From Botryococcus braunii (Eukaryota; Chlorophyta; Trebouxiophyceae), in contig KV908546.1 of assembly GCA_002005505.1 (NCBI GenBank), positions 62,922 to 126,921 on the forward strand: 64,000 nucleotides of DNA, in the 5' to 3' direction. The position numbers were made by a program, and so were the translations under genes. The notes beneath the pieces are model-generated. The model was given only the letters and a program-made list of their open reading frames with translations, did no database searches and had not been told where the DNA came from. Shown here piece after piece: positions 1 to 64,000 of this stretch (position 1 is the stretch's first letter; every line of letters starts with the position of its first letter).

Positions 1-196
1 CCCGACACCCTATGACCAAAGATTTGTAGCCACACAGCGATCTATGTCCAAGGACAACAGTGACAGCATTGGTGCTGGAACCCTCTTCCACCAGGACACA
101 GTATTGTGAACTGGTTGGGTCACTGTTGTACATTGCAAATACCACCAGGCCTGATATTTCTCAGGCTGTGGGAGTGCTTTCCAGGTACAGAATTAC
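1..196 (+). pseudogene. Element A: copia pol fragment, left of the B insertion
   Basis: This is the end of the reverse-transcriptase/RNase H connection of a Ty1/copia pol. The readable part is CELVGSLLYIANTTRPDISQ followed by AVGVLSRYRIT, a block repeated in all the copia pols here. The first 100 bases carry several single-base losses relative to the same segment of B (near 6000-6110), so the frame is broken. It stops at 196, where element B starts, and resumes at 7516 after the duplicated ATTAC. The 5' part of A lies left of the window. Confidence 0.85.
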
Positions 197-399
197 TGTT
201 ATAATAGTGAAAGAACGAATTAGTGACTTTCCCTCAGAAGAGGAATAGTGGCCAGGCTTCCCTAAAGCAATCAATGTGAACAATCTTAGAGGTAGAGTAA
301 TAGATGGCAGAACTCTAGAGTTCTGCCATAATTGATCTAGACTGATTCCATTTTGGAGAGAGAGAGTAATGCAATTTGACGCGTTCTTGCGAGAAAGGA

Positions 400-428
400 T
401 ATAGGCAGCAGGCATGAAGGGCTCGGCA
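400..428 (+). promoter_or_regulatory. B LTR TATA-like box and predicted transcription start
   Basis: TATAGGC at 400-406 lies 28 bases before the A at 428, which follows a C (a pyrimidine-purine initiator) and is the first base shared by both copies of the internal repeat. The repeat boundary therefore coincides with a plausible cap site. This is inferred from spacing only. Confidence 0.5.
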
Positions 429-572
429 CTTGTTTGGGACTGAAAGAGCACTCCGGGTGCTTATCTCTGATCAGTTGCCACAAGTGTCAACACATAGTCG
501 GGCTCTGCTTGCTCTCCTACACACAGCAAGAGACCCGACCGAGCTTAACACCCTTCGTGCCGGGACATACAG

Positions 573-900
573 GTGAAGTGCTGCATCTTAGTGTAACTTG
601 CATGAACAATTGACTAGGAAGAGGTCTAGATAAGCGTATTAGAATGTTGCGAATGCTTGGCTCATCGAACAATGGTAATGCGAACTATCTGTCGATGCTT
701 AGAAGAGGTAGTTTGAATTCCTTGGCGTTGAGAGAGAGCAAGAAGCAATGTAATGACTTGTTTGGGACTGAAAGAGCACTCCGGGTGCTTATCTCTGATC
801 AGTTGCCACAAGTGTCAACACATAGTCGGGCTCTGCTTGCTCTCCTACACACAGCAAGAGACCCGACCGAGCTTAACACCATTCGTGCCGGGACATACAG
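573..900 (+). other. Predicted leader intron inside the B LTR
   Basis: The first repeat copy ends ACATACAG and is followed by GTGAAG, a fair splice donor. The second copy ends ACATACAG at 900 and continues GGAAC. Splicing 572 to 901 would give exactly the sequence already present as second copy plus GGAAC. The same layout occurs in the LTRs of A, D, E, F, I, K, M, N, O and P, which makes a chance repeat unlikely. Splicing itself is not shown. Confidence 0.5.
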
Positions 901-925
901 GGAACATTACGCCCAGAATTGTACA

Positions 926-942
926 GGTTATGGGCCCACCAA
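926..942 (+). promoter_or_regulatory. B primer-binding site (half initiator tRNA-Met)
   Basis: GGTTATGGGCCCACC begins at the base after the LTR. Its complement, GGTGGGCCCATAACC, is the anticodon arm of eukaryotic initiator tRNA-Met, not the tRNA 3' end. This matches the priming known for Drosophila copia, which uses a cleaved 5' half of that tRNA. Confidence 0.8.
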
Positions 943-982
943 CTCTTGAGCTGGGCAACTGAAAGTATGTTCCGAGCCTACG

Positions 983-1507
983 ATGGGACGAACGAAGCAG
1001 AGCGGGAGGATGTCGACCGGCAGTAAAAGACCTTTTATTCCCCCAACTCCTTCACCACCTACTTATGATAGCCTGAGGAGAGCTGGAGGAGATACGGGAC
1101 CGAGAACACCAGAAGAACGAGCATTTCTAGTGAAGGATTTTGTCAGCCGCGCGTACGGACTGGGCAAAGTCGAACAGCCTCTGTGGTTCAGACGACGATT
1201 CTCTGTTTACCCAGCCTACAAAGTAACTGCGTGGGAGTGTTCATTCATCAACGCGGACCCAGGCTTCGTCACGCGAGCATTATTTGAACGACACCTACAA
1301 CAGCTCGGAGGACCCAGCAAACCCGAGTATTGGGAAGAAAGGGCAGCCTACACAGCAGTGGAGTGTGCTCTCGCCACTCTTGACGAGGACTTCCTACTTT
1401 CCTTTCTGGGCAGCAGAAAAGGATTCAGCCCAGAGGAGTGGTGCACGGACACAGACAACGGAGACGAGGACGGGGACTCGCAGCGGTCAGAACCTAATGC
1501 AGACTGA
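983..1507 (+). CDS. B ORF0, conserved extra protein before gag
   Basis: This intact 174-residue ORF lies between the primer site and gag and ends 11 bases before the gag ATG. I recognise no domain. Homologues are in E (14007-14534) and N (62462-62959), so it is a real gene of these lineages. Conserved parts: a basic N-terminus, a PPxY motif (SPPTYDSLRRAGG), RTPEERAFLVKDFV, then RFSVYPAYKVTAWECSF and DPGFVTRALF, and an acidic tail. PPxY motifs bind WW domains and act as late domains in some retroviral Gags; a similar role is a guess. D has no equivalent. Copia elements normally start with gag, so this is unusual. Confidence 0.8.
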   Translation: MGRTKQSGRMSTGSKRPFIPPTPSPPTYDSLRRAGGDTGPRTPEERAFLVKDFVSRAYGLGKVEQPLWFRRRFSVYPAYKVTAWECSFINADPGFVTRALFERHLQQLGGPSKPEYWEERAAYTAVECALATLDEDFLLSFLGSRKGFSPEEWCTDTDNGDEDGDSQRSEPNAD

Positions 1508-1518
1508 GTGACATCAGC

Positions 1519-4500
1519 ATGGCGAGAAAGAGATCTAAATCAAGGGAGCCATCTGAGGAGGAGCCCACAACAGAGGAAGCATCTACATCGTCTCCCACAC
1601 GACAGCCGTGTACACCCAGCACATCAAAGGGCGAGGGAGATGTACTTCCCAAGGTCATAGCCACTCAAGTCAAAGTGCATATTAAACTGGATCGTCATGG
1701 CACAAATTTTGTGGTATGGGACAATGCCTTCACTGCTGCCAATAGTGCCAAGGGTTCTTTTCCTGCCATTCAGTCAGCCATGCCTGGAACTATCCATAAT
1801 GCGGCTGCAATGCTTCTGCTGTATGAGTCAGTTCCAGAGGAATGGTTAGGAGAAGTGTCAAGTAAGCCGTCAGCATATGATGCATACCTGTTTATTTGCA
1901 AGAAATTTGTTGGTGGTTACAACACTCAAGCCAACGCAGACTGGCTGAAGGAAATGTCAAAAGGGATGAGACGTGGAGAAACAATCTCTCAGTATGTGTC
2001 TAGAATGATAAATCTCAAAAGCTGCTTGAAACGCAACGGACATGACCTCCTGGATGGTCATGTGGCCACCCAGATCGTGCAGGGACTGCCAGCAGCAGCT
2101 AATCCTCCCGGGCTGTTGCCCACTGCAGTAGCTTACCCCCTGGATGAACTGGCAGCTCTCAGTTCCACCACTGCAGAGGCTTCTGGCTACAACGATGATG
2201 GAGAACAGCCTGCCATGGTGATGAAAGCAATGCCTGCTCAACGAGAGACTGCTCCAGCCCCTTCCACTAGTGGGGCCAATCCCTCCAAACAGCCAGCAGA
2301 TACAGAATCAAGGGGAGAAGTGAGAGGCACATGCAACTACTGCCACAGGAAAGGCCATTTCTGGAGAGACTGCCGCAAACGTCAAAGGGATGCAGAGACA
2401 CAACGCAATGTGGTGGCAGCTGTACAGCAACTTGCTGCCATGTGGCCCCAAGGACAGTTTCCTGGTGCACCTCAGCCACCTCCAAGCGTGCAGCATGCAT
2501 TCCCAGGCACTGGAGCGTTCCCACTGCTGCACCCTCCTCCAGGACCACCTTCTCCTCCCTCAGAAGGTATGCCATACGTGGTATCTTATAATGTGCTGGA
2601 TGGCAGTAAACACCAACAGTCCAAACAGTCGTGGCTTGTGGACAGTGGAGCGTCTGTACATCTTGTGAACAACCTGTCCCTGCTGCATGCCCCTACAGTA
2701 CATGACCACCCTATTCCACTGCTGCTTGCTACATCTGATGCCACTGGGGGTATTGTTGCTACTGGGTCAGTGTGTCTCATGTCCTCGCAGCATATTCCAG
2801 TGTGGCTGCATCATGTCCAGTGCGTTCCCTCAGCCACCACCAATATTCTCTCAGTATCTGCTGCTCTGCGTGATGGAATCCGGTTCAGTACAGATAGACT
2901 GGGAGCATTCACTGCTGTCTCGGGACCGAGTGGTTGGCAGATGCCTGTGAAACCAGAGAATGGTCTCTATTATATCCACAATTGCCTCCCAGTAGCACCA
3001 GTAAAGGTTCCTTATTCAGTGACAGCTGCCCTGAAGAAGAAATGTTCCAAAGGTCAAAGCCATGACTGTGCCAAACGTTTCCTGTGGCACAGCAGATTGG
3101 GACACCCAGGAGACCCCTGGATGAAACGCCTGAGCAGTGAGCAACTGGTTACTGGCCTAGACACCTTGATGTCCCCCTGTGAAAAGTGTCCTAAGTACTG
3201 TGAAGCTTGCATTGAGGGGAAGCATGCACGTCCCCCATTTGGGGAAAGCTCTAGACCTGCTGAGAAACCCCTTGACAGAATCCACATTGACACTGTGGGT
3301 CCCATATCACCAGCAGCCATTACTGGGGAACGCTTTTGGGTAACTGTAACTGATGAGGCATCTGGGTGGAAGGCAGTGCTGCCAGTGAAGTCAAAAGATG
3401 TAATTGGAGCTGTTGTCAGAGACCTAATTCTGTATTGGCAGACTGAGAAGGAAACTACAGTGAAGTGCATCCGTAGTGACAGAGGGACAGAGTTCTTAAA
3501 TGCCAAGTTCAAGGAATTTTGTGCATCCCAGGGCACTAAGCTGGAGACATCTGCCCCATATACCCCTCAGCAGAATGGAGTTGCTGAGAGAGCCAACAGG
3601 ACCCTCAAGGAGCGCACCAGGACCCTCCTCAATTTTGCTGCAGCAAGCCCTGTTATGTGGAAGGAAGCCCTGGAGACAGCCTGCACCCTCCTAAACATGG
3701 GACCCAGCACAGGCAGGCCCCTATCTCCCTGCGAAATGTTCATGGGATATAAGCCAGATGTATCCTTGCTGCGCACATGGGGATGCCTTGCATTTGTGCA
3801 CGTTCCTGACCAGCAGAGGGGGGCCTTTGCACCAAAGGCTGTGGCTGGGATGTTTACTGGTTACTCTCCAGTATCAAAGGCATATCGTATCTATATGGGA
3901 GGGGGGATCTGGAGAGAGAGCAGAGATGTTCAATTTGTAGAACACATTCGAGGAGCTACTCGGGTGGGAATGGCTGTTCTCCCTGACCAGCCTCAGCAGT
4001 TCTCATACCCTGAAGACTTGTCAGGGCAATTGCACAGCAGCAACCCAGTGGTGCCATTGTCACAGCGCAGTATGCAGAATCAGACTGTCAGCAGCCCTTG
4101 CTCCAGCAGTAGACCTGACAGCTCCTTCCCGGTACCCCCTGACCAGGCTGCAACTGAGCCTGATAGTCAGGGGAAGCCTTCCCAAGAAGAGGGCATTCTC
4201 ATTGTGTCTCCCGAAGCAAGCACGGGAGAGCAGCAGCCGGACCTGGATCAGTCCGGGGCTCTGGACGCTATTCAACGACTGGCGCGAGGAAGTGCAGACA
4301 ACGGACAACACCATCAGATATTAGAGCGAGTACAGCAGTCACTGCGTAACACGCATCCGGCTACTACCATCCCGCCTCCGGACGGACTGTCGCGGGCTCA
4401 ATGCTATGAGCAACGAACTGCGGCTCGAGATATCCTGCTGGCACAGGATAAGGGAGAGAGCTGTGAGCGAGAGGGGATGACTGAAGGTGACACAGAGTCA

Positions 4501-5121
4501 CAGGGACCAGGGGAAGCGCAGGAATTGGGTCAGGACACCGAGAGATCTGCTTCACTTGTAAGAGATGAGAGGGGGACAGTCTCTGATCAGACTGCAGATG
4601 GTCCAAGTGAGCTGAGCGGTATGGGTGGGACCTGCTCAGTGCCTGAGAGAAATGTTAGCGGTGAGAACTCTATCAGTGATGCCCAAGGACAATGTGGTGC
4701 CAGCCACGCAAGTGTGGGCCATGCATGGGAGTGTGCTGCTGGGCCTGCGCCCCAGCGCTCATGTCTAGTAGGGAGCAGACACAGAGAGAGAGAGAAATGG
4801 GCACAGCAGCAAGATAGACCAAGAGCTCATGCAATGCAGAGTGGTTCACATGTCTGTGAGAGTCCTGACGGGAATGCAAACCGTCAGCCATGTGAGAGTG
4901 TGTCTGAGGAGGTGAATCGGAAGCCAAGACAGTGTGAGAACTCTCCCAATTACAAGAGCTTTCCGAGAGGTACCTGTGTTTGGGAGGATGATGTGAGAGT
5001 GGCTGGCAGCAAGCTTGAGGGGCAAGCTGTGAGTCTAAGAGAGAGAAAGAGCAGAGGGAGAGATCTGGATCTTTACCCACAGTCCCCACATGCAGTGCGG
5101 CGACATTCAGCGAAAGAGTAG
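1519..5121 (+). CDS. gag-pol: B gag-protease-integrase polyprotein, first open part
   Basis: 1200 codons are open from the ATG at 1519. Order: copia-type Gag (about residues 50-230), a CCHC zinc knuckle CNYCHRKGHFWRDC (about 273-286), the protease site WLVDSGASVHLVN (about 373), and the integrase zinc domain with WHSRLGHPG and two CxxC pairs (about 520-565). The integrase core follows, with HIDTVGP, RSDRGTEF and the Glu after TPQQNGVAERANR. A Ser/Gln-rich linker of about 400 residues contains SFPRGTCVWEDDVRV, a motif shared with the other copias here. The frame shifts near 5080 compared with E and N, and the ORF ends at 5121 before RT. Confidence 0.9.
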   Translation: MARKRSKSREPSEEEPTTEEASTSSPTRQPCTPSTSKGEGDVLPKVIATQVKVHIKLDRHGTNFVVWDNAFTAANSAKGSFPAIQSAMPGTIHNAAAMLLLYESVPEEWLGEVSSKPSAYDAYLFICKKFVGGYNTQANADWLKEMSKGMRRGETISQYVSRMINLKSCLKRNGHDLLDGHVATQIVQGLPAAANPPGLLPTAVAYPLDELAALSSTTAEASGYNDDGEQPAMVMKAMPAQRETAPAPSTSGANPSKQPADTESRGEVRGTCNYCHRKGHFWRDCRKRQRDAETQRNVVAAVQQLAAMWPQGQFPGAPQPPPSVQHAFPGTGAFPLLHPPPGPPSPPSEGMPYVVSYNVLDGSKHQQSKQSWLVDSGASVHLVNNLSLLHAPTVHDHPIPLLLATSDATGGIVATGSVCLMSSQHIPVWLHHVQCVPSATTNILSVSAALRDGIRFSTDRLGAFTAVSGPSGWQMPVKPENGLYYIHNCLPVAPVKVPYSVTAALKKKCSKGQSHDCAKRFLWHSRLGHPGDPWMKRLSSEQLVTGLDTLMSPCEKCPKYCEACIEGKHARPPFGESSRPAEKPLDRIHIDTVGPISPAAITGERFWVTVTDEASGWKAVLPVKSKDVIGAVVRDLILYWQTEKETTVKCIRSDRGTEFLNAKFKEFCASQGTKLETSAPYTPQQNGVAERANRTLKERTRTLLNFAAASPVMWKEALETACTLLNMGPSTGRPLSPCEMFMGYKPDVSLLRTWGCLAFVHVPDQQRGAFAPKAVAGMFTGYSPVSKAYRIYMGGGIWRESRDVQFVEHIRGATRVGMAVLPDQPQQFSYPEDLSGQLHSSNPVVPLSQRSMQNQTVSSPCSSSRPDSSFPVPPDQAATEPDSQGKPSQEEGILIVSPEASTGEQQPDLDQSGALDAIQRLARGSADNGQHHQILERVQQSLRNTHPATTIPPPDGLSRAQCYEQRTAARDILLAQDKGESCEREGMTEGDTESQGPGEAQELGQDTERSASLVRDERGTVSDQTADGPSELSGMGGTCSVPERNVSGENSISDAQGQCGASHASVGHAWECAAGPAPQRSCLVGSRHREREKWAQQQDRPRAHAMQSGSHVCESPDGNANRQPCESVSEEVNRKPRQCENSPNYKSFPRGTCVWEDDVRVAGSKLEGQAVSLRERKSRGRDLDLYPQSPHAVRRHSAKE

Positions 5122-6768
5122 TGGATGAGAGTGAGAGTAAGAGTAAGCAAGATCAGGGGAAGCACACTGGGGTGCGTTTTGGGAAGATTAGTGTGCCTTC
5201 AAGTCTAAAGGAGGCCCAGCAGTCCCCACAGTGGGAATACTGGAAGGCTGCAATGCAGGAGGAGCAAAACTCCTTAGATGCTCATGAGGTGATGGAGTTT
5301 GTTCCTCGACCTCGGGGCACAAAGTAATCCCAGTTCACTGGATTTTCTCAGTGAAAATGGATGCTCATGGCAATGTGCTTAGGTTCAAGGCCAGGCTGGT
5401 GGCTCAAGGGTGTAGGCAAATTCCAGGAGTGGATGTGATGGAGGTATTTGCTCCCACCAGCAGTTATGGGTCTAGAAGAGCTTTACTGTCAGTGGCTGCA
5501 CAGGAGGGTCTTGAAATTCACCAGGTGGATGTCAAGACTGCGTTTTTAAATGGTGAATTAGAGGAGGAGGTCTATGTTACACAACCTCCTGGGTTTGAGA
5601 ATGGGGATGGGAACACTGTGTGTCGCTTGAAGAAGGCACTGTATGGCCTGAAGCAAGCTCGAAGGGCATGGCATAAGACCCTTAATGAGAAGCTACATAC
5701 CATGGGGTATGAAGTATGCAAGAGTGATGCTGGGGTCTATCTGAAATGTTCTGTGGATGGAGGGAAATCCTTTGTGCTGATTTATGTTGATGATCTATTG
5801 ATAGTTTCGAAGGGCATGAGTGAGATTGAGAGAGTGAAAGGGTTGTTGAAGCAAGAGTTCACCATTCATGATCTAGGAGAGGTGAAAGATTTCTTGGGCT
5901 GCCCAGTGATGAGAGATAGAGAGAAAGGGTTGATTTCTTTGAGTTGCATCCCAAAGATTGATGCCCTAGTTGAGAAATTTGGGCTGGATCTGGAGTCTGT
6001 GGGGCCTGACACCCCTATGACTAAGGATTTTGTGGCCACACAGCGACCGATGTCCAAGGACAACAGTGCCAGCATTGGAGCTGGGAGTCCCTTACCACCA
6101 GGGCACAGATATTGTGAGCTGGTTGGGTCACTGTTGTACATTGCAAACACCACAAGGCCTGATATTTCCCAGGCTGTGGGAGTGCTTTCCAGGTACAGGA
6201 TTACTCCCACCACTGCTCACTGGAATGAAGCCATCAGAGTGTTGAAGTATCTAATGGCTACCAGGGATCTTGTGTTAGTACTTGGGGGAAGGACACAGAG
6301 CTGGAGGGCTTTGTGGATGCAGATTATGGTGGTGATCAGGATCACAGGTTTTCCACTACTGGTTACGTAATTCGTGTATTTGGAGGAGCTGTAGTTTGGG
6401 GAAGCAAGAAGCAGTCTGCAGTGGCCACATCCACTGTAGAGGCTGAGTTTATGGCGGCAAGTGCAGCTGTCAAAGAGGCAAATTGGATGAAGGGATTCCT
6501 GGAAGAAATTGGTATTTCTCCTTGGATTGTGAAGATCCACTGTGATAATCAAGGATGCATCAATCATCTCAGAAATCCAGTGTTCTCAAAGCATACCAAG
6601 CACATTGCAATCAGCTTTCATTTTGCTCGGGAAGCTATTGCATTGGGACAGGTGGATGTGAAATACGTTCCTTCTGCTAGGAATGTGGCAGATATATTTA
6701 CCAAGCCGTTGACAAGGCAGGTATTTCAGGGCCATCGTGAGGCTCTAGGACTGGCCAAGTTTTTGTGA
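5121..6768 (+). pseudogene. pol: B reverse transcriptase-RNase H part of pol, frameshifted
   Basis: The rest of pol is spread over three frames. RT starts near 5165 (GKHTGVRFGKI). A one-base loss near 5315, where the relatives read HGHKVIPVHW, gives a stop at 5327. RT resumes at 5351 with FKARLVAQGCRQIPGVDV, the active site YVDDLLIVS (about 5785) and RNase H. A further one-base loss near 6288, in LGGKDTE, moves the frame to 6313-6768. RNase H has the acidic residues in DADYGGD, STVEAEF and HCDNQGC. The pol stop is at 6766-6768. B cannot make a full pol as read. Confidence 0.9.
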
Positions 6769-6772
6769 GCAA

Positions 6773-6786
6773 AAGTCAAGGGGAAG
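6773..6786 (+). promoter_or_regulatory. B polypurine tract
   Basis: A purine-rich run ending AAGGGGAAG abuts the 3' LTR. The same AAGGGGAAG precedes the 3' LTRs of A, D, E, M, N and O, as expected for the plus-strand primer site. Confidence 0.85.
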
Positions 6787-7515
6787 TGTTATAATAGTGA
6801 AAGAACGAATTAGTGACTTTCCCTCAGAAGAGGAATAGTGGCCAGGCTTCCCTAAAGCAATCAATGTGAACAATCTTAGAGGTAGAGTAATAGATGGCAG
6901 AACTCTAGAGTTCTGCCATAATTGATCTAGACTGATTCCATTTTGGAGAGAGAGAGTAATGCAATTTGACGCGTTCTTGCGAGAAAGGATATAGGCAGCA
7001 GGCATGAAGGGCTCGGCACTTGTTTGGGACTGAAAGAGCACTCCGGGTGCTTATCTCTGATCAGTTGCCACAAGTGTCAACACATAGTCGGGCTCTGCTT
7101 GCTCTCCTACACACAGCAAGAGACCCGACCGAGCTTAACACCCTTCGTGCCGGGACATACAGGTGAAGTGCTGCATCTTAGTGTAACTTGCATGAACAAT
7201 TGACTAGGAAGAGGTCTAGATAAGCGTATTAGAATGTTGCGAATGCTTGGCTCATCGAACAATGGTAATGCGAACTATCTGTCGATGCTTAGAAGAGGTA
7301 GTTTGAATTCCTTGGCGTTGAGAGAGAGCAAGAAGCAATGTAATGACTTGTTTGGGACTGAAAGAGCACTCCGGGTGCTTATCTCTGATCAGTTGCCACA
7401 AGTGTCAACACATAGTCGGGCTCTGCTTGCTCTCCTACACACAGCAAGAGACCCGACCGAGCTTAACACCCTTCGTGCCGGGACATACAGGGAACATTAC
7501 GCCCAGAATTGTACA
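6787..7515 (+). repeat. B 3' LTR
   Basis: This is the 729-bp partner of 197-925. Internal repeat copies are at 7018-7162 and 7346-7490, with the same GTGAAG and GGAAC continuations. The LTR is followed by the ATTAC duplication and A's pol. Confidence 0.95.
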
Positions 7516-8085
7516 ATTACCCCTACTACTGCTCACTGGAATGAAGCCATCAGAGTGTTGAAATATCTGAAGGCTACCAGAGATCTCGTTTTGGTCCTTG
7601 GAGGGAAGGACACAGAGCTTGAGGGTTTCGTTGATGCAGATTACGGTGGAGATCAAGATCATAGATTTTCCACCACAGGGTATGTAATCAGAGTGTTTGG
7701 TGGAGCTGTAGTTTGGGGGAGCAAGAAGCAGTCTGCAGTTGCCACATCCACTGTAGAAGCTGAGTTCATGGCGGCAAGTGCAGCTGTCAAAGAGGCCAAC
7801 TGGATGAAGGGATTCCTTGAGGAAATTGGGATTTCCCCATGGATTGTCAAGATTCACTGTGATAATCAGGGATGCATCAATCATCTCAGAAATCCAGTGT
7901 TCTCTAAGCATGCCAAGCATTTCGCTATCAGCTTCCACTTCGCGCGGGAAGCTATTGCATTGGGTCAGGTGGATGTGAAATACGTTCCTTCTGCAAGGAA
8001 TGTGGCAGATATATTCACGAAGCCTTTAACAAGGCAGGTATTTCAGGGACATCGTGAGGCTCTGGGATTGGCCAAGTTTTTGTGA
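7516..8085 (+). pseudogene. pol: Element A: copia RNase H, right of the B insertion
   Basis: The frame continues from 196 with TPTTAHWNEAIRVLKYL and runs intact through RNase H to a stop at 8083-8085. Catalytic acidic residues are visible in DADYGGD, STVEAEF and HCDNQGC. The last residues, GLAKFL, are shared with B and E. Only this C-terminal part of A is within the window. Confidence 0.9.
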
Positions 8086-8103
8086 GGAAAAGGCAAGGGG
8101 AAG

Positions 8104-8799
8104 TGTTATAATAGTGACAGAACATTTTGGTGCCTTTCCCTCAGAAGAGTAATAGTGGCCAGATCAGCTTCAATGAATAATAGGTGGCAGAACCTGGGAG
8201 TTTTGCCAGAACCCATCTAGACCAATTATACGTTGATTAGGAAGGATGAGGTAATCAGACACGGTTTGCTAGAAAGGATTTATGACACCGGTGTGCAAGG
8301 ACGAGGCACTTGATTGGGACATCAAAGGCACTTCGGGTGCTTATCTCTTGACTGTTGCCTATCAAGTCCTCATTCACATTCGGTCACTGCTTGTTCTCCT
8401 ACACACAACAAGAGTACCGACGAGCTAATCACCCTTCGTGCCCTGGTCATACAGGTTACCTGACGTTAAGAGACTGAAGCCTCATGACAATGGTTTAGGA
8501 AAGGTCTAGGTAATATTATTAAGTGGTGCTAATGTTTTCCTCATTGAACACTGATAATGCAGACTATCGGTAGTTACGTAGATTAAGTAGTTTGAATTAC
8601 GGAGCGATGAGAGAAAGCAAGTAGCATTGTAATGACTTGATTGGGACATTAAAGGCACTTCGGGTGCTTATCTCTTGCCTATCAAGTCCTCATTCACATT
8701 CGGTCACTGCTTGTTCTCCTACACACAACAAGAGTACCGACGAGCTAATCACCCTTCGTGCCCGGGTCATACAGGGAACGCTGAACTCAGAAGTTTACA
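8104..8799 (+). repeat. Element A 3' LTR
   Basis: The LTR follows an AAGGGGAAG tract, starts TGTTATAATAGTGACAG and ends AAGTTTACA (696 bp). It is diverged from B's LTR. Internal repeats start at 8308 and 8637. The first ends CATACAG then GTTACC, the second CATACAG then GGAAC; the second lacks about 7 bases. It ends inside the LTR of E (next base 8800), so A was inserted there with a probable ACTGG duplication whose left copy lies outside the window. Confidence 0.9.
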
Positions 8800-9413
8800 A
8801 CTGGCAACAGTTAAATGACAAACACCCGAAGTGCTTTTGATGTCCCAATCAAGTCTTACAATGCTTATTGCTCTCTCTCATCACTCAGCAATTCAAACTA
8901 CTCTATCTACGAAGTTACTGATAGTCTGCATTACCGATGTCCGATAAGCTAAAACATTAGCACCTTTCTATTACACATTATCTAGACCCTATCCTAATCC
9001 ATTGTTCTTGTGTATGTGATGTCCTGACAACAGTTTACCTGTATGACCCGGCACGAGGGTGTTTAGCCCGGCGACACTCTTGTTGTATATCGAGTAACAA
9101 GCAGTGGCGACTGTGAATGAGATGACTTGACTGGCAACAGTTAAATGACAAACACCCGAAGTGCTTTTGATGTCCCAATCAAGTGCCTCATTCCTTCGAG
9201 CCAGGAGCATATAGTCTTTCGAGCAAACCGTGTCTGATTACCTCATCCTCCCTCATCAACGTAAAATTGGTCTAGATTGGTTCTGGCAGAACTCCTAGGT
9301 TCTGCCACCTATTACTCATTCTAATACATGTTCTCACTGGTAATTGGAGCTGATCTGGCCACCATTACTCTTCTGAGGGAAAGGCACCAAAATGTTCTTT
9401 CACTATTATAACA
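8800..9413 (-). repeat. E 3' LTR, cut by the insertion of A
   Basis: Read on the minus strand it starts TGTTATAATAGTG at 9413. It covers the first leader repeat, the intron-like part and the beginning of the second repeat copy, then stops at 8800 where A begins. Confidence 0.9.
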
Positions 9414-9431
9414 CTTCCCCTTGCCTTTTCC

Positions 9432-10571
9432 TCACAAAAACTTGGCCAAACCCAGAGCCTCACGATGTCCTTGAAATACCTGCCTTGTTAAAGGCTTTGT
9501 GAATATATCCGCCACATTCCTTGCAGAAGGAACGTATTTCACATCAACTTGACCCAATGCAATAGCTTCCCGCGCAAAATGGAAGCTGATAGCAATATGC
9601 TTAGTATGCTTAGAGAACACTGGATTTCTGAGATGATTGATGCATCCCTGATTATCACAGTGAATCTTGACAATCCATGGGGAAATCCCAATTTCTTCAA
9701 GGAATCCCTTCATCCAATTGGCCTCTTTGACAGCTGCACTTGCCGCCATGAACTCAGCTTCTACAGTGGATGTGGCAACTGCAGACTGCTTCTTGCTCCC
9801 CCAAACTACAGCTCCACCAAACACTCGGATGACATACCCTGTAGTGGAAAACCGATGATCTTGGTCCCCACCATAATCTGCATCAACAAAACCCTCGAGC
9901 TCTGTGTCCTTCCCTCCAAGGACCAAAACGAGATCTCTGGTTGCCTTAAGATATTTCAGCACTCTGATGGCTTCATTCCAGTGAGCAGTAGTAGGGGTAA
10001 TCCTGTACCTGGAAAGCACTCCCACAGCCTGTGAAATATCAGGCCTAGTGGTATTTGCAATGTACAACAGTGACCCAACCAGTTCACAGTACCTGTGTCC
10101 TGGTGGCAGAGGGCTCCCAGCACCAATGTTGTCACTGTTGTCCTTGGACATAGGCCTCTGTGTGGCTACAAAATCTTTAGTCATAGGGGTGTCAGGCCCC
10201 ACAAACTCCAGATCCAGCCCAAATTTCTCAACCAGTGCATCAATCTTAGGGATGCAGCTCAACGAAATTAGCCCTTTATCCCTATCTCTCATCACTTGAC
10301 AGCCCAGGAAATCCTTTACCTCTCCTAAATCATGAATGGTGAACTCTTTCTTGAGCAAACCCTTCACTCTCTCAATCTCTCTTTCACCCACTACTCTTTC
10401 GCTGAATGTTGCCGCACTGCACACGGGTGCAGTTTGCGAGGATTCTGACTTTCCTCGCTGCTCTCTCTCCCTCTGAGACTGACAGTTTGCCCTTTCGAGC
10501 TTACTGCTTCGCACTCTCACATCATCCTCCCAGACACAGGTGTCTCTCGGAAAGCTCTTGTAATTGGGCAA
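9432..10571 (-). pseudogene. pol: E pol: linker fused to RNase H, RT core missing
   Basis: The 379-codon open stretch starts with the linker motif DTCVWEDDVRV, runs to CSAATFSERVVGE and then jumps directly to IERVKGLLKKEFTIHDLG. In B about 700 bases separate these points and encode the RT fingers and palm, including YVDD. GAGAG occurs at the joint, so a short-repeat deletion is likely. The following RT end and RNase H are intact to the stop at 9432, with DADYGGD, STVEAEF and HCDNQGC. A polypurine tract (minus-strand AAGGGGAAG) lies at 9414-9422. Confidence 0.9.
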
Positions 10572-10653
10572 ATTCTCACACTGTCAAAGCTTCCGATTCA
10601 CCTCCTCATCCACACTCTTACATGACTGACGTGCTTCAGCCTCGTCAGAGCTC

Positions 10654-13600
10654 TCACAGGCAATTGAACCACTCTGCACAGCTTGGACACTTGGTCTGTC
10701 TTGGTGTTGTGCCCATTTCTCTCTCTCTCTCTCTCTGTCTGCTCCCCACTAAACATGAGCGCTGGCGTGCAGGCCCAGCAGCACGCTCACAAGCATAGCC
10801 CACACTTGTGTGCCTGGCACCACATTGTCTTTGGGCATTACTCACAGAAACCACATCTCTAACAGTTCCCTCAGGCACTGAACAGGTCCCACCCATGCAT
10901 CTCAGCTCACTTGGACCATTTTCAGTCTGATCAGAGATTGTCCCCCTCTCTTCACTCACAATTGAAACAGGTCTCTCTTGCGCCTGACTCAAATCCTGCA
11001 CTTCCCCTGGTCCCTGTGACTTAGTGTCACCATCAGTCAGCCCCTCTCTCTCACAACTCTCTCCCCTATCATGTGCCAGCAGGATTTCTCGAGCAGCAGC
11101 TCGTTGCTCATAGCGTTGAGCCCGAGACAGTCCATCCAGAGGAGGATTTGCAGTTGCAGGAGGAGTATTCCGGGGTGACTGCTGTGCTCGCTCTAAGGTC
11201 CGTTGATGCTGCCCACTGTCAGAGCTTCCTCGCGCAAGTTGCTGAAGTGTATCCAGTACCCCGGACTGGTCCAGATCCAGCTGAAGTGGTTCCTCACTCG
11301 GTCCAAGAACAATTTCTGGAGTGCCCTCCTCTCGGGAAGGCTTCCCCTGACATGCAGGCTCGGTTGCAGCTTGATCAGGGGGTCCTGGAAGGGTGCTGTC
11401 AGGTCTGCTGCTGGAGCAGGGAGCGCTGATAGCCTGATTCCGAGTGCTGCACTGAGGTGAGGAAGCTGCCGGGTTGCTGAGGGGCTGTTGGGCTGGCAAA
11501 CCTTCCGGATATGAGAACTGCTGTGGCTGGTCAAGGAGAGTGGACATTCCCACCCGAGAGGCTCCTCGGATGTGTTCCACAAATTGGACATCTCTGCTCT
11601 CTCTCCAGACTCCCCCTCCCAGATAAATACGATATGCCTTGGACACTGGGGAATAACCAGTGAACATGCCAGGCACAGCCTTTGGTGCAAATACCCCCCT
11701 CTGCTGATCAGGCACATGCACAAATGCCAGGCATCCCCAAGTACGAAGAAGTGATACATCTGGCTTGTATCCCATGAATAATTCACAAGGAGTGAGAGAC
11801 CTGCCTGTACTGGGTCCCATGTTCAGGAGGATGCAGGCTGTCTCTAGGGCCTCTTTCCACATGACTGGACTGGCACCTGCAAAATTGAGGAGGGTTCTGG
11901 TTCACTCCTTCAAGGTCTTGTTGGCTCGCTCTGCTATCCCGTTCTGCTGAGGAGTATAGGGTGCAGACATCTCCAGCTTAGTGCCCTGAGACGCACAGAA
12001 CTCCTTGAATCTGGAATTAATAAATTCTGTGCCTCTGTCACACCGAATGCACTTGACAGTGGTCCCTCTTTCTGTCTGCCAAAATAAAATCAGGTCTCGG
12101 ACAACTGAGGCAATGACATCCTTTGACTTTACCGGTAGGACAGCTTTCCATCCAGAAGCCTCATCAGCTACAGTCACCCAAAAGCGTTCCCCAGATATTG
12201 CTGCTGGTGAAATGGGGCCCACAGTGTCAATATGAATTCTGTCAAGGGGGTTCACTGCGGGTCTAGAGCTTTCACCAAAGGGAGGACGAGCATGCTTCCC
12301 CTCAATGCAAGCTTCACAATATTTGGGGCAATTTTCACAAGGGGAAAGGTGAGTGTCCATGCCAGTGACCAGTTGCTCAGTGGACAGGCGGTGCATCCAC
12401 GGTTCTCCTGGGTGTCCCATTCGACTGTGCCACAAAAAACGTTTGGCACAGTCATGCTTCTGGCTTCTGGCCTGTCTCTTCTTCAAAGCAGCTGTTACTG
12501 GACAGGGAGACTTATTTACAGTCACTGGCAGACAGTTGTGGATATAGTACAGGCCATTCTCTGAGTGAACAGGCATTTTCCACCCATTTGGACCAGACAC
12601 AGCTGAAAAGGCTCCCACTCTGTCTGTGACGAAGCATGCTCCATCACGGAGCGCAGCAGATACTGACAGGATATTAGTTGTGGCAGAGGGAACACACTGA
12701 ACATGGTGAAGCCACAGTGGAATGTGCTGAGGGGAAATGAGGCACACTGATCCAGTTGCAATAATTCCTCCTGTGGCATCTGATGTGGCTAGATGGAGAG
12801 GGATACGGTTGGCATGTATGGTAGGAGCATGCAGCAGGTCCAGACTGTTAACCAAATGGACTGAGGCTCCACTATCCACTAGCCAGGACTGTTTGGACTG
12901 TTTGTTGTGAACAGCATCCAGCACATTATAGGACACCACGTATGGCATACCTTCAGGGGGAGGAGAAGGAGGACCAGGAGGTGGATGCAGCAGTGGGAAA
13001 GCTCCAGCTCCAGGGAAAGCATGCTGTACCGAGGGAGGTGGCTGAGGGACTCCAGGGAATTGTCCTGGAGGCCACATGCCAGCCAGCTGCTGTACTGCTG
13101 CCACCACGTTCCTCTGGGTCTCTGCATCTCTCTGTCTCTTGCGGCAGTCTCTCCATAAGTGCCCCTTTTTGTGGCAATAGTTGCAAGTCCCCCGTACCTC
13201 TGATTTTACTTCTGAGTCAGCTGGCGGCTTAGGCTGTGGCACTGCACAGACAGCTGGAACTGGAACGGCAGCAGGTGCTGGTGGTTGGGCCAGCATGACC
13301 ACAGCAGGCTGGTCTCCATCAACGTTGTAACCAGAAGCTTCAGCTGTAGTGGTGATGAGGTCTGCCAGTTGATCTAGTGGGTGGGCAACTGCAGTGGGAA
13401 GAAGTCCGGGAGGATTGGCCGCAGCTGGCAATCCCTGCACTATCTGAGTGGCCACATGACCATCCAAAAGGTCATGTCCATTGCGCTTCAGGCAGCCCTT
13501 GAGATTTATCATTCTGGAGACATATTGGGATATTGTTTCACCACGCTTCATGCCTTTGGCCATCTCCTTCAGCCAGTCTGCATTGGCTTGTGTGTTATAC

Positions 13601-13991
13601 CCCCCCCCACAAACTTTCTGCAGATAAAAACATATGCATCATATGCTAACGGCTTGGCTGACAATTCCCCCAACCATTCTTCTGGGACTGATTCATAGAG
13701 TAACAGCATAGCTGCAGCATTGTGGATGGTCCCAGGCATAGCTGATTGAATGGCAGGCAGGGATCCTTTGGCACTATTTGCAGCAGTGAATGCATGATCC
13801 CACACCACGAAGTTCTGACCCTGTCTCAGTAGCTTGATGTGTACCTTTACTTGGGTGGCAATGACCTTGGGAAGGATATCTCCCTCACCCCTTGACGTGC
13901 TGGGCGTGCACGGACTTTACGTGGGAGATGAGGGAGACTCTTCCTCTGCTGACTGCGATTCTTCACGGGTGTGGGCGCCCTTCTTAGCCAT
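10654..13991 (-). pseudogene. gag: E gag-protease-integrase, broken
   Basis: Gag starts at the ATG at 13989-13991. A run of nine C at 13600-13608 (seven expected) shifts the frame after KFVGG. From 13563 the frame holds the zinc knuckle CNYCHKKGHLWRDC, the protease WLVDSGASVHLVN, the integrase zinc domain and DDE motifs (HIDTVGP, RCDRGTEF, TPQQNGIAERANK). A TGA at about 11902 follows NKTLKE where relatives have ERTRTL, so it is a nonsense change. The frame then continues 11862-10654 through integrase end and linker to another break. Confidence 0.9.
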
Positions 13992-14006
13992 GCTGCTGAA
14001 CTCTAG

Positions 14007-14534
14007 TTATCCGTCGTGTGGTTCGGAGATCTTTGAGTCTCCGTCTTCGTCCTCGCTTTCTGGTTCTGTGCACCACTCCTCAGGGCTGTACCCCTTTATG
14101 CTTCCCAATAAGGAGATAAGGAAGTCTTCGTCAAACGAAGCAAGAGCCGTCTCCACTGCGGTGTAGGCTGCCTTTTCAGCCCAGAATTCCTCCTTGTTTG
14201 GGTCTCCGATCTGCTGCAGGTGCCTTTCGAATAGTGCCCGCGTGACGAAGCCTAGGTCACCGTTGATAAAGGAACACTCCCAGGCTGTAACTTTGTAGGC
14301 AGGGTAGACTGGGAATCTTTGTTTGAACCACTGCGGTGGGTCGAGTCTGCCCTGTCCGTATGCGCGGCTGACAAAATCCTTCACAATAAATGCTCGTTCT
14401 TCAGGTGTTCTCGGTCCAGTCTCTCCACCCGCTCTCCTCAAACTGTCATAAGTGGGTGGTGGTGGAGGTGGTTGTTGTCTCACAAGTCTCGTAGAGCCTG
14501 TCGCCATACGGCCGCTCTGTCTTGTTCGTCCCAT
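14007..14534 (-). CDS. E ORF0, homologue of B ORF0
   Basis: The 175-residue ORF starts MGRTRQSGRMATGS and ends 16 bases before gag. It matches B ORF0 along its length: PPPTYDSLRRAGG, RTPEERAFIVKDFVSRAYG, RFPVYPAYKVTAWECSFI, and the acidic C-terminal end. ORF0 is open although gag-pol of the same element is broken. Function unknown; PPxY is the only motif I can name. An alternative start upstream would run back through the primer site and LTR, so the ATG at 14534 is preferred. Confidence 0.8.
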   Translation of the reverse strand: MGRTRQSGRMATGSTRLVRQQPPPPPPTYDSLRRAGGETGPRTPEERAFIVKDFVSRAYGQGRLDPPQWFKQRFPVYPAYKVTAWECSFINGDLGFVTRALFERHLQQIGDPNKEEFWAEKAAYTAVETALASFDEDFLISLLGSIKGYSPEEWCTEPESEDEDGDSKISEPHDG

Positions 14535-14584
14535 CGTAGCTCCTTGTGCTCGGATGCCACATCTCAAGAGCTCAGCATAGAGTT

Positions 14585-14599
14585 GGGGGGCCCATAACC
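14585..14599 (-). promoter_or_regulatory. E primer-binding site (half initiator tRNA-Met)
   Basis: Minus-strand GGTTATGGGCCCCCC abuts the LTR. It differs from the B site at one base of the tRNA-complementary part. Confidence 0.75.
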
Positions 14600-15330
14600 T
14601 GTACAATTCTGAGCTCGGCGTTTTCCTGTATGACCCGGCACGAGGGTGTTTAGCCCGGCGACACTCTTGTTGTATATCGAGTAACAAGCAGTGGCGACTG
14701 TGAATGAGATGACTTGACTGGCAACAGTTAAATGACAAACACCCGAAGTGCTTTTGATGTCCCAATCAAGTCTTACAATGCTTATTGCTCTCTCTCATCA
14801 CTCAGCAATTCAAACTACTCTATCTACGAAGTTACTGATAGTCTGCATTACCGATGTCCGATAAGCTAAAACATTAGCACCTTTCTATTACACATTATCT
14901 AGACCCTATCCTAATCCATTGTTCTTGTGTATGTGATGTCCCGACAACAGTTTACCTGTATGACCCGGCACGAGGGTGTTTAGCCCGGCGACACTCTTGT
15001 TGTATATCGAGTAACAAGCAGTGGCGACTGTGAATGAGATGACTTGACTGGCAACAGTTAAATGACAAACACCCGAAGTGCTTTTGATGTCCCAATCAAG
15101 TGCCTCATTCCTTCGAGCCAGGAGCATATAGTCTTTGGAGCAAACCGTGTCTGATTACCTCATCCTCCCTCAACAACGTAAAATTGGTCTAGATTGGTTC
15201 TGGCAGAACTCCTAGGTTCTGCCACCTATTACTCATTCTAATAAATGTTCTCACTGGTAATTGGAGCTGATCTGGCCACCATTACTCTTCTGAGGGAAAG
15301 GCACCAAAATGTTATTTCACTATTATAACA
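14600..15330 (-). repeat. E 5' LTR
   Basis: The 731-bp LTR runs TGTTATAATAGTG...AATTGTACA on the minus strand. Two leader repeats occupy about 14627-14771 and 14957-15101 and appear identical. On the minus strand the first copy ends CATACAG followed by GTAAAC, the second CATACAG followed by GAAAACGCC. A minus-strand TATATGC lies 29 bases before the first copy. Confidence 0.93.
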
Positions 15331-15665
15331 GGAACTGCTTGGATCAGCCACTGGTTGATGGCTGAGTTCTCCACCGACCCTGGCATTGGCCTCTCCAAAG
15401 CTGCTCTGACCCCCTTGGTGTTTGCGCACGCCTCCAAAGCTTCATACCAAAATTCAAAATTGCGCCCTCCATCATCAAGCATGACGGTCATCTTTGGATT
15501 AGAGGTATTGGGGATGTAGGCTGCCTTGTCAATCTCCACCTTTGGTTCTGCAGTGGCTGATTGTGTCCCGGTCATAGACTGCCCTGGAGTGGCCCCACTG
15601 ACTTCTCCAGGTTGAGACATTGCTGTTTCACTGCTACTTTCCTTTTCTTTGCCCCTTTTTGTCAT
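15331..15665 (-). pseudogene. gag: Element F: N-terminal copia gag, cut by E
   Basis: From the ATG at 15663-15665 there is a Ser/Thr-rich start followed by a copia-type Gag region: NPKMTVMLDDGGRNFEFWYE, LERPMPGSVENSAINQWLIQ, then AVP and the E insertion. It resembles the Gag of I and N in layout but is a distinct family. The remainder of F lies left of the window. Confidence 0.85.
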
Positions 15666-16021
15666 ACTATTGTCACTTCACCAGCCAAACTTACTCATAA
15701 ACTTCTGGAATGCAGCAATACCCTACAATTCCCTCCATGTCATGGAAATTTACCAGCCAGTCTTGCACAGTAGTAGCAGATATGTTCCCCTCAGAAGTTT
15801 GCGCCGGAGTCCGGCCCGACTCACTCAGTGCTTCTAGACAACGTCGATGAATGATAAAGCACAGCTAAAACTTCAATTATGAATTTCCCAGGTAAACTGT
15901 GAGTAAGATAATGGTCCTGGTACACTCGAGTTCCCTTGCGCCGCTGCGCCATGCTCGAGCCCCTTTGTTGACGCTTACGTCTGACCCATCCGTAGACGAC
16001 CTTCACTCCTGCTTTTACTTG
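15666..16021 (-). other. Element F untranslated leader
   Basis: This stretch between F's primer site and gag ATG has no convincing ORF; ORF0 is absent. I see nothing else in it. Confidence 0.6.
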
Positions 16022-16051
16022 GCTCAGCTGGAAGGGCGTGGGCCCATAACC
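16022..16051 (-). promoter_or_regulatory. F primer-binding site with extended tRNA-like match
   Basis: Plus-strand GGCTCAGCTGGAAGGGCG followed by TGGGCCCATAACC reads like the 5' half of initiator tRNA-Met from the D-arm (a tRNA A-box pattern) to the anticodon loop. The element strand is thus complementary to about 30 bases of the tRNA, more than the 15 in B. A tRNA gene is excluded because no T-arm or acceptor strand follows. Confidence 0.7.
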
Positions 16052-16745
16052 TGTAAAAGGTTATGGGCAATCGGCTTTCCCTGAACAAAGCAGACAGGTC
16101 GTCAATAGACGAAGTTACTCCAGCTACAGTCCGTACGACTGTCTGCTGAGTGTCACACACAACTGTTGGACAAGACTAGCATCTGGTAATGCCCAGCATC
16201 TTTCACAACCAGTTCCGTTACATCATTATCTTGTACACAAGCACCGATCAAGCAATCACTAGATAAGGCTCTAGACGGCTACGTTCAAGTACATGCCTAT
16301 ACTCCCTGAAGTCACTGTCCCTTGTCTGTTTGAGTGACTACAGGGTACACTAAGCTTGTTCACTCTCACAATAGCAACAATGATACAACACACACTGCCG
16401 CACCGTACCTGTACAAAGCAGACAGGTCGTCAATAGACGAAGTTACTCCAGCTACAGTCCGTACGACTGTCTGCTGAGTGTCACACACAACTGTTGGACA
16501 AGACTAGCATCTGGTAATGCCCAGCATCTTTCACAACCAGTTGGTATTCACTCCGGTGTGGCAGCCTTAAGAGTTCATCCGACAAACGTGTGATCTAGAT
16601 AGGATTGTACCTTATGTTCGAAAACGTCCAGAATCTGCCGTGTCTCAAGGTACCTTATGTTCTCAATGGACCCATATCCTAATAGTGCACACATGAAGAT
16701 CACTTAAAGCACAAGGCATTCAATAATAATGTTCAGAACTCAACA
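16052..16745 (-). repeat. Element F 5' LTR
   Basis: The 694-bp LTR runs TGTTGAGTTC...CTTTTACA on the minus strand. Leader repeats lie at 16081-16214 and 16409-16542. The upstream copy (minus strand) ends TTTGTACAG then GTACGG, the downstream TTTGTTCAG then GGAAAG. The LTR end and primer site form an inverted repeat, GCCCATAACCT with AGGTTATGGGC. Right flank CTCCA is the expected duplication. Confidence 0.88.
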
Positions 16746-17239
16746 CTCCAGCCTCGAGCCCTCCGGAAATCCCCTCGAGAGCTCCGCTATGCCTCGGGAT
16801 TGTCAACCCCGAGGCACCAGAGCCTCGAGACCATCAGGACCTGCCTGGGGACCCACGCCCGGTTCGGACCACCGATGTACAGCCTAGGTTCTATCGGATT
16901 GTTCCGGATCGCTGATCGATACGAGGCCTCGATCCTCGAGCCTATCTTCCCGATCGCTACAACTACTGCCCCCACATGTCAGTGTTCCAGCTCCACCAAA
17001 TGTCCCAACTCCACCTGGTCAAATATTTCATATTGCATGATGGCTGCTTGGTGATTGTTTTCTGGGAAATACTCAGGGGCAAAATGAAATTTGTAATCCC
17101 TGGAAGTATGCACTCTCCCCCCCCCCCCCCCTCAATCACGAAGCGGTTCGTGGTATTTGACAAGGTGTGAGGTATGTCTTTTGAAATACTTCCTTTCCTT
17201 GAAACGTGTTTGGCCAGTTTCAAGGACTGCTATGATTTT
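16746..17239. other. Interval between the two nests, no element recognised
   Basis: These 494 bases match no LTR or gag-pol in the window. The left part is rich in CCTCGAG/CTCGAGG-like words, the right part is more AT-rich, and there is a run of 14 C around 17117-17130. ORFs are short. It may be original host DNA or an old unrecognised repeat. Confidence 0.5.
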
Positions 17240-17940
17240 TGTTGAGTGGTGAACATACATTATAAAATGCCTTGTGCTTTAGGTGGTCTTCAAATGTACA
17301 TTATTAGGATACGGGTCCACTATCCACATAAGGTACCTCAAGACACGTTCGGATGAGGTCTATTTCGAACATAAGGTACAATCTGATTTAGATTACGCGT
17401 TAGTGTGAAAGGACTATTAAAGCTGCGATCACCGCATAGTCGAGCATTTGGTTTGGAAAGATACTGGGCACATAAGGATGCCAGTCTTGTTCATGCAGTT
17501 GCATGTGTCTAAAGAGCAGACAGTCGTCAAGGACTGTAGCTGGAGAGGCACGAACTTACGACCTGTCTGCTTGCTTACAGGTGTGGTGACGCAGGGTGTG
17601 TATTTGTAATGTGTTCATGTTTGATTGCTTGTTTGTAAGTGAACCATCTTAGTGGACAATCAAGTCTCCCAAACAGCTAAGGGACGGAGTCTTGATTGAG
17701 TATAGGAAGGTACTTGCTTTCAGCCGTCAGGAGCTTATCCGTGTGTAGATGCTCATTGACAGATCAACATGTAACGGAACTGGTTTGGAAAGATACTGGA
17801 CACATAAGGATGCCAGTCTTGTTCATGCAGTTGCATGTGTCTAAAGAGCAGACAGTCGTCAAGGACTGTAGCTGGAGAGGCACGAACTTACGACCTGTCT
17901 GCTTGCTTACAGGAGACGCCACTGCCCATAACATTTTACA
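17240..17940 (+). repeat. Element K 5' LTR, plus orientation
   Basis: The 701-bp LTR runs TGTTGAGTGG...ATTTTACA. It is the same family and length as the minus-oriented LTR at 22932-23632, so the two are inverted. Leader repeats are 17449-17580 (then GTGTGG) and 17781-17912 (then GAGACGCC). No primer site follows; the next bases belong to the pol of I. Left flank ATTTT (17235-17239) is not repeated after 17940, so this is not a simple solo LTR. Confidence 0.88.
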
Positions 17941-19527
17941 GTGGGGTACCTGCCCCATGTGACAAACCATCTGAGGACTCGGGTCTGCTGATAGCCACGA
18001 AGTCCTTGGACATGGGGGTATCAACCACACGCCCATCATCAGCAACACCAAACTTTTCCACAAGAGCATCAATCTTGGGAGTGCAACTCATGGACATAAT
18101 GCCCTGAACTCTATTGCGTAGCACGTGACACCCCAGGAAATCATTCACCTCTCCCAAATCATGGATGGTGAAGTCCTTCTTCAACAACTCTTTCCCCCAC
18201 TCAATCTCTGCAACCAATCTGGCAACTATGAGAAGATCATCAACATAAACAAGAATAAAGGACAGGTTTGCCATCAGGGGCCCTCCTGATGTATACACCC
18301 GCATCACTCTTGCACACACTATACCCCATCACGCTCAACTTGTCGGTCAAGGTCTTGTGCCAAGCCCGTGGGGCTTGTTTTAGACCGTATAGTGCCTTCC
18401 TGAGCTTGCACACAACCCTCGTGTTGCCATTCTCAAATCCTGGTGGTTGGGTCACATAGACCTCTTCCTCCAACTCTCCATTGAGAAAAGCCGTCTTGAT
18501 ATCCACTTGGTGGATCTCAAGATTCTGTGTGGCAGCCACTGCCAGCACAGCCCTCCTTGCCCCATAGCTACTGGTGGGTGCAAATACCTCCCCAACATCT
18601 ATCCCAGGGATCTGTCTACACCCTTGGGCAAATAACCTCGCTTTAAAGCGAGTAACATTCCCATGTGCATCAATTTTAGTGGAGAATATCCAATGGACAG
18701 GAATAACTTTTTGTCCATGTGGTCTGTCCACATACTCTAGAACCTCATGGGTATCAAGGGAATCCATCTCTTCCCTCATTGCTTGTTGCCAAAAATCCCA
18801 CTGAGGGGAGCATTGGGCTTCCCTCAGGTTAGATGGCACGTGAACCTTTCCCAGCTTGAAATAAGGTACATTTTGTACCTTATGCTTAGACTCTGCAGTA
18901 CTGTCAGCACTCCTGGGACTGTTGTCTTTTATATCCCTCTGATCCTAGTTCCTAGAATAAGGTACATTTTGTACCTTATGTTGAGATCCTGCAATACAGC
19001 CAGAACTGCCAGAGCCCTCCCCAACTCTCTCTCTTGAACTGCAAGACTCATGCGCTCCACCATTACAATCTCTCACCTTTCTCAATGCAGGTGGAAGCAG
19101 CAGCTCTCTCTCTCTCCTGGACTCACTCTTAGGTACACTACTCTGACTTTCCTGAGCTGCGCCTATTGTGTCAGGCTGCACCCCATAAGCATGACTGGTT
19201 CCCAGCTCAACTTGGCTACGTGCTTCCCCTGCTGCTGGCACTTCTAGCCCACTACTCTTCTCGCTAACATCTTCTCCAAGCATAGCCTCCCCTGTCTCAA
19301 CCTGCCTCTGCAAATCAGGGAGACCTACCAAGGGTGGCTCACTCACAAGTACCTGGCCTGAGCCAGGGTCATGCATGGGGACCCCTACTGAGTCCCTCCT
19401 AGCCTGGCGCTGTTCATAACGCTGATCCCTTGTGAGGGTGGTTCATGGGGGAAGTCTCTGTTGAGACTTCCCCTAGAACCTGACCCCCCCTGCATCTTCT
19501 GCAGTTTGTCCGGTTGCGAGTGCGCTT
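17941..19527 (-). pseudogene. pol: Element I: linker and RT part of pol, broken and truncated
   Basis: From 18839 to 17941 the minus strand encodes RT: MPSNLREAQCSPQWDFW, RFKARLFAQGCRQIPGIDV, VDIKTAFLNGELEEEVYVTQ, then in another frame LVYVDDLLIVARL and DTPMSKDF, ending at GAGTPL against the K LTR. RNase H and the 3' LTR are absent. The linker at 18945-19376 ends with an in-frame TAG, and a C run near 19532-19546 shifts the frame. The peptide KVQNVPY is encoded twice (18863-18886 and 18957-18980) by a near-palindrome. Confidence 0.85.
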
Positions 19528-22499
19528 CAGCACCCCCCCCCCCCCCGAGCTAAATTTTGAAGATGGCCCAGCACTGACCATGACTGCTGTGAGGTCTCTG
19601 AAGTGGCAGGGGAACCATCCTGGCTGTTGGGGGCTCCAGCCACAGGTCCGACAGAGCTCCTCAGCCTGCTGTGATCCTCTGGAGAGCTAGCAGTGGTAGC
19701 AGGAGATCCAGTGGGCTTGCACTCCACCACTGGGTCATCCTCTGCTTCCCAAAAATTCACGGGAATGGCTATTGGTGAGCTGGGGACATTGGAATTGCCT
19801 CCCCTGCCCTGCGAGGACGCTCCTGAGAGCCATGGAGAGGATCCAGGTTGCACCTTAGACATACCCACTCTCTCCCCTCCTCTCAAATGCTCAAGGAATG
19901 TAACATCCCTGCTCTCTTTCCATACACCATTGCCTACGTACACTCTATAGGCCTTGGACTGTGGGCAATACCCAGTGAACATGCGTGGAATGGTCTTTGG
20001 TCCAAATACAGACCGCTGACCTGGGGGAATGTGAACAAGTGCCACACAGCCCCATGTGCGCAAGGAAGCAACATCGGGCTTTACCCCATTGAACATCACA
20101 GTAGGGGTCAGAGGCCTGCCTGTGGTGGGGCCCACGTTGTAAAGCAGGGTGGCAGACTCCAATGCCTCCTTCCACAAGGAAGGGTCTGCTGCAGCGTGCA
20201 CCAACAGGGTCCTTGTGCGCTCCTTCAGAGTCCGATTCATGCGCTCAGCAAGTCCATTTTGCTGAGGCGTGGATGGAGCTGAGGTCTCCATTTTAGTGCC
20301 CTGCTAAGCACAAAATTCTTTGAACTGCTGATTCATAAATTCTGTCCCTCTATCAGATCTCACACACTTCAACACTTTCTCATGAAACGTCTGCCAGTAC
20401 TTCAAGAGCTCAATGAGGGCCTTGGGAATGGCTTCTTTCGACTCCACTGCCAATGAGGCTATCAGATGGGATTTTTCATCAACCACAGTAACCCAAAAAC
20501 GCTCTCCCGTGATTGCAGCTGGTGAAATGGGACCAACAGTGTCCACATGCACTCTATCTAACACACTCTCTGCAGGCCTAGAGGAAGCTGGAAAGGGGGG
20601 GCGAGAATGTTTCCCTTGTATACATGATTCACACTGGGGAGAACACTCTAAGCATGGAGCAAGGGACACATTGATCCCAGTGACCAGATCTTCGTTGTCC
20701 AACCTTGTCATACTCTTAACCCCAGGATGCCCCAACCTTGCATGCCACAGTAGTCGATCTGTACACACGTGCTCTTTCCTGGCATGATACGAGGCAGCAT
20801 GAGGACTGGACTGTGGCTGCGCATCATGCTGGCTCTTGACGGGACACACCCATTCTAAAAAAAACAGCCCTCGCTCTCTGGCTATCTGACCAGACCAGCC
20901 TGCTGGGCCTTTCATGGTCGTGTACCCACCTGCACTGTCAGTGAGGAATGATGCTCCATCCTGAATGGCTCCTGTGACAGAAATCAGATTAGTGTGTGCA
21001 GTGGGCACACACTGCACATTATGCAGCCAAAACACCGCTTGTCTGGCATTGACCAGACACACAGACCCAGTTGCAACTATCCCTCCTTTGGCGTCAGAAG
21101 TGGCCAAATGAAGAGGGAGGGGTTGGGCATGCATGACTGGGTTGTGTAGTAAAGACAGATCATTTACAAGGTGCACCGATGCACCACTATCTATCAGCCA
21201 CGAGGTACTGCAAGCCCCATGAGACGTAGGGCTAAGCACATTCAATGAAACGAACATAGGCTCACCAGCACCTGGAGGAGGTGGTGGTGGGAGATGCCAG
21301 CCTGGGAAGAAGGGGAAGATAGTGGACACAGATCCAAGAGCATGTGAGGTTAACACGGGAGGGCCTTCTCTGGATTGGCCAGCATCCCACCAGCTGGCTT
21401 GTTGCTGAGGAGCTCCAGTGCCCCACCACGCAGCTGGGCCCGCACTTGCAGCTTGCATTGTGCCATGTAGAGCTTGCAGCCTCTTCAGTTCCAGGCACTC
21501 CCTCCAGAAATGTCCCGTCCCGTTGCAGAAGCGACACGCCAGTTCCTCCTTTGGCCTCCTGCCACGTCCAGACCCTCGCCACCTGCCTCCAGCGTTGTGA
21601 GCAGAAGGGCCATAGGGGGCCTGACCATCAGCAGATGCTCCAGCTCCCACTCCTGGTGCTGCTCTAGCGCCCGGTGCAGCTCCAGCGCCTTGGGGAGGCC
21701 AAGGGATCCCACCCTGAGCTGGCACGGCGGCTGCTGCTGCTGCCATAACTGCTGCAGCTGATGCTGTGACTTGCACTGACTCTGCCAGCGGGATATCCTG
21801 GTACTCCAAGTTCTCAATGGCAGTGAGGATCGTCTCCAGCATGTTGTAGGGGTCTGACTTGGCGGAGGCAATTGCCCAAGCGTCGTTCTGCAAGACTGCA
21901 GGTAGCCCCTTATACATATACCTGCAGATCTGGCGGTCGCTCAGCTGATGGTTATTGGCCTCCAGGGAGGCGGCAATACTGATGACTCGGTGGCACCATT
22001 CTTGCACTGTCTCTCCCTTTCCCATGCCTTGTTTGAGCCCCTTGATCCACTTCTCGTTGATTTCCCTGTCCTTCCCTCCAGTGCAGCGGTCTGCCATCCA
22101 CTGAATGAAGTCAAAAGCGCTCCCCCGCTGTTTGACTTCGTCGTGCCACATGGACGGGACAGACTGCAAAATGAAATGTTTTACTGCTGCGTTCTCTGCG
22201 GTCTTAGGCATAGCTGTCTCCAACGCTCCCATTGCTCCTTTTTGCATTGCGCAGGACTCCAGCTCTTCACGCCAGGCCCTGAAATTAGTGCGATCAACCT
22301 TCAGCTGCGTAGACATCTTGGGATTGGAGGAGTTCATCGTGTATGCATACGAGCTGGCTGCAGTGCCTCCAGTGGTCTGTCCTGACTGTCCAGCTCCTGA
22401 GGAGGCCGTGCTGCCTCCTGCTGGTGTTGCCATAGTCTCTGTACTGCTGGGATTACTTTCAGAAACCTTGCTTTGGGAACGAGTTTGAGGTCTGGTCAT
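19527..22499 (-). pseudogene. gag: Element I gag-protease-integrase with an internal stop
   Basis: The minus-strand frame opens at the ATG at 22499 (MTRPQTRSQSK). Gag has an alanine-rich stretch, a basic Gly/Arg patch and a zinc knuckle CRFCNGTGHFWREC near 21500-21545. Protease WLIDSGASVHLVN, an integrase zinc domain with WHARLGHPG, and core residues in HVDTVGP and RSDRGTEF follow. A TAG at about 20304 splits EFCA from QGTKMETSAP, and the frame continues to about 19527 with the catalytic Glu region (TPQQNGLAERMNR). It is a single nonsense change in an otherwise open frame. Confidence 0.9.
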
Positions 22500-22904
22500 A
22501 CATTTCACTTGCTCTCACAGCGTTCAGCCTGACACAGCTGGTTTAAGTATACCCTTCCGGCGTACACCACAGCACTTTCAAGTATTCCACCCTTTCAAGG
22601 TCTAGCATGTACCCTTAATATGCAAGATATGAAAAATATTCTTCAGCAATTCAATTGCCTGACCACCCGGACCTACTGACGGTCTCACGACAACGACGAC
22701 GGGTGATAATCTCAGGTCACTTCACGGAAAAAAAAAAAAAAAAAAAAAAAAAAAACTTCCCAAGAGATTGAAGACTCTGTCGGTAGGCCTTCTGAGTGAA
22801 TATCCAGTTGTTCCTTTTTTACTTCTTCTTGCCGTCAGGCGAGTCCGTGGAAAACCTAGTACAGATGCATCCGATGATGCCATGCACTCCTGTCTACCCG
22901 TGGC
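22500..22904 (-). other. Element I leader with a 28-base A run
   Basis: No ORF0 or other convincing ORF lies between gag and the primer site. A run of 28 A (22728-22755; T on the element strand) is the only notable feature. Confidence 0.6.
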
Positions 22905-22931
22905 TCAGCTGGAAGGGCGTGGGCCCATAAC
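22905..22931 (-). promoter_or_regulatory. I primer-binding site with extended tRNA-like match
   Basis: Plus-strand GTGGCTCAGCTGGAAGGG (22900-22917) and CGTGGGCCCATAAC read like the 5' half of initiator tRNA-Met, so the minus strand could pair with the D-arm as well as the anticodon arm. The site abuts the LTR at 22932. Confidence 0.72.
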
Positions 22932-23632
22932 TGTAAAAAGTTATGGGCAGTGGCGTATCTTGTAAGCAAGCAGACAGGTCGTAAGTTCCTGCCTCTCCAG
23001 CTACAGTCCTTGACGACTGTCTGCTCTTTAGACACATGCAACTGCATGAACAAGACTGGCATCCTTATGTGCCCAGTATCTTTCCAAACCAATTCCGTTA
23101 CATGTTTATCTGTCAATGAGCATCTACACACGGATAAGCTCCTGACGGCTGAAAGCAAGTACCTTCCTATACTCAATCAAGACTCCGTCCCTTAGCTGTT
23201 TGGGAGACTTGATTGTCCACTAAGATGGTTCACTTACAAACAAGCAATCAAACATGAACACATTACAAATACACACCCTGCGTCACCACACCTGTAAGCA
23301 AGCAGACAGGTCGTAAGTTCGTGCCTCTCCAGCTACAGTCCTTGACGACTGTCTGCTCTTTAGACACATGCAACTGCATGAACAAGACTGGCATCCTTAT
23401 GTGCCCAGTATCTTTCCAAACCAAATGCTCGACTATGCGGTGATCGCAGCTTTAATAGTCCTTTCACACTAACGCGTAATCTAAATCAGATTGTACCTTA
23501 TGTTCGAAATAGACCTCATCCGAACGTGTCTTGAGGTACCTTATGTGGATAGTGGACCCGTATCCTAATAGTGTACATTTGAAGATCACCTAAAGCACAA
23601 GGCATTCTATAATGTATGTTCACAACTCAACA
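22932..23632 (-). repeat. Element I 5' LTR
   Basis: The 701-bp LTR runs TGTTGAGTTGTG...ACTTTTTACA on the minus strand. It has two leader repeats ending CTTACAG, with GTGTGG after the first and GATACGCC after the second. The end of the LTR and the primer site form GCCCATAACT...AGTTATGGGC. Its outer end abuts a plus-strand gag (K), with AAAAC (23633-23637) as the presumed duplication. Confidence 0.9.
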
Positions 23633-24466
23633 AAAACATTTTATTTTGCAGTCTGTCCCGTCCATGTGGCAGGACGAAGTCAAACAGCGGGGGAGCGCTT
23701 TTGACTTCATTCAGTGGATGGCAGACCGCTGCACTGGAGGGAAGGACAGGGAAATCAACGAGAAGTGGATCAAGGGGCTCAAACAAGGCATGGTAAAGGG
23801 AGAGACAGTGCAAGAATGGTGCCACCGAGTCATCAGCATTGCCGCCTCCCTGGAGGCCAATAACCATCAGCTGAGCGACCGCCAGATCTGCAGGTATATG
23901 TATAAGGGGCTACCTGCAGTCTTGCAGAACGACGCTTGGGCAATTACCTCCGCCAAGTCAGACCCCTACAACATGCTGGAGACGATCCTCACTGCCATTG
24001 AGAACTTGAGTACCAGGATATCCCGCTGGCAGAGTCAGTGCAAGTCACAGCATCAGCTGCAGCAGTTATGGCAGCAGCAGCAGCAGCCGCGCCAGCTCAG
24101 GGTGGAATCCCTGGGCCTCCCCAAGGCGCTGGAGCTGCACCGGGCGCTGGAGCAGCACCAGGAGTGGGAGCTGGAGCACCTGCTGATGGTCAGGCCCCCT
24201 ATGGCCCTTCTGCTCACAACGCTGGAGGCAGGGGGCGAGGGTCTGGACGTGGCAGGAGGCCAAAGGAGGAACTGGCGTGTCGCTTCTGCAACATGACGGG
24301 ACATTTCTGGAGGGAGTGCCTGGAACTGAAGAGGCTGCAAGCTCTACATGGCACAATGCAAGCTGCAAGTGCGGGCCCAGCTGCGTGGTGGGGCACTGGA
24401 GCTCCTCAGCAACAAGCCAGCTGGTGGGATGCTGGCCAATCCAGAGGAGGCCCTCCCGTGTCAACC
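23633..24466 (+). pseudogene. gag: Element K: internal gag fragment
   Basis: Plus-strand gag starts abruptly at KHFILQSVPSMWQDEVKQR and is nearly the same as the Gag of I. It has GKDREINEKWIKGLKQGM, a one-base frame change near 24008, the alanine/glutamine-rich part and the zinc knuckle CRFCNMTGHFWREC (about 24276-24317). It stops at SRGGPPVST where M is inserted (duplication CAACC at 24462-24466). The N-terminus of gag and the primer site are missing, and the C-terminal part lies right of the window. Confidence 0.85.
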
Positions 24467-25161
24467 TGTTAGGTTATGGGCTTGGCGTATTCCTGTGTGG
24501 TGGCAGCACGGAGGGTGTTAGACCAGTGTCGGCTCTACTGTGCGAAGAGAAGTAGAGAAGGAGACACTGTCAATCAAGGACTGATTGGCAACGTGAGTGA
24601 AGCACCCGAAATGCTGTGATAGTCCCAATCAAGTCTATTACAACATGCACTCTATCACTCTCGTAACAACGGAATTCAAACTACCCTAGTCTGTTCTCAC
24701 TCAGTTATGGGCAGTCTCATTGTCCGATGAACGGAAAGTCAAGCACATACACCTAACATGATAAACTAAAAGCGTTCAGAGCCTCAAACAAGCTATCCTA
24801 ACTACACACACATTACCTGTTTGGTGGCAGCACGGAGGGTGTTAGACCAGTGTCGGCTCTACTGTGCGAAGAGAAGTAGAGAAGGAGACACTGTCAATCA
24901 AGGACTGATTGGCAACGTGAGTGAAGCACCTGAAGTGATGTGATAGTCCCAATCAAGTGCCTTGCCTTGCTGCGCAGCCACCACTACCTTCTTGCAACAA
25001 ACGTGTGTGTAACTTGCGTTATTGCTATCCACGTTCAAATGTACACAACCTAGTGCTGAGTCACGTTTATGCCCTATTTGTCTTGTATTATTGTCTCTGG
25101 CGGAATTGCCAATATTACTCCTCTGAGGGAAAGGCACTAAATATTGTTATCTATTACAACA
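24467..25161 (-). repeat. Element M 3' LTR
   Basis: The 695-bp LTR runs TGTTGTAATAG...CATAACCTAACA on the minus strand. Leader repeats (142 bp) are at 24817-24958 (upstream copy, then GTAATG) and 24493-24634 (downstream copy, then GAATACGCC). A polypurine tract follows at 25162-25170 (AAGGGGAAG on the element strand). M's 5' half is beyond the window because O interrupts it. Confidence 0.9.
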
Positions 25162-25183
25162 CTTCCCCTTGCCTTTTCCTCAC

Positions 25184-27660
25184 AGAAACTTAGCAAGTCC
25201 CAGTGAGTTACGATGACCCTGAAACACCAACTTAACCAGTGGCTTGGTAAAGATGTCAGCTATGTTTCTAGCAGATTGAACGTATTAAAAGTCAACCTGC
25301 CCCTTTGCAATAGCTTCACGTGCAAAATGACAGCTTATTGCAATGTGTTTCGTGTGTTTTGAATACACAGGATTCCTCAGGTGATTGATGCACCCTTGGT
25401 TATCACAATGAATTTTCACTATCCAAGGCAATACTCCAATTTCCTCCAGGAATCCTCTCAACCAGTTAGCCTCCTTCACTACAGCACTTGCTGCCATGAA
25501 CTCAGCTTCTACTGTTGATGTGGCTACATCAGATTGCTTCTTGCTCCCCCACACCACAGCACCTCCAAATACAGTAAGGACAAAACCGGTGGTGGAAAAC
25601 CGGTGGTCTTGATCACCCCCATAATCTGCATCAACATATCCCTCCAACTCTGTTTCTTTTCCACCGAGGATCAGAATCAGGTCTCGGGTTCCCTTGAGAT
25701 ATTTAAGCACACGGACTGCCTCATTCCAGTGTGCTGTGGTGGGGGACATACGATACCGAGACAACACTCCTACAGCCTGAGCTATATCAGGACGAGTTGT
25801 GTTTGCTATATACAGTAGGGATCCTACGAGCTCACAATAACGATGCCCGGGAGGAAGGAGACTCCCAGCACCAATACTATTACTCCCATCCTTGGGAGCT
25901 GGCATCTGAGACATCACAAAATCTTTTGTCATTGGGGTGTCTGGCCCAACTGACTCAAGATCTAAGCCAAACTTCTCCACGAGTGCATCTATTTTGGGAA
26001 TGCAGCTCAAGGAGATTAGCCCTTTTTCTCTATCTCTTGTTACCTGACATCCCAAGAAGTCTTTCACCTCTCCCAAATCATGAATGGTGAATTCCTTCTT
26101 GAGAAGTCCTTTTACTCTCTCAACCTCTGACATTCCTTTGGACACAATCAGGAGATCATCAACATATATCAGCACATAGGATTTACCACCATCCTCGGAG
26201 CATTTCACATACACACCAGCATCACTCATACACACCTCATACCCCATGATTTCCAGCTTCTCATTCAGGGTTTTATGCCAAGCACGAGGAGCTTGCTTCA
26301 GGCCATACAGGGCCTTCTTCAAGCGACACACAGTATTGCGATCACCATTCTCAAAGCCTGGAGGTTGTGTGACGTACACTTCCTCCTCCAATTCTCCATT
26401 TAGGAAGGCAGTCTTGACATCTACCTGATGAATTTCAAGCCCCTCTCTGGCAGCAACGGCCAGTAATGCTCTCCAAGCCCCATAGCTGCTTGTTGGAGCA
26501 AACACCTCCATGACATCTACTCCAGGGATTTGCCTGCATCCCTGTGCTACTAATCTAGCCTTAAATCTCACCACATTTCCATGAGCATCCATCTTCACTG
26601 AGAAGATCCAATGCACCGGAATTACTTTGTGACCATGAGGTCTTGGAACATACTCCATAACCTCATGGGTGTCAAGTGAATTCTGTTCTTCTTGCATGGC
26701 TGCCTTCCAATATTCCCACTGTGGAGACATCTGAGCCTCTCTTAAATTAGAGGGAACATGAATTTTGCCAAATCTTACACCAGTGTGCTTCCCCTCATTT
26801 TCCTGACTCTTTGGAGACTTGTTACTTGCAACATCAGAACCCACTACTCTTCCACTGACACTCGCCGCACTACAGCTAGCAATTCTCTCAGCAGTGTCCG
26901 GGTTCTCTCTCATTCTTCTCTCTCTGGAGGATTCACACTGTGCACTGCTCAGCTTAGTGCTCCTCACACTCCCATCATCTTCCCAAGCACAGGTACCTCC
27001 CAAGAAGCCTTTGTAATCAGGATACTTTCCACACTGTCTGAGCTTCTGGTTCACCTCCACATTCACACTCTTACATGCCACTTGGGGCTCTGGCTCCAAG
27101 GGTCTCCCACAGGCAGTTGAGGAGAGGCACTGTGCAGTGCTGAGCTTCCCCTCATCCTCATATTGGGAGAGTCCGGAACTCTCACACGTTGTCACTTCAG
27201 GATGTGACCTCTCACCCCTCACAGGATCCTCCCATGCACATGTACCTCTCAGCTTGCACTGGTAATTTGGCACACTCTCACAGTGTCTGTGCAGGTGATT
27301 CACCTCCTCATCATGTCTCTTACATGGGTACTGGGAGGCTGTCCCAGTACTGCTCTCACATGCATTACTGACTATTCCTGAGAAGTTAGAGAAGCACTTC
27401 TCAGGTCTGTGGCTGTCACCACTTTCCCTCCCCTGTTCACGTGGCAGGAGAAGGGAGCCAGTCTCTCTCAAATCAGATTCATCCCTTACAAACATCTCAT
27501 TCACTGGACAGGACCCTTCCATGCAACTCAGCTCCCCGGGACCATTTTCAGCCGAGTTTGTGGCTGCTCCTCTCACAGCACTAACATTCAGAAAAGGTCT
27601 CTCATGGTGAAGTCCCTCTGCCTGCACTTCCCATGGTCCCAGTGACAGTGTGTCACTTTC
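25184..27660 (-). pseudogene. pol: Element M pol: linker, RT and RNase H
   Basis: The minus-strand frame is open from 27660 to a premature TAA at 25285, where relatives have a Lys codon (GQVDF then KYIQSA); the expected end GLAKFL is at about 25184. The linker has two Cys/Trp repeats: CKLRGTCAWEDPV and GFLGGTCAWEDD, each preceded by RxC(E/G) and P(N/D)Y. RT is complete with FKARLVAQGCRQIPGVDV and YVDDLLIVSKG. RNase H has DADYGGD, STVEAEF and HCDNQGC. The upstream part is cut at SDTLSLGPWE by O (duplication CTTTC at 27656-27660). Confidence 0.9.
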
Positions 27661-28119
27661 TGTTAGGTCATGGGCTTGGCGTATTCCTGTGCAGTGGCGG
27701 CACGGAGGGTGTGAGTCAAAGTTCGCTCTACTGTGTGACGAAGAGTAGAGTCTAGAACATGAACAATCAAGGACTGATTGGGCAACTTTAAGGAAACACC
27801 CGGAGTGCTTGTGTAGTCCCAAACAAGTCTATTACAATTGCTCACTTGCTCTCTCTTAACAACGGAATTCAAACTACCCTAACTGGTACGTACTCAGAAA
27901 GGATCAATCTCATTGTCCGATGATAAGATAGCCAAGCACATACACATAACATGAAATACTAAGGTCTACAAAGCCTCAAATCTCCCATTCTATTCACAAT
28001 CACGTTACCTGTGCAGTGGCGGCACGGAGGGTGTGAGTCAAAGTTCGCTCTACTGTGTGACGAAGAGTAGAGTTTAGAACATGAACAATCAAGGACTGAT
28101 TGGGCAACTTTAAGGAAAC
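27661..28119 (-). repeat. Element O 3' LTR, left part
   Basis: This is an LTR of the N/O family, cut at 28119 by N. It contains the downstream leader repeat, the intron-like part and most of the upstream repeat. The rest is at 63719-63957 after the shared GAAAC. Joined length is about 693 bp, the same as the N LTR. Confidence 0.9.
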
Positions 28120-28811
28120 TGTTAGGTTATGGGCTTGGCGTATTCCTGTGCAGTGGCGGCACAGAGGGTGTGAGTCAAAGTTCGCTCTACTGTGTGACGA
28201 AGAGTAGAGTCTAGAACATGAACAATCAAGGACTGATTGGGCAACTTTAAGGAAACACCCGGAGTGCTTGTGAAGTCCCAAACAAGTGTATTACAATTGC
28301 TCACTTGCTCTCTCTTAACAACGGAATTCAAACTATCCTAACTGGTACGTACTCAGAAAGGATCAATCTCATTGTCCGATGATAAGATAGCCAAGCACAT
28401 ACACATAACACGAAATATTAAGGTCAACAAAGCCTCAAATCTCCCAATCTATTCACCATCACGTTACCTGTGCAGTGGCGGCACGGAGGGTGTGAGTCAA
28501 AGTTCGCTCTACTGTGTGACGAAGAGTAGAGTCTAGAACATGAACAATCAAGGACTGATTGGGCAACTTTAAGGAAACACCCGGAGTGCTTGTGAAGTCC
28601 CAAGCAAGTGCCTTGCCTCTCCGTGCTAGCACCACTACCTTCCTGCACTAAACGTGTCTGTAACTTGCGTTATCTTTATCTTCATTCAAATTGTTCCTAA
28701 CCGCTAAGTCTTTGTAGTTTCGCCCATATTAGTCATTTATTATTGTCACTGACGGAATAGCCACTATTACTCCACTGAGGGAAAGGCATAAATAACTCAT
28801 CCAATATAACA
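28120..28811 (-). repeat. N 3' LTR
   Basis: The 692-bp LTR has leader repeats 28468-28609 (upstream copy, then GTAACG) and 28146-28287 (downstream copy, then GAATACGCC). A polypurine tract lies at 28812-28820. Confidence 0.92.
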
Positions 28812-28829
28812 CTTCCCCTTGCCTTTTCC

Positions 28830-29221
28830 TCACCAGAACTTGGCAAGACCCAGTGAGTTTCTATGACCCTGAAACACTAATCTTACTAGAGGTTTAGTGA
28901 AGATGTCAGCCACATTTCTGGCAGACTGAATGTATTTGAAGTCAACCTGCCCCTTTGCAATAGCTTCACGTGCAAAGTGACAGCTGATTGCAATGTGCTT
29001 GGTATGTTTAGAATACACTGGATTCCTGAGGTGATTGATGCACCCTTGGTTATCACAATGTATCTTCACTATCCAGGGAAACACACCAATTTCCTCTAGG
29101 AATCCCCTCAGCCAATTAGCTTCCTTCACAACAGCACTTGCTGCCATGAATTCTGCTTCTACTGTGGAAGTAGCCACAGCAGATTGCTTTTTACTTCCCC
29201 ACACAACTGCTCCTCCAAACA
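28830..29221 (-). pseudogene. pol: N pol: C-terminal RNase H, cut by G1
   Basis: Frame FGGAVVWGSKKQSAVATS continues N's pol from 49594. It has STVEAEF, HCDNQGC and NVADIFTKPL and ends GLAKFW at 28830. The break lies between GFVLTV and FGGAVVW, with CAGTG duplicated (29222-29226 and 49594-49598). Confidence 0.92.
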
Positions 29222-29226
29222 CAGTG

Positions 29227-29674
29227 TGTAGTGAGGTGCCGCGTCAGCGCGACGCGTCTCACGTAGGATGTGCGCGTAGTTCATGTTTCTTCGTGCCCTT
29301 TGGGATACGAGTAGATCTCGTTGTCCTTGTGTGTAGGAAAATGACTGTAATATCCTAGAGGTCTCCTCTCGTCATCCATATCGTTATGCTCGCGAGAGCA
29401 TCTCGTAGAGGGACGACGTAGCCGGATCCGCGCAAGGAGGACTAGGAACTCGGGTGGCGATCATTGTCTTTGGGTTTGCTGCTACGAGTGAGACATCTAG
29501 CATTCTCTACATTGTTCATTATATATTGTTCTTTGGAGACTCGGACGACCTGCGTGAGGAGGGCTGCGAACTTGTAACGGATTGGAACTTCGATTTCTAC
29601 CTTCGGTGTCAACCTTGCCTGAGCCCCTTGCTTAGCTTGTTATAAATCTTAGTTACACGTCTCACTTCGTTAAA
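29227..29674 (+). repeat. G1 5' LTR
   Basis: The LTR runs TGTAGTGAGG...CTTCGTTAAA, 448 bp. Ends are fixed by the CAGTG and CCTCC duplications of G1 and G2, so the 3' end is AA and not the usual CA. It has no internal leader repeat, unlike the copia LTRs. Confidence 0.93.
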
Positions 29675-29675
29675 T

Positions 29676-29692
29676 TGGTATCGGCGAGGCGG
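29676..29692 (+). promoter_or_regulatory. G1 primer-binding site
   Basis: TGGTATCGGCGAGGCGG lies one base after the LTR. The TGGTATC start fits the 3' end of a tRNA (ACCA-containing), as in plant elements primed by initiator tRNA-Met, though the following bases differ from the plant consensus. So this family uses the tRNA 3' end, whereas the copias use an internal site. Confidence 0.7.
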
Positions 29693-29753
29693 TTAGAGCC
29701 TCGAACCGAAGGGAGCCGTAGGGAAGGTTGTAATTGCATTGTTCCATTGCAAC

Positions 29754-30859
29754 ATGATGGCGGTTAAACGGAAAGGAAACAAGTACTCCGGTCTCCCCCT
29801 TAAAGAGAAAGAAATTTTGGAAGGTTTGGAAAAGGAAGGTATTGAAGTCGATGATCTTTTGGAAGAGTCCGAAACGGAATTGCATCTGGCCCCATCGCCC
29901 AAACCGACCACACCCAAAACGAAACCCAAACCCACTCCTTTGAAGACACCCTTGAAGAAAAATAAGACTAAGTCCCTAATTCTACGGTTATTGAAGCGGA
30001 TTGAGGCCTTGGAGGGAGAAGGAGCATCCAAGCGGACGTCATCCACCACTAACGTCGTGCGTGTGCCTACACCAGCCATGTTTACAGGAAAAAGAGGAAG
30101 CTTCCAATTCTTTGCTAGTAAGGTGGAATCATATGTGAACATTTCAAATGTGTCAAGGGACAAGTGGGTGGCAGTCGCGCTGCAATGTATGGAGGAGCGA
30201 CCTACAAAGCTGTGGGGGACATACCTCAAAAGGAAGGAAAGGGAAGGAGGTCAAACAGAGCCAACATGGGAAGACTTTAAAAATTTTATGGGAAATCGAT
30301 ACGACTCTACAGATTTGGTTATGGCTGCCCGGCAAAAATTAGACCATGTTTATCAAGGGCAAGAAAGCGTTGAAAGATACATAGAAAGGTTTATTTCCTT
30401 GTTGAGTGATGTAGAAACCGAATATGACATCTGCGAAAATGATAAAATATATATGTTCCTCAAAGGCCTGAACGCTCCTATTAGAGTTGCTTGCACAGTT
30501 AACCCTCAAACTGGTGTCAGGTTCACAAGCCTCGACTCATTGTGCACTTATGTGGTGCAATATGAAAGCAACTTAAAATCAGGGGGGATGCTGAGGGGAC
30601 AGGAAGGAAGGAAGGTTCTCAACGTTGTGAAGAGGACTCCAACAAGCACGCCGGCATACTTTCCGGGATTCACCCACGGGCCTGTGCTTGGAGCCGTCGG
30701 ACACAACGTTGGTGGGAAGTTAGATTCTCGGACAAGCGTCCCCTCCGAGCGCCAGTGTTATTTCTGCAAAAACTTTGGTCACGAGCAATGGCAATGTCAG
30801 GCCAAGCGGGACTACTTGCAAAGGAAGAGCAGGCGCGACAGTCAATTGCCCCCACCTCC
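29754..30859 (+). CDS. gag: G1 gag, cut by G2
   Basis: Gag starts MMAVKRKGNKYSGLPLKEKE, with a Lys/Pro-rich segment and a gypsy-type capsid region (MFTGKRGSFQFFASKVESYV, WEDFKNFMGNRYDSTDL, ESVERYIERFISLLSDVE, FLKGLNAPIR). A CCHC knuckle CYFCKNFGHEQWQC lies near 30759-30800. It is interrupted after LPPP by G2 (duplication CCTCC, 30855-30859) and ends at 37046-37148. Confidence 0.92.
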
Positions 30860-31308
30860 TGTAGTGAGATGCCGCGTCAGCGCGACGCGTCTCACGTAGG
30901 ATGTGCGCGTAGTTCATGTTTCTTCGTGCCCTTTGGGATACGAGTAGATCTCGTTGTCCTTGTGTGTAGGAAAATGACTGTAATATCCTAGTGGGTCTCC
31001 TCTCGTCATCCATATCGTTATGCTCGCGAGAGCATCTCGTAGAGGGACGACGTAGCCGGATCCGCGCATAGGTGGACTAGGAACTCGGGTGGTTATCATT
31101 GTCTTTGGGTTTTCTGTTACAAGGGAGGCATCTAGAAATATCTTTATTGGTCATAATATATTGTTCTTTGGAGACTCGGACGACCTGCGTGAGGAGGGCT
31201 GCGAACTTGTAACGGATTGGAACTTCGATTTCTACCTTCGGTGTCACCCTTGCCTGATACCCTTGCTTAGCTTGTTATAAATCTTAGTTCACGTCTCACT
31301 TCGTTAAA
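30860..31308 (+). repeat. G2 5' LTR
   Basis: 449 bp, TGTAGTGAGATG...CTTCGTTAAA. It is followed by the same primer site as G1 (TGGTATCGGCGAGG from 31310). Confidence 0.93.
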
Positions 31309-31385
31309 TTGGTATCGGCGAGGCGGTTAGAGCCTCGAACCGAAGGGAGACGTAGGGAAGGTTGTAATTGCATTGTTCCATTGAT

Positions 31386-32596
31386 ATGATGGCGGTTAAA
31401 CGGAAAGGAAAAAAAAGTACTCCGGTCTCCCCCTTAAAGAGAAAGAAATTTTGGAAGGTTTGGAAAAGGAAGGTATTGAAGTCGATGATCTTTTGGAAGA
31501 GTCCGAAACGGAATTGCATCTGGCCCCATCGCCCAAACCGACCACACCCAAAACGAAACCCAAACCCACTCCTTTGAAGACACCCTTGAAGAAAAATAAG
31601 ACTAAGTCCCTAATTCTACGGTTATTGAAGCGGATTGAGGCCTTGGAGGGAGAACGAGCATCCAAGCGGACGTCATCCACCACTAACGTCGTGCGTGTGC
31701 CTACACCAGCCATGTTTACAGGAAAAAGAGGAAGCTTCCAATTCTTTGCTAGTAAGGTGGAATCATATGTGAACATTTCAAATGTGTCAAGGGACAAGTG
31801 GGTGGCAGTCGCGCTGCAATGTATGGAGGAGCGACCTACAAAGGTGTGGGGGACATACCTCAAAAGGAAGGAAAGGGAAGGAGGTCAAACAGAGCCAACA
31901 TGGGAAGACTTTAAAAATTTTATGGGAAATCGATACGACTCTACAGATTTGGTTATGGCTGCCCGGCAGAAATTAGACCATGTTTATCAAGGGCAAGAAA
32001 GCGTTGAAAGATACATAGAAAGGTTTATTTCCTTGTTGAGTGATGTAGAAACCGAACATGACATCTGCGAAAATGATAAAATATATATGTTCCTCAAAGG
32101 CCTGAATGCTCCTATTAGAGTTGCTTGCACAGTTAACCCTCAAACTGGTGTCAGGTTCACAAGCCTCGACTCATTGTGCACTTATGTGGTGCAATATGAA
32201 AGCAACTTAAAATCAGGGGGGATGCTGAGGGGACAGGAAGGAAGGAAGGTTCTCAACGTTGTGAAGAGGACTCCAACAAGCACGCCGGCATACTTTCCGG
32301 GATTCACCCAGGTGCCTGTGCTTGGAGCCGTCGGACACAACGTTGGTGGGAAGTTAGATTCTCGGACAAGCGTCCCCTCCGAGCGCCAGTGTTATTTCTG
32401 CAAAAACTTTGGTCACGAGCAATGGCAATGTCAGGGCAAGCGGGACTACTTGCAAAGGAAGAGCAGGCGCGACAGTCAATTGCCCCCACCTCCTCCTTTC
32501 CCCTCTAATCAAGCTCGAGGTGGGCAGTGGAAGGGCCGTGGTGGCCGGGGAGCACATTGGAAGGGAAAAGGGCCGGGGCATAATCCTCAAAAGTAA
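31386..32596 (+). pseudogene. gag: G2 gag with an early frameshift
   Basis: The ATG frame at 31386 reads MMAVKRKGKKSTPVSP and is out of register because the A run at about 31408-31416 is two bases longer than in G1. Downstream of it the normal gag frame is open to the stop at 32594-32596, with the same capsid motifs and the knuckle CYFCKNFGHEQWQC. It includes the C-terminal PPFPSNQARGGQWKGRGGRG segment that the insertion separates in G1. Confidence 0.9.
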
Positions 32597-32607
32597 ATTC
32601 TGAAGCC

Positions 32608-35600
32608 ATGGATGCCACTTGCTTGCATGTTTTGCACTCTCTTGTGGCCTCCAATTTGGGAAAGGAAGGGGTGAACCTTGTGGTGCCAAATGTTAGGAAG
32701 GCTGAATCTGAGATTTCCAAGTTTTTATGGGAACAAAGGTGCAACCCGTCCCTCACTTGTTGTTTCATTGTGGGAAGGAAAACTTGGAAAAGTAAGAGTC
32801 TCTATGCTCACCGTATGCAAGGAAGGATTGTGGAAGTGTGTTCAGGAAGGAAGGGACAGGCGGTGGACATGAATGGTCAAACTAGTGTATACCCATTCTC
32901 TTTTGTATGTTGTGTGGTTCCCCCAAGACCCACACTCACCGTGGGAAGTGTTACTACTGACTCTCCGCTAGCTATGACCTTTCCGGCGAATGTTAAGGGG
33001 AAAATCCTTTCAGTGTTGTTTGATAGTGGGGCATTTCATTCGTTTATTAAAAGTGATACTTTGCAAGGGCTAGGGGTGCGATACAAACCCGCATGCATAT
33101 CCGTGACTCTTGCTGATGGAAGTGTGTCCGATACGAAAGGAACGATAGATGTGTCGTTTACACTCAAGCCTGGTATAACTTCCCGTCACAACTTCATTGT
33201 AAGCCCTGCCATGATTGATGGGGTAGACATGATTTTGGGGCAGGACTGGATGGAAGAAAGAGGAGTCTCAATTGATTTTTGTGTGAAGGCTGCTCAATTT
33301 AGACATAATGGGAAGTGGGTCACCCTAAAACACGCAAATTCATCGTTACCAGTGGGGCCAAAACTTGTTTGGGGTTTACAAGCACAAGAGAGGAAGGAAG
33401 GAAGGAAGGATAGGAATGGAAAAGGATGGAAGGGTCAAGATGTTTGGAAGGTTTGTTTGTATACTGTGCTTGTGAATGAGCAGGCTGAACTGGTGGACAT
33501 CACCGGGGAGGAAGCCTCAAGTGAGGCCGACCTGGCGGACACCGACAAACCTATGGACGACACCCCCGTCGTCACAAAACCCCCCAGTAGTACCGGTATG
33601 ACTTTCACTCATCAAATAAATGACATGTTGGAAGGCAAGCCACAGGCCCTGAAAGACTTGTTACTTGCAAATGAGGACTTGTTTGCAAAACAACTCCCGG
33701 GGTTACCCCCGGAGCGGGAAGTGTTTCACACAATAAATTTGGAACAAGGACATCGGCCCACCAATAGGCCCGCGTACCGTCTTGCTCCAAGTGAGCTTGC
33801 GGAATGCGAAAAAACGGTTGATGAGTTGTTAAAATTGGGATTGATCAGGCCAAGTTGCTCACCATTTGCATCACCTGTTTTGTTTGTTAGAAAGAAGGAT
33901 GGAAGTTTGCGTATGGTAATAGACTACCGTCCCCTGAATAAAATTACCATCTCGGATAGGTACCCTCTCCCCAGAATTGACGATCTGTTGGATAGGCTTA
34001 AGGGAGCCAAGGTGTTTTCGAGCTTGGACTTGTTGTCTGGGTACCATCAAGTGCGACTTCGCAAGGAGGACGTGCCTAAAACTGCCTTCAGGACCCCTTT
34101 TGGCTTGTACGAATTTCTTGTACTTCCCTTTGGTTTGACCAACGCGCCCGCGACATTTCAACGGCTTATGAATGAGGTTTTTCACGACTTATTAAGGGAA
34201 GGCTTTGTGGTTGTATACTTGGATGATGTGCTCATTTATAGCAAAACGGAAGAGGAGCACCTTCTGCAGTTGGACAGAGTTTTCACCCGTCTACGCGAAC
34301 ACCAACTCCTGGCAAAACTTGTCAAATGCTCTTTCTTTGAGAAACAATTGAAATACTTGGGACACATCATTGGGGAAAATGGGTTGGAAGTGGATATGGA
34401 TAAAGTCAAGGTGGTGCAGGAGTGGCCTACGCCCACAAACGTAACGGAAGTTAGGAGGTTTCTTGGGTTGTCTAATTACTTTCGAAAGTTTATTCAGAAC
34501 TACAGTATCCTGGCAACCCCATTGACAGCTCTCTCTAGGGCAAAAGCACCTTGGAAGTGGGGACAGGAACAACAGGAAGCATTTGACAACATAAAGGAAG
34601 CTTTGGTAAGTGCCCCTATCTTAACACTCCCGGACGTACGTCGGCCATTTAAGGTAGTGTGCGATGCATGCGATTACGGCGTGGGAGCTGTGCTATTTCA
34701 AGATGGGAAGGTTTGTGCGTATTTCAGTAAAAAGTTGGGAGCAAGCGAGAGGAACTACAGTGCCACGGAACGGGAGTTATTGGCTGTAGTGTATGCTCTC
34801 ACGGAATGGAGATGTTATTTGTTAGGTAAGCCAGTAACGGTGGTGACGGATCACAAGTGCAACACCTTCTTGGGTCAACAGGTGGGGCTTAGTCCTCGGA
34901 GGGCTCGGTGGGCCGAGCGCCTGCAGGAGTTTGAGATTGAATGGGTATGGGAACCGGGCAAGACCAACATTGCGGATCCGCTCTCCAGGTGTCACTTCAC
35001 TCAACACCCTGGACCTGGGGGGAGGGACAATGGGCTGCTGTGGCCGGGGCTGCCCTCCGGCGCAAGCGTCGGCGCACCAGTCCGGACTCCCTCACCCCCT
35101 CCAGCCGGGATGTCGAGGGTACCCTCACAGCTCGGGTCCGCAAGGTCCCCAAGGTCACGCTCCCGGGGCCCGCTCACGAGACCCCAAGCTCCCTCGGCAC
35201 GATGGAGCAAATCGGGTTGGCCAGCCCGAGTGAGCTTACCCGCGAGACCGATGGGTACGAATCCCTACTTGGCAAACTTGAGAAGGCTTACACATACGAT
35301 CCGTGGTTGGCAGCGCGTGCGAATAGAAGGAAGGTTAGTCTAAAGGGAGGCTTTTGGGAGAGGAATGGACGGAAATATGTTCCTGCATTGTTTGAGGAAA
35401 GGAAAGATGGGGAACTTGTCGTGGAGAACCTACGACGTGGAATTTTGGAAGCTTTACATGATCCACCTCATGTTGGTCACCCTGGAGTAACTCGCATGTA
35501 CGAGCTTGTAACAAGGGAATGGTATTGGCCGGGAATGTATGAGGATGTCAAAGCCTATGTTGCTCATTGTGACTCTTGTCAACGAGTCAAGGCTCGGAAT

Positions 35601-35912
35601 ACTTTGCCTGCTGGTCTTCTTCACCCCTTACAAATACCAGCAAGGAAGTGGCAAAGTGTGTCTATGGACTTTATTACTAACCTCCCAAAGACCCCAAGTG
35701 GACATGATGCGATTTGGGTTGTTGTGGATAGGCTTAGCAAGTGTGCTCATTTTGCTGCTACAACCATGAATGCTGATGCTTATACTCTAGCACAATTGTT
35801 AAGGACATGGGTGTGGATGTATCGTGGATCCCGGGTGTGGTGGCATTGTGGATCACAAGCCACTCACTGGCGAACGCGGCCGCACTCTGGACGATCCGAA
35901 CGAGCCAAATGA
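32608..35912 (+). pseudogene. pol: G2 pol: protease, RT, RNase H, partial integrase
   Basis: Pol opens at the ATG at 32608, 11 bases after the gag stop and in another frame. It has protease LFDSGAFHSF (Phe where G1 has Ser), RT DLLSGYHQVRL and VYLDDVLIYSK, RNase H CDACDYGVGAVLF, and VTDHKC. A missing G at about 35032 shifts the frame before the integrase, which is readable in the next frame: HPGVTRMYELVTREWYWPGM, CDSCQRVK and MDFITNLPKTPSGHD. It then ends at 35912, because the rest of the core is deleted. Confidence 0.92.
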
Positions 35913-36591
35913 GGATAGCTGGAAATAACTTGCACAGGTCACGCGTTGTTGCCACAAGAAAGTGGAAGAGTACAGAGAGAGTCACGGGCTCCCGCCATTG
36001 CCTCCCAAGGGCACGACTCCTAGGGTCCACCCTTAGGGTCCCGTCGACCGGTTGGCCCTCCTTGGAGGGGTCTCTCTGTATGGCCATATGGACTTTGGAT
36101 AGGCTAGGGTAAGGCTGCCTTACCCGGTAGGGTTGACCATGGGTCCCTTACCTGGATAGATTTTTGTGCACATTAGGTGTATGGCCTTTTCACTTCACTA
36201 CCACACCTGATCAATATGGTGCAATACTGGCGTAATACTGGACTATATGTGGAAATTGGACTCCCCTTGGACTCTGGACTTTTGGACATCTGGACTTTTA
36301 GCTCTGCCCTTGTGTCTCATTTTGGCTGTTCATCATGTGGACTTTCGTTTTTCTCTCAGTGTTTTGTCTTTTGTTCTGTTAGTCATGCCTGATCCTTGTT
36401 CTTATTGCATTATGGTGGGGACCCCGATACGCAGCATTCGGCTGGGGTCTGGCAACACGGGAGGCGGGTTGCCCGTAGGTCTAAGTCTGAGTCTCCGCAT
36501 GTTGGAAGGACTTGTTCCTTTGTTTGTCTTGTCTGTTTGTTGTTGCGCTCTGCCTTCTGCGCGGGGACGCACAGGAATAAGGGGGGGAGTA
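35806..36591 (+). other. G2 recombinant 3' part and untranslated tail
   Basis: At about 35812 the match to G1 pol stops. About 100 bases of different sequence follow, then the match resumes near 35940 at the end of the chromodomain reading (CCACAAGAAAGTGGAAGAG, compare 48506). The patch contains GTGGATCACAAGCC and GAGGATAGCTGG, which resemble the chromodomain of G1 but are diverged, so it may derive from another family. After the pol end there are about 560 untranslated bases and a purine tract (AAGGGGGGGAG) before the LTR. Confidence 0.7.
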
Positions 36592-37040
36592 TGTAGTGAG
36601 ATGCCGCGTCAGCGCGACGCGTCTCACGTAGGATGTGCGCGTAGTTCATGTTTCTTCGTGCCCTTTGGGATACGAGTAGATCTCGTTGTCCTTGTGTGTA
36701 GGAAAATGACTGTAATATCCTAGTGGGTCTCCTCTCGTCATCCATATCGTTATGCTCGCGAGAGCATCTCGTAGAGGGACGACGTAGCCGGATCCGCGCA
36801 TAGGTGGACTAGGAACTCGGGTGGTTATCATTGTCTTTGGGTTTTCTGTTACAAGGGAGGCATCTAGAAATATCTTTATTGGTCATAATATATTGTTCTT
36901 TGGAGACTCGGACGACCTGCGTGAGGAGGGCTGCGAACTTGTAACGGATTGGAACTTCGATTTCTACCTTCGGTGTCACCCTTGCCTGATACCCTTGCTT
37001 AGCTTGTTATAAATCTTAGTTCACGTCTCACTTCGTTAAA
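36592..37040 (+). repeat. G2 3' LTR
   Basis: 449 bp, same sequence as 30860-31308 as far as I can compare. It is followed by CCTCC and the rest of G1 gag. Confidence 0.94.
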
Positions 37041-37045
37041 CCTCC

Positions 37046-37148
37046 TCCTTTCCCCTCTAATCAAGCTCGAGGTGGGCAGTGGAAGGGCCGTGGTGGCCGG
37101 GGAGCACATTGGAAGGGAAAAGGGCCGGGGCATAATCCTCAAAAGTAA
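37046..37148 (+). CDS. gag: G1 gag, C-terminal end after G2
   Basis: Gag resumes (PFPSNQARGGQWKGRGGRG and a basic Gly-rich end) and stops with TAA at 37146-37148. With 29754-30859 this restores one frame once G2 and one CCTCC are removed. Confidence 0.9.
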
Positions 37149-37159
37149 ATTCTGAAGCC

Positions 37160-40106
37160 ATGGATGCCACTTGCTTGCATGTTTTGCACTCTCTTGTGGC
37201 CTCCAATTTGGGAAAGGAAGGGGTGAACCTTGTGGTGCCAAATGTTAGGAAGGCTGAATCTGAGATTTCCAAGTTTTTATGGGAACAAAGGTGCAACCCG
37301 TCCCTCACTTGTTGTTTCATTGTGGGAAGGAAAACTTGGAAAAGTAAGAGTCTCTATGCTCACCGTATGCAAGGAAGGATTGTGGAAGTGTGTTCAGGAA
37401 GGAAGGGACAGGCGGTGGACATGAATGGTCAAACTAGTGTATACCCATTCTCTTTTGTATGTTGTGTGGTTCCCCCAAGACCCACACTTACCATGGGAAG
37501 TGTTACTACTGACTCTCCGCTAGCTATGACCTTTCCGGCGAATGTTAAGGGGAAAATCCTTTCAGTGTTGTTTGATAGTGGGGCATCTCATTCGTTTATT
37601 AAAAGTGATACTTTGCAAGGGCTAGGGGTGCGATACAAACCCGCATGCATATCCGTGACTCTTGCTGATGGAAGTGTGTCCGATACGAAAGGAATGGTAG
37701 ATGTGTCGTTTACACTCAAGCCTGGTATAACTTCCCGTCACAACTTCATTGTAAGCCCTGCCATGATTGATGGGGTAGACATGATTTTGGGGCAGGACTG
37801 GATGGAAGAAAGAGGAGTCTCAATTGATTTTTGTGTGAAGGCTGCTCAATTTAGACATAAGGGGAAGTGGGTCACCCTAAAACACGCAAATTCATCGTTG
37901 CCAGTGGGGCCAAAACTTGTTTGGGGTTTACAAGCACAAGAGAGGAAGGAAGGAAGGAAGGATAGGAATGGAAAAGGATGGAAGGGTCAAGATGTTTGGA
38001 AGGTTTGTTTGTATACTGTGCTTGTGAATGAGCAGGCTGAACTGGTGGACATCACCGGGGAGGACGCCTCAAGTGAGGCCGACTTGGCGGACACCGACAA
38101 ATCTATGGACGACACCCCCGTCGTCACAAAACCCCCCAGTAGTACCGGTATGACTTTCACTCATCAAATAAATGACATGTTGGAAGGCAAGCCACAGGCC
38201 CTGAAAGACTTGTTACTTGCAAATGAGGACTTGTTTGCAAAACAACTCCCGGGGTTACCCCCGGAGCGGGAAGTGTTTCACACAATAAATTTGGAAGAAG
38301 GACATCGGCCCCCCAATAGGCCCGCGTACCGTCTTGCTCCAAGTGAGCTTGCGGAATGCGAAAAAACGGTTGATGAGTTGTTAAAATTGGGATTGATCAG
38401 GCCAAGTTGCTCACCATTTGCATCACCTGTTTTGTTTGTTAGAAAGAAGGATGGAAGTTTGCGTATGGTAATAGACTACCGTCCCCTGAATAAAATTACC
38501 ATCTCGGATAGGTACCCTCTCCCCAGAATTGACGATCTGTTGGATAGGCTTAAGGGAGCCAAGGTGTTTTCGAGCTTGGACTTGTTGTCTGGGTACCACC
38601 AAGTGCGACTTCGCAAGGAGGATGTGCCTAAAACTGCCTTCAGGACCCCTTTTGGCTTGTACGAATTTCTTGTACTTCCCTTTGGTTTGACCAACGCGCC
38701 CGCGACATTTCAACGGCTTATGAATGAGGTTTTTCACGACTTTATAAGGGAAGGCTTTGTGGTTGTATACTTGGATGATGTGCTCATTTATAGCAAAACG
38801 GAAGAGGAACACCTTCTGCATTTGGACAGAGTTTTCACCCGTCTACGCGAACATCAACTCCTGGCAAAACTTGTCAAATGCTCTTTCTTTGAGAAACAAT
38901 TGAAATACTTGGGACACATCATTGGGGAAAATGGGTTGGAAGTGGATATGGATAAAGTCAAGGTGGTGCAGGAGTGGCCTACGCCCACAAACGTAACGGA
39001 AGTTAGGAGGTTTCTTGGGTTGTCTAATTACTTTCGAAAGTTTATTCAGAACTACAGTATCCTAGCAACCCCATTGACAGCTCTCTCCGGGGCAAAAGCA
39101 CCTTGGAAGTGGGGACAGGAACAACAGGAAGCATTTGACAACATAAAGGAAGCTTTGGTAAGTGCCCCTATCTTAACACTCCCGGACGTACGTCGGCCAT
39201 TTAAGGTAGTGTGCGATGCATGCGATTACGGCGTGGGAGCTGTGCTGTTTCAAGATGGGAAGGTTTGTGCGTATTTCAGTAAAAAGTTGGGAGCAAGCGA
39301 GAGGAACTACAGTGCCACGGAACGGGAGTTATTGGCTGTAGTGTATGCTCTCACGGAATGGAGGTGTTATTTGTTAGGTAAGCCAGTAACGGTGGTGACG
39401 GATCACAAGTGCAACACCTTCTTGGGTCAACAGGTGGGGCTTAGTCCTCGGAGGGCTCGGTGGGCCGAGCGCCTGCAGGAGTTTGAGATTGAATGGGTAT
39501 GGGAACCGGGCAAGACCAACATTGCGGATCCGCTCTCCAGGTGTCACTTCACTCAACACCCTGGACCTGGGGGGAGGGACAATGGGGCTGCTGTGGCCGG
39601 GGCTGCCCTCCGGCGCAAGCGTCGGCGCACCAGTCCGGACTCCCTCACCCCCTCCAGCCGGGATGTCGAGGGTACCCTCACAGCTCGGGTCCGCAAGGTC
39701 CCCAAGGTCACGCTCCCGGGGCCCGCTCACGAGACCCCAAGCTCCCTCGGCACGATGGAGCAAATCGGGTTGGCCAGCCCGAGTGAGCTTACCCACGAGA
39801 CCGATGGGTACGAATCCCTACTTGGCAAACTTGAGAAGGCTTACACATACGATCCGTGGTTGGCAGCGCGTGCGAATAGAAGGAAGGTTAGTCTAAAGGG
39901 AGGCTTTTGGGAGAGGAATGGACGGAAATATGTTCCTGCATTGTTTGAGGAAAGGAAAGATGGGGAACTTGTCGTGGAGAACCTACGACGTGGAATTTTG
40001 GAAGCTTTACATGATCCACCTCATGTTGGTCACCCTGGAGTAACTCGCATGTACGAGCTTGTAACAAGGGAATGGTATTGGCCGGGAATGTATGAGGATG
40101 TCAAAG
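37160..40106 (+). CDS. pol: G1 pol: protease, RT, RNase H, start of integrase
   Basis: Pol is open from the ATG at 37160, 11 bases after the gag stop and in another frame. Protease FDSGASHSFIKS lies about residue 138. RT motifs are YPLPRIDDLLDRLKGAKVFS, SLDLLSGYHQVRL, LPFGLTNAPATFQ and YLDDVLIYSK (about residue 536). RNase H has CDACDYGVGAVLF, ATERELLAV and TDHKC. The integrase zinc region begins GHPGVTRMYELVTREWYWPG. The frame is cut after MYEDVK by D (duplication CAAAG, 40102-40106) and continues at 47348. Confidence 0.94.
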
Positions 40107-40985
40107 TCAAGCATTTCTGCTTGCGGCGTCACCTGCAGTGATGGCACGACGGCAGCGTCACTTCGTAGCCTGTGGGAAAAACCGTCCACGCTACAACGTT
40201 TCCAGGAACAGCACACAGCACTCTCCAACAGTAGAGGTTGGTCAAGGATACCAACATGCTTCGGACAAGTCTTACAAATGATCTTAACTGCTCTCACTCT
40301 TGCTAAAGACCACGTAACACTACGCCTTGCCTGATAGCAGAGTTCAGCACCAAAGAGGCCTTGCGATGTCTACTTTACGTCACTAGAATACAATAATAGT
40401 TCATCAGTAACTCAGCAAGGTCTCTTTGTGATGTTTGTACAGTGAAACTATCTTACCGCCACAACGGTGGACGTCAACATAAGTCTCAATGAGGTCAAAC
40501 ATTCAGTGCGCTCTCGTCATGCACTCTCATCAATGCACACAGCAGTAATATCTAACTGGTCTGAATGTTTGAGCACAATCATATCTGGAACGGCTTTGAG
40601 AATCCTAAACACACCTGCAGTGATGGCACGACGGCAGCGTCACTTCGTAGCCTGTGGGAAAAACCGTCCACGCTACAACGTTTCCAGGAACAGCACACAG
40701 CACTCTCCAACAGTAGAGGTTGGTCAAGGATACCAACATGCTTCGGACAAGTACCGAGCCGTTCCTGGGCTGCCCAGGGATGGCTCGGACTGCAGGGATC
40801 CTAAAGTACTACCATACGTAATGTCTATTGAGAACGCATATCGTACAAGTCACGTGTTATGTCATTGAGGTACGAGTATGATCTATACCGTTCATAAAGG
40901 GCTATAACGGCTATAGTTTACACTGCTGTTGATGGCATGTGACAGGGGATGTCACTAAGTACAGTATTGACCAATTCATTCAACA
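40107..40985 (-). repeat. D 3' LTR
   Basis: 879 bp; minus strand TGTTGAATGAATTGG...AAATGCTTGA, so the end is GA and not CA. Leader repeats (138 bp) are 40615-40752 (upstream copy, then GTGTGTTTAGG) and 40133-40270 (downstream copy, then GTGACGCCGC). A polypurine tract lies at 40986-40995. Confidence 0.95.
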
Positions 40986-41010
40986 CTTCCCCTTGACAGC
41001 ACCCTGTCAC

Positions 41011-44000
41011 CTATGTCATCTTCACAAGTCCAAACCCTCGCCTGTGCATCTGGAAGGCAGGGCGAGCGAGAGGCTTTGTCAGCATGTCTGCCTTGTTCCT
41101 TGCAGACTCCACATAGCAGAGTGTAACCTGCCCCTTTGCAATAGCTTCACGTGCAAAGTGGAAGCACACTGCAATGTGCTTAGTATACTTGCTATACAGT
41201 GGGTTTTTCAGGTTAGCAATGCACCCCTGATTGTCACAGTATAGCTTCACTGACCAAGGAGGAGTTCCGATTTCCTCCATGAACCCACGCAGCCAGTTAA
41301 GCTCCTTAATAGCCAGACTGGTTGCCATGAATTCTGCCTCCACAGTGGAGGTAGCAACTGAGTGTTGCTTCTTACTACCCCAGACCACAGCACTGCCAAA
41401 CACTGATAGCACATATCCCGAGGTAGAATGCCTGCTGTCAATATCGCCAGCATAATCTGCATCAACATGACCTTCTAACACAGGCCCTTTCCCTCCCAGC
41501 ACTAAGACACACTCTCGAGTAGACTGAAGATACCTCAATACCCTCAAGCCCTCATTCATGTGGGCAGTGGTGGGAGCGTTCCGGTAACGGGACAGAACAC
41601 CCACAGCCTGAGCTATATCAGGTCGAGTTGTATTAGCAATATACAACAGAGACCCAACAAGCTCACAATATCTATGCCCGGGAGGCAGTGGAGTCCCAGA
41701 CCCAAAGCTGGTCTCACCCACTGTAACCTGCGGCATCCCAGACATCACAAAGTCTTTACTCATGGGAGTATCGACTGTACGTGACTCAGCACTCACCCCA
41801 AACTTCTCACACAGTGCATCAATCTTAGGCACGCAGCTCAGTGATAAGCACCGATTCTCTCTATCTCTCAGGATCTGGCAGCCCAAGAAGTCCTTGACTT
41901 CACCAAGGTCATGAATCTTGAAGCTTGCCAACAGCTCCTTTTTCACCCATTCTATCTCTTCCGCACCCATTGCCACAATCAAAAGATCATCAACATACAC
42001 AAGCATGTATGACAGCTCCCCATCCTCGTGTCTCTTTATGTAAACTCCCGCATCGCTCTTACACACTTCATATCCCATACTCAGCAGCTTCTCATTCAGG
42101 GTCTTGTGCCAAGCCCTGGGAGCCTGCTTCAGGCCATAAAGGGCCTTACGCAGTCTGCACACAATGTTGGGGTTGCCATTATCAAATCCAGGAGGCTGTG
42201 TCACATACACCTCCTCCTCTAATTCACCATTCAAAAAGGCGGTCTTTATATCCACCTGGTGAATTTCCATGTTCTTTGCTGCAGCAGTTGCTAGCAAAGT
42301 CCTCCTGGACCCATAGCTACTGGTAGGTGCAAAGACCTCATCTACATCAACTCCAGGAATCTGTCTACAGCCCTGGGCTACAAGCCGAGCCTTAAATCTC
42401 AACACGTTCCCATGTGCATCAGTCTTCACAGAGAAGATCCAATGCACAGGGATCACCTTGTGTCCCCTGGGTCTCTCAACGTACTCCATCACCTCGTGCG
42501 CATCAAGAGAATCTTGCTCCTCTTGCATTGCCTGGCGCCAGAATTCCCACTGAGGGGATCTTTGCGCCTCCCTGAGGTTTCCAGGGATTGGCACCTTGGA
42601 CCACCTCACCCCAGGTATCTTACCCTTTACAGGATTCAGATTGTGATCATGCACAACATGGCTATCCTCTCTAGGCTCACACGCACGTGCTTCCACTACT
42701 CTTTCGCTCGAGGTTACTGCGTTACACACCTCTCTGACTCTCTCCCACTCTGGAGGTGTCTGCAGCTTTCTCTCCTTGGAGGATTCACATGCTGCTCCAC
42801 TCAATCTGGGTCTTACATCACTCGTCATGTCCCAAACGCACTCATCACTCAAAGGCGCAGCATAATCTGGCACTGTGCGACACCCTGCAGTGGTGTCTCT
42901 CTCATCCACGCTTGTACTCTCACAACACACCTGTGACTCCCCAGTGTGTCCCTCACAAGCACGCAGAGCCTGGCCATCTGAAGACTCCCTTTGTCCATCA
43001 AGTGTCTGATTGGAAATCTCCAAACTGACCTCTCTTGCCTCACTCTCAGCGCTTACATGATCAGACATGCCCTCCAGCCTGGCCAAGTCCTGTCCATTAG
43101 GCTGAGCTTCCGTTGCTTCCCCTGGGCAAATGGCCTCTGACATTCTCCTATTCTCTCCATCACTCACATCTCCATCATGTTCCACAGTGACCTCAGCTGC
43201 AGTCTCACGTGCTGCTACTCTCTGATCATACCGTTGCTGCCGGGTCAGCCCGTCTTGCCCTCGGACACCCATGGCCCCAACTTCCATTCGAACACATTCT
43301 TGCACATTATTCAAACGTTGTATGTGTGACTTGGTCTCCTCGCCTCCTCGCGCCAGGTTCTCCATGTGTCCGAGTACGGACCAGCTGTGGCCGGACTGCG
43401 TATGGCTCAGCTCCGAGGAAGTGGGCTCCCCGTCCACGTTGACACTTGTAGTCTCAGAATTCTCACAGGGGTTGATTGCACATGGGGTAGTTGCACAGGG
43501 GGTGGTTGCACAGGGGGAGTCAGGTCCGGACTGCTGCACGTTGACCTCTCGGTTGCAGAGAGGCTCAGGATCATCTGAGTCCCAAAAAGACAACTGACCC
43601 AAGGACTGCTGGCCCTCCTGTTGTACAAAAGGCAAGGCAAAGGGCTGCTGGACTGCATTTGGACTCACAGGAGACATGGTGCTAAGCCCCACTCTGTCTG
43701 CGCCCCTTAAGTGCTCCAGAAAGGTAACATCTCTGCTTTCTTTCCAAATCCCGTTTCCCATATAAATTCTATATGCCTTTGACACACTGGAATACCCTGT
43801 GAAGAGACCAGGGGAGGTCTTAGACTCAAACACTCCCCTTTGGTGATCAGGTATGTGCACATGTGCTAGACAGCCAAAAGTCCTGAGCAGGGATACATCG
43901 GGCTTTACCCCATGGAAGGCTTCATAAGGCGTCTTGTCACGTCCAGTCACAGGTCCCATATTGTACAGGATGCAGGCTGTCTCCACTGCTTCCTTCCAGA

Positions 44001-46161
44001 GTGACTGTTTGGCAGCTGCATGCAACATGAGTGTTCTGGCCTTCTCCTTGATTGTTCGGTTCATCCGTTCAGCAACGCCATTTTGCTGAGGCGTGTATGC
44101 TGCAGAGGTCTCAAATTTAATTCCCTCCTGCGTACAGAAACCCTTCAATGTACTGTTGAGGAATTCTGTCCCCCTGTCAGTACGAATGCACTTAACAGAG
44201 CGGTTCAACTGCCTCTGCCAAAAAATCAGGAGGTCTCTGACTGCACTGCTGATTGCATCCTTGGTTTTTACTGCCAGGGCTATGACGTAGTGCGTAGCCT
44301 CATCCACAATCGTGACAAAGAAGCGCTCCCCAGTAATAGCTGTAGGGGAGATGGGGCCAACTGTGTCCAAATGAATTCTCTCAAGGGGCTCAGTGGCTGC
44401 TCTGGAACTGGTTCCAAAAGGGGGACGACTGTGCTTTCCTTGAATGCACGCTTCACACGAAGAGTGACAGTTTGCGCAAGGGGAGAGAGATACAGGGATG
44501 CCCAGGACCAAATCTTCAGACTGCAGTCGCCTCATATTAACCTCCCCTGGGTGCCCCAGTCTACTGTGCCACAGTGCTCTCAATCTGCAATCATGAGCGA
44601 CTGGTGCTCTGGCTGTGTTAACAAACACAGAGACAGGGTTTCTGACTGGACTGACCTTCTGCAAGAAATACAGGCCATTTCTCTGTGCAACTGAACAAGA
44701 CCAGTTTTGAGCGCCACGCATACCAGTGTAACTTCCCACACTGTCTGTCACAAAACTAGCCCCATCACGTATAGCAGCTGTCACTGAAATCAGATTAGCT
44801 GTAGCTGAAGGAACACAATGCACATTGTGAAGCCACAGGGGTTGCTGTTCTGCACTGCTCAAGCACAGGGAACCAGTTGCAATTATCTGTCCCGTGGCAT
44901 CTGACGTAGCCATATGCAAAGGAATGGGATTTCTGTGCAGGGTGGGGGAATGTAGCAGGGACAGATCATTGACTAGGTGGATGGTGGCTCCACTGTCCAC
45001 CAGAAAACTTCTCGCTTCTGGCATGACGCGTGTTGGTGTTAAGACATTCAGAGAAATCATGGCAGACATACCAGAGGGTGGTGGATATCCCCCGGGGAAA
45101 AAGTTGTTGCCGTTCCCGCTGCCCTCCGGAGGTCGAGCCACTGCAGCCGACGCTTGATTTTGGAATTGCGGAAGCAGATTGGCCATTGCAGCCATGACTT
45201 GCTGCAGGTTCTGTTGCATCTTCTCGTCCGCCTCCTTCTTGAGGCAGTTCCTCTCAAAATGGCCTAGCTTGTTGCAGTAGCGGCAGCGCCTGTTGTCACG
45301 CCGGTCCCGTCCCTCCACCTTGGTCGATGAAGCTTGGCCCCCCTGGCCTCCAGCTTGGGTCTCCTGTGGGCTTGCAGTCCCTGGTGTGGTGGAGTAGGCT
45401 GGTGTGATGGCTGCCCTGGCCACAGGGGTGACTCTGGGGACCTGGTCGTTGAAGCCCAGTCCCTTGGCTGTGGTGGAGATGATCTCCCACAGTCCCTCCA
45501 GATCCTTCCCAGCAGATGAGGAGAACATCCCAGTCTCCTTCGCTTCCTCTGGCAGGCCCTTGATGATTGCCAGCTTGGCTTCTCTCTCCATGATGGAGTG
45601 CCCATTTCGCTTGAGTGCATGGAAGAGTGCCACCTTCCTGTTGTAGTAGTCCTCCAACGTTTCTGTCTCTCCCATGCTGGTGTGTAGGAGCTCCAGCCAG
45701 CGTGCTGTTACCTCCTGGTCTGCCCCTCCAGTAAAACGCTCTCGAACCCACTGGTAGGCATTGGCTGCCACTTGCATTGCAGCCAGCTTGGCACCCCACG
45801 CCTTGGGGACGCTCTCAATCAGCATTAGGAGCGCTGCTGCATTCTCCTCTGTGTCTGGCATTGGAGCTTCAATGGCTGCCTTGCACCTTTTGAGGCCACA
45901 GGCTGCCACATATGCCAGATCCCAGAGTGGAAATTCCACTCCCTCTCTGTCCAGAGTCACTGGACATTTGACATTCGTGGTGACGACGCCACCGGTTTTC
46001 GTCATTGCGATGCACATCTCTCCACTCTGCGCAGTGGAGTTTGCTGGCTGGCTGGGTGATGCACTGATGGAGGAGCCAGACCCAGCTGATCCAGACTCCG
46101 TTGCAGTGCGCTTACTTCTCGTTTTCATGATCACTTGTCTGCTTCTAGTTTTCATGATCAA
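41011..46161 (-). CDS. gag-pol: D gag-pol polyprotein, full length
   Basis: 1716 codons without a break. Approximate domain positions: Gag 60-240; zinc knuckle CRYCNKLGHFERNC 291-305; protease FLVDSGATIHLVN around 388; integrase zinc domain WHSRLGHPG with CANC and CEAC, 530-570; integrase core HLDTVGP (about 596), RTDRGTEF, then Glu in TPQQNGVAERMNR. A linker of about 400 residues with DECVWDMTSDVRPRLS follows. RT has FKARLVAQGCRQIPGVDV and YVDDLLIVA (about 1390); RNase H has DADYAGD (about 1567), STVEAEF and YCDNQGC. The first 20 residues hold a short repeat (IMKTRS twice). All catalytic residues I can check are present, so activity is possible. Confidence 0.95.
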   Translation of the reverse strand: MIMKTRSRQVIMKTRSKRTATESGSAGSGSSISASPSQPANSTAQSGEMCIAMTKTGGVVTTNVKCPVTLDREGVEFPLWDLAYVAACGLKRCKAAIEAPMPDTEENAAALLMLIESVPKAWGAKLAAMQVAANAYQWVRERFTGGADQEVTARWLELLHTSMGETETLEDYYNRKVALFHALKRNGHSIMEREAKLAIIKGLPEEAKETGMFSSSAGKDLEGLWEIISTTAKGLGFNDQVPRVTPVARAAITPAYSTTPGTASPQETQAGGQGGQASSTKVEGRDRRDNRRCRYCNKLGHFERNCLKKEADEKMQQNLQQVMAAMANLLPQFQNQASAAVARPPEGSGNGNNFFPGGYPPPSGMSAMISLNVLTPTRVMPEARSFLVDSGATIHLVNDLSLLHSPTLHRNPIPLHMATSDATGQIIATGSLCLSSAEQQPLWLHNVHCVPSATANLISVTAAIRDGASFVTDSVGSYTGMRGAQNWSCSVAQRNGLYFLQKVSPVRNPVSVFVNTARAPVAHDCRLRALWHSRLGHPGEVNMRRLQSEDLVLGIPVSLSPCANCHSSCEACIQGKHSRPPFGTSSRAATEPLERIHLDTVGPISPTAITGERFFVTIVDEATHYVIALAVKTKDAISSAVRDLLIFWQRQLNRSVKCIRTDRGTEFLNSTLKGFCTQEGIKFETSAAYTPQQNGVAERMNRTIKEKARTLMLHAAAKQSLWKEAVETACILYNMGPVTGRDKTPYEAFHGVKPDVSLLRTFGCLAHVHIPDHQRGVFESKTSPGLFTGYSSVSKAYRIYMGNGIWKESRDVTFLEHLRGADRVGLSTMSPVSPNAVQQPFALPFVQQEGQQSLGQLSFWDSDDPEPLCNREVNVQQSGPDSPCATTPCATTPCAINPCENSETTSVNVDGEPTSSELSHTQSGHSWSVLGHMENLARGGEETKSHIQRLNNVQECVRMEVGAMGVRGQDGLTRQQRYDQRVAARETAAEVTVEHDGDVSDGENRRMSEAICPGEATEAQPNGQDLARLEGMSDHVSAESEAREVSLEISNQTLDGQRESSDGQALRACEGHTGESQVCCESTSVDERDTTAGCRTVPDYAAPLSDECVWDMTSDVRPRLSGAACESSKERKLQTPPEWERVREVCNAVTSSERVVEARACEPREDSHVVHDHNLNPVKGKIPGVRWSKVPIPGNLREAQRSPQWEFWRQAMQEEQDSLDAHEVMEYVERPRGHKVIPVHWIFSVKTDAHGNVLRFKARLVAQGCRQIPGVDVDEVFAPTSSYGSRRTLLATAAAKNMEIHQVDIKTAFLNGELEEEVYVTQPPGFDNGNPNIVCRLRKALYGLKQAPRAWHKTLNEKLLSMGYEVCKSDAGVYIKRHEDGELSYMLVYVDDLLIVAMGAEEIEWVKKELLASFKIHDLGEVKDFLGCQILRDRENRCLSLSCVPKIDALCEKFGVSAESRTVDTPMSKDFVMSGMPQVTVGETSFGSGTPLPPGHRYCELVGSLLYIANTTRPDIAQAVGVLSRYRNAPTTAHMNEGLRVLRYLQSTRECVLVLGGKGPVLEGHVDADYAGDIDSRHSTSGYVLSVFGSAVVWGSKKQHSVATSTVEAEFMATSLAIKELNWLRGFMEEIGTPPWSVKLYCDNQGCIANLKNPLYSKYTKHIAVCFHFAREAIAKGQVTLCYVESARNKADMLTKPLARPAFQMHRRGFGLVKMT

Positions 46162-46440
46162 GCCAGTTCTTCACTCCAAGCCTTAAATGACTTCCCCTGG
46201 AAGCACTTCTTCCTAGCTCTGACACTGAGTTGATCAGTCCCAGAAGTACTTCTGCTTTCCCAGCCCAGTTGCTACTGTACAACAATTCCTTCCAGCACTA
46301 CAGAAGGAATAATTTTACGTGACTAGCTCGATATGTTTGAACGGCCAGACCTCACTCGTCAGTGAAGCTCGCAGTCTCGAAGCGGGGTCCGAAACCCCTT
46401 TTCTCCCTGGAAATCTGTCGTGCGTCACTGCAAGCTCAGC

Positions 46441-46463
46441 TTGGAAAGCGTGGGCCCATAACC
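46441..46463 (-). promoter_or_regulatory. D primer-binding site (half initiator tRNA-Met)
   Basis: Minus strand GGTTATGGGCCCACGC abuts the LTR. Plus-strand AGCTCAGCTTGGAAAGCG just before it extends the tRNA-like match toward the D-arm, less well than in F and I. Confidence 0.78.
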
Positions 46464-47342
46464 TCAAGCATTTCTGCTTGCGGCGTCACCTGCAGTGATG
46501 GCACGACGGCAGCGTCACTTCGTAGCCTGTGGGAAAAACCGTCCACGCTACAACGTTTCCAGGAACAGCACACAGCACTCTCCAACAGTAGAGGTTGGTC
46601 AAGGATACCAACATGCTTCGGACAAGTCTTACAAATGATCTTAACTGCTCTCACTCTTGCTAAAGACCACGTAACACTACGCCTTGCCTGATAGCAGAGT
46701 TCAGCACCAAAGAGGCCTTGCGATGTCTACTTTACGTCACTAGAATACAATAATAGTTCATCAGTAACTCAGCAAGGTCTCTTTGTGATGTTTGTACAGT
46801 GAAACTATCTTACCGCCACAACGGTGGACGTCAACATAAGTCTCAATGAGGTCAAACATTCAGTGCGCTCTCGTCATGCACTCTCATCAATGCACACAGC
46901 AGTAATATCTAACTGGTCTGAATGTTTGAGCACAATCATATCTGGAACGGCTTTGAGAATCCTAAACACACCTGCAGTGATGGCACGACGGCAGCGTCAC
47001 TTCGTAGCCTGTGGGAAAAACCGTCCACGCTACAACGTTTCCAGGAACAGCACACAGCACTCTCCAACAGTAGAGGTTGGTCAAGGATACCAACATGCTT
47101 CGGACAAGTACCGAGCCGTTCCTGGGCTGCCCAGGGATGGCTCGGACTGCAGGGATCCTAAAGTACTACCATACGTAATGTCTATTGAGAACGCATATCG
47201 TACAAGTCACGTGTTATGTCATTGAGGTACGAGTATGATCTATACCGTTCATAAAGGGCTATAACGGCTATAGTTTACACTGCTGTTGATGGCATGTGAC
47301 AGGGGATGTCACTAAGTACAGTATTGACCAATTCATTCAACA
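46464..47342 (-). repeat. D 5' LTR
   Basis: 879 bp, partner of 40107-40985; no difference noticed. A 133-codon plus-strand ORF in it has no support as a gene. Confidence 0.95.
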
Positions 47343-47347
47343 CAAAG

Positions 47348-48588
47348 CCTATGTTGCTCATTGTGACTCTTGTCAACGAGTCAAGGCTCGGAATACTTTG
47401 CCTGCTGGTCTTCTTCACCCCTTACAAATACCAGCAAGGAAGTGGCAAAGTGTGTCTATGGACTTTATTACTAACCTCCCAAAGACCCCAAGTGGACATG
47501 ATGCGATTTGGGTTGTTGTGGATAGGCTTAGCAAGTGTGCTCATTTTGCTGCTACAACCATGAATGCTGATGCTTATACTGTAGCACAATTGCTAAGGAC
47601 ACGGGTGTGGATGTATCATGGGTATCCGGAGGAAATTGTTTCTGATCGGGATCCCCGCTTTGTGAGTAAGTTTATGAAGGCATTACATGAACTTACGGGA
47701 TGTCGACCTGCCCTTTCAACTGCTTTCCATCCTCAAACGGATGGTCAAACCGAAAGGACAAACCGCATCTTGGGAGATTATCTGAAACACTATGTGGCGG
47801 ATCATGGGAAGGACTGGGATAGTTACTTGCCTGAAGCAGAATTCGCATATAACAACGCATGGCAAACCTCAATAAACACCACACCCTTTCGGCTCACGTA
47901 TGGCCAAGATCCAAACGTGCCGTTTGCGAATGGCCACTTGGGCAAAACTGGAATTGGGAATGCGGATGACTTTGTGCGGAAGATGGGCTCAGACATCCGA
48001 CGGGCACAAAAGTTTTTGGCTGCAGCCCAAGACCGTCAGGCCGCCTATGCGAATAGGCGCCGTAGCAATATCACCTTCGCCACCGGTGACTTCGTGCTGG
48101 TGGACCGGGACTTCTTTGCAGTGCACCGCAAACTGCCACACAAGTTTGCGCCTCGCCGCGTGGGGCCCTTCAAGGTCCTTGACTCTCCCGGTCCCAATGC
48201 TTACCGTCTGGACTTCCCCGACGGCTACGACCACTACCACCCCGTAGTCAATGTGAATTTCCTCACCCTCTACCGCACTGCAGAGGGCGCCCGCGTGCGC
48301 ACGCCGCCGCCGCCCCCGCACCTCGTCAACAATCACATTGAGTATGAGGTTGAGACCATTCTGGATCACAAGCCGCGCACCGATGACCGCGGCCGTGCTC
48401 TGTACGACCCGGACGGGTCCCCTCATCTGCAATATCTCGTCCGCTGGAAGGGCCACGATCCCAGCGAGGACAGTTGGGAGCCACTCAACCATTTCACGCG
48501 TTGCCACAAGAAAGTGGAAGAATACAGGGAGAGTCACGGGCTCCCGCCATTGCCTCCCAAGGGCACGACTCCTAGGGTCCACCCTTAG
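47348..48588 (+). CDS. pol: G1 pol: integrase core and chromodomain
   Basis: Pol resumes with AYVAHCDSCQRVKARNTLPA, completing the HHCC zinc site. Core catalytic residues lie in SMDFITNLPKTPSGHD, VSDRDPRF and the Glu of PQTDGQTERTNR. After the C-terminal DNA-binding part comes a chromodomain at about 48340-48530: YEVETILDHKP, YLVRWKGHDPSEDSWEPL. It ends TTPRVHP at 48588. Chromodomains in this position define chromoviruses and are thought to steer integration toward heterochromatin marks. Confidence 0.95.
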
Positions 48589-49143
48589 GGTCCCGTCGAC
48601 CGGTTGGCCCTCCTTGGAGGGGTCTCTCTGTATGGCCATATGGACTTTGGATAGGCTAGGGTAAGGCTGCCTTACCCGGTAGGGTTGACCATGGGTCCCT
48701 TACCTGGATAGATTTTTGTGCACATTAGGTGTATGGCCTTTTCACTTCACTACCACACCTGATCAATATGGTGCAATACTGGCGTAATACTGGACTATAT
48801 GTGGAAATTGGACTCCCCTTGGACTCTGGACTTTTGGACATCTGGACTTTTAGCTCTGCCCTTGTGTCTCATTTTGGCTGTTCATCATGTGGACTTTCGT
48901 TTTTCTCTCAGTGTTTTGTCTTTTGTTCTGTTAGTCATGCCTGATCCTTGTTCTTATTGCATTATGGTGGGGACCCCGATACGCAGCATTCGGCTGGGGT
49001 CTGGCAACACGGGAGGCGGGTTGCCCGTAGGTCTAAGTCTGAGTCTCCGCATGTTGGAAGGTCTTGTTCCTTTGTTTGTCTTGTCTGTTTGTTGTTGCGC
49101 TCTGCCTTCTGCGCGGGGACGCACAGGAATAAGGGGGGGAGTA
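48589..49143 (+). other. G1 3' untranslated region and polypurine tract
   Basis: About 555 bases between pol and LTR have no convincing ORF and are shared almost unchanged with G2 (36035-36591). AATAAGGGGGGGAG at its end is the polypurine tract. Confidence 0.85.
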
Positions 49144-49593
49144 TGTAGTGAGATGCCGCGTCAGCGCGACGCGTCTCACGTAGGATGTGCGCGTAGTTCA
49201 TGTTTCTTCGTGCCCTTTGGGATACGAGTAGATCTCGTTGTCCTTGTGTGTAGGAAAATGACTGTAATATCCTAGTGGGTCTCCTCTCGTCATCCATATC
49301 GTTATGCTCGCGAGAGCATCTCGTAGAGGGACGACGTAGCCGGATCCGCGCATAGGTGGACTAGGAACTCGGGTGGCGATCATTGTCTTTGGGTTTGCTG
49401 CTACGAGTGAGACATCTAGCATTCTCTACATTGTTCATTATATATTGTTCTTTGGAGACTCGGACGACCTGCGTGAGGAGGGCTGCGAACTTGTAACGGA
49501 TTGGAACTTCGATTTCTACCTTCGGTGTCACCCTTGCCTGAGCCCCTTGCTTAGCTTGTTATAAATCTTAGTTACACGTCTCACTTCGTTAAA
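49144..49593 (+). repeat. G1 3' LTR
   Basis: 450 bp, TGTAGTGAGATG...CTTCGTTAAA. It differs from the 5' LTR at a handful of bases and short indels (start, middle and near TGTCAACC/TGTCACCC). It is followed by CAGTG and N's pol. Confidence 0.94.
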
Positions 49594-51630
49594 CAGTGAG
49601 AACGAAGCCGGTGGTGGAGAAACGGTGGTCTTGATCCCCACCGTAATCAGCATCAACATATCCCTCCAACTCTGTTTCTTTTCCACCAAGGATCAGAACC
49701 AGGTCTCGGGTTCCCTTAAGATATTTCAACACACGGATTGCTTCATTCCAGTGTGCTGTTGTGGGTGACATCCTGTACCTCGACAGAACTCCTACAGCCT
49801 GGGATATATCAGGACGAGTGGTGTTAGCTATGTAGAGTAGTGACCCTACTAACTCACAGTATCGATGACCAGGAGGCAGAACACTCCCAGCACCAATACT
49901 ATCATTCCCATCCTTTGGTGCAGGCATCTGAGACATTACAAAATCTTTTGTCATTGGGGTATCGGGCCCAACTGACTCAAGATCAAGACCAAACTTCTCC
50001 ACAAGTGCATCTATCTTAGGAATGCAACTCAAGGAGATTAACCCCTTCTCTCTATCTCTCATGACTTGACAACCTAAGAAATCCTTCACTTCCCCTAGAT
50101 CGTGGATGGTGAATTCTTTCTTGAGAAGCTCTTTCACTCTCTCCACCTCTGACATGCCCTTGGATACAATCAAGAGATCATCTACATAAATTAGCACGTA
50201 GGATTTACCCCCATCTTCAGAGCATCTCACATAAACTCCAGCATCACTCTTGCACACCTCATACCCCATGACTTCAAGTTTGTCATTAAGGGTTTTGTGC
50301 CAGGCACGTGGGGCCTGCTTAAGGCCATACAGTGCCTTTTTGAGTCGACACACGGTATTGCGATCACCATTCTCAAATCCAGGAGGTTGCGTTGCATACA
50401 CTTCTTCCTCCAGCTCACCATTGAGAAAGGCTGTCTTAACATCTACCTGGTGAATCTCATAACCTTCCCTAGCAGCCACAGCTAACAAGGTTCTCCTAGC
50501 TCCATAGCTGCTGGTTGGTGCAAAGACCTCCATGACATCTACTCCAGGAATTTGTCGACAACCCTGAGCAACCAATCTTGCCTTGAATCTCAACACATTG
50601 CCATGTGCATCCATTTTCACTGAGAAAATCCAGTGAACTGGTATTACCTTATGCCCATGAGGTCTGGGAACATATTCCATAACCTCATGGGTGTCTAATG
50701 AATTCTGCTCTTCTTGCATAGCAGCCTTCCAGTATTCCCACTGAGGAGACATCTGAGCTTCTCTTAAATTAGAGGGAACATGGGTTTTACCAAATCTAAC
50801 ACCAGTGTGCTTCCCCTCCTCTCCCTTACCCTTGGGAGAATCGTTGGTTGCACCCTCAGAACCCACTACTCTTCCACTGACACTCGCCGCACTACAGCTA
50901 GCTTTTCTCTCAGTGGTATCAGAGCTTTCTCTCATGCTTCTCTCTCTCTTGGATTCGCACCTCGCACTGCTCAACTTGTTGCCTCGCACGCTCACATCTT
51001 CCTCCCAAACACAGGTACCTCCCGGGAAGCATCCATAGTCCGGAGGTTTCTCACATTGTCTGAGCTTCCGGTTCACCTCCACATCCACACTCTTACACAT
51101 CCTCTCAAGCTCAGGCTCTTGAGGGCTCTCACAGGCAGAGGGAGGTGGGCTCTGGTCGCCCCTTTGCTTCCCCTCCCTTTCTTGACTTGTATGTCTCTGA
51201 CTTCCACGTTGTGTCACAAGAGACTGTGACCTCTCATCCCTGACATCCTTCTCCGATACACAGGTACCTCTCAGGCTGCACTTGTAATTTGGTGGTACCA
51301 CACATTGTCCGTGCACCTGATTCACCTCCTCTTATCGGCTCTCACACAAGCACTGGGATGCTGACCCAGTACTGCTCGCACAGACATTTCTGGCTGTTTC
51401 CGAGAGAATGGAATGACTCTTCTCAGGACTGTGGCTGTCACCACCTTCCCCTAGCAGTCCACGCCACTGATGGGGAGTGCCAGATGTTTCCACACAAGTC
51501 CCACCACTGACATGAAGCTCATTCACTGGACAGGACCCACCCGTGCAACTCAGCTCCCTGGGACCATTTGCAGTCATGATTGTGGCTGCCCCCCTCTCAT
51601 CACTAACATGAAAATCAGGGCTCTCAGACT
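49594..51630 (-). pseudogene. pol: N pol: linker, RT and start of RNase H, between G1 and P
   Basis: From 51325 to 49594 the minus frame is open. Two linker repeats (CSLRGTCVSEKDVRD, CFPGGTCVWEEDVSV) lead to CSAASVSGRVVGS, then a full RT (GKHTGVRFGKTHVPSNLREA, FKARLVAQGCRQIPGVDV, YVDDLLIVSKG) and RNase H to DADYGGD and GFVLTV. A TAA near 51331 follows CESR, so the upstream linker (51332-51630) is separated by a stop. It joins 29221 on one side and 59454 on the other. Confidence 0.92.
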
Positions 51631-52039
51631 GGCACTGTTGTGTAAACTGATAGGTACGTATAGATACGTGATGGCAAACGTACAAGGGTACTATCAGTTT
51701 AACCTGTGGTTTTAGGAAACATTGTATAACTAGAACCTCTCCACGTGTGGAGTACAAGAAAGAGGATGCGCCTGATTGCGTTTCTAGGGTTAATGTATTG
51801 TGATCAGTTTGGTTGATCATATAGAGACCTCCATGCAGTACAGGTCTTGTACTGGTGACGATGTGTCACAAGTAATAGACTCCAGTGAGCGTGTACACGT
51901 GTATAAGTTCAGGATTTGTGGTACAGTTGTAAGGCTACACGATGGCATAGGGCCGTGTCAGGGTTGTTTATGTGACCATGCAGTACGGTACAGCCTCTCG
52001 AAAGGAACTGTCCCGTTACCGCCGGTTACGATCAGGAGG

Positions 52040-52072
52040 TATAGAAACGCCAGATCACGAGCAAGCTTGGCA
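52040..52072 (+). promoter_or_regulatory. P LTR TATA box and predicted transcription start
   Basis: TATAGAAA at 52040-52047 lies 32 bases before the A at 52072, which follows a C. The spliced copy at 52741 starts at exactly the equivalent base, as it would if it were copied to the 5' end of a capped RNA. Confidence 0.6.
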
Positions 52073-52713
52073 GTCTCGATGGGGTGTGGAATGCATCTGG
52101 GCTTCGAACTCCAAGCTGAATAGTGTTTGCTCTGTATTGAAGGACTGCTTGATATACTGCTGTCACATTCATTTCAATACAGGTAAGCTTGCGATCGCTG
52201 GCAAGGGTAACGGTCGCAGTCGTGTGGCTGCGATCGTAGACGTTAAGCACATGCATACTGATGTTTCTGCTGATTATGAAACATTACATGTGTCTTGTGT
52301 TGCAGGAGCTGCATTGCTTGTATGTTACTGTTGTGCGAACAGTAAGGCTATTTGTGTGTGACGAGTTGCACACTGGTTATAGCGGTGAGTACAGATACGT
52401 ATAACAAGCATGCTCCTGCTGGTTAAATAACTGTTTTGTTTTGATCTCTGATGATCCACATATTGTGCAGATTGGTTGGGAGTAGCCATTAAACTCCTGG
52501 GACTGCTGAAGGGCCAAGGGTGTCCTGATCGGAGAGCAGTCGGTACGTACACATATGTGGATAGGTTGCGTGTGTGTTTTATGTGGTTTAGATATATTTT
52601 ATGGACACTGATGAACCCACAAGTAAATCGTAACGCTCGGGTGCAGGCAGATATAGACGGCAGTGCGAGCACTGGTCTATATAGACATTGAGAGTACTTG
52701 GTGGTGTTCACAG
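52072..52713 (+). other. P leader unit with three GT...AG introns
   Basis: Exon-like blocks: 52072-52182 (111 bp), 52306-52384 (79), 52471-52542 (72), 52647-52713 (67). Introns between them: 52183-52305 (GTAAGC...TTGCAG, 123 bp), 52385-52470 (GTGAGT...GTGCAG, 86 bp), 52543-52646 (GTACGT...GTGCAG, 104 bp). A fourth donor, GTAAAT, follows at 52714. The blocks are defined by the intronless copy at 52741-53069, which has the same lengths. No ORF runs through the joined blocks, so I take it as an untranslated leader. Confidence 0.85.
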
Positions 52714-52740
52714 GTAAATATACGTAAACCATTTGTAACG

Positions 52741-53069
52741 AGTCTCGATGGGGTGTGGAATGCATCTGGGCTTCGAACTCCAAGCTGAATAGTGTTTGCT
52801 CTGTATTGAAGGACTGCTTGATATACTGCTGTCACATTCATTTCAATACAGGAGCTGCATTGCTTGTATGTTACTGTTGTGCGAACAGTAAGGCTATTTG
52901 TGTGTGACGAGTTGCACACTGGTTATAGCGATTGGTTGGGAGTAGCCATTAAACTCCTGGGACTGCTGAAGGGCCAAGGGTGTCCTGATCGGAGAGCAGT
53001 CGGCAGATATAGACGGCAGTGCGAGCACTGGTCTATATAGACATTGAGAGTACTTGGTGGTGTTCACAG
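52741..53069 (+). repeat. P spliced (intronless) copy of the leader unit
   Basis: Four blocks join directly: 52741-52851, 52852-52930, 52931-53002, 53003-53069. Lengths match the upstream blocks and I see no base difference. All three joints fall at GT...AG intron ends of the upstream unit. The copy ends TTCACAG and continues GGGATACG, so its end can serve as acceptor for the fourth donor (52714), giving a 356-bp intron that contains this copy. Confidence 0.85.
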
Positions 53070-53138
53070 GGGATACGTCTCTCTTCATGCAAACGGACCG
53101 CTGACGGTTACGGCAGCCTCCACTCAATACACTACAAA

Positions 53139-53153
53139 GGTCATGGGCCCACC
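53139..53153 (+). promoter_or_regulatory. P primer-binding site, variant
   Basis: GGTCATGGGCCCACC begins two bases after the LTR. It equals the half-tRNA site of the other copias except C for T at position 4. Confidence 0.65.
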
Positions 53154-53162
53154 GCTCGTTGC

Positions 53163-53622
53163 ATGCAAGACGACGACGTCATCCTGATAGAAGACACTAG
53201 AGAGAAAAGAGCCACGCGGGGCCGTACGGTCAGTGGGGCTGCAGATAGAGTCAGAGTGGTAAAGATACACTCAGAAAGACAAGTGGTTACTGATTAGTAG
53301 CCAGCAGTACAGTGAGAGAGCAGCTGCAAAACAGGCGAGCGGGCTCGGGGTTTGAGACGACTGGATGGAGCTACATCGACAATTGGCTCCATTAGACAAC
53401 ATCGGATACGGCTTGCAACCTGGAGAGTTGTGCATGTGGCAATGGGGATGCACCTTCTCATTGGTTGTGGCCAAGCCAAATGATGTGTCATTTGAAAGAT
53501 GGGGTTGTTGTTTGTATGCTTGCTTCAGGGGTGGTTGTTGTGAAAATGCTGGTTGGCGTGAAAGAGCGCAGTTGCATTTGATATCATTGATGTGTGGTGA
53601 TGTGGAGTTTCAGCCAGGGTGA
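53163..53622 (+). other. P leader-proximal short ORFs
   Basis: A 44-codon ORF (53163-53297, starting MQDDDVILIEDTREKR) and an 85-codon ORF (53368-53622 from the ATG after GACTGG) lie where gag should start. The second is Cys/Trp-rich and ends LISLMCGDVEFQPG. That end resembles the GDVExNPGP (2A-like) motif found near the start of some retrotransposon proteins, but with Gln for Asn and a stop after Gly. Neither matches a Gag known to me. Coding is uncertain. Confidence 0.35.
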
Positions 53623-56600
53623 TTACATAATTCACATCACGGTGCATGGTACCAGATGTACTTTGGGAGCGTGATTTGGTGCTGTGTGAAGATCAAAATG
53701 TTGGGAGATTGCATGCAAGAGGAGTGAGTGGCTTCTTGTGAAGTTGTTGAAGCTATTATATCAGAGGCATGTGATGACTGGGTTTTGTTGATATCATGTT
53801 CATTGTTGAGTGAACATTGGAGTTCAAAATCCTTAGTGTATGTCAATCACTTAAAAGCGTGAGTCAGTTTTGGCATTGTGAAGCAATGAAGTGGAGGGAA
53901 TATGGCTGGTCTGACTGGGCTGGCATGAGTAAAAGTGAGCATGACACTAATTTTGAGTTGCATTGATTGAGGATGCAGGGGAAGAGGATGGCTGGCGGGC
54001 TCATTGAGTACCTCAAAGCAACTCCTGCTGGCTGGCGGGCTCATTGAGTACCTCAAAGCAACTCCTGCTGGAGCTGGCCCCACGATGAGGTGTCATTGGG
54101 GGCACATCCTCTCGGGCGGTCTACAGTTTCTTCTGTAGGTTTGTCCTATTGATGTTAGGATTTAAGCCTGAACCAAGAAAAAGAAAAGGGGGCTCTTGGC
54201 AGGAGCCTACTTGGTGTCGAAGAGACAGTGATAATGAGTATGTGCAAGTTATGTATGTACATGGGCTGAGTTACATGATACTAGATTGGGTGTAGAGTTA
54301 GTATGAATTGTCTCTGGTGCACATTCATGTGCATGTGTGTGTTGTAGGATAGTGCAGCACATGCATATCTTAATCAACAGAGGGACTTGTTGATCAAGAT
54401 AAGATATATAGGGTTGAGTGAGGATGAGAAATTGCATGGCAGCAACTAGAGCCTAAAAGTGTGTGAGCTGAGTATGCTGTCCAAATGTGGGAGTGTTTGG
54501 GCCAAAGCTGATGCATAATTGGGTCATGAGAAGTTTAAAAGTTATCGGTGCGATCACGCGTTTAGGTGGTGAAGACTGGCTTTGCACCAAATTATTAGTG
54601 CTTTACCATGATGGCTTAAGGTAATGGCAATTGTCTTCAAACCTTGTGCCCAGATCTATGAAAGGGGAAATCAGAGTGGTTAGCGCAGAAATATTGAAGT
54701 GAGTAGGTTTCAGGTTATCGTTGCGTAAACGTGTGGGTTTCCAAGACTCAGGTTCTTGCCCGGAAGAGGGAGGGGAGTTTTGGGAGACGCAAAGAAGTGT
54801 ACCTGGGGCTCAGAAAGTTGAGATGTGAGATCCTTCAAGCTCTACACCATCAGTTTTGAAAGTACAGAGGATTTCAAGTTGATTATGGGACTGATCATGA
54901 TCCAGAGAGAGTAGACTTGGGAAGGAAAAATTGTGCAGGGTAGTGGAAATCTGGTATTCCTTTGAGGGTTCTGGGGAAGATGTAAATGTTAGTACTGCAT
55001 CAGGTTGTGGTACATAAAGGGTGAAATCTGGATTAGATGATAAAGAATTGTTGGGGTACATGAGTTGTGATAAAAACACTTGGAACACATTCACAGTGAT
55101 GGGATGGGTTGCAGTAGAAAGAGGGTGCTCTTCACATCAAAAACAAAAGAGGAAGGGGATGACAAGAAATGCTTAAATTTTGCTCAACAGTTGGTAGCAG
55201 AGTTAGAGCATCCATGGTGCATTTTGGTTCAAAAGGTTTAAACATAGAGGAGGGAAGTTCATGCCAAATTGGACTGAGGTATCCTAGTATGGAGTAGGCA
55301 TTTAATCCTCCTAATGTTGTGGTTGGGAATCCAAGAAAACAAAGGGATGAGATATTTCCTGTCTTGTTTTTGGTTGGTTTAGATGTTTAGGCATGTAGCT
55401 GAGAGTCAGGGGTAGGACTCAAGAAGCTGTACTTGCTTAAAACTCCTTGGAGACAGCATGTTTCGATCAACTCATATGTCATGAGGGATGTGCCTGTGTG
55501 TATGTTTACACTAGCACCATGATCTGAAGATTTACATATGGCTGGATTGCCAGGTCATGCTTATGATTACGATTGCATGTGTTAAGATGGGGCATCTGTT
55601 CTTGTTGAGAGCAGTTGCTGCCTTAATGGTGAGTATTTGTTGGAATATTGGTGCAAGGGGGACCATTCTGATGAGAGGCTGGTCACTTCCTTGTTTCCTG
55701 TGACAATTTTCTGACAAGATAAGACATGATGTTGATTGGAGTATTGAGGTGGGGATGGGCCATGATGTGTGATGGCTGGAATACTCTTGTGTGTGTGACA
55801 GACAACCTTTTGAGGTGAAATCTAGTTGAGAAGATACTGCACATTGTTAAGGATTGTAATTTTTCCTCCAGGGTAGTCAACTTAATTCTACAATCTTCTG
55901 TAGAGTTGTTAAGATTTTGGTTAAAATTGGAAAGGGGTTGTGGCTGGTTAAGTGCTTTCAGACATCGTTGCGCTGGTGCGCAGCGTGCAAGATTGCCACT
56001 AGAAACACTTGGAAAGAGGTCTTTTAGTGTGGCATTACGGTTGAGATAATTTTTAGAAAATACTTAGACAATTTGGTGTGAACTGAGTGTTCTCCTGGTC
56101 CTGAATGGCTCAGGGAGGCCTTGTAGCTCTTACTGCACAGAAAAACGTGCTAGGTCTAGTTCTCACACGTTAGTGAGAGAGACTGCACGTCGATTTCTGG
56201 TTTTACGGTTCGACTCGAGTGAGTTCGAGTGGTAGTCACGCGGTTTTAAGCTTGACACTCCGCGTCGAATCGTGAATTTTGTTGATCGGGGTACTGTTCG
56301 ATACTCCGGACGATTCGTGGTTCGAATCTCCTAAGTTGTTTTTACCACTTGAGTTCGAGTGGTAGTCACGCGGTTTAGGCTGAAGACTCCGTGTCGAAGT
56401 GTGAATTCTGTTGATCGAGGTACTGGTCGATACTCCGGACGATTCGTGGTTCGAATCTCTTAAGTTGTTTTAACCTCATGATTTATCTCAGCCATGGTTA
56501 TTGGCTGGGACCTTGCTGAGGATCTTTTGTGTTTTGGCCCTTGAACATTTGGTCACTGTGTGTGTGTGCCGTGCATCTCCCCAGGGTTTGAGGGGAGGTA

Positions 56601-57154
56601 TTTGGAAACACTTAAGTATGTACTGACAGCCTTGTTTGTTGTCGGCGCTGAGCTCTCTACTGGTTGGTTGAGTACAATGGTAGAACTCATTAATTGGATT
56701 GCATTGCAGTTTGTTGCATGATATGCATGTTGTTTGCAGGTACTGGAGTGTACCTGGAAACTATATAGTGGTTTTAACAATAGAAGTGTTGGTTGGGGAC
56801 TGCTAATTTGTAGTCCCGCGCTTCTGGTTATTCAAGCTTTGTGAATTGAGGTGGTTGGCACCTTATGGTAGAGGGTTGGTTCTGCTAACAACGGTGGTTC
56901 TAGACTAGTAAGTAATGCTAAGAGTGCTCGTATCTTTCTTGAAGGGGGAAGGGACAGCATGTAGTACATGTTTGTGTTGTGGTCATCAAAGAAAAAGTTG
57001 TACTTTGGATTCTTGCTGTGTTCCAATGCCAGGATGAGTACCGGTCGGGGGAAGCAAAGGAACACGGAAGCAAGAAGTTGGTACGAAGTATTCTCAGATC
57101 TTTGGGGAAGAGAATGCGGGTTCTGGATCTTCACGGCCGGACCGACACCGGTAC
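53623..57154 (+). other. P interior, unidentified non-coding DNA
   Basis: About 3.5 kb without a convincing ORF on either strand, rather G/T-rich on the plus strand, unlike the flanking coding elements. Visible structures: a perfect 40-bp tandem duplication (53991-54030, 54031-54070), a 14-bp-stem inverted repeat (54366-54401), and a 130-bp tandem repeat (56221-56474). It may be captured host DNA or decayed element sequence. Confidence 0.5.
56221..56474 (+). repeat. Tandem 130-bp repeat with tRNA-like boxes in P
   Basis: Two diverged copies start at 56221 and 56351 (GAGTTCGAGTGGTAGTCACG). Each has a hairpin (ACGCGG...CCGCGT in the first) and GGTTCGAATCTC (56319 and 56448), which is a good pol III B box. 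The loops TTTAAGC and TTTAGGC look like leucine tRNA anticodon loops, and TTCGAGTGGTAGTCACGCGG resembles a tRNA-Leu D-arm. Spacing is too long for a tRNA without a long intron, so I call it tRNA-like only. Confidence 0.35.
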
Positions 57155-57804
57155 TTGGAGCTCATCGGATCGCTGCAATATTTGGCCAATATCACACGGC
57201 CAGACATCTCACATGCAGTTAGCCTGCTGGCACGTTATCGTGCAGCCCCAACCACTGCACACATGCGTGCAGGGTTGAGGATTGTGAGGTATCTGTTAGG
57301 TACCAAGGATACGGGATTGGTGTACGAAGGAAAGGGGAAGCAAAGTCTGACTGGCTTTGTTGACTCTGATTTTGCGGGGGATGTTGATACAAGAAAATCA
57401 ACACCGGTTTCGTGTTCATGCTAAATAGGGGAGCAGTGTCGTGGGGAAGTAAGAAGCAACAATCAGTTGCGACTTCAACTGTTGAGGCCGAGTTTATTGC
57501 GGCAAGTCACGCAATAAAGGAAGGTGTGTGGCTTGGGAGCTTGTTGGAGGAGCTTGGTCAGGCAGTGTCGGGTGTAGAATTGAGGATGGACAACATGGGT
57601 TGTATTGCAAATCTGCAGAACCACGTGTTGTCCAAATACACCAAGCACATTAGCGTGTGCTATCATCAAGCGAGGGAGAAGGTTGCATGGGGGCAAATCA
57701 CGCCAGTGTACGTCAGCACAGAAGACAATGTGGCTGATATTTTCACAAAGCCGTTGGCCGGTCCTGTCTTCCCCAAGCACCGTGACAGCTTGAGAATGGG
57801 TTAA
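57155..57804 (+). pseudogene. pol: P RNase H remnant
   Basis: ELIGSLQYLANITRPDISHA through YLLGTKDTGLVYEGKGKQ and DSDFAGDVDTRKST is copia RNase H. A one-base loss near 57405 (before GFVFML) shifts the frame. It continues RGAVSWGSKKQQSVATS, STVEAEF, MDNMGCIANL and NVADIFTKPL to a stop at 57804. RT upstream is missing. Sequence is diverged from all other copias here. Confidence 0.9.
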
Positions 57805-57947
57805 CCCTAGAGAGTTGAAGTTCTAGGGCTTTAGGGCTTTAGGGCTTCACAGTGCCTAAGGTAACTCGGAAGAGTAGTGCGTTGACTGGAACAATTGAAC
57901 TCATCATTATTGAACGTTGTTATAAATGTTTTCTAAAAGGGGAAGAT
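57805..57947 (+). other. P 3' untranslated tail and polypurine tract
   Basis: It contains three near-perfect CTTTAGGG-like units (57832-57848) and, just before the LTR, AAAAGGGGAAGA, the polypurine tract. Confidence 0.65.
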
Positions 57948-59448
57948 TGTTGTGTAAACTGATAGGTACGTATAGATACGTGATGGCAAACGTACAAGGG
58001 TACTATCAGTTTAACCTGTGGTTTTAGGAAACATTGTATAACTAGAACCTCTCCACGTGTGGAGTACAAGAAAGAGGATGCGCCTGATTGCGTTTCTAGG
58101 GTTAATGTATTGTGATCAGTTTGGTTGATCATATAGAGACCTCCATGCAGTACAGGTCTTGTACTGGTGACGATGTGTCACAAGTAATAGACTCCAGTGA
58201 GCGTGTACACGTGTATAAGTTCAGGATTTGTGGTACAGTTGTAAGGCTACACGATGGCATAGGGCCGTGTCAGGGTTGTTTATGTGACCATGCAGTACGG
58301 TACAGCCTCTCGAAAGGAACTGTCCCGTTACCGCCGGTTACGATCAGGAGGTATAGAAACGCCAGATCGCGAGCAAGCTTGGCAGTCTCGATGGGGTGTG
58401 GAATGCATCTGGGCTTCGAACTCCAAGCTGAATAGTGTTTGCTCTGTATTGAAGGACTGCTTGATATACTGCTGTCACATTCATTTCAATACAGGTAAGC
58501 TTGCGATCGCTGGCAAGGGTAACGGTCGCAGTCGTGTGGCTGCGATCGTAGACGTTAAGCACATGCATACTGATGTTTCTGCTGATTATGAAACATTACA
58601 TGTGTCTTGTGTTGCAGGAGCTGCATTGCTTGTATGTTACTGTTGTGCGAACAGTAAGGCTATTTGTGTGTGACGAGTTGCACACTGGTTATAGCGGTGA
58701 GTACAGATACGTATAACAAGCATGCTACTGCTGGTTAAATAACTGTTTTGTTTTGATCTCTGATGATCCACATATTGTGCAGATTGGTTGGGAGTAGCCA
58801 TTAAACTCCTGGGACTGCTGAAGGGCCAAGGGTGTCCTGATCGGAGAGCAGTCGGTACGTACACATATGTGGATAGGCTGCGTGTGTGTTTTATGTGGTT
58901 TAGATATATTTTATGGACACTGATGAACCCACAAGTAAATCGTAACGCTCGGGTGCAGGCAGATATAGACGGCAGTGCGAGCACTGGTCTATATAGACAT
59001 TGAGAGTACTTGGTGGTGTTCACAGGTAAATATACGTAAACCATTTGTAACGAGTCTCGATGGGGTGTGGAATGCATCTGGGCTTCGAACTCCAAGCTGA
59101 ATAGTGTTTGCTCTGTATTGAAGGACTGCTTGATATACTGCTGTCACATTCATTTCAATACAGGAGCTGCATTGCTTGTATGTTACTGTTGTGCGAACAG
59201 TAAGGCTATTTGTGTGTGACGAGTTGCACACTGGTTATAGCGATTGGTTGGGAGTAGCCATTAAACTCCTGGGACTGCTGAAGGGCCAAGGGTGTCCTGA
59301 TCGGAGAGCAGTCGGCAGATATAGACGGCAGTGCGAGCACTGGTCTATATAGACATTGAGAGTACTTGGTGGTGTTCACAGGGGATACGTCTCTCTTCAT
59401 GCAAACGGAACGCTGACGGTTACGGCAGCCTCCACTCAATACACTACA
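57948..59448 (+). repeat. P 3' LTR
   Basis: 1501 bp. Intron-bearing leader unit 58384-59025 (blocks 58384-58494, 58618-58696, 58783-58854, 58959-59025) and spliced copy 59053-59381. Differences from the 5' LTR include A/G at 58368, C/A at 58727, T/C at 58878 and C/A at 59410 (positions by offset of 6312). Confidence 0.93.
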
Positions 59449-59453
59449 GGCAC

Positions 59454-60466
59454 CCATCTATCTGCACTTCCCCTGGTCCCTGTGACTGTGTGTCACTTTC
59501 TGTTAGCCCCACTTTGTCTCTGCTCTCTCCCACCTCCTGTGACAGCAGGAGTTCTCTTGCAAGTGTTCGTTGCTCATGCCTCTGGGCTCTTGTTAGCCCA
59601 TCAGCAGCCAAATTGAAATTTTCCAGGCTGGTCGGTCTGAGAGACTCTTGAGCTCGCATCATTTGTTGCTGTAGTCCAGAGTCCGAATGAGAGCCGCGGG
59701 CCAGGTCCAGAGTTGCTTCGATGGTCCTTCGGATCTCCGCGGGAGCAGTGGATCTCTGGGGGTCAGGCTCGGGCTCAGCCTTCCCAGAGGGTCCTGGACA
59801 TTCTGAGTCTGCGCCTTTCTGGGAAATGTGAGGGTGCAATGACTCAACGGACGAGTCCTGGATCTCTGCCTCACTGTCGTCCTCATAGGATACAGTAACG
59901 GGCTCTGGGTGCTGTTTGGAAGTGCTGGTTCTAGAGGGAACAGGGCACAGAAATTCCTCAGACTGAGCGGGAGTCACACTGAGACCAATACGAGAGGCCC
60001 CTCTGAGATGCTCCACAAAGATGACATCTCTGCTCTCTCGCCATATACCCCCACCCATGTATATCCGATAGGCTTTGGAGGAGGCTGAATAACCGGTGAG
60101 CATTCCTGGCACAGTTTTTGGTGCAAAGACTGGCCTCTGGACATCTGGGATATGCACATATGCAAGACAACCCCATGTGCGCAGGAGTGAGACATCAGGC
60201 TTATATCCCCAGAACAATTCAAAGGGGGTAAGGTCCCTGCCTGTGCTTGGGCCCATGTTAAGCAGGGTGCATGCTGTCTCCAGGGCTTCTTTCCAGAGGG
60301 TGGGACTGGCAGCAGCAAAGCTCAGGATAGTCCGGGTTCTTTCCTTCAGGGTTCGGTTGGCTCGTTCAGCTGCTCCATTCTGCTGTGGGGTGTACGGGGC
60401 AGAGGTCTCCAGCTTAGTCCCCTGGGAGGCACAGAACTCCTTGAACCGGGCATTAACAAATTCAGT
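59454..60466 (-). pseudogene. pol: N integrase C-terminal part and linker start, cut by P
   Basis: After the in-frame TGA the frame goes on with TEFVNARFKEFCASQGTKLE, TPQQNGAAERANR (catalytic Glu) and the integrase tail (GYKPDVSLLRTWGCLAYVHI, RIYMGGGIWRESRDVIFVEH). The linker start DGLTRAQRHEQRTLARELLL reaches QGPGEVQ, where P is inserted. Confidence 0.9.
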
Positions 60467-62410
60467 TCATCTGACACACTTCACAGTGGTTTTTCGTTGC
60501 GTCTGCCAGTAAACAAGTAAGTCCCTGACAGCTGCACTGATGGTGTCTTTGGACTTTACTGGAATAACTGCTTTCCACTGAGAGGCTTCATCCAGTACAG
60601 TAACCCACAAACGTTCACCAGTAATGGCTGCAGGTGTAATAGGACCCACAGTATCTATGTGTACTCGATCCAGAGGTTCCAAGGCAGGTCTGGTACTGAT
60701 TCCGAAAGAGGGTCTGGCAGTCTTTCCTTCAATACACGCTTCACAGTGTACCGGGCAATCAGTGCAGGGAGAGAGGGAGGTGTCAATCCAAGTCACCAGG
60801 TTCTCCTTAGCAAGACGCTGCATCCACGTTTCTCCAGGGTGTCCCATTCTGCTATGCCACAAGTAACGTTTGGCACAGCTGTGTGATAAGATACTGGATT
60901 TTAGCTGTTTGGTTGCACTGGCTGCATGCTTTGATGTGCTGGTTCCTCTCACTGCAACTACACTATGAATGTAGTACAGTCCCATCTCTGCAGTGACCTG
61001 AGCTCTCCAGTGGTTTGGTCCACTGACATACGAAAAGGCACCCACATTGTCTGTTTGGAATACTGCACCATCCCTAAGGGCAGCAGATACTGACAGGATG
61101 TTGGTGGTAGCTGAAGGGACACACTGCACATGATGGATCCAGAGGGGAATGCGTTGCGGGCTCAAAATGCAGACTGACCCAGATGCAATAATACACCCAG
61201 TGGCATCAGAGGTGGCCAAGTGCAGGGGAATTGGTTTGGCATGGATGATAGGGTTATGCAGCAATGCCACGTCATTTACTAGGTGGACCGAGGCCCCACT
61301 GTCAACCAGCCAGGAGTGCTGCAGGGGTTTACTGATCGTACTGTCCAGGACATTGTGAGATATTGTGTACAGCATACCTTCAGGAGGAGGTGGAGGTGGA
61401 GCAGGAGGCTGAAACCAAGCAGGGAAGGCATCTGCACCATGATGGGCCAGTTGGGCTACTGGGGTGTGGTGTCCACCCATAGATGGCTGGCCCTGAGGCC
61501 ACATGCCTTGCAGCTGTTGGACAGCTGCCACCACGTTCCTCTGTGTCTCCTCGTCCCTGCGCCTCTTTCTGCAGTCTCTCCAATAATGGCCCTTTTTATT
61601 GCAGTAGTTGCAAACTCCCTTGGAATCAGACTGTCCGGTTGAGGGCGAAGGACTGGCTCCACTGAATGCTCCAGGGGTGCTGACTCTGTTGCTGCCCTGA
61701 GGAACAGCCAAAACTCGTGGCTGACGTGGGGCAGTCTCATCAAACCCCAGAGCAACGGCTGTGGTCCTCAGCAGGTCTGCCAGCTTGTTGAGTGGGGTCC
61801 CTGCTGCTGTTGACAGGCTGCCTGTCTCCTTGGCTGCTTCAGGTAGACCCTGCACAATTTGGGTAGCTACAAAGCTATCCAGAAGAGGATGATTATTCCT
61901 CTGAAGACATGCCTTCAGATTCAGCATGCGACTCACATATTGGGAAATGGTCTCGTCGTGCTTCATCCCCTGACTCATCTCCAACAGCCAGTCCATGTTG
62001 GCTTGGAGATTATAACCCCCAATGAACTTCCTACATATATATTCATATGCAACATATGCAGAGGATAAATCAGATAATTCCCCGTGCCACTCTTCGGGTA
62101 CAGATTCATACAGCAACAGCAGTGCTGCAGCATCATGCGTGGTCCCAGGCATGTCCTCAAGTACTGCAGGCAGTGATCCCTTGGCCTCATTTGCTGCAAG
62201 GTACGCATTCTTCCAAATCATAATGTTGTGTCCCTTTTCTTTTAGCTTGATATGTACCTTCACAAGTGTAGCAATCACCTTTGGCAACTCATCACCTTCT
62301 CCCCTGGATGTGCTGGGAGTGCAAGGCTCTCTCACAGGTGTTGAGGTAGTGGTCTCACTCACAGACGCAGAGGTTCCACTAGATGACTGACTCTTCTTCT
62401 TAGAAGTCAT
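60467..62410 (-). pseudogene. gag: N gag-protease-integrase, ending at a stop in the integrase core
   Basis: Open from the ATG at 62410 (MTSKKKSQSS). Gag has VKVHIKLKEKGHNIMIWKNA and ETISQYVSRMLNLKACL. The zinc knuckle is CNYCNKKGHYWRDC (about 61580-61620), protease WLVDSGASVHLVN (about 61285-61325), integrase zinc domain WHSRMGHPG with CTDC and CEAC, and core HIDTVGPITPAAITGERLW. At 60467 relatives read RSDRGTEF; here a short deletion leaves R, a TGA, then TEF, so the second catalytic Asp is gone and translation would stop. Confidence 0.92.
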
Positions 62411-62461
62411 AGTGTGCACACTGAATGTCAGTTTCTAGCGTCAGAGGTACACTTAAACCAC

Positions 62462-62959
62462 TTACTCCACAATGCCTTCAAGGTCTGAATCAGTTTCCCA
62501 CTCAGACTCGTCACGAATGTTAGGGATCAGCACATCCTGAAAGGCCTTCACTGGAATAGTTGCCAGTGCAGACTCAACCGCCAAATATGCAGTGTGCTCA
62601 GCAAATTCTTGCTCTCTGTTGAGCCACTTCGTTACACTACAATACCTCCGAAATTTCTCTTTGGTGATGAAACCTGGTTCCAAATTAACGAATGATTGTT
62701 CCCAAGGAGTGAACTTGTATGCTGGATACGTGGGAAATCTTGAACCAAACCACGCTGGCAGGGGGAGAGGTCGTCCAACGTACAGATGAAACACGTAGTC
62801 TTTTACAATGGCAGCCCGTTCGTCAGGAGTCCGATCTCCTTGCTGTCCTCCGTTTCTGATTCTATCGTTGTACGAAGGTGGACCGGTTCTTAACCGAGCA
62901 GGAACGTCGACGTTGGTAGTCTTGCGAGCAGTCTGCTTCGATCTGCGGCGCTTGGCCAT
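62462..62959 (-). CDS. N ORF0, diverged homologue of B and E ORF0
   Basis: 165 residues from the ATG at 62959 (MAKRRRSKQTARK). It aligns with B and E ORF0: GPPSYNDRIRNGG (PPxY kept), RTPDERAAIVKDYVFHLYVG, WFGSRFPTYPAYKFTPWEQS, NLEPGFITKEKF, LAVESALATI and an acidic end. Length, position and order are conserved while identity is moderate, which argues for selection on the protein. Function unknown. Confidence 0.8.
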   Translation of the reverse strand: MAKRRRSKQTARKTTNVDVPARLRTGPPSYNDRIRNGGQQGDRTPDERAAIVKDYVFHLYVGRPLPLPAWFGSRFPTYPAYKFTPWEQSFVNLEPGFITKEKFRRYCSVTKWLNREQEFAEHTAYLAVESALATIPVKAFQDVLIPNIRDESEWETDSDLEGIVE

Positions 62960-63010
62960 ACAGCTTCTCGTCTCCGATTCTTGAGCCAGCCACACACACT
63001 CAACGGGAGA

Positions 63011-63027
63011 GTGGTGGGCCCATAACC
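63011..63027 (-). promoter_or_regulatory. N primer-binding site (half initiator tRNA-Met)
   Basis: Minus strand GGTTATGGGCCCACCAC abuts the 5' LTR. The LTR end GCCCATAACCTAACA is complementary to it over 10 bases, giving a hairpin across the junction. Confidence 0.8.
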
Positions 63028-63718
63028 TGTTAGGTTATGGGCTTGGCGTATTCCTGTGCAGTGGCGGCACGGAGGGTGTGAGTCAAAGTTCGCTCTACTG
63101 TGTGACGAAGAGTAGAGTCTAGAACATGAACAATCAAGGACTGATTGGGCAACTTTAAGGAAACACCCGGAGTGCTTGTGAAGTCCCAAACAAGTGTATT
63201 ACAATTGCTCACTTGCTCTCTCTTAACAACGGAATTCAAACTATCCTAACTGGTACGTACTCAGAAAGGATCAATCTCATTGTCCGATGATAAGATAGCC
63301 AAGCACATACACATAACACGAAATATTAAGGTCAACAAAGCGTCAAATCTCCCAATCTATTCACCATCACGTTACCTGTGCAGTGGCGGCACGGAGGGTG
63401 TGAATCAAAGTTCGCTCTACTGTGTGACGAAGAGTAGAGTCTAGAACATGAACAATCAAGGACTGATTGGGCAACTTTAAGGAAACACCCGGAGTGCTTG
63501 TGAAGTCCCAAACAAGTGCCTTGCCTCTCCGTGCTAGCACCACTACCTTCCTGCACTAAACGTGTCTGTAACTTGCGTTATCTTTATCTTCATTCAAATT
63601 GTTCCTAACCGCTAAGTCTTTGTAGTTTCGCCCATATTAGTCATTTATTATTGTCACTGACGGAATAGCCACTATTACTCCACTAAGGGAAAGGCATAAA
63701 TAACTCATCCAATATAAC
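63028..63718 (-). repeat. N 5' LTR
   Basis: 691 bp, partner of 28120-28811. Two 142-bp leader repeats, each ending CTGCACAG on the minus strand, the first followed by GTAACG and the second by GAATACGCC. Flanked by GAAAC (63719-63723). Confidence 0.92.
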
Positions 63719-63957
63719 AGAAACACCCGGAGTGCTTCTGTAGTCCCAAACAAGTGCCTTGCCTCTCCGTGCTAGCACCACTACCTTCCTACACTAAACG
63801 TGTCTGTAACTTGCGTTATCTCTATCTACATTCAAATTGTTCCTAACCGCGAAGTCTTTGTAGTTTCGCCCATATTAGTCATTTATTATTGTCACTGACG
63901 GAAAAGCCACTATTACTCCACTGAGGGAAAGGCATAAATTACTCATCCAATACAACA
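63719..63957 (-). repeat. Element O 3' LTR, right part
   Basis: Continues O's LTR after N, beginning with the duplicated GAAAC and running to TACAACA at 63957, the LTR's minus-strand start TGTTGTA. Confidence 0.9.
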
Positions 63958-64000
63958 CTTCCCCTTGCCTTTTCCTCACCAGAACTTGGCAAGACCCAGT
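63958..64000 (-). pseudogene. pol: Element O: polypurine tract and last codons of pol
   Basis: The element strand has AAGGGGAAG at the LTR border and the end of RNase H (LGLAKFW-like reading) running off the window. The rest of O lies to the right. Confidence 0.75.

Follow-up and report, generated by a model that had tools for sequence, protein, structure and literature searches.

The window analysed here, 64,000 nucleotides of Botryococcus braunii contig KV908546.1, contains an LTR retrotransposon, P, recognizable by paired TG..CA repeats, a target-site duplication and, as read by eye, a primer-binding site and a polypurine tract (Table 1). Of the Ty1/Copia pol, with its RVT_2 reverse transcriptase and RNase H, P retains a remnant only: positions 57038–57424 are 53% identical over 100 amino acids to a window Copia protein (49589–51325) that has RVT_2, and the stretch 57388–57804, assigned by eye, gave no match to that protein in a protein comparison. 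For a gag-pol of its own, P has no ORF of 150 amino acids within 53137–57947, the longest stop-to-stop frame being 138 amino acids. Judged by its sequence P is a Copia-type, non-autonomous element, and with only this remnant it would have to use the proteins of another element. A neighbouring element in the window has integrase before reverse transcriptase, as in Copia; among the 120 relatives listed for the Copia reverse transcriptase of the window, few of them named, are sequences from Chlorella, Pleodorina and Volvox (41–44% identity) and from Tanacetum (35–36%). The primer-binding sites of P (AAGGTCATGGGCCCAC) and of some other families (GGTTATGGGCCCAC) resemble the half-tRNA initiator-Met site of Drosophila copia. 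Small tandem repeats lie in the non-coding interior of P (40 bp × 2 at 53989–54071 and 129 bp × 2 at 56220–56475). The P LTR had no match in a phage collection (near-mode search) and the Copia reverse transcriptase of the window no relative among IMG/VR contigs; seven IMG/VR contigs matched by two DNA patterns were discarded as chance matches, four having no internal repeats and three sharing one 77% repeat of another layout.

Table 1. Features of element P and of the other LTR families with tandem R blocks (window coordinates)
Feature	Positions	Strand	Remarks
Target-site duplication GGCAC, left	51631–51635	+	Partner at 59449–59453
5' LTR of P, 1501 bp, TG..CA	51636–53136	+	4 mismatches to 3' LTR
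TATA-like GTATAGAA, 33–26 nt upstream of R1	52039–52046	+	Score 6.1; 95th percentile of random positions, 3.3
R1 exon E1, 111 bp	52072–52182	+	Putative transcription start at first A
Intron 1, 123 bp	52183–52305	+	GTAAGC..CAG
R1 exon E2, 79 bp	52306–52384	+	
Intron 2, 86 bp	52385–52470	+	GTGAGT..CAG
R1 exon E3, 72 bp	52471–52542	+	
Intron 3, 104 bp	52543–52646	+	GTACGT..CAG
R1 exon E4, 67 bp	52647–52713	+	CAG at end
Spacer X, 27 bp	52714–52740	+	Putative donor GTAAAT first; TGTAA at 52734–52738; last 2 nt hypervariable
R2, four joined exons	52741–53069	+	CAG at end; X+R2, putative intron 4
U5 remainder, 67 bp	53070–53136	+	
Primer-binding site AAGGTCATGGGCCCAC	53137–53152	+	Read by eye
Copia RT/RNase H remnant	57038–57804	+	57388–57804 by eye only; element mostly non-coding
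Polypurine tract CTAAAAGGGGAAGAT	57933–57947	+	Read by eye
3' LTR of P, 1501 bp	57948–59448	+	Layout as 5' LTR
3' LTR subparts	R1 from 58384; X 59026–59052; R2 59053–59381; U5 59382–59448	+	
Family A (Copia): R1, 183-bp X, R2	428–901	+	Second LTR at 7018–7491
Family B, R1-X-R2	8308–8775	+	
Family C, R1-X-R2	14620–15101	-	
Family D, R1-X-R2	16080–16542	-	
Family E, R1-X-R2	17449–17913	+	
Family E, second copy	22961–23424	-	CAG at R2 end lost
Family F, R1-X-R2	24492–24958	-	
Family G, R1-X-R2	28145–28609	-	Also 63053–63518 (-)
Family H, R1-X-R2	40130–40752	-	1716-aa ORF 41011–46161; other LTR 46487–47109

Each P LTR is ordered U3, R1 (E1-i1-E2-i2-E3-i3-E4), X, R2 (the four exons joined) and the U5 remainder. 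At 329 bp (111+79+72+67), R2 is identical to the R1 exons with no base gained or lost, and each exon block is present in the window in four copies, all identical. The preliminary description had reported the sizes of blocks and gaps, the GT..AG ends of the gaps and base-exact joints (52072–52713 against 52741–53069), all of which proved right to the base; as it had also stated, the 3' LTR repeats the structure, the offset being +6312. It had also held that three intron-exact joints could hardly be due to chance; with GT..AG expected in this window at 0.004 per gap, the figure for three gaps is about 7 × 10^-8. Splice sites, and the GT that opens X, are unchanged in all 40 P LTR copies first compared (38 genome loci plus the two window LTRs). 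Because the loci had been chosen as top matches to intron-bearing R1, the presence of introns in them is a selection effect; R2 lay outside the query and follows R1 in 40/40.

The spacer X of P has GT at its start and TTTGTAACG at its end. Because X starts GTAAAT after the CAG of E4, and R2 ends in CAG before U5, X+R2 could be a fourth intron, and the CAG of the last exon would then double as donor-exon end and acceptor. Removing all four introns on paper gives E1-E2-E3-E4-U5, the same letters as R2-U5. The junction 52713/53070 proposed earlier accordingly fits the sequence (CAG/GTAAAT ... CAG/GGGATA), the joint itself being putative.

The host genome (176 Mb, 989 contigs) holds 130 matches to the unspliced E1/i1 joint and 116 to the spliced E1/E2 joint, one mismatch allowed. 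We fetched 78 P stretches, plus three more; the main table comprises 67 P LTR copies in 50 insertion groups, with columns containing a gap or N skipped. Groups were set by contig and spacing, and C257a/b, C230a/b and C41z/C41outer may each be one insertion. Twenty loci were picked as atypical, six of which entered the table along with L069, while fourteen that were truncated or rearranged were left out. Copying of R2 from R2 should pass on any difference between the two blocks, and remaking it from R1 should put each new allele in both. Nine base alleles occur in at least three groups of the 67-copy table and are found in both R1 and R2, save in the recombinant C630 and in C365a, where R1 has a new change at one such site. 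Over ten sites, including a 2-bp deletion, the R1 and R2 haplotypes are identical in 44/50 groups (first copy per group), against a mean of 5.4 and a maximum of 15 in 10,000 shuffles; the groups that differ are C630, C365a, C184c, C477b, C163b and C129, the last two with gaps. There are 88 discordant changes, 43 in R1 and 45 in R2. Discordant alleles at the same site and with the same base in two groups number seven, against 4.3 expected by chance (p = 0.12), so a small fraction of R1–R2 differences may be inherited.

Divergence gives the same reading. In 17 P elements with both LTRs (one of them, C41outer, may sit in a tandem array), R1 and R2 differ at 27/11142 positions (0.00242) and the 5' and 3' LTRs at 57/24967 (0.00228; Fisher p = 0.81), so R1 and R2 are about as old as the insertion, as though the cycle that produced it had made them equal. 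Inheritance in family A follows the P pattern in the 15 of 16 loci scored (L078, with an incomplete R2, was left out): 7/15 copies carry allele 59A in R1 as well as R2, none has it in one alone, and each discordant R1/R2 difference is confined to one LTR. In family H the R1 and R2 blocks are identical in 16/16 and hence uninformative on inheritance. The copy comparison supports a scheme in which R2 would be remade from the R1 exons at or near each cycle. It likewise favours the earlier suggestion that first-strand transfer brings a spliced 5' leader onto a 3' LTR that is unspliced. The structure had been read in one element, a reading that holds for P and can be widened: the copies indicate renewal in every cycle, or nearly so, and nine LTR families of the window have the layout.

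The X/R2 border of P carries what looks like a footprint. Between TTTGTAA and AGTC the groups have CG, CC, TG, CCG, CT, G, TC or C; at the two final X positions, 10 and 11 of 50 groups depart from the modal base, against six changes at the other 25 X positions together (p = 5 × 10^-20), and the 12 nt before R1 vary in 0/50. Untemplated or misread bases at cDNA ends are a known tendency of Ty1 and retroviruses, and at the end of a strong-stop cDNA they would give such a border; the cDNA end in P seems to land at R2, though its sequence is that of the R1 exons. The variable border is limited to P, which speaks against generality: in family A it is constant in 15/15 copies (the base before R1 being C in 7 and T in 8), and family H has no border variation in 16/16.

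These data bear on the strongest competing account, in which the tandem was formed once by spliced-cDNA transfer and then inherited, its two sets of exons being kept alike by gene conversion or template switching. Recombination is real at these loci (the triple copy of L047, the loss of X+R2 from one LTR in L055) and plain inheritance fits families A and H, whose R2 border does not vary. Yet R1–R2 divergence corresponds to insertion age and no R1–R2 difference is clearly inherited, which would require conversion to be all but complete every cycle, and the hypervariable border of P is not predicted. We regard this account as improbable.

The layout recurs in nine LTR families of the window, P included, all Copia or presumed Copia (B, F, G and H are not each tied to a tested Copia protein). 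They were found through tandem blocks in a self-comparison of the window, a procedure that leaves Copia LTRs without a tandem uncounted; among the families so defined, and read in the sense direction, R1 ends CAG/GT in 9/9 and TGTAA lies 1–6 nt upstream of R2 in 9/9, with further TGTAA upstream in some. The background rates per position in the window are 0.0012 for CAGGT and 0.0009 for TGTAA. X measures 27 bp in P and 179–344 bp in the other eight families, and R2 ends in CAG and runs into U5; family H is an exception in that its U5, too, starts with GT. As a control, two copies of a presumed Gypsy LTR in the window have no internal repeat. Family D is abundant in the host genome (40 scored of 950 candidates). 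The 16 fetched LTR loci of family H (40107–47343 in the window, minus strand) have identical R1/R2 blocks and its spacer matches at 100% in 40 scored loci; the family is a very recent or ongoing burst.

Chlorophytes use UGUAA (TGTAA) as their main poly(A) signal, with a peak near -17 from the cleavage site (PMC1868727). Given where TGTAA stands in X, the RNA should then end about 10 nt into R2, and the nine-family layout is tied to a poly(A) signal inside the putative last intron. A TATA-like score above the 90th percentile was found before R1 in only 5/9 families; of these five, four have no such box before R2, while R2 of P has one too. A rival reading is that transcription starts at R2, R1 and its introns being an upstream relic within U3. 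R2 does sit at the ordinary place of a U3/R border, with TGTAA just upstream and, in P, a variable border. However, a start at R2 predicts that R2 derives from R2 and diverges from R1, the opposite of what is seen, and where a TATA-like box precedes R1, as in five families, R2 lacks one in four. We consider a start at R2 very improbable.

We propose instead, and hold to be very likely from the sequence comparisons, that each round of replication rebuilds part of the P LTR from spliced RNA. Transcription of the provirus would start at the first base of R1. The 5' leader would be spliced at introns 1–3 and at intron 4 (X+R2, with the CAG at the end of R2 as acceptor) to give E1-E2-E3-E4-U5, and splicing of intron 4 would also take the TGTAA poly(A) signal of X out of the 5' end. 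The RNA of the 3' LTR would stay unspliced and be cleaved about 10 nt inside R2, leaving a very short terminal repeat. Transfer of the spliced-leader strong-stop cDNA to this cleaved end would yield U3-R1-X-(spliced copy of R1)-U5, an outcome for which the copy comparison argues; R2 would be remade from R1 and so not be inherited from R2. Transfer to the long R1 homology instead would produce a spliced-only LTR without TGTAA, probably unable to propagate, and the missing poly(A) site would be the reason why spliced-only LTRs are rare. For the other eight window families we propose a version with one leader exon.

Rare products among the genomic copies can be set against this scheme. In the chimera L065, U3 and R1 come from one subfamily and R2 and U5 from the other, as a transfer from one RNA to a second would directly produce. 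After a further cycle, R2 should follow R1 and not the adjoining U5; each of three R haplotypes with R1 = R2 is indeed found with both kinds of U5 (C25z versus C193 and others; C3 versus C355; C286/C257a/C257b versus C413a, C517 and C31). The U5 of C3 has three differences from that of the window. The U5 shared by C286, C257a, C257b and C48z differs at 9–11 of 67 positions from the window's and at 24–27 from the other kind, and because they share it the four may represent a single lineage and not independent events.

P LTRs with the spliced unit only, which the preliminary description had suggested looking for, are present among the loci fetched. Three elements have the form U3-E1E2E3E4-U5: both LTRs of L048/L049, with an intact target-site duplication (CCTCC), and the fetched LTRs of L061 and of L064, whose partner LTRs were absent where they had been expected (neither L067 nor L068 matched an LTR). 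They carry three different subfamily haplotypes and so probably arose separately; in one of the three, L064, one base is lost just upstream of E1, where a footprint is expected. TGTAA was not found in the scanned stretch of the three, and these elements without it look like dead-end by-products. DNA recombination between E1 and E1' is another possible source of spliced-only LTRs, so these elements are support, short of proof. They also make it scarcely credible that R2-like blocks came first and R1 later gained three introns by insertion of introner-like DNA: green algae are known for introners, but the intronless LTRs carry the haplotypes of intron-bearing subfamilies and hence look derived, which is not the pattern of segments inserted by mobile elements that had been named as the contrary result, and single-exon families and changes common to R1 and R2 would stay unexplained.

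Several other loci were looked at and set aside. L055 has neither X nor R2, but it forms the 5' end of an element with a normal 3' LTR, L069, and since the two share the target-site duplication CAGAC it represents a later deletion. L047, with three R copies, was considered as a product retaining intron 4; its downstream flank is common to L057 and L058, and as this looks like a duplicated locus, in which unequal exchange is as likely, it was kept out of the evidence. Contig C163 has three LTR loci with a shared 3' flank (L047, L057 and L058), one arranged R1-X-R2-X-R2 and two starting inside E4. On contig C41, four P LTRs (L029, L040, L044 and L103) stand about 6.7–7.0 kb apart, L040 and L044 with a polypurine tract on one side and a primer-binding site on the other; by sequence, the C41 elements seem to form a tandem LTR-internal-LTR-internal array. 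Poly(A) tails captured after TTGTAA..ACTTG were sought, and the eleven overlapping matches obtained all fell at one place, in unrelated sequence. At G000:C66:450306-450357 (-), a site unrelated to these LTRs, about 20 A in a row stand 26 nt beyond a TTGTAA; this may be a retrocopy with a captured poly(A) tail. RNA folding around X gave no structure beyond that of shuffles.

P resembles Ty1/Copia elements (Pseudoviridae) in its TG..CA LTRs, 5-bp duplication, polypurine tract and remnant of a Copia reverse transcriptase. It departs from them in the LTR itself: the textbook form is U3-R-U5, with one R inherited as LTR sequence and copied as such, whereas P has R twice, unspliced and spliced, and its second R tracks R1 and appears to be remade each cycle. 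We know of no foamy virus LTR with a spliced second R. PMC3694450 describes a splice donor in the foamy virus LTR upstream of the poly(A) signal, which spares the 5' poly(A) site, and, unlike in the scheme for P, a suppression that works through U1 snRNP binding independently of splicing. The window families are alike in that their LTR transcript would have its donor ahead of the poly(A) signal, to judge by the letters alone (CAG/GT before TGTAA in 9/9). HTLV-1/BLV-type retroviruses have a splice donor in R and share with the P scheme a splicing event within the repeated region, but their genomic RNA stays unspliced and each LTR has just one R. Processed retrocopies and recycled spliced-leader cDNAs also set DNA copied from spliced RNA beside unspliced sequence; those are stray insertions, whereas the copy in P is an integral, renewed part of the LTR. 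Chlamydomonas has a split-LTR transposon, TOC1. The preliminary description had known of no LTR with this layout, and neither a spliced second R nor an LTR rebuilt by splicing turned up in the PMC literature searched (titles and abstract openings, with subscription papers mostly outside it).

Normally one expects the genomic RNA of a retroelement to escape splicing and its LTRs to be copied faithfully; the scheme for P would be a new form of LTR-retrotransposon replication. We think it likely that it stands for a separate mode of LTR-element replication, in which splicing of the genomic RNA would be obligatory, the 5' repeat spliced and the 3' not, the redundancy about 10 nt, and the LTR assembled from two RNA forms every cycle, the intron and the poly(A) signal being kept because products losing them cannot propagate; the mode would be an old trait of a whole Copia clade in a green alga. 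For annotation there is a caution, that tandem blocks inside LTRs may be exons. The comparison of R1 with R2 would provide a second insertion-age clock inside each single LTR, and the border footprints of P, the chimera and the dead-end products would be a natural, genome-readable record of first-strand transfer. If the scheme is true, splicing is built into LTR synthesis in these elements and solves the problem of a poly(A) site present in both LTRs.
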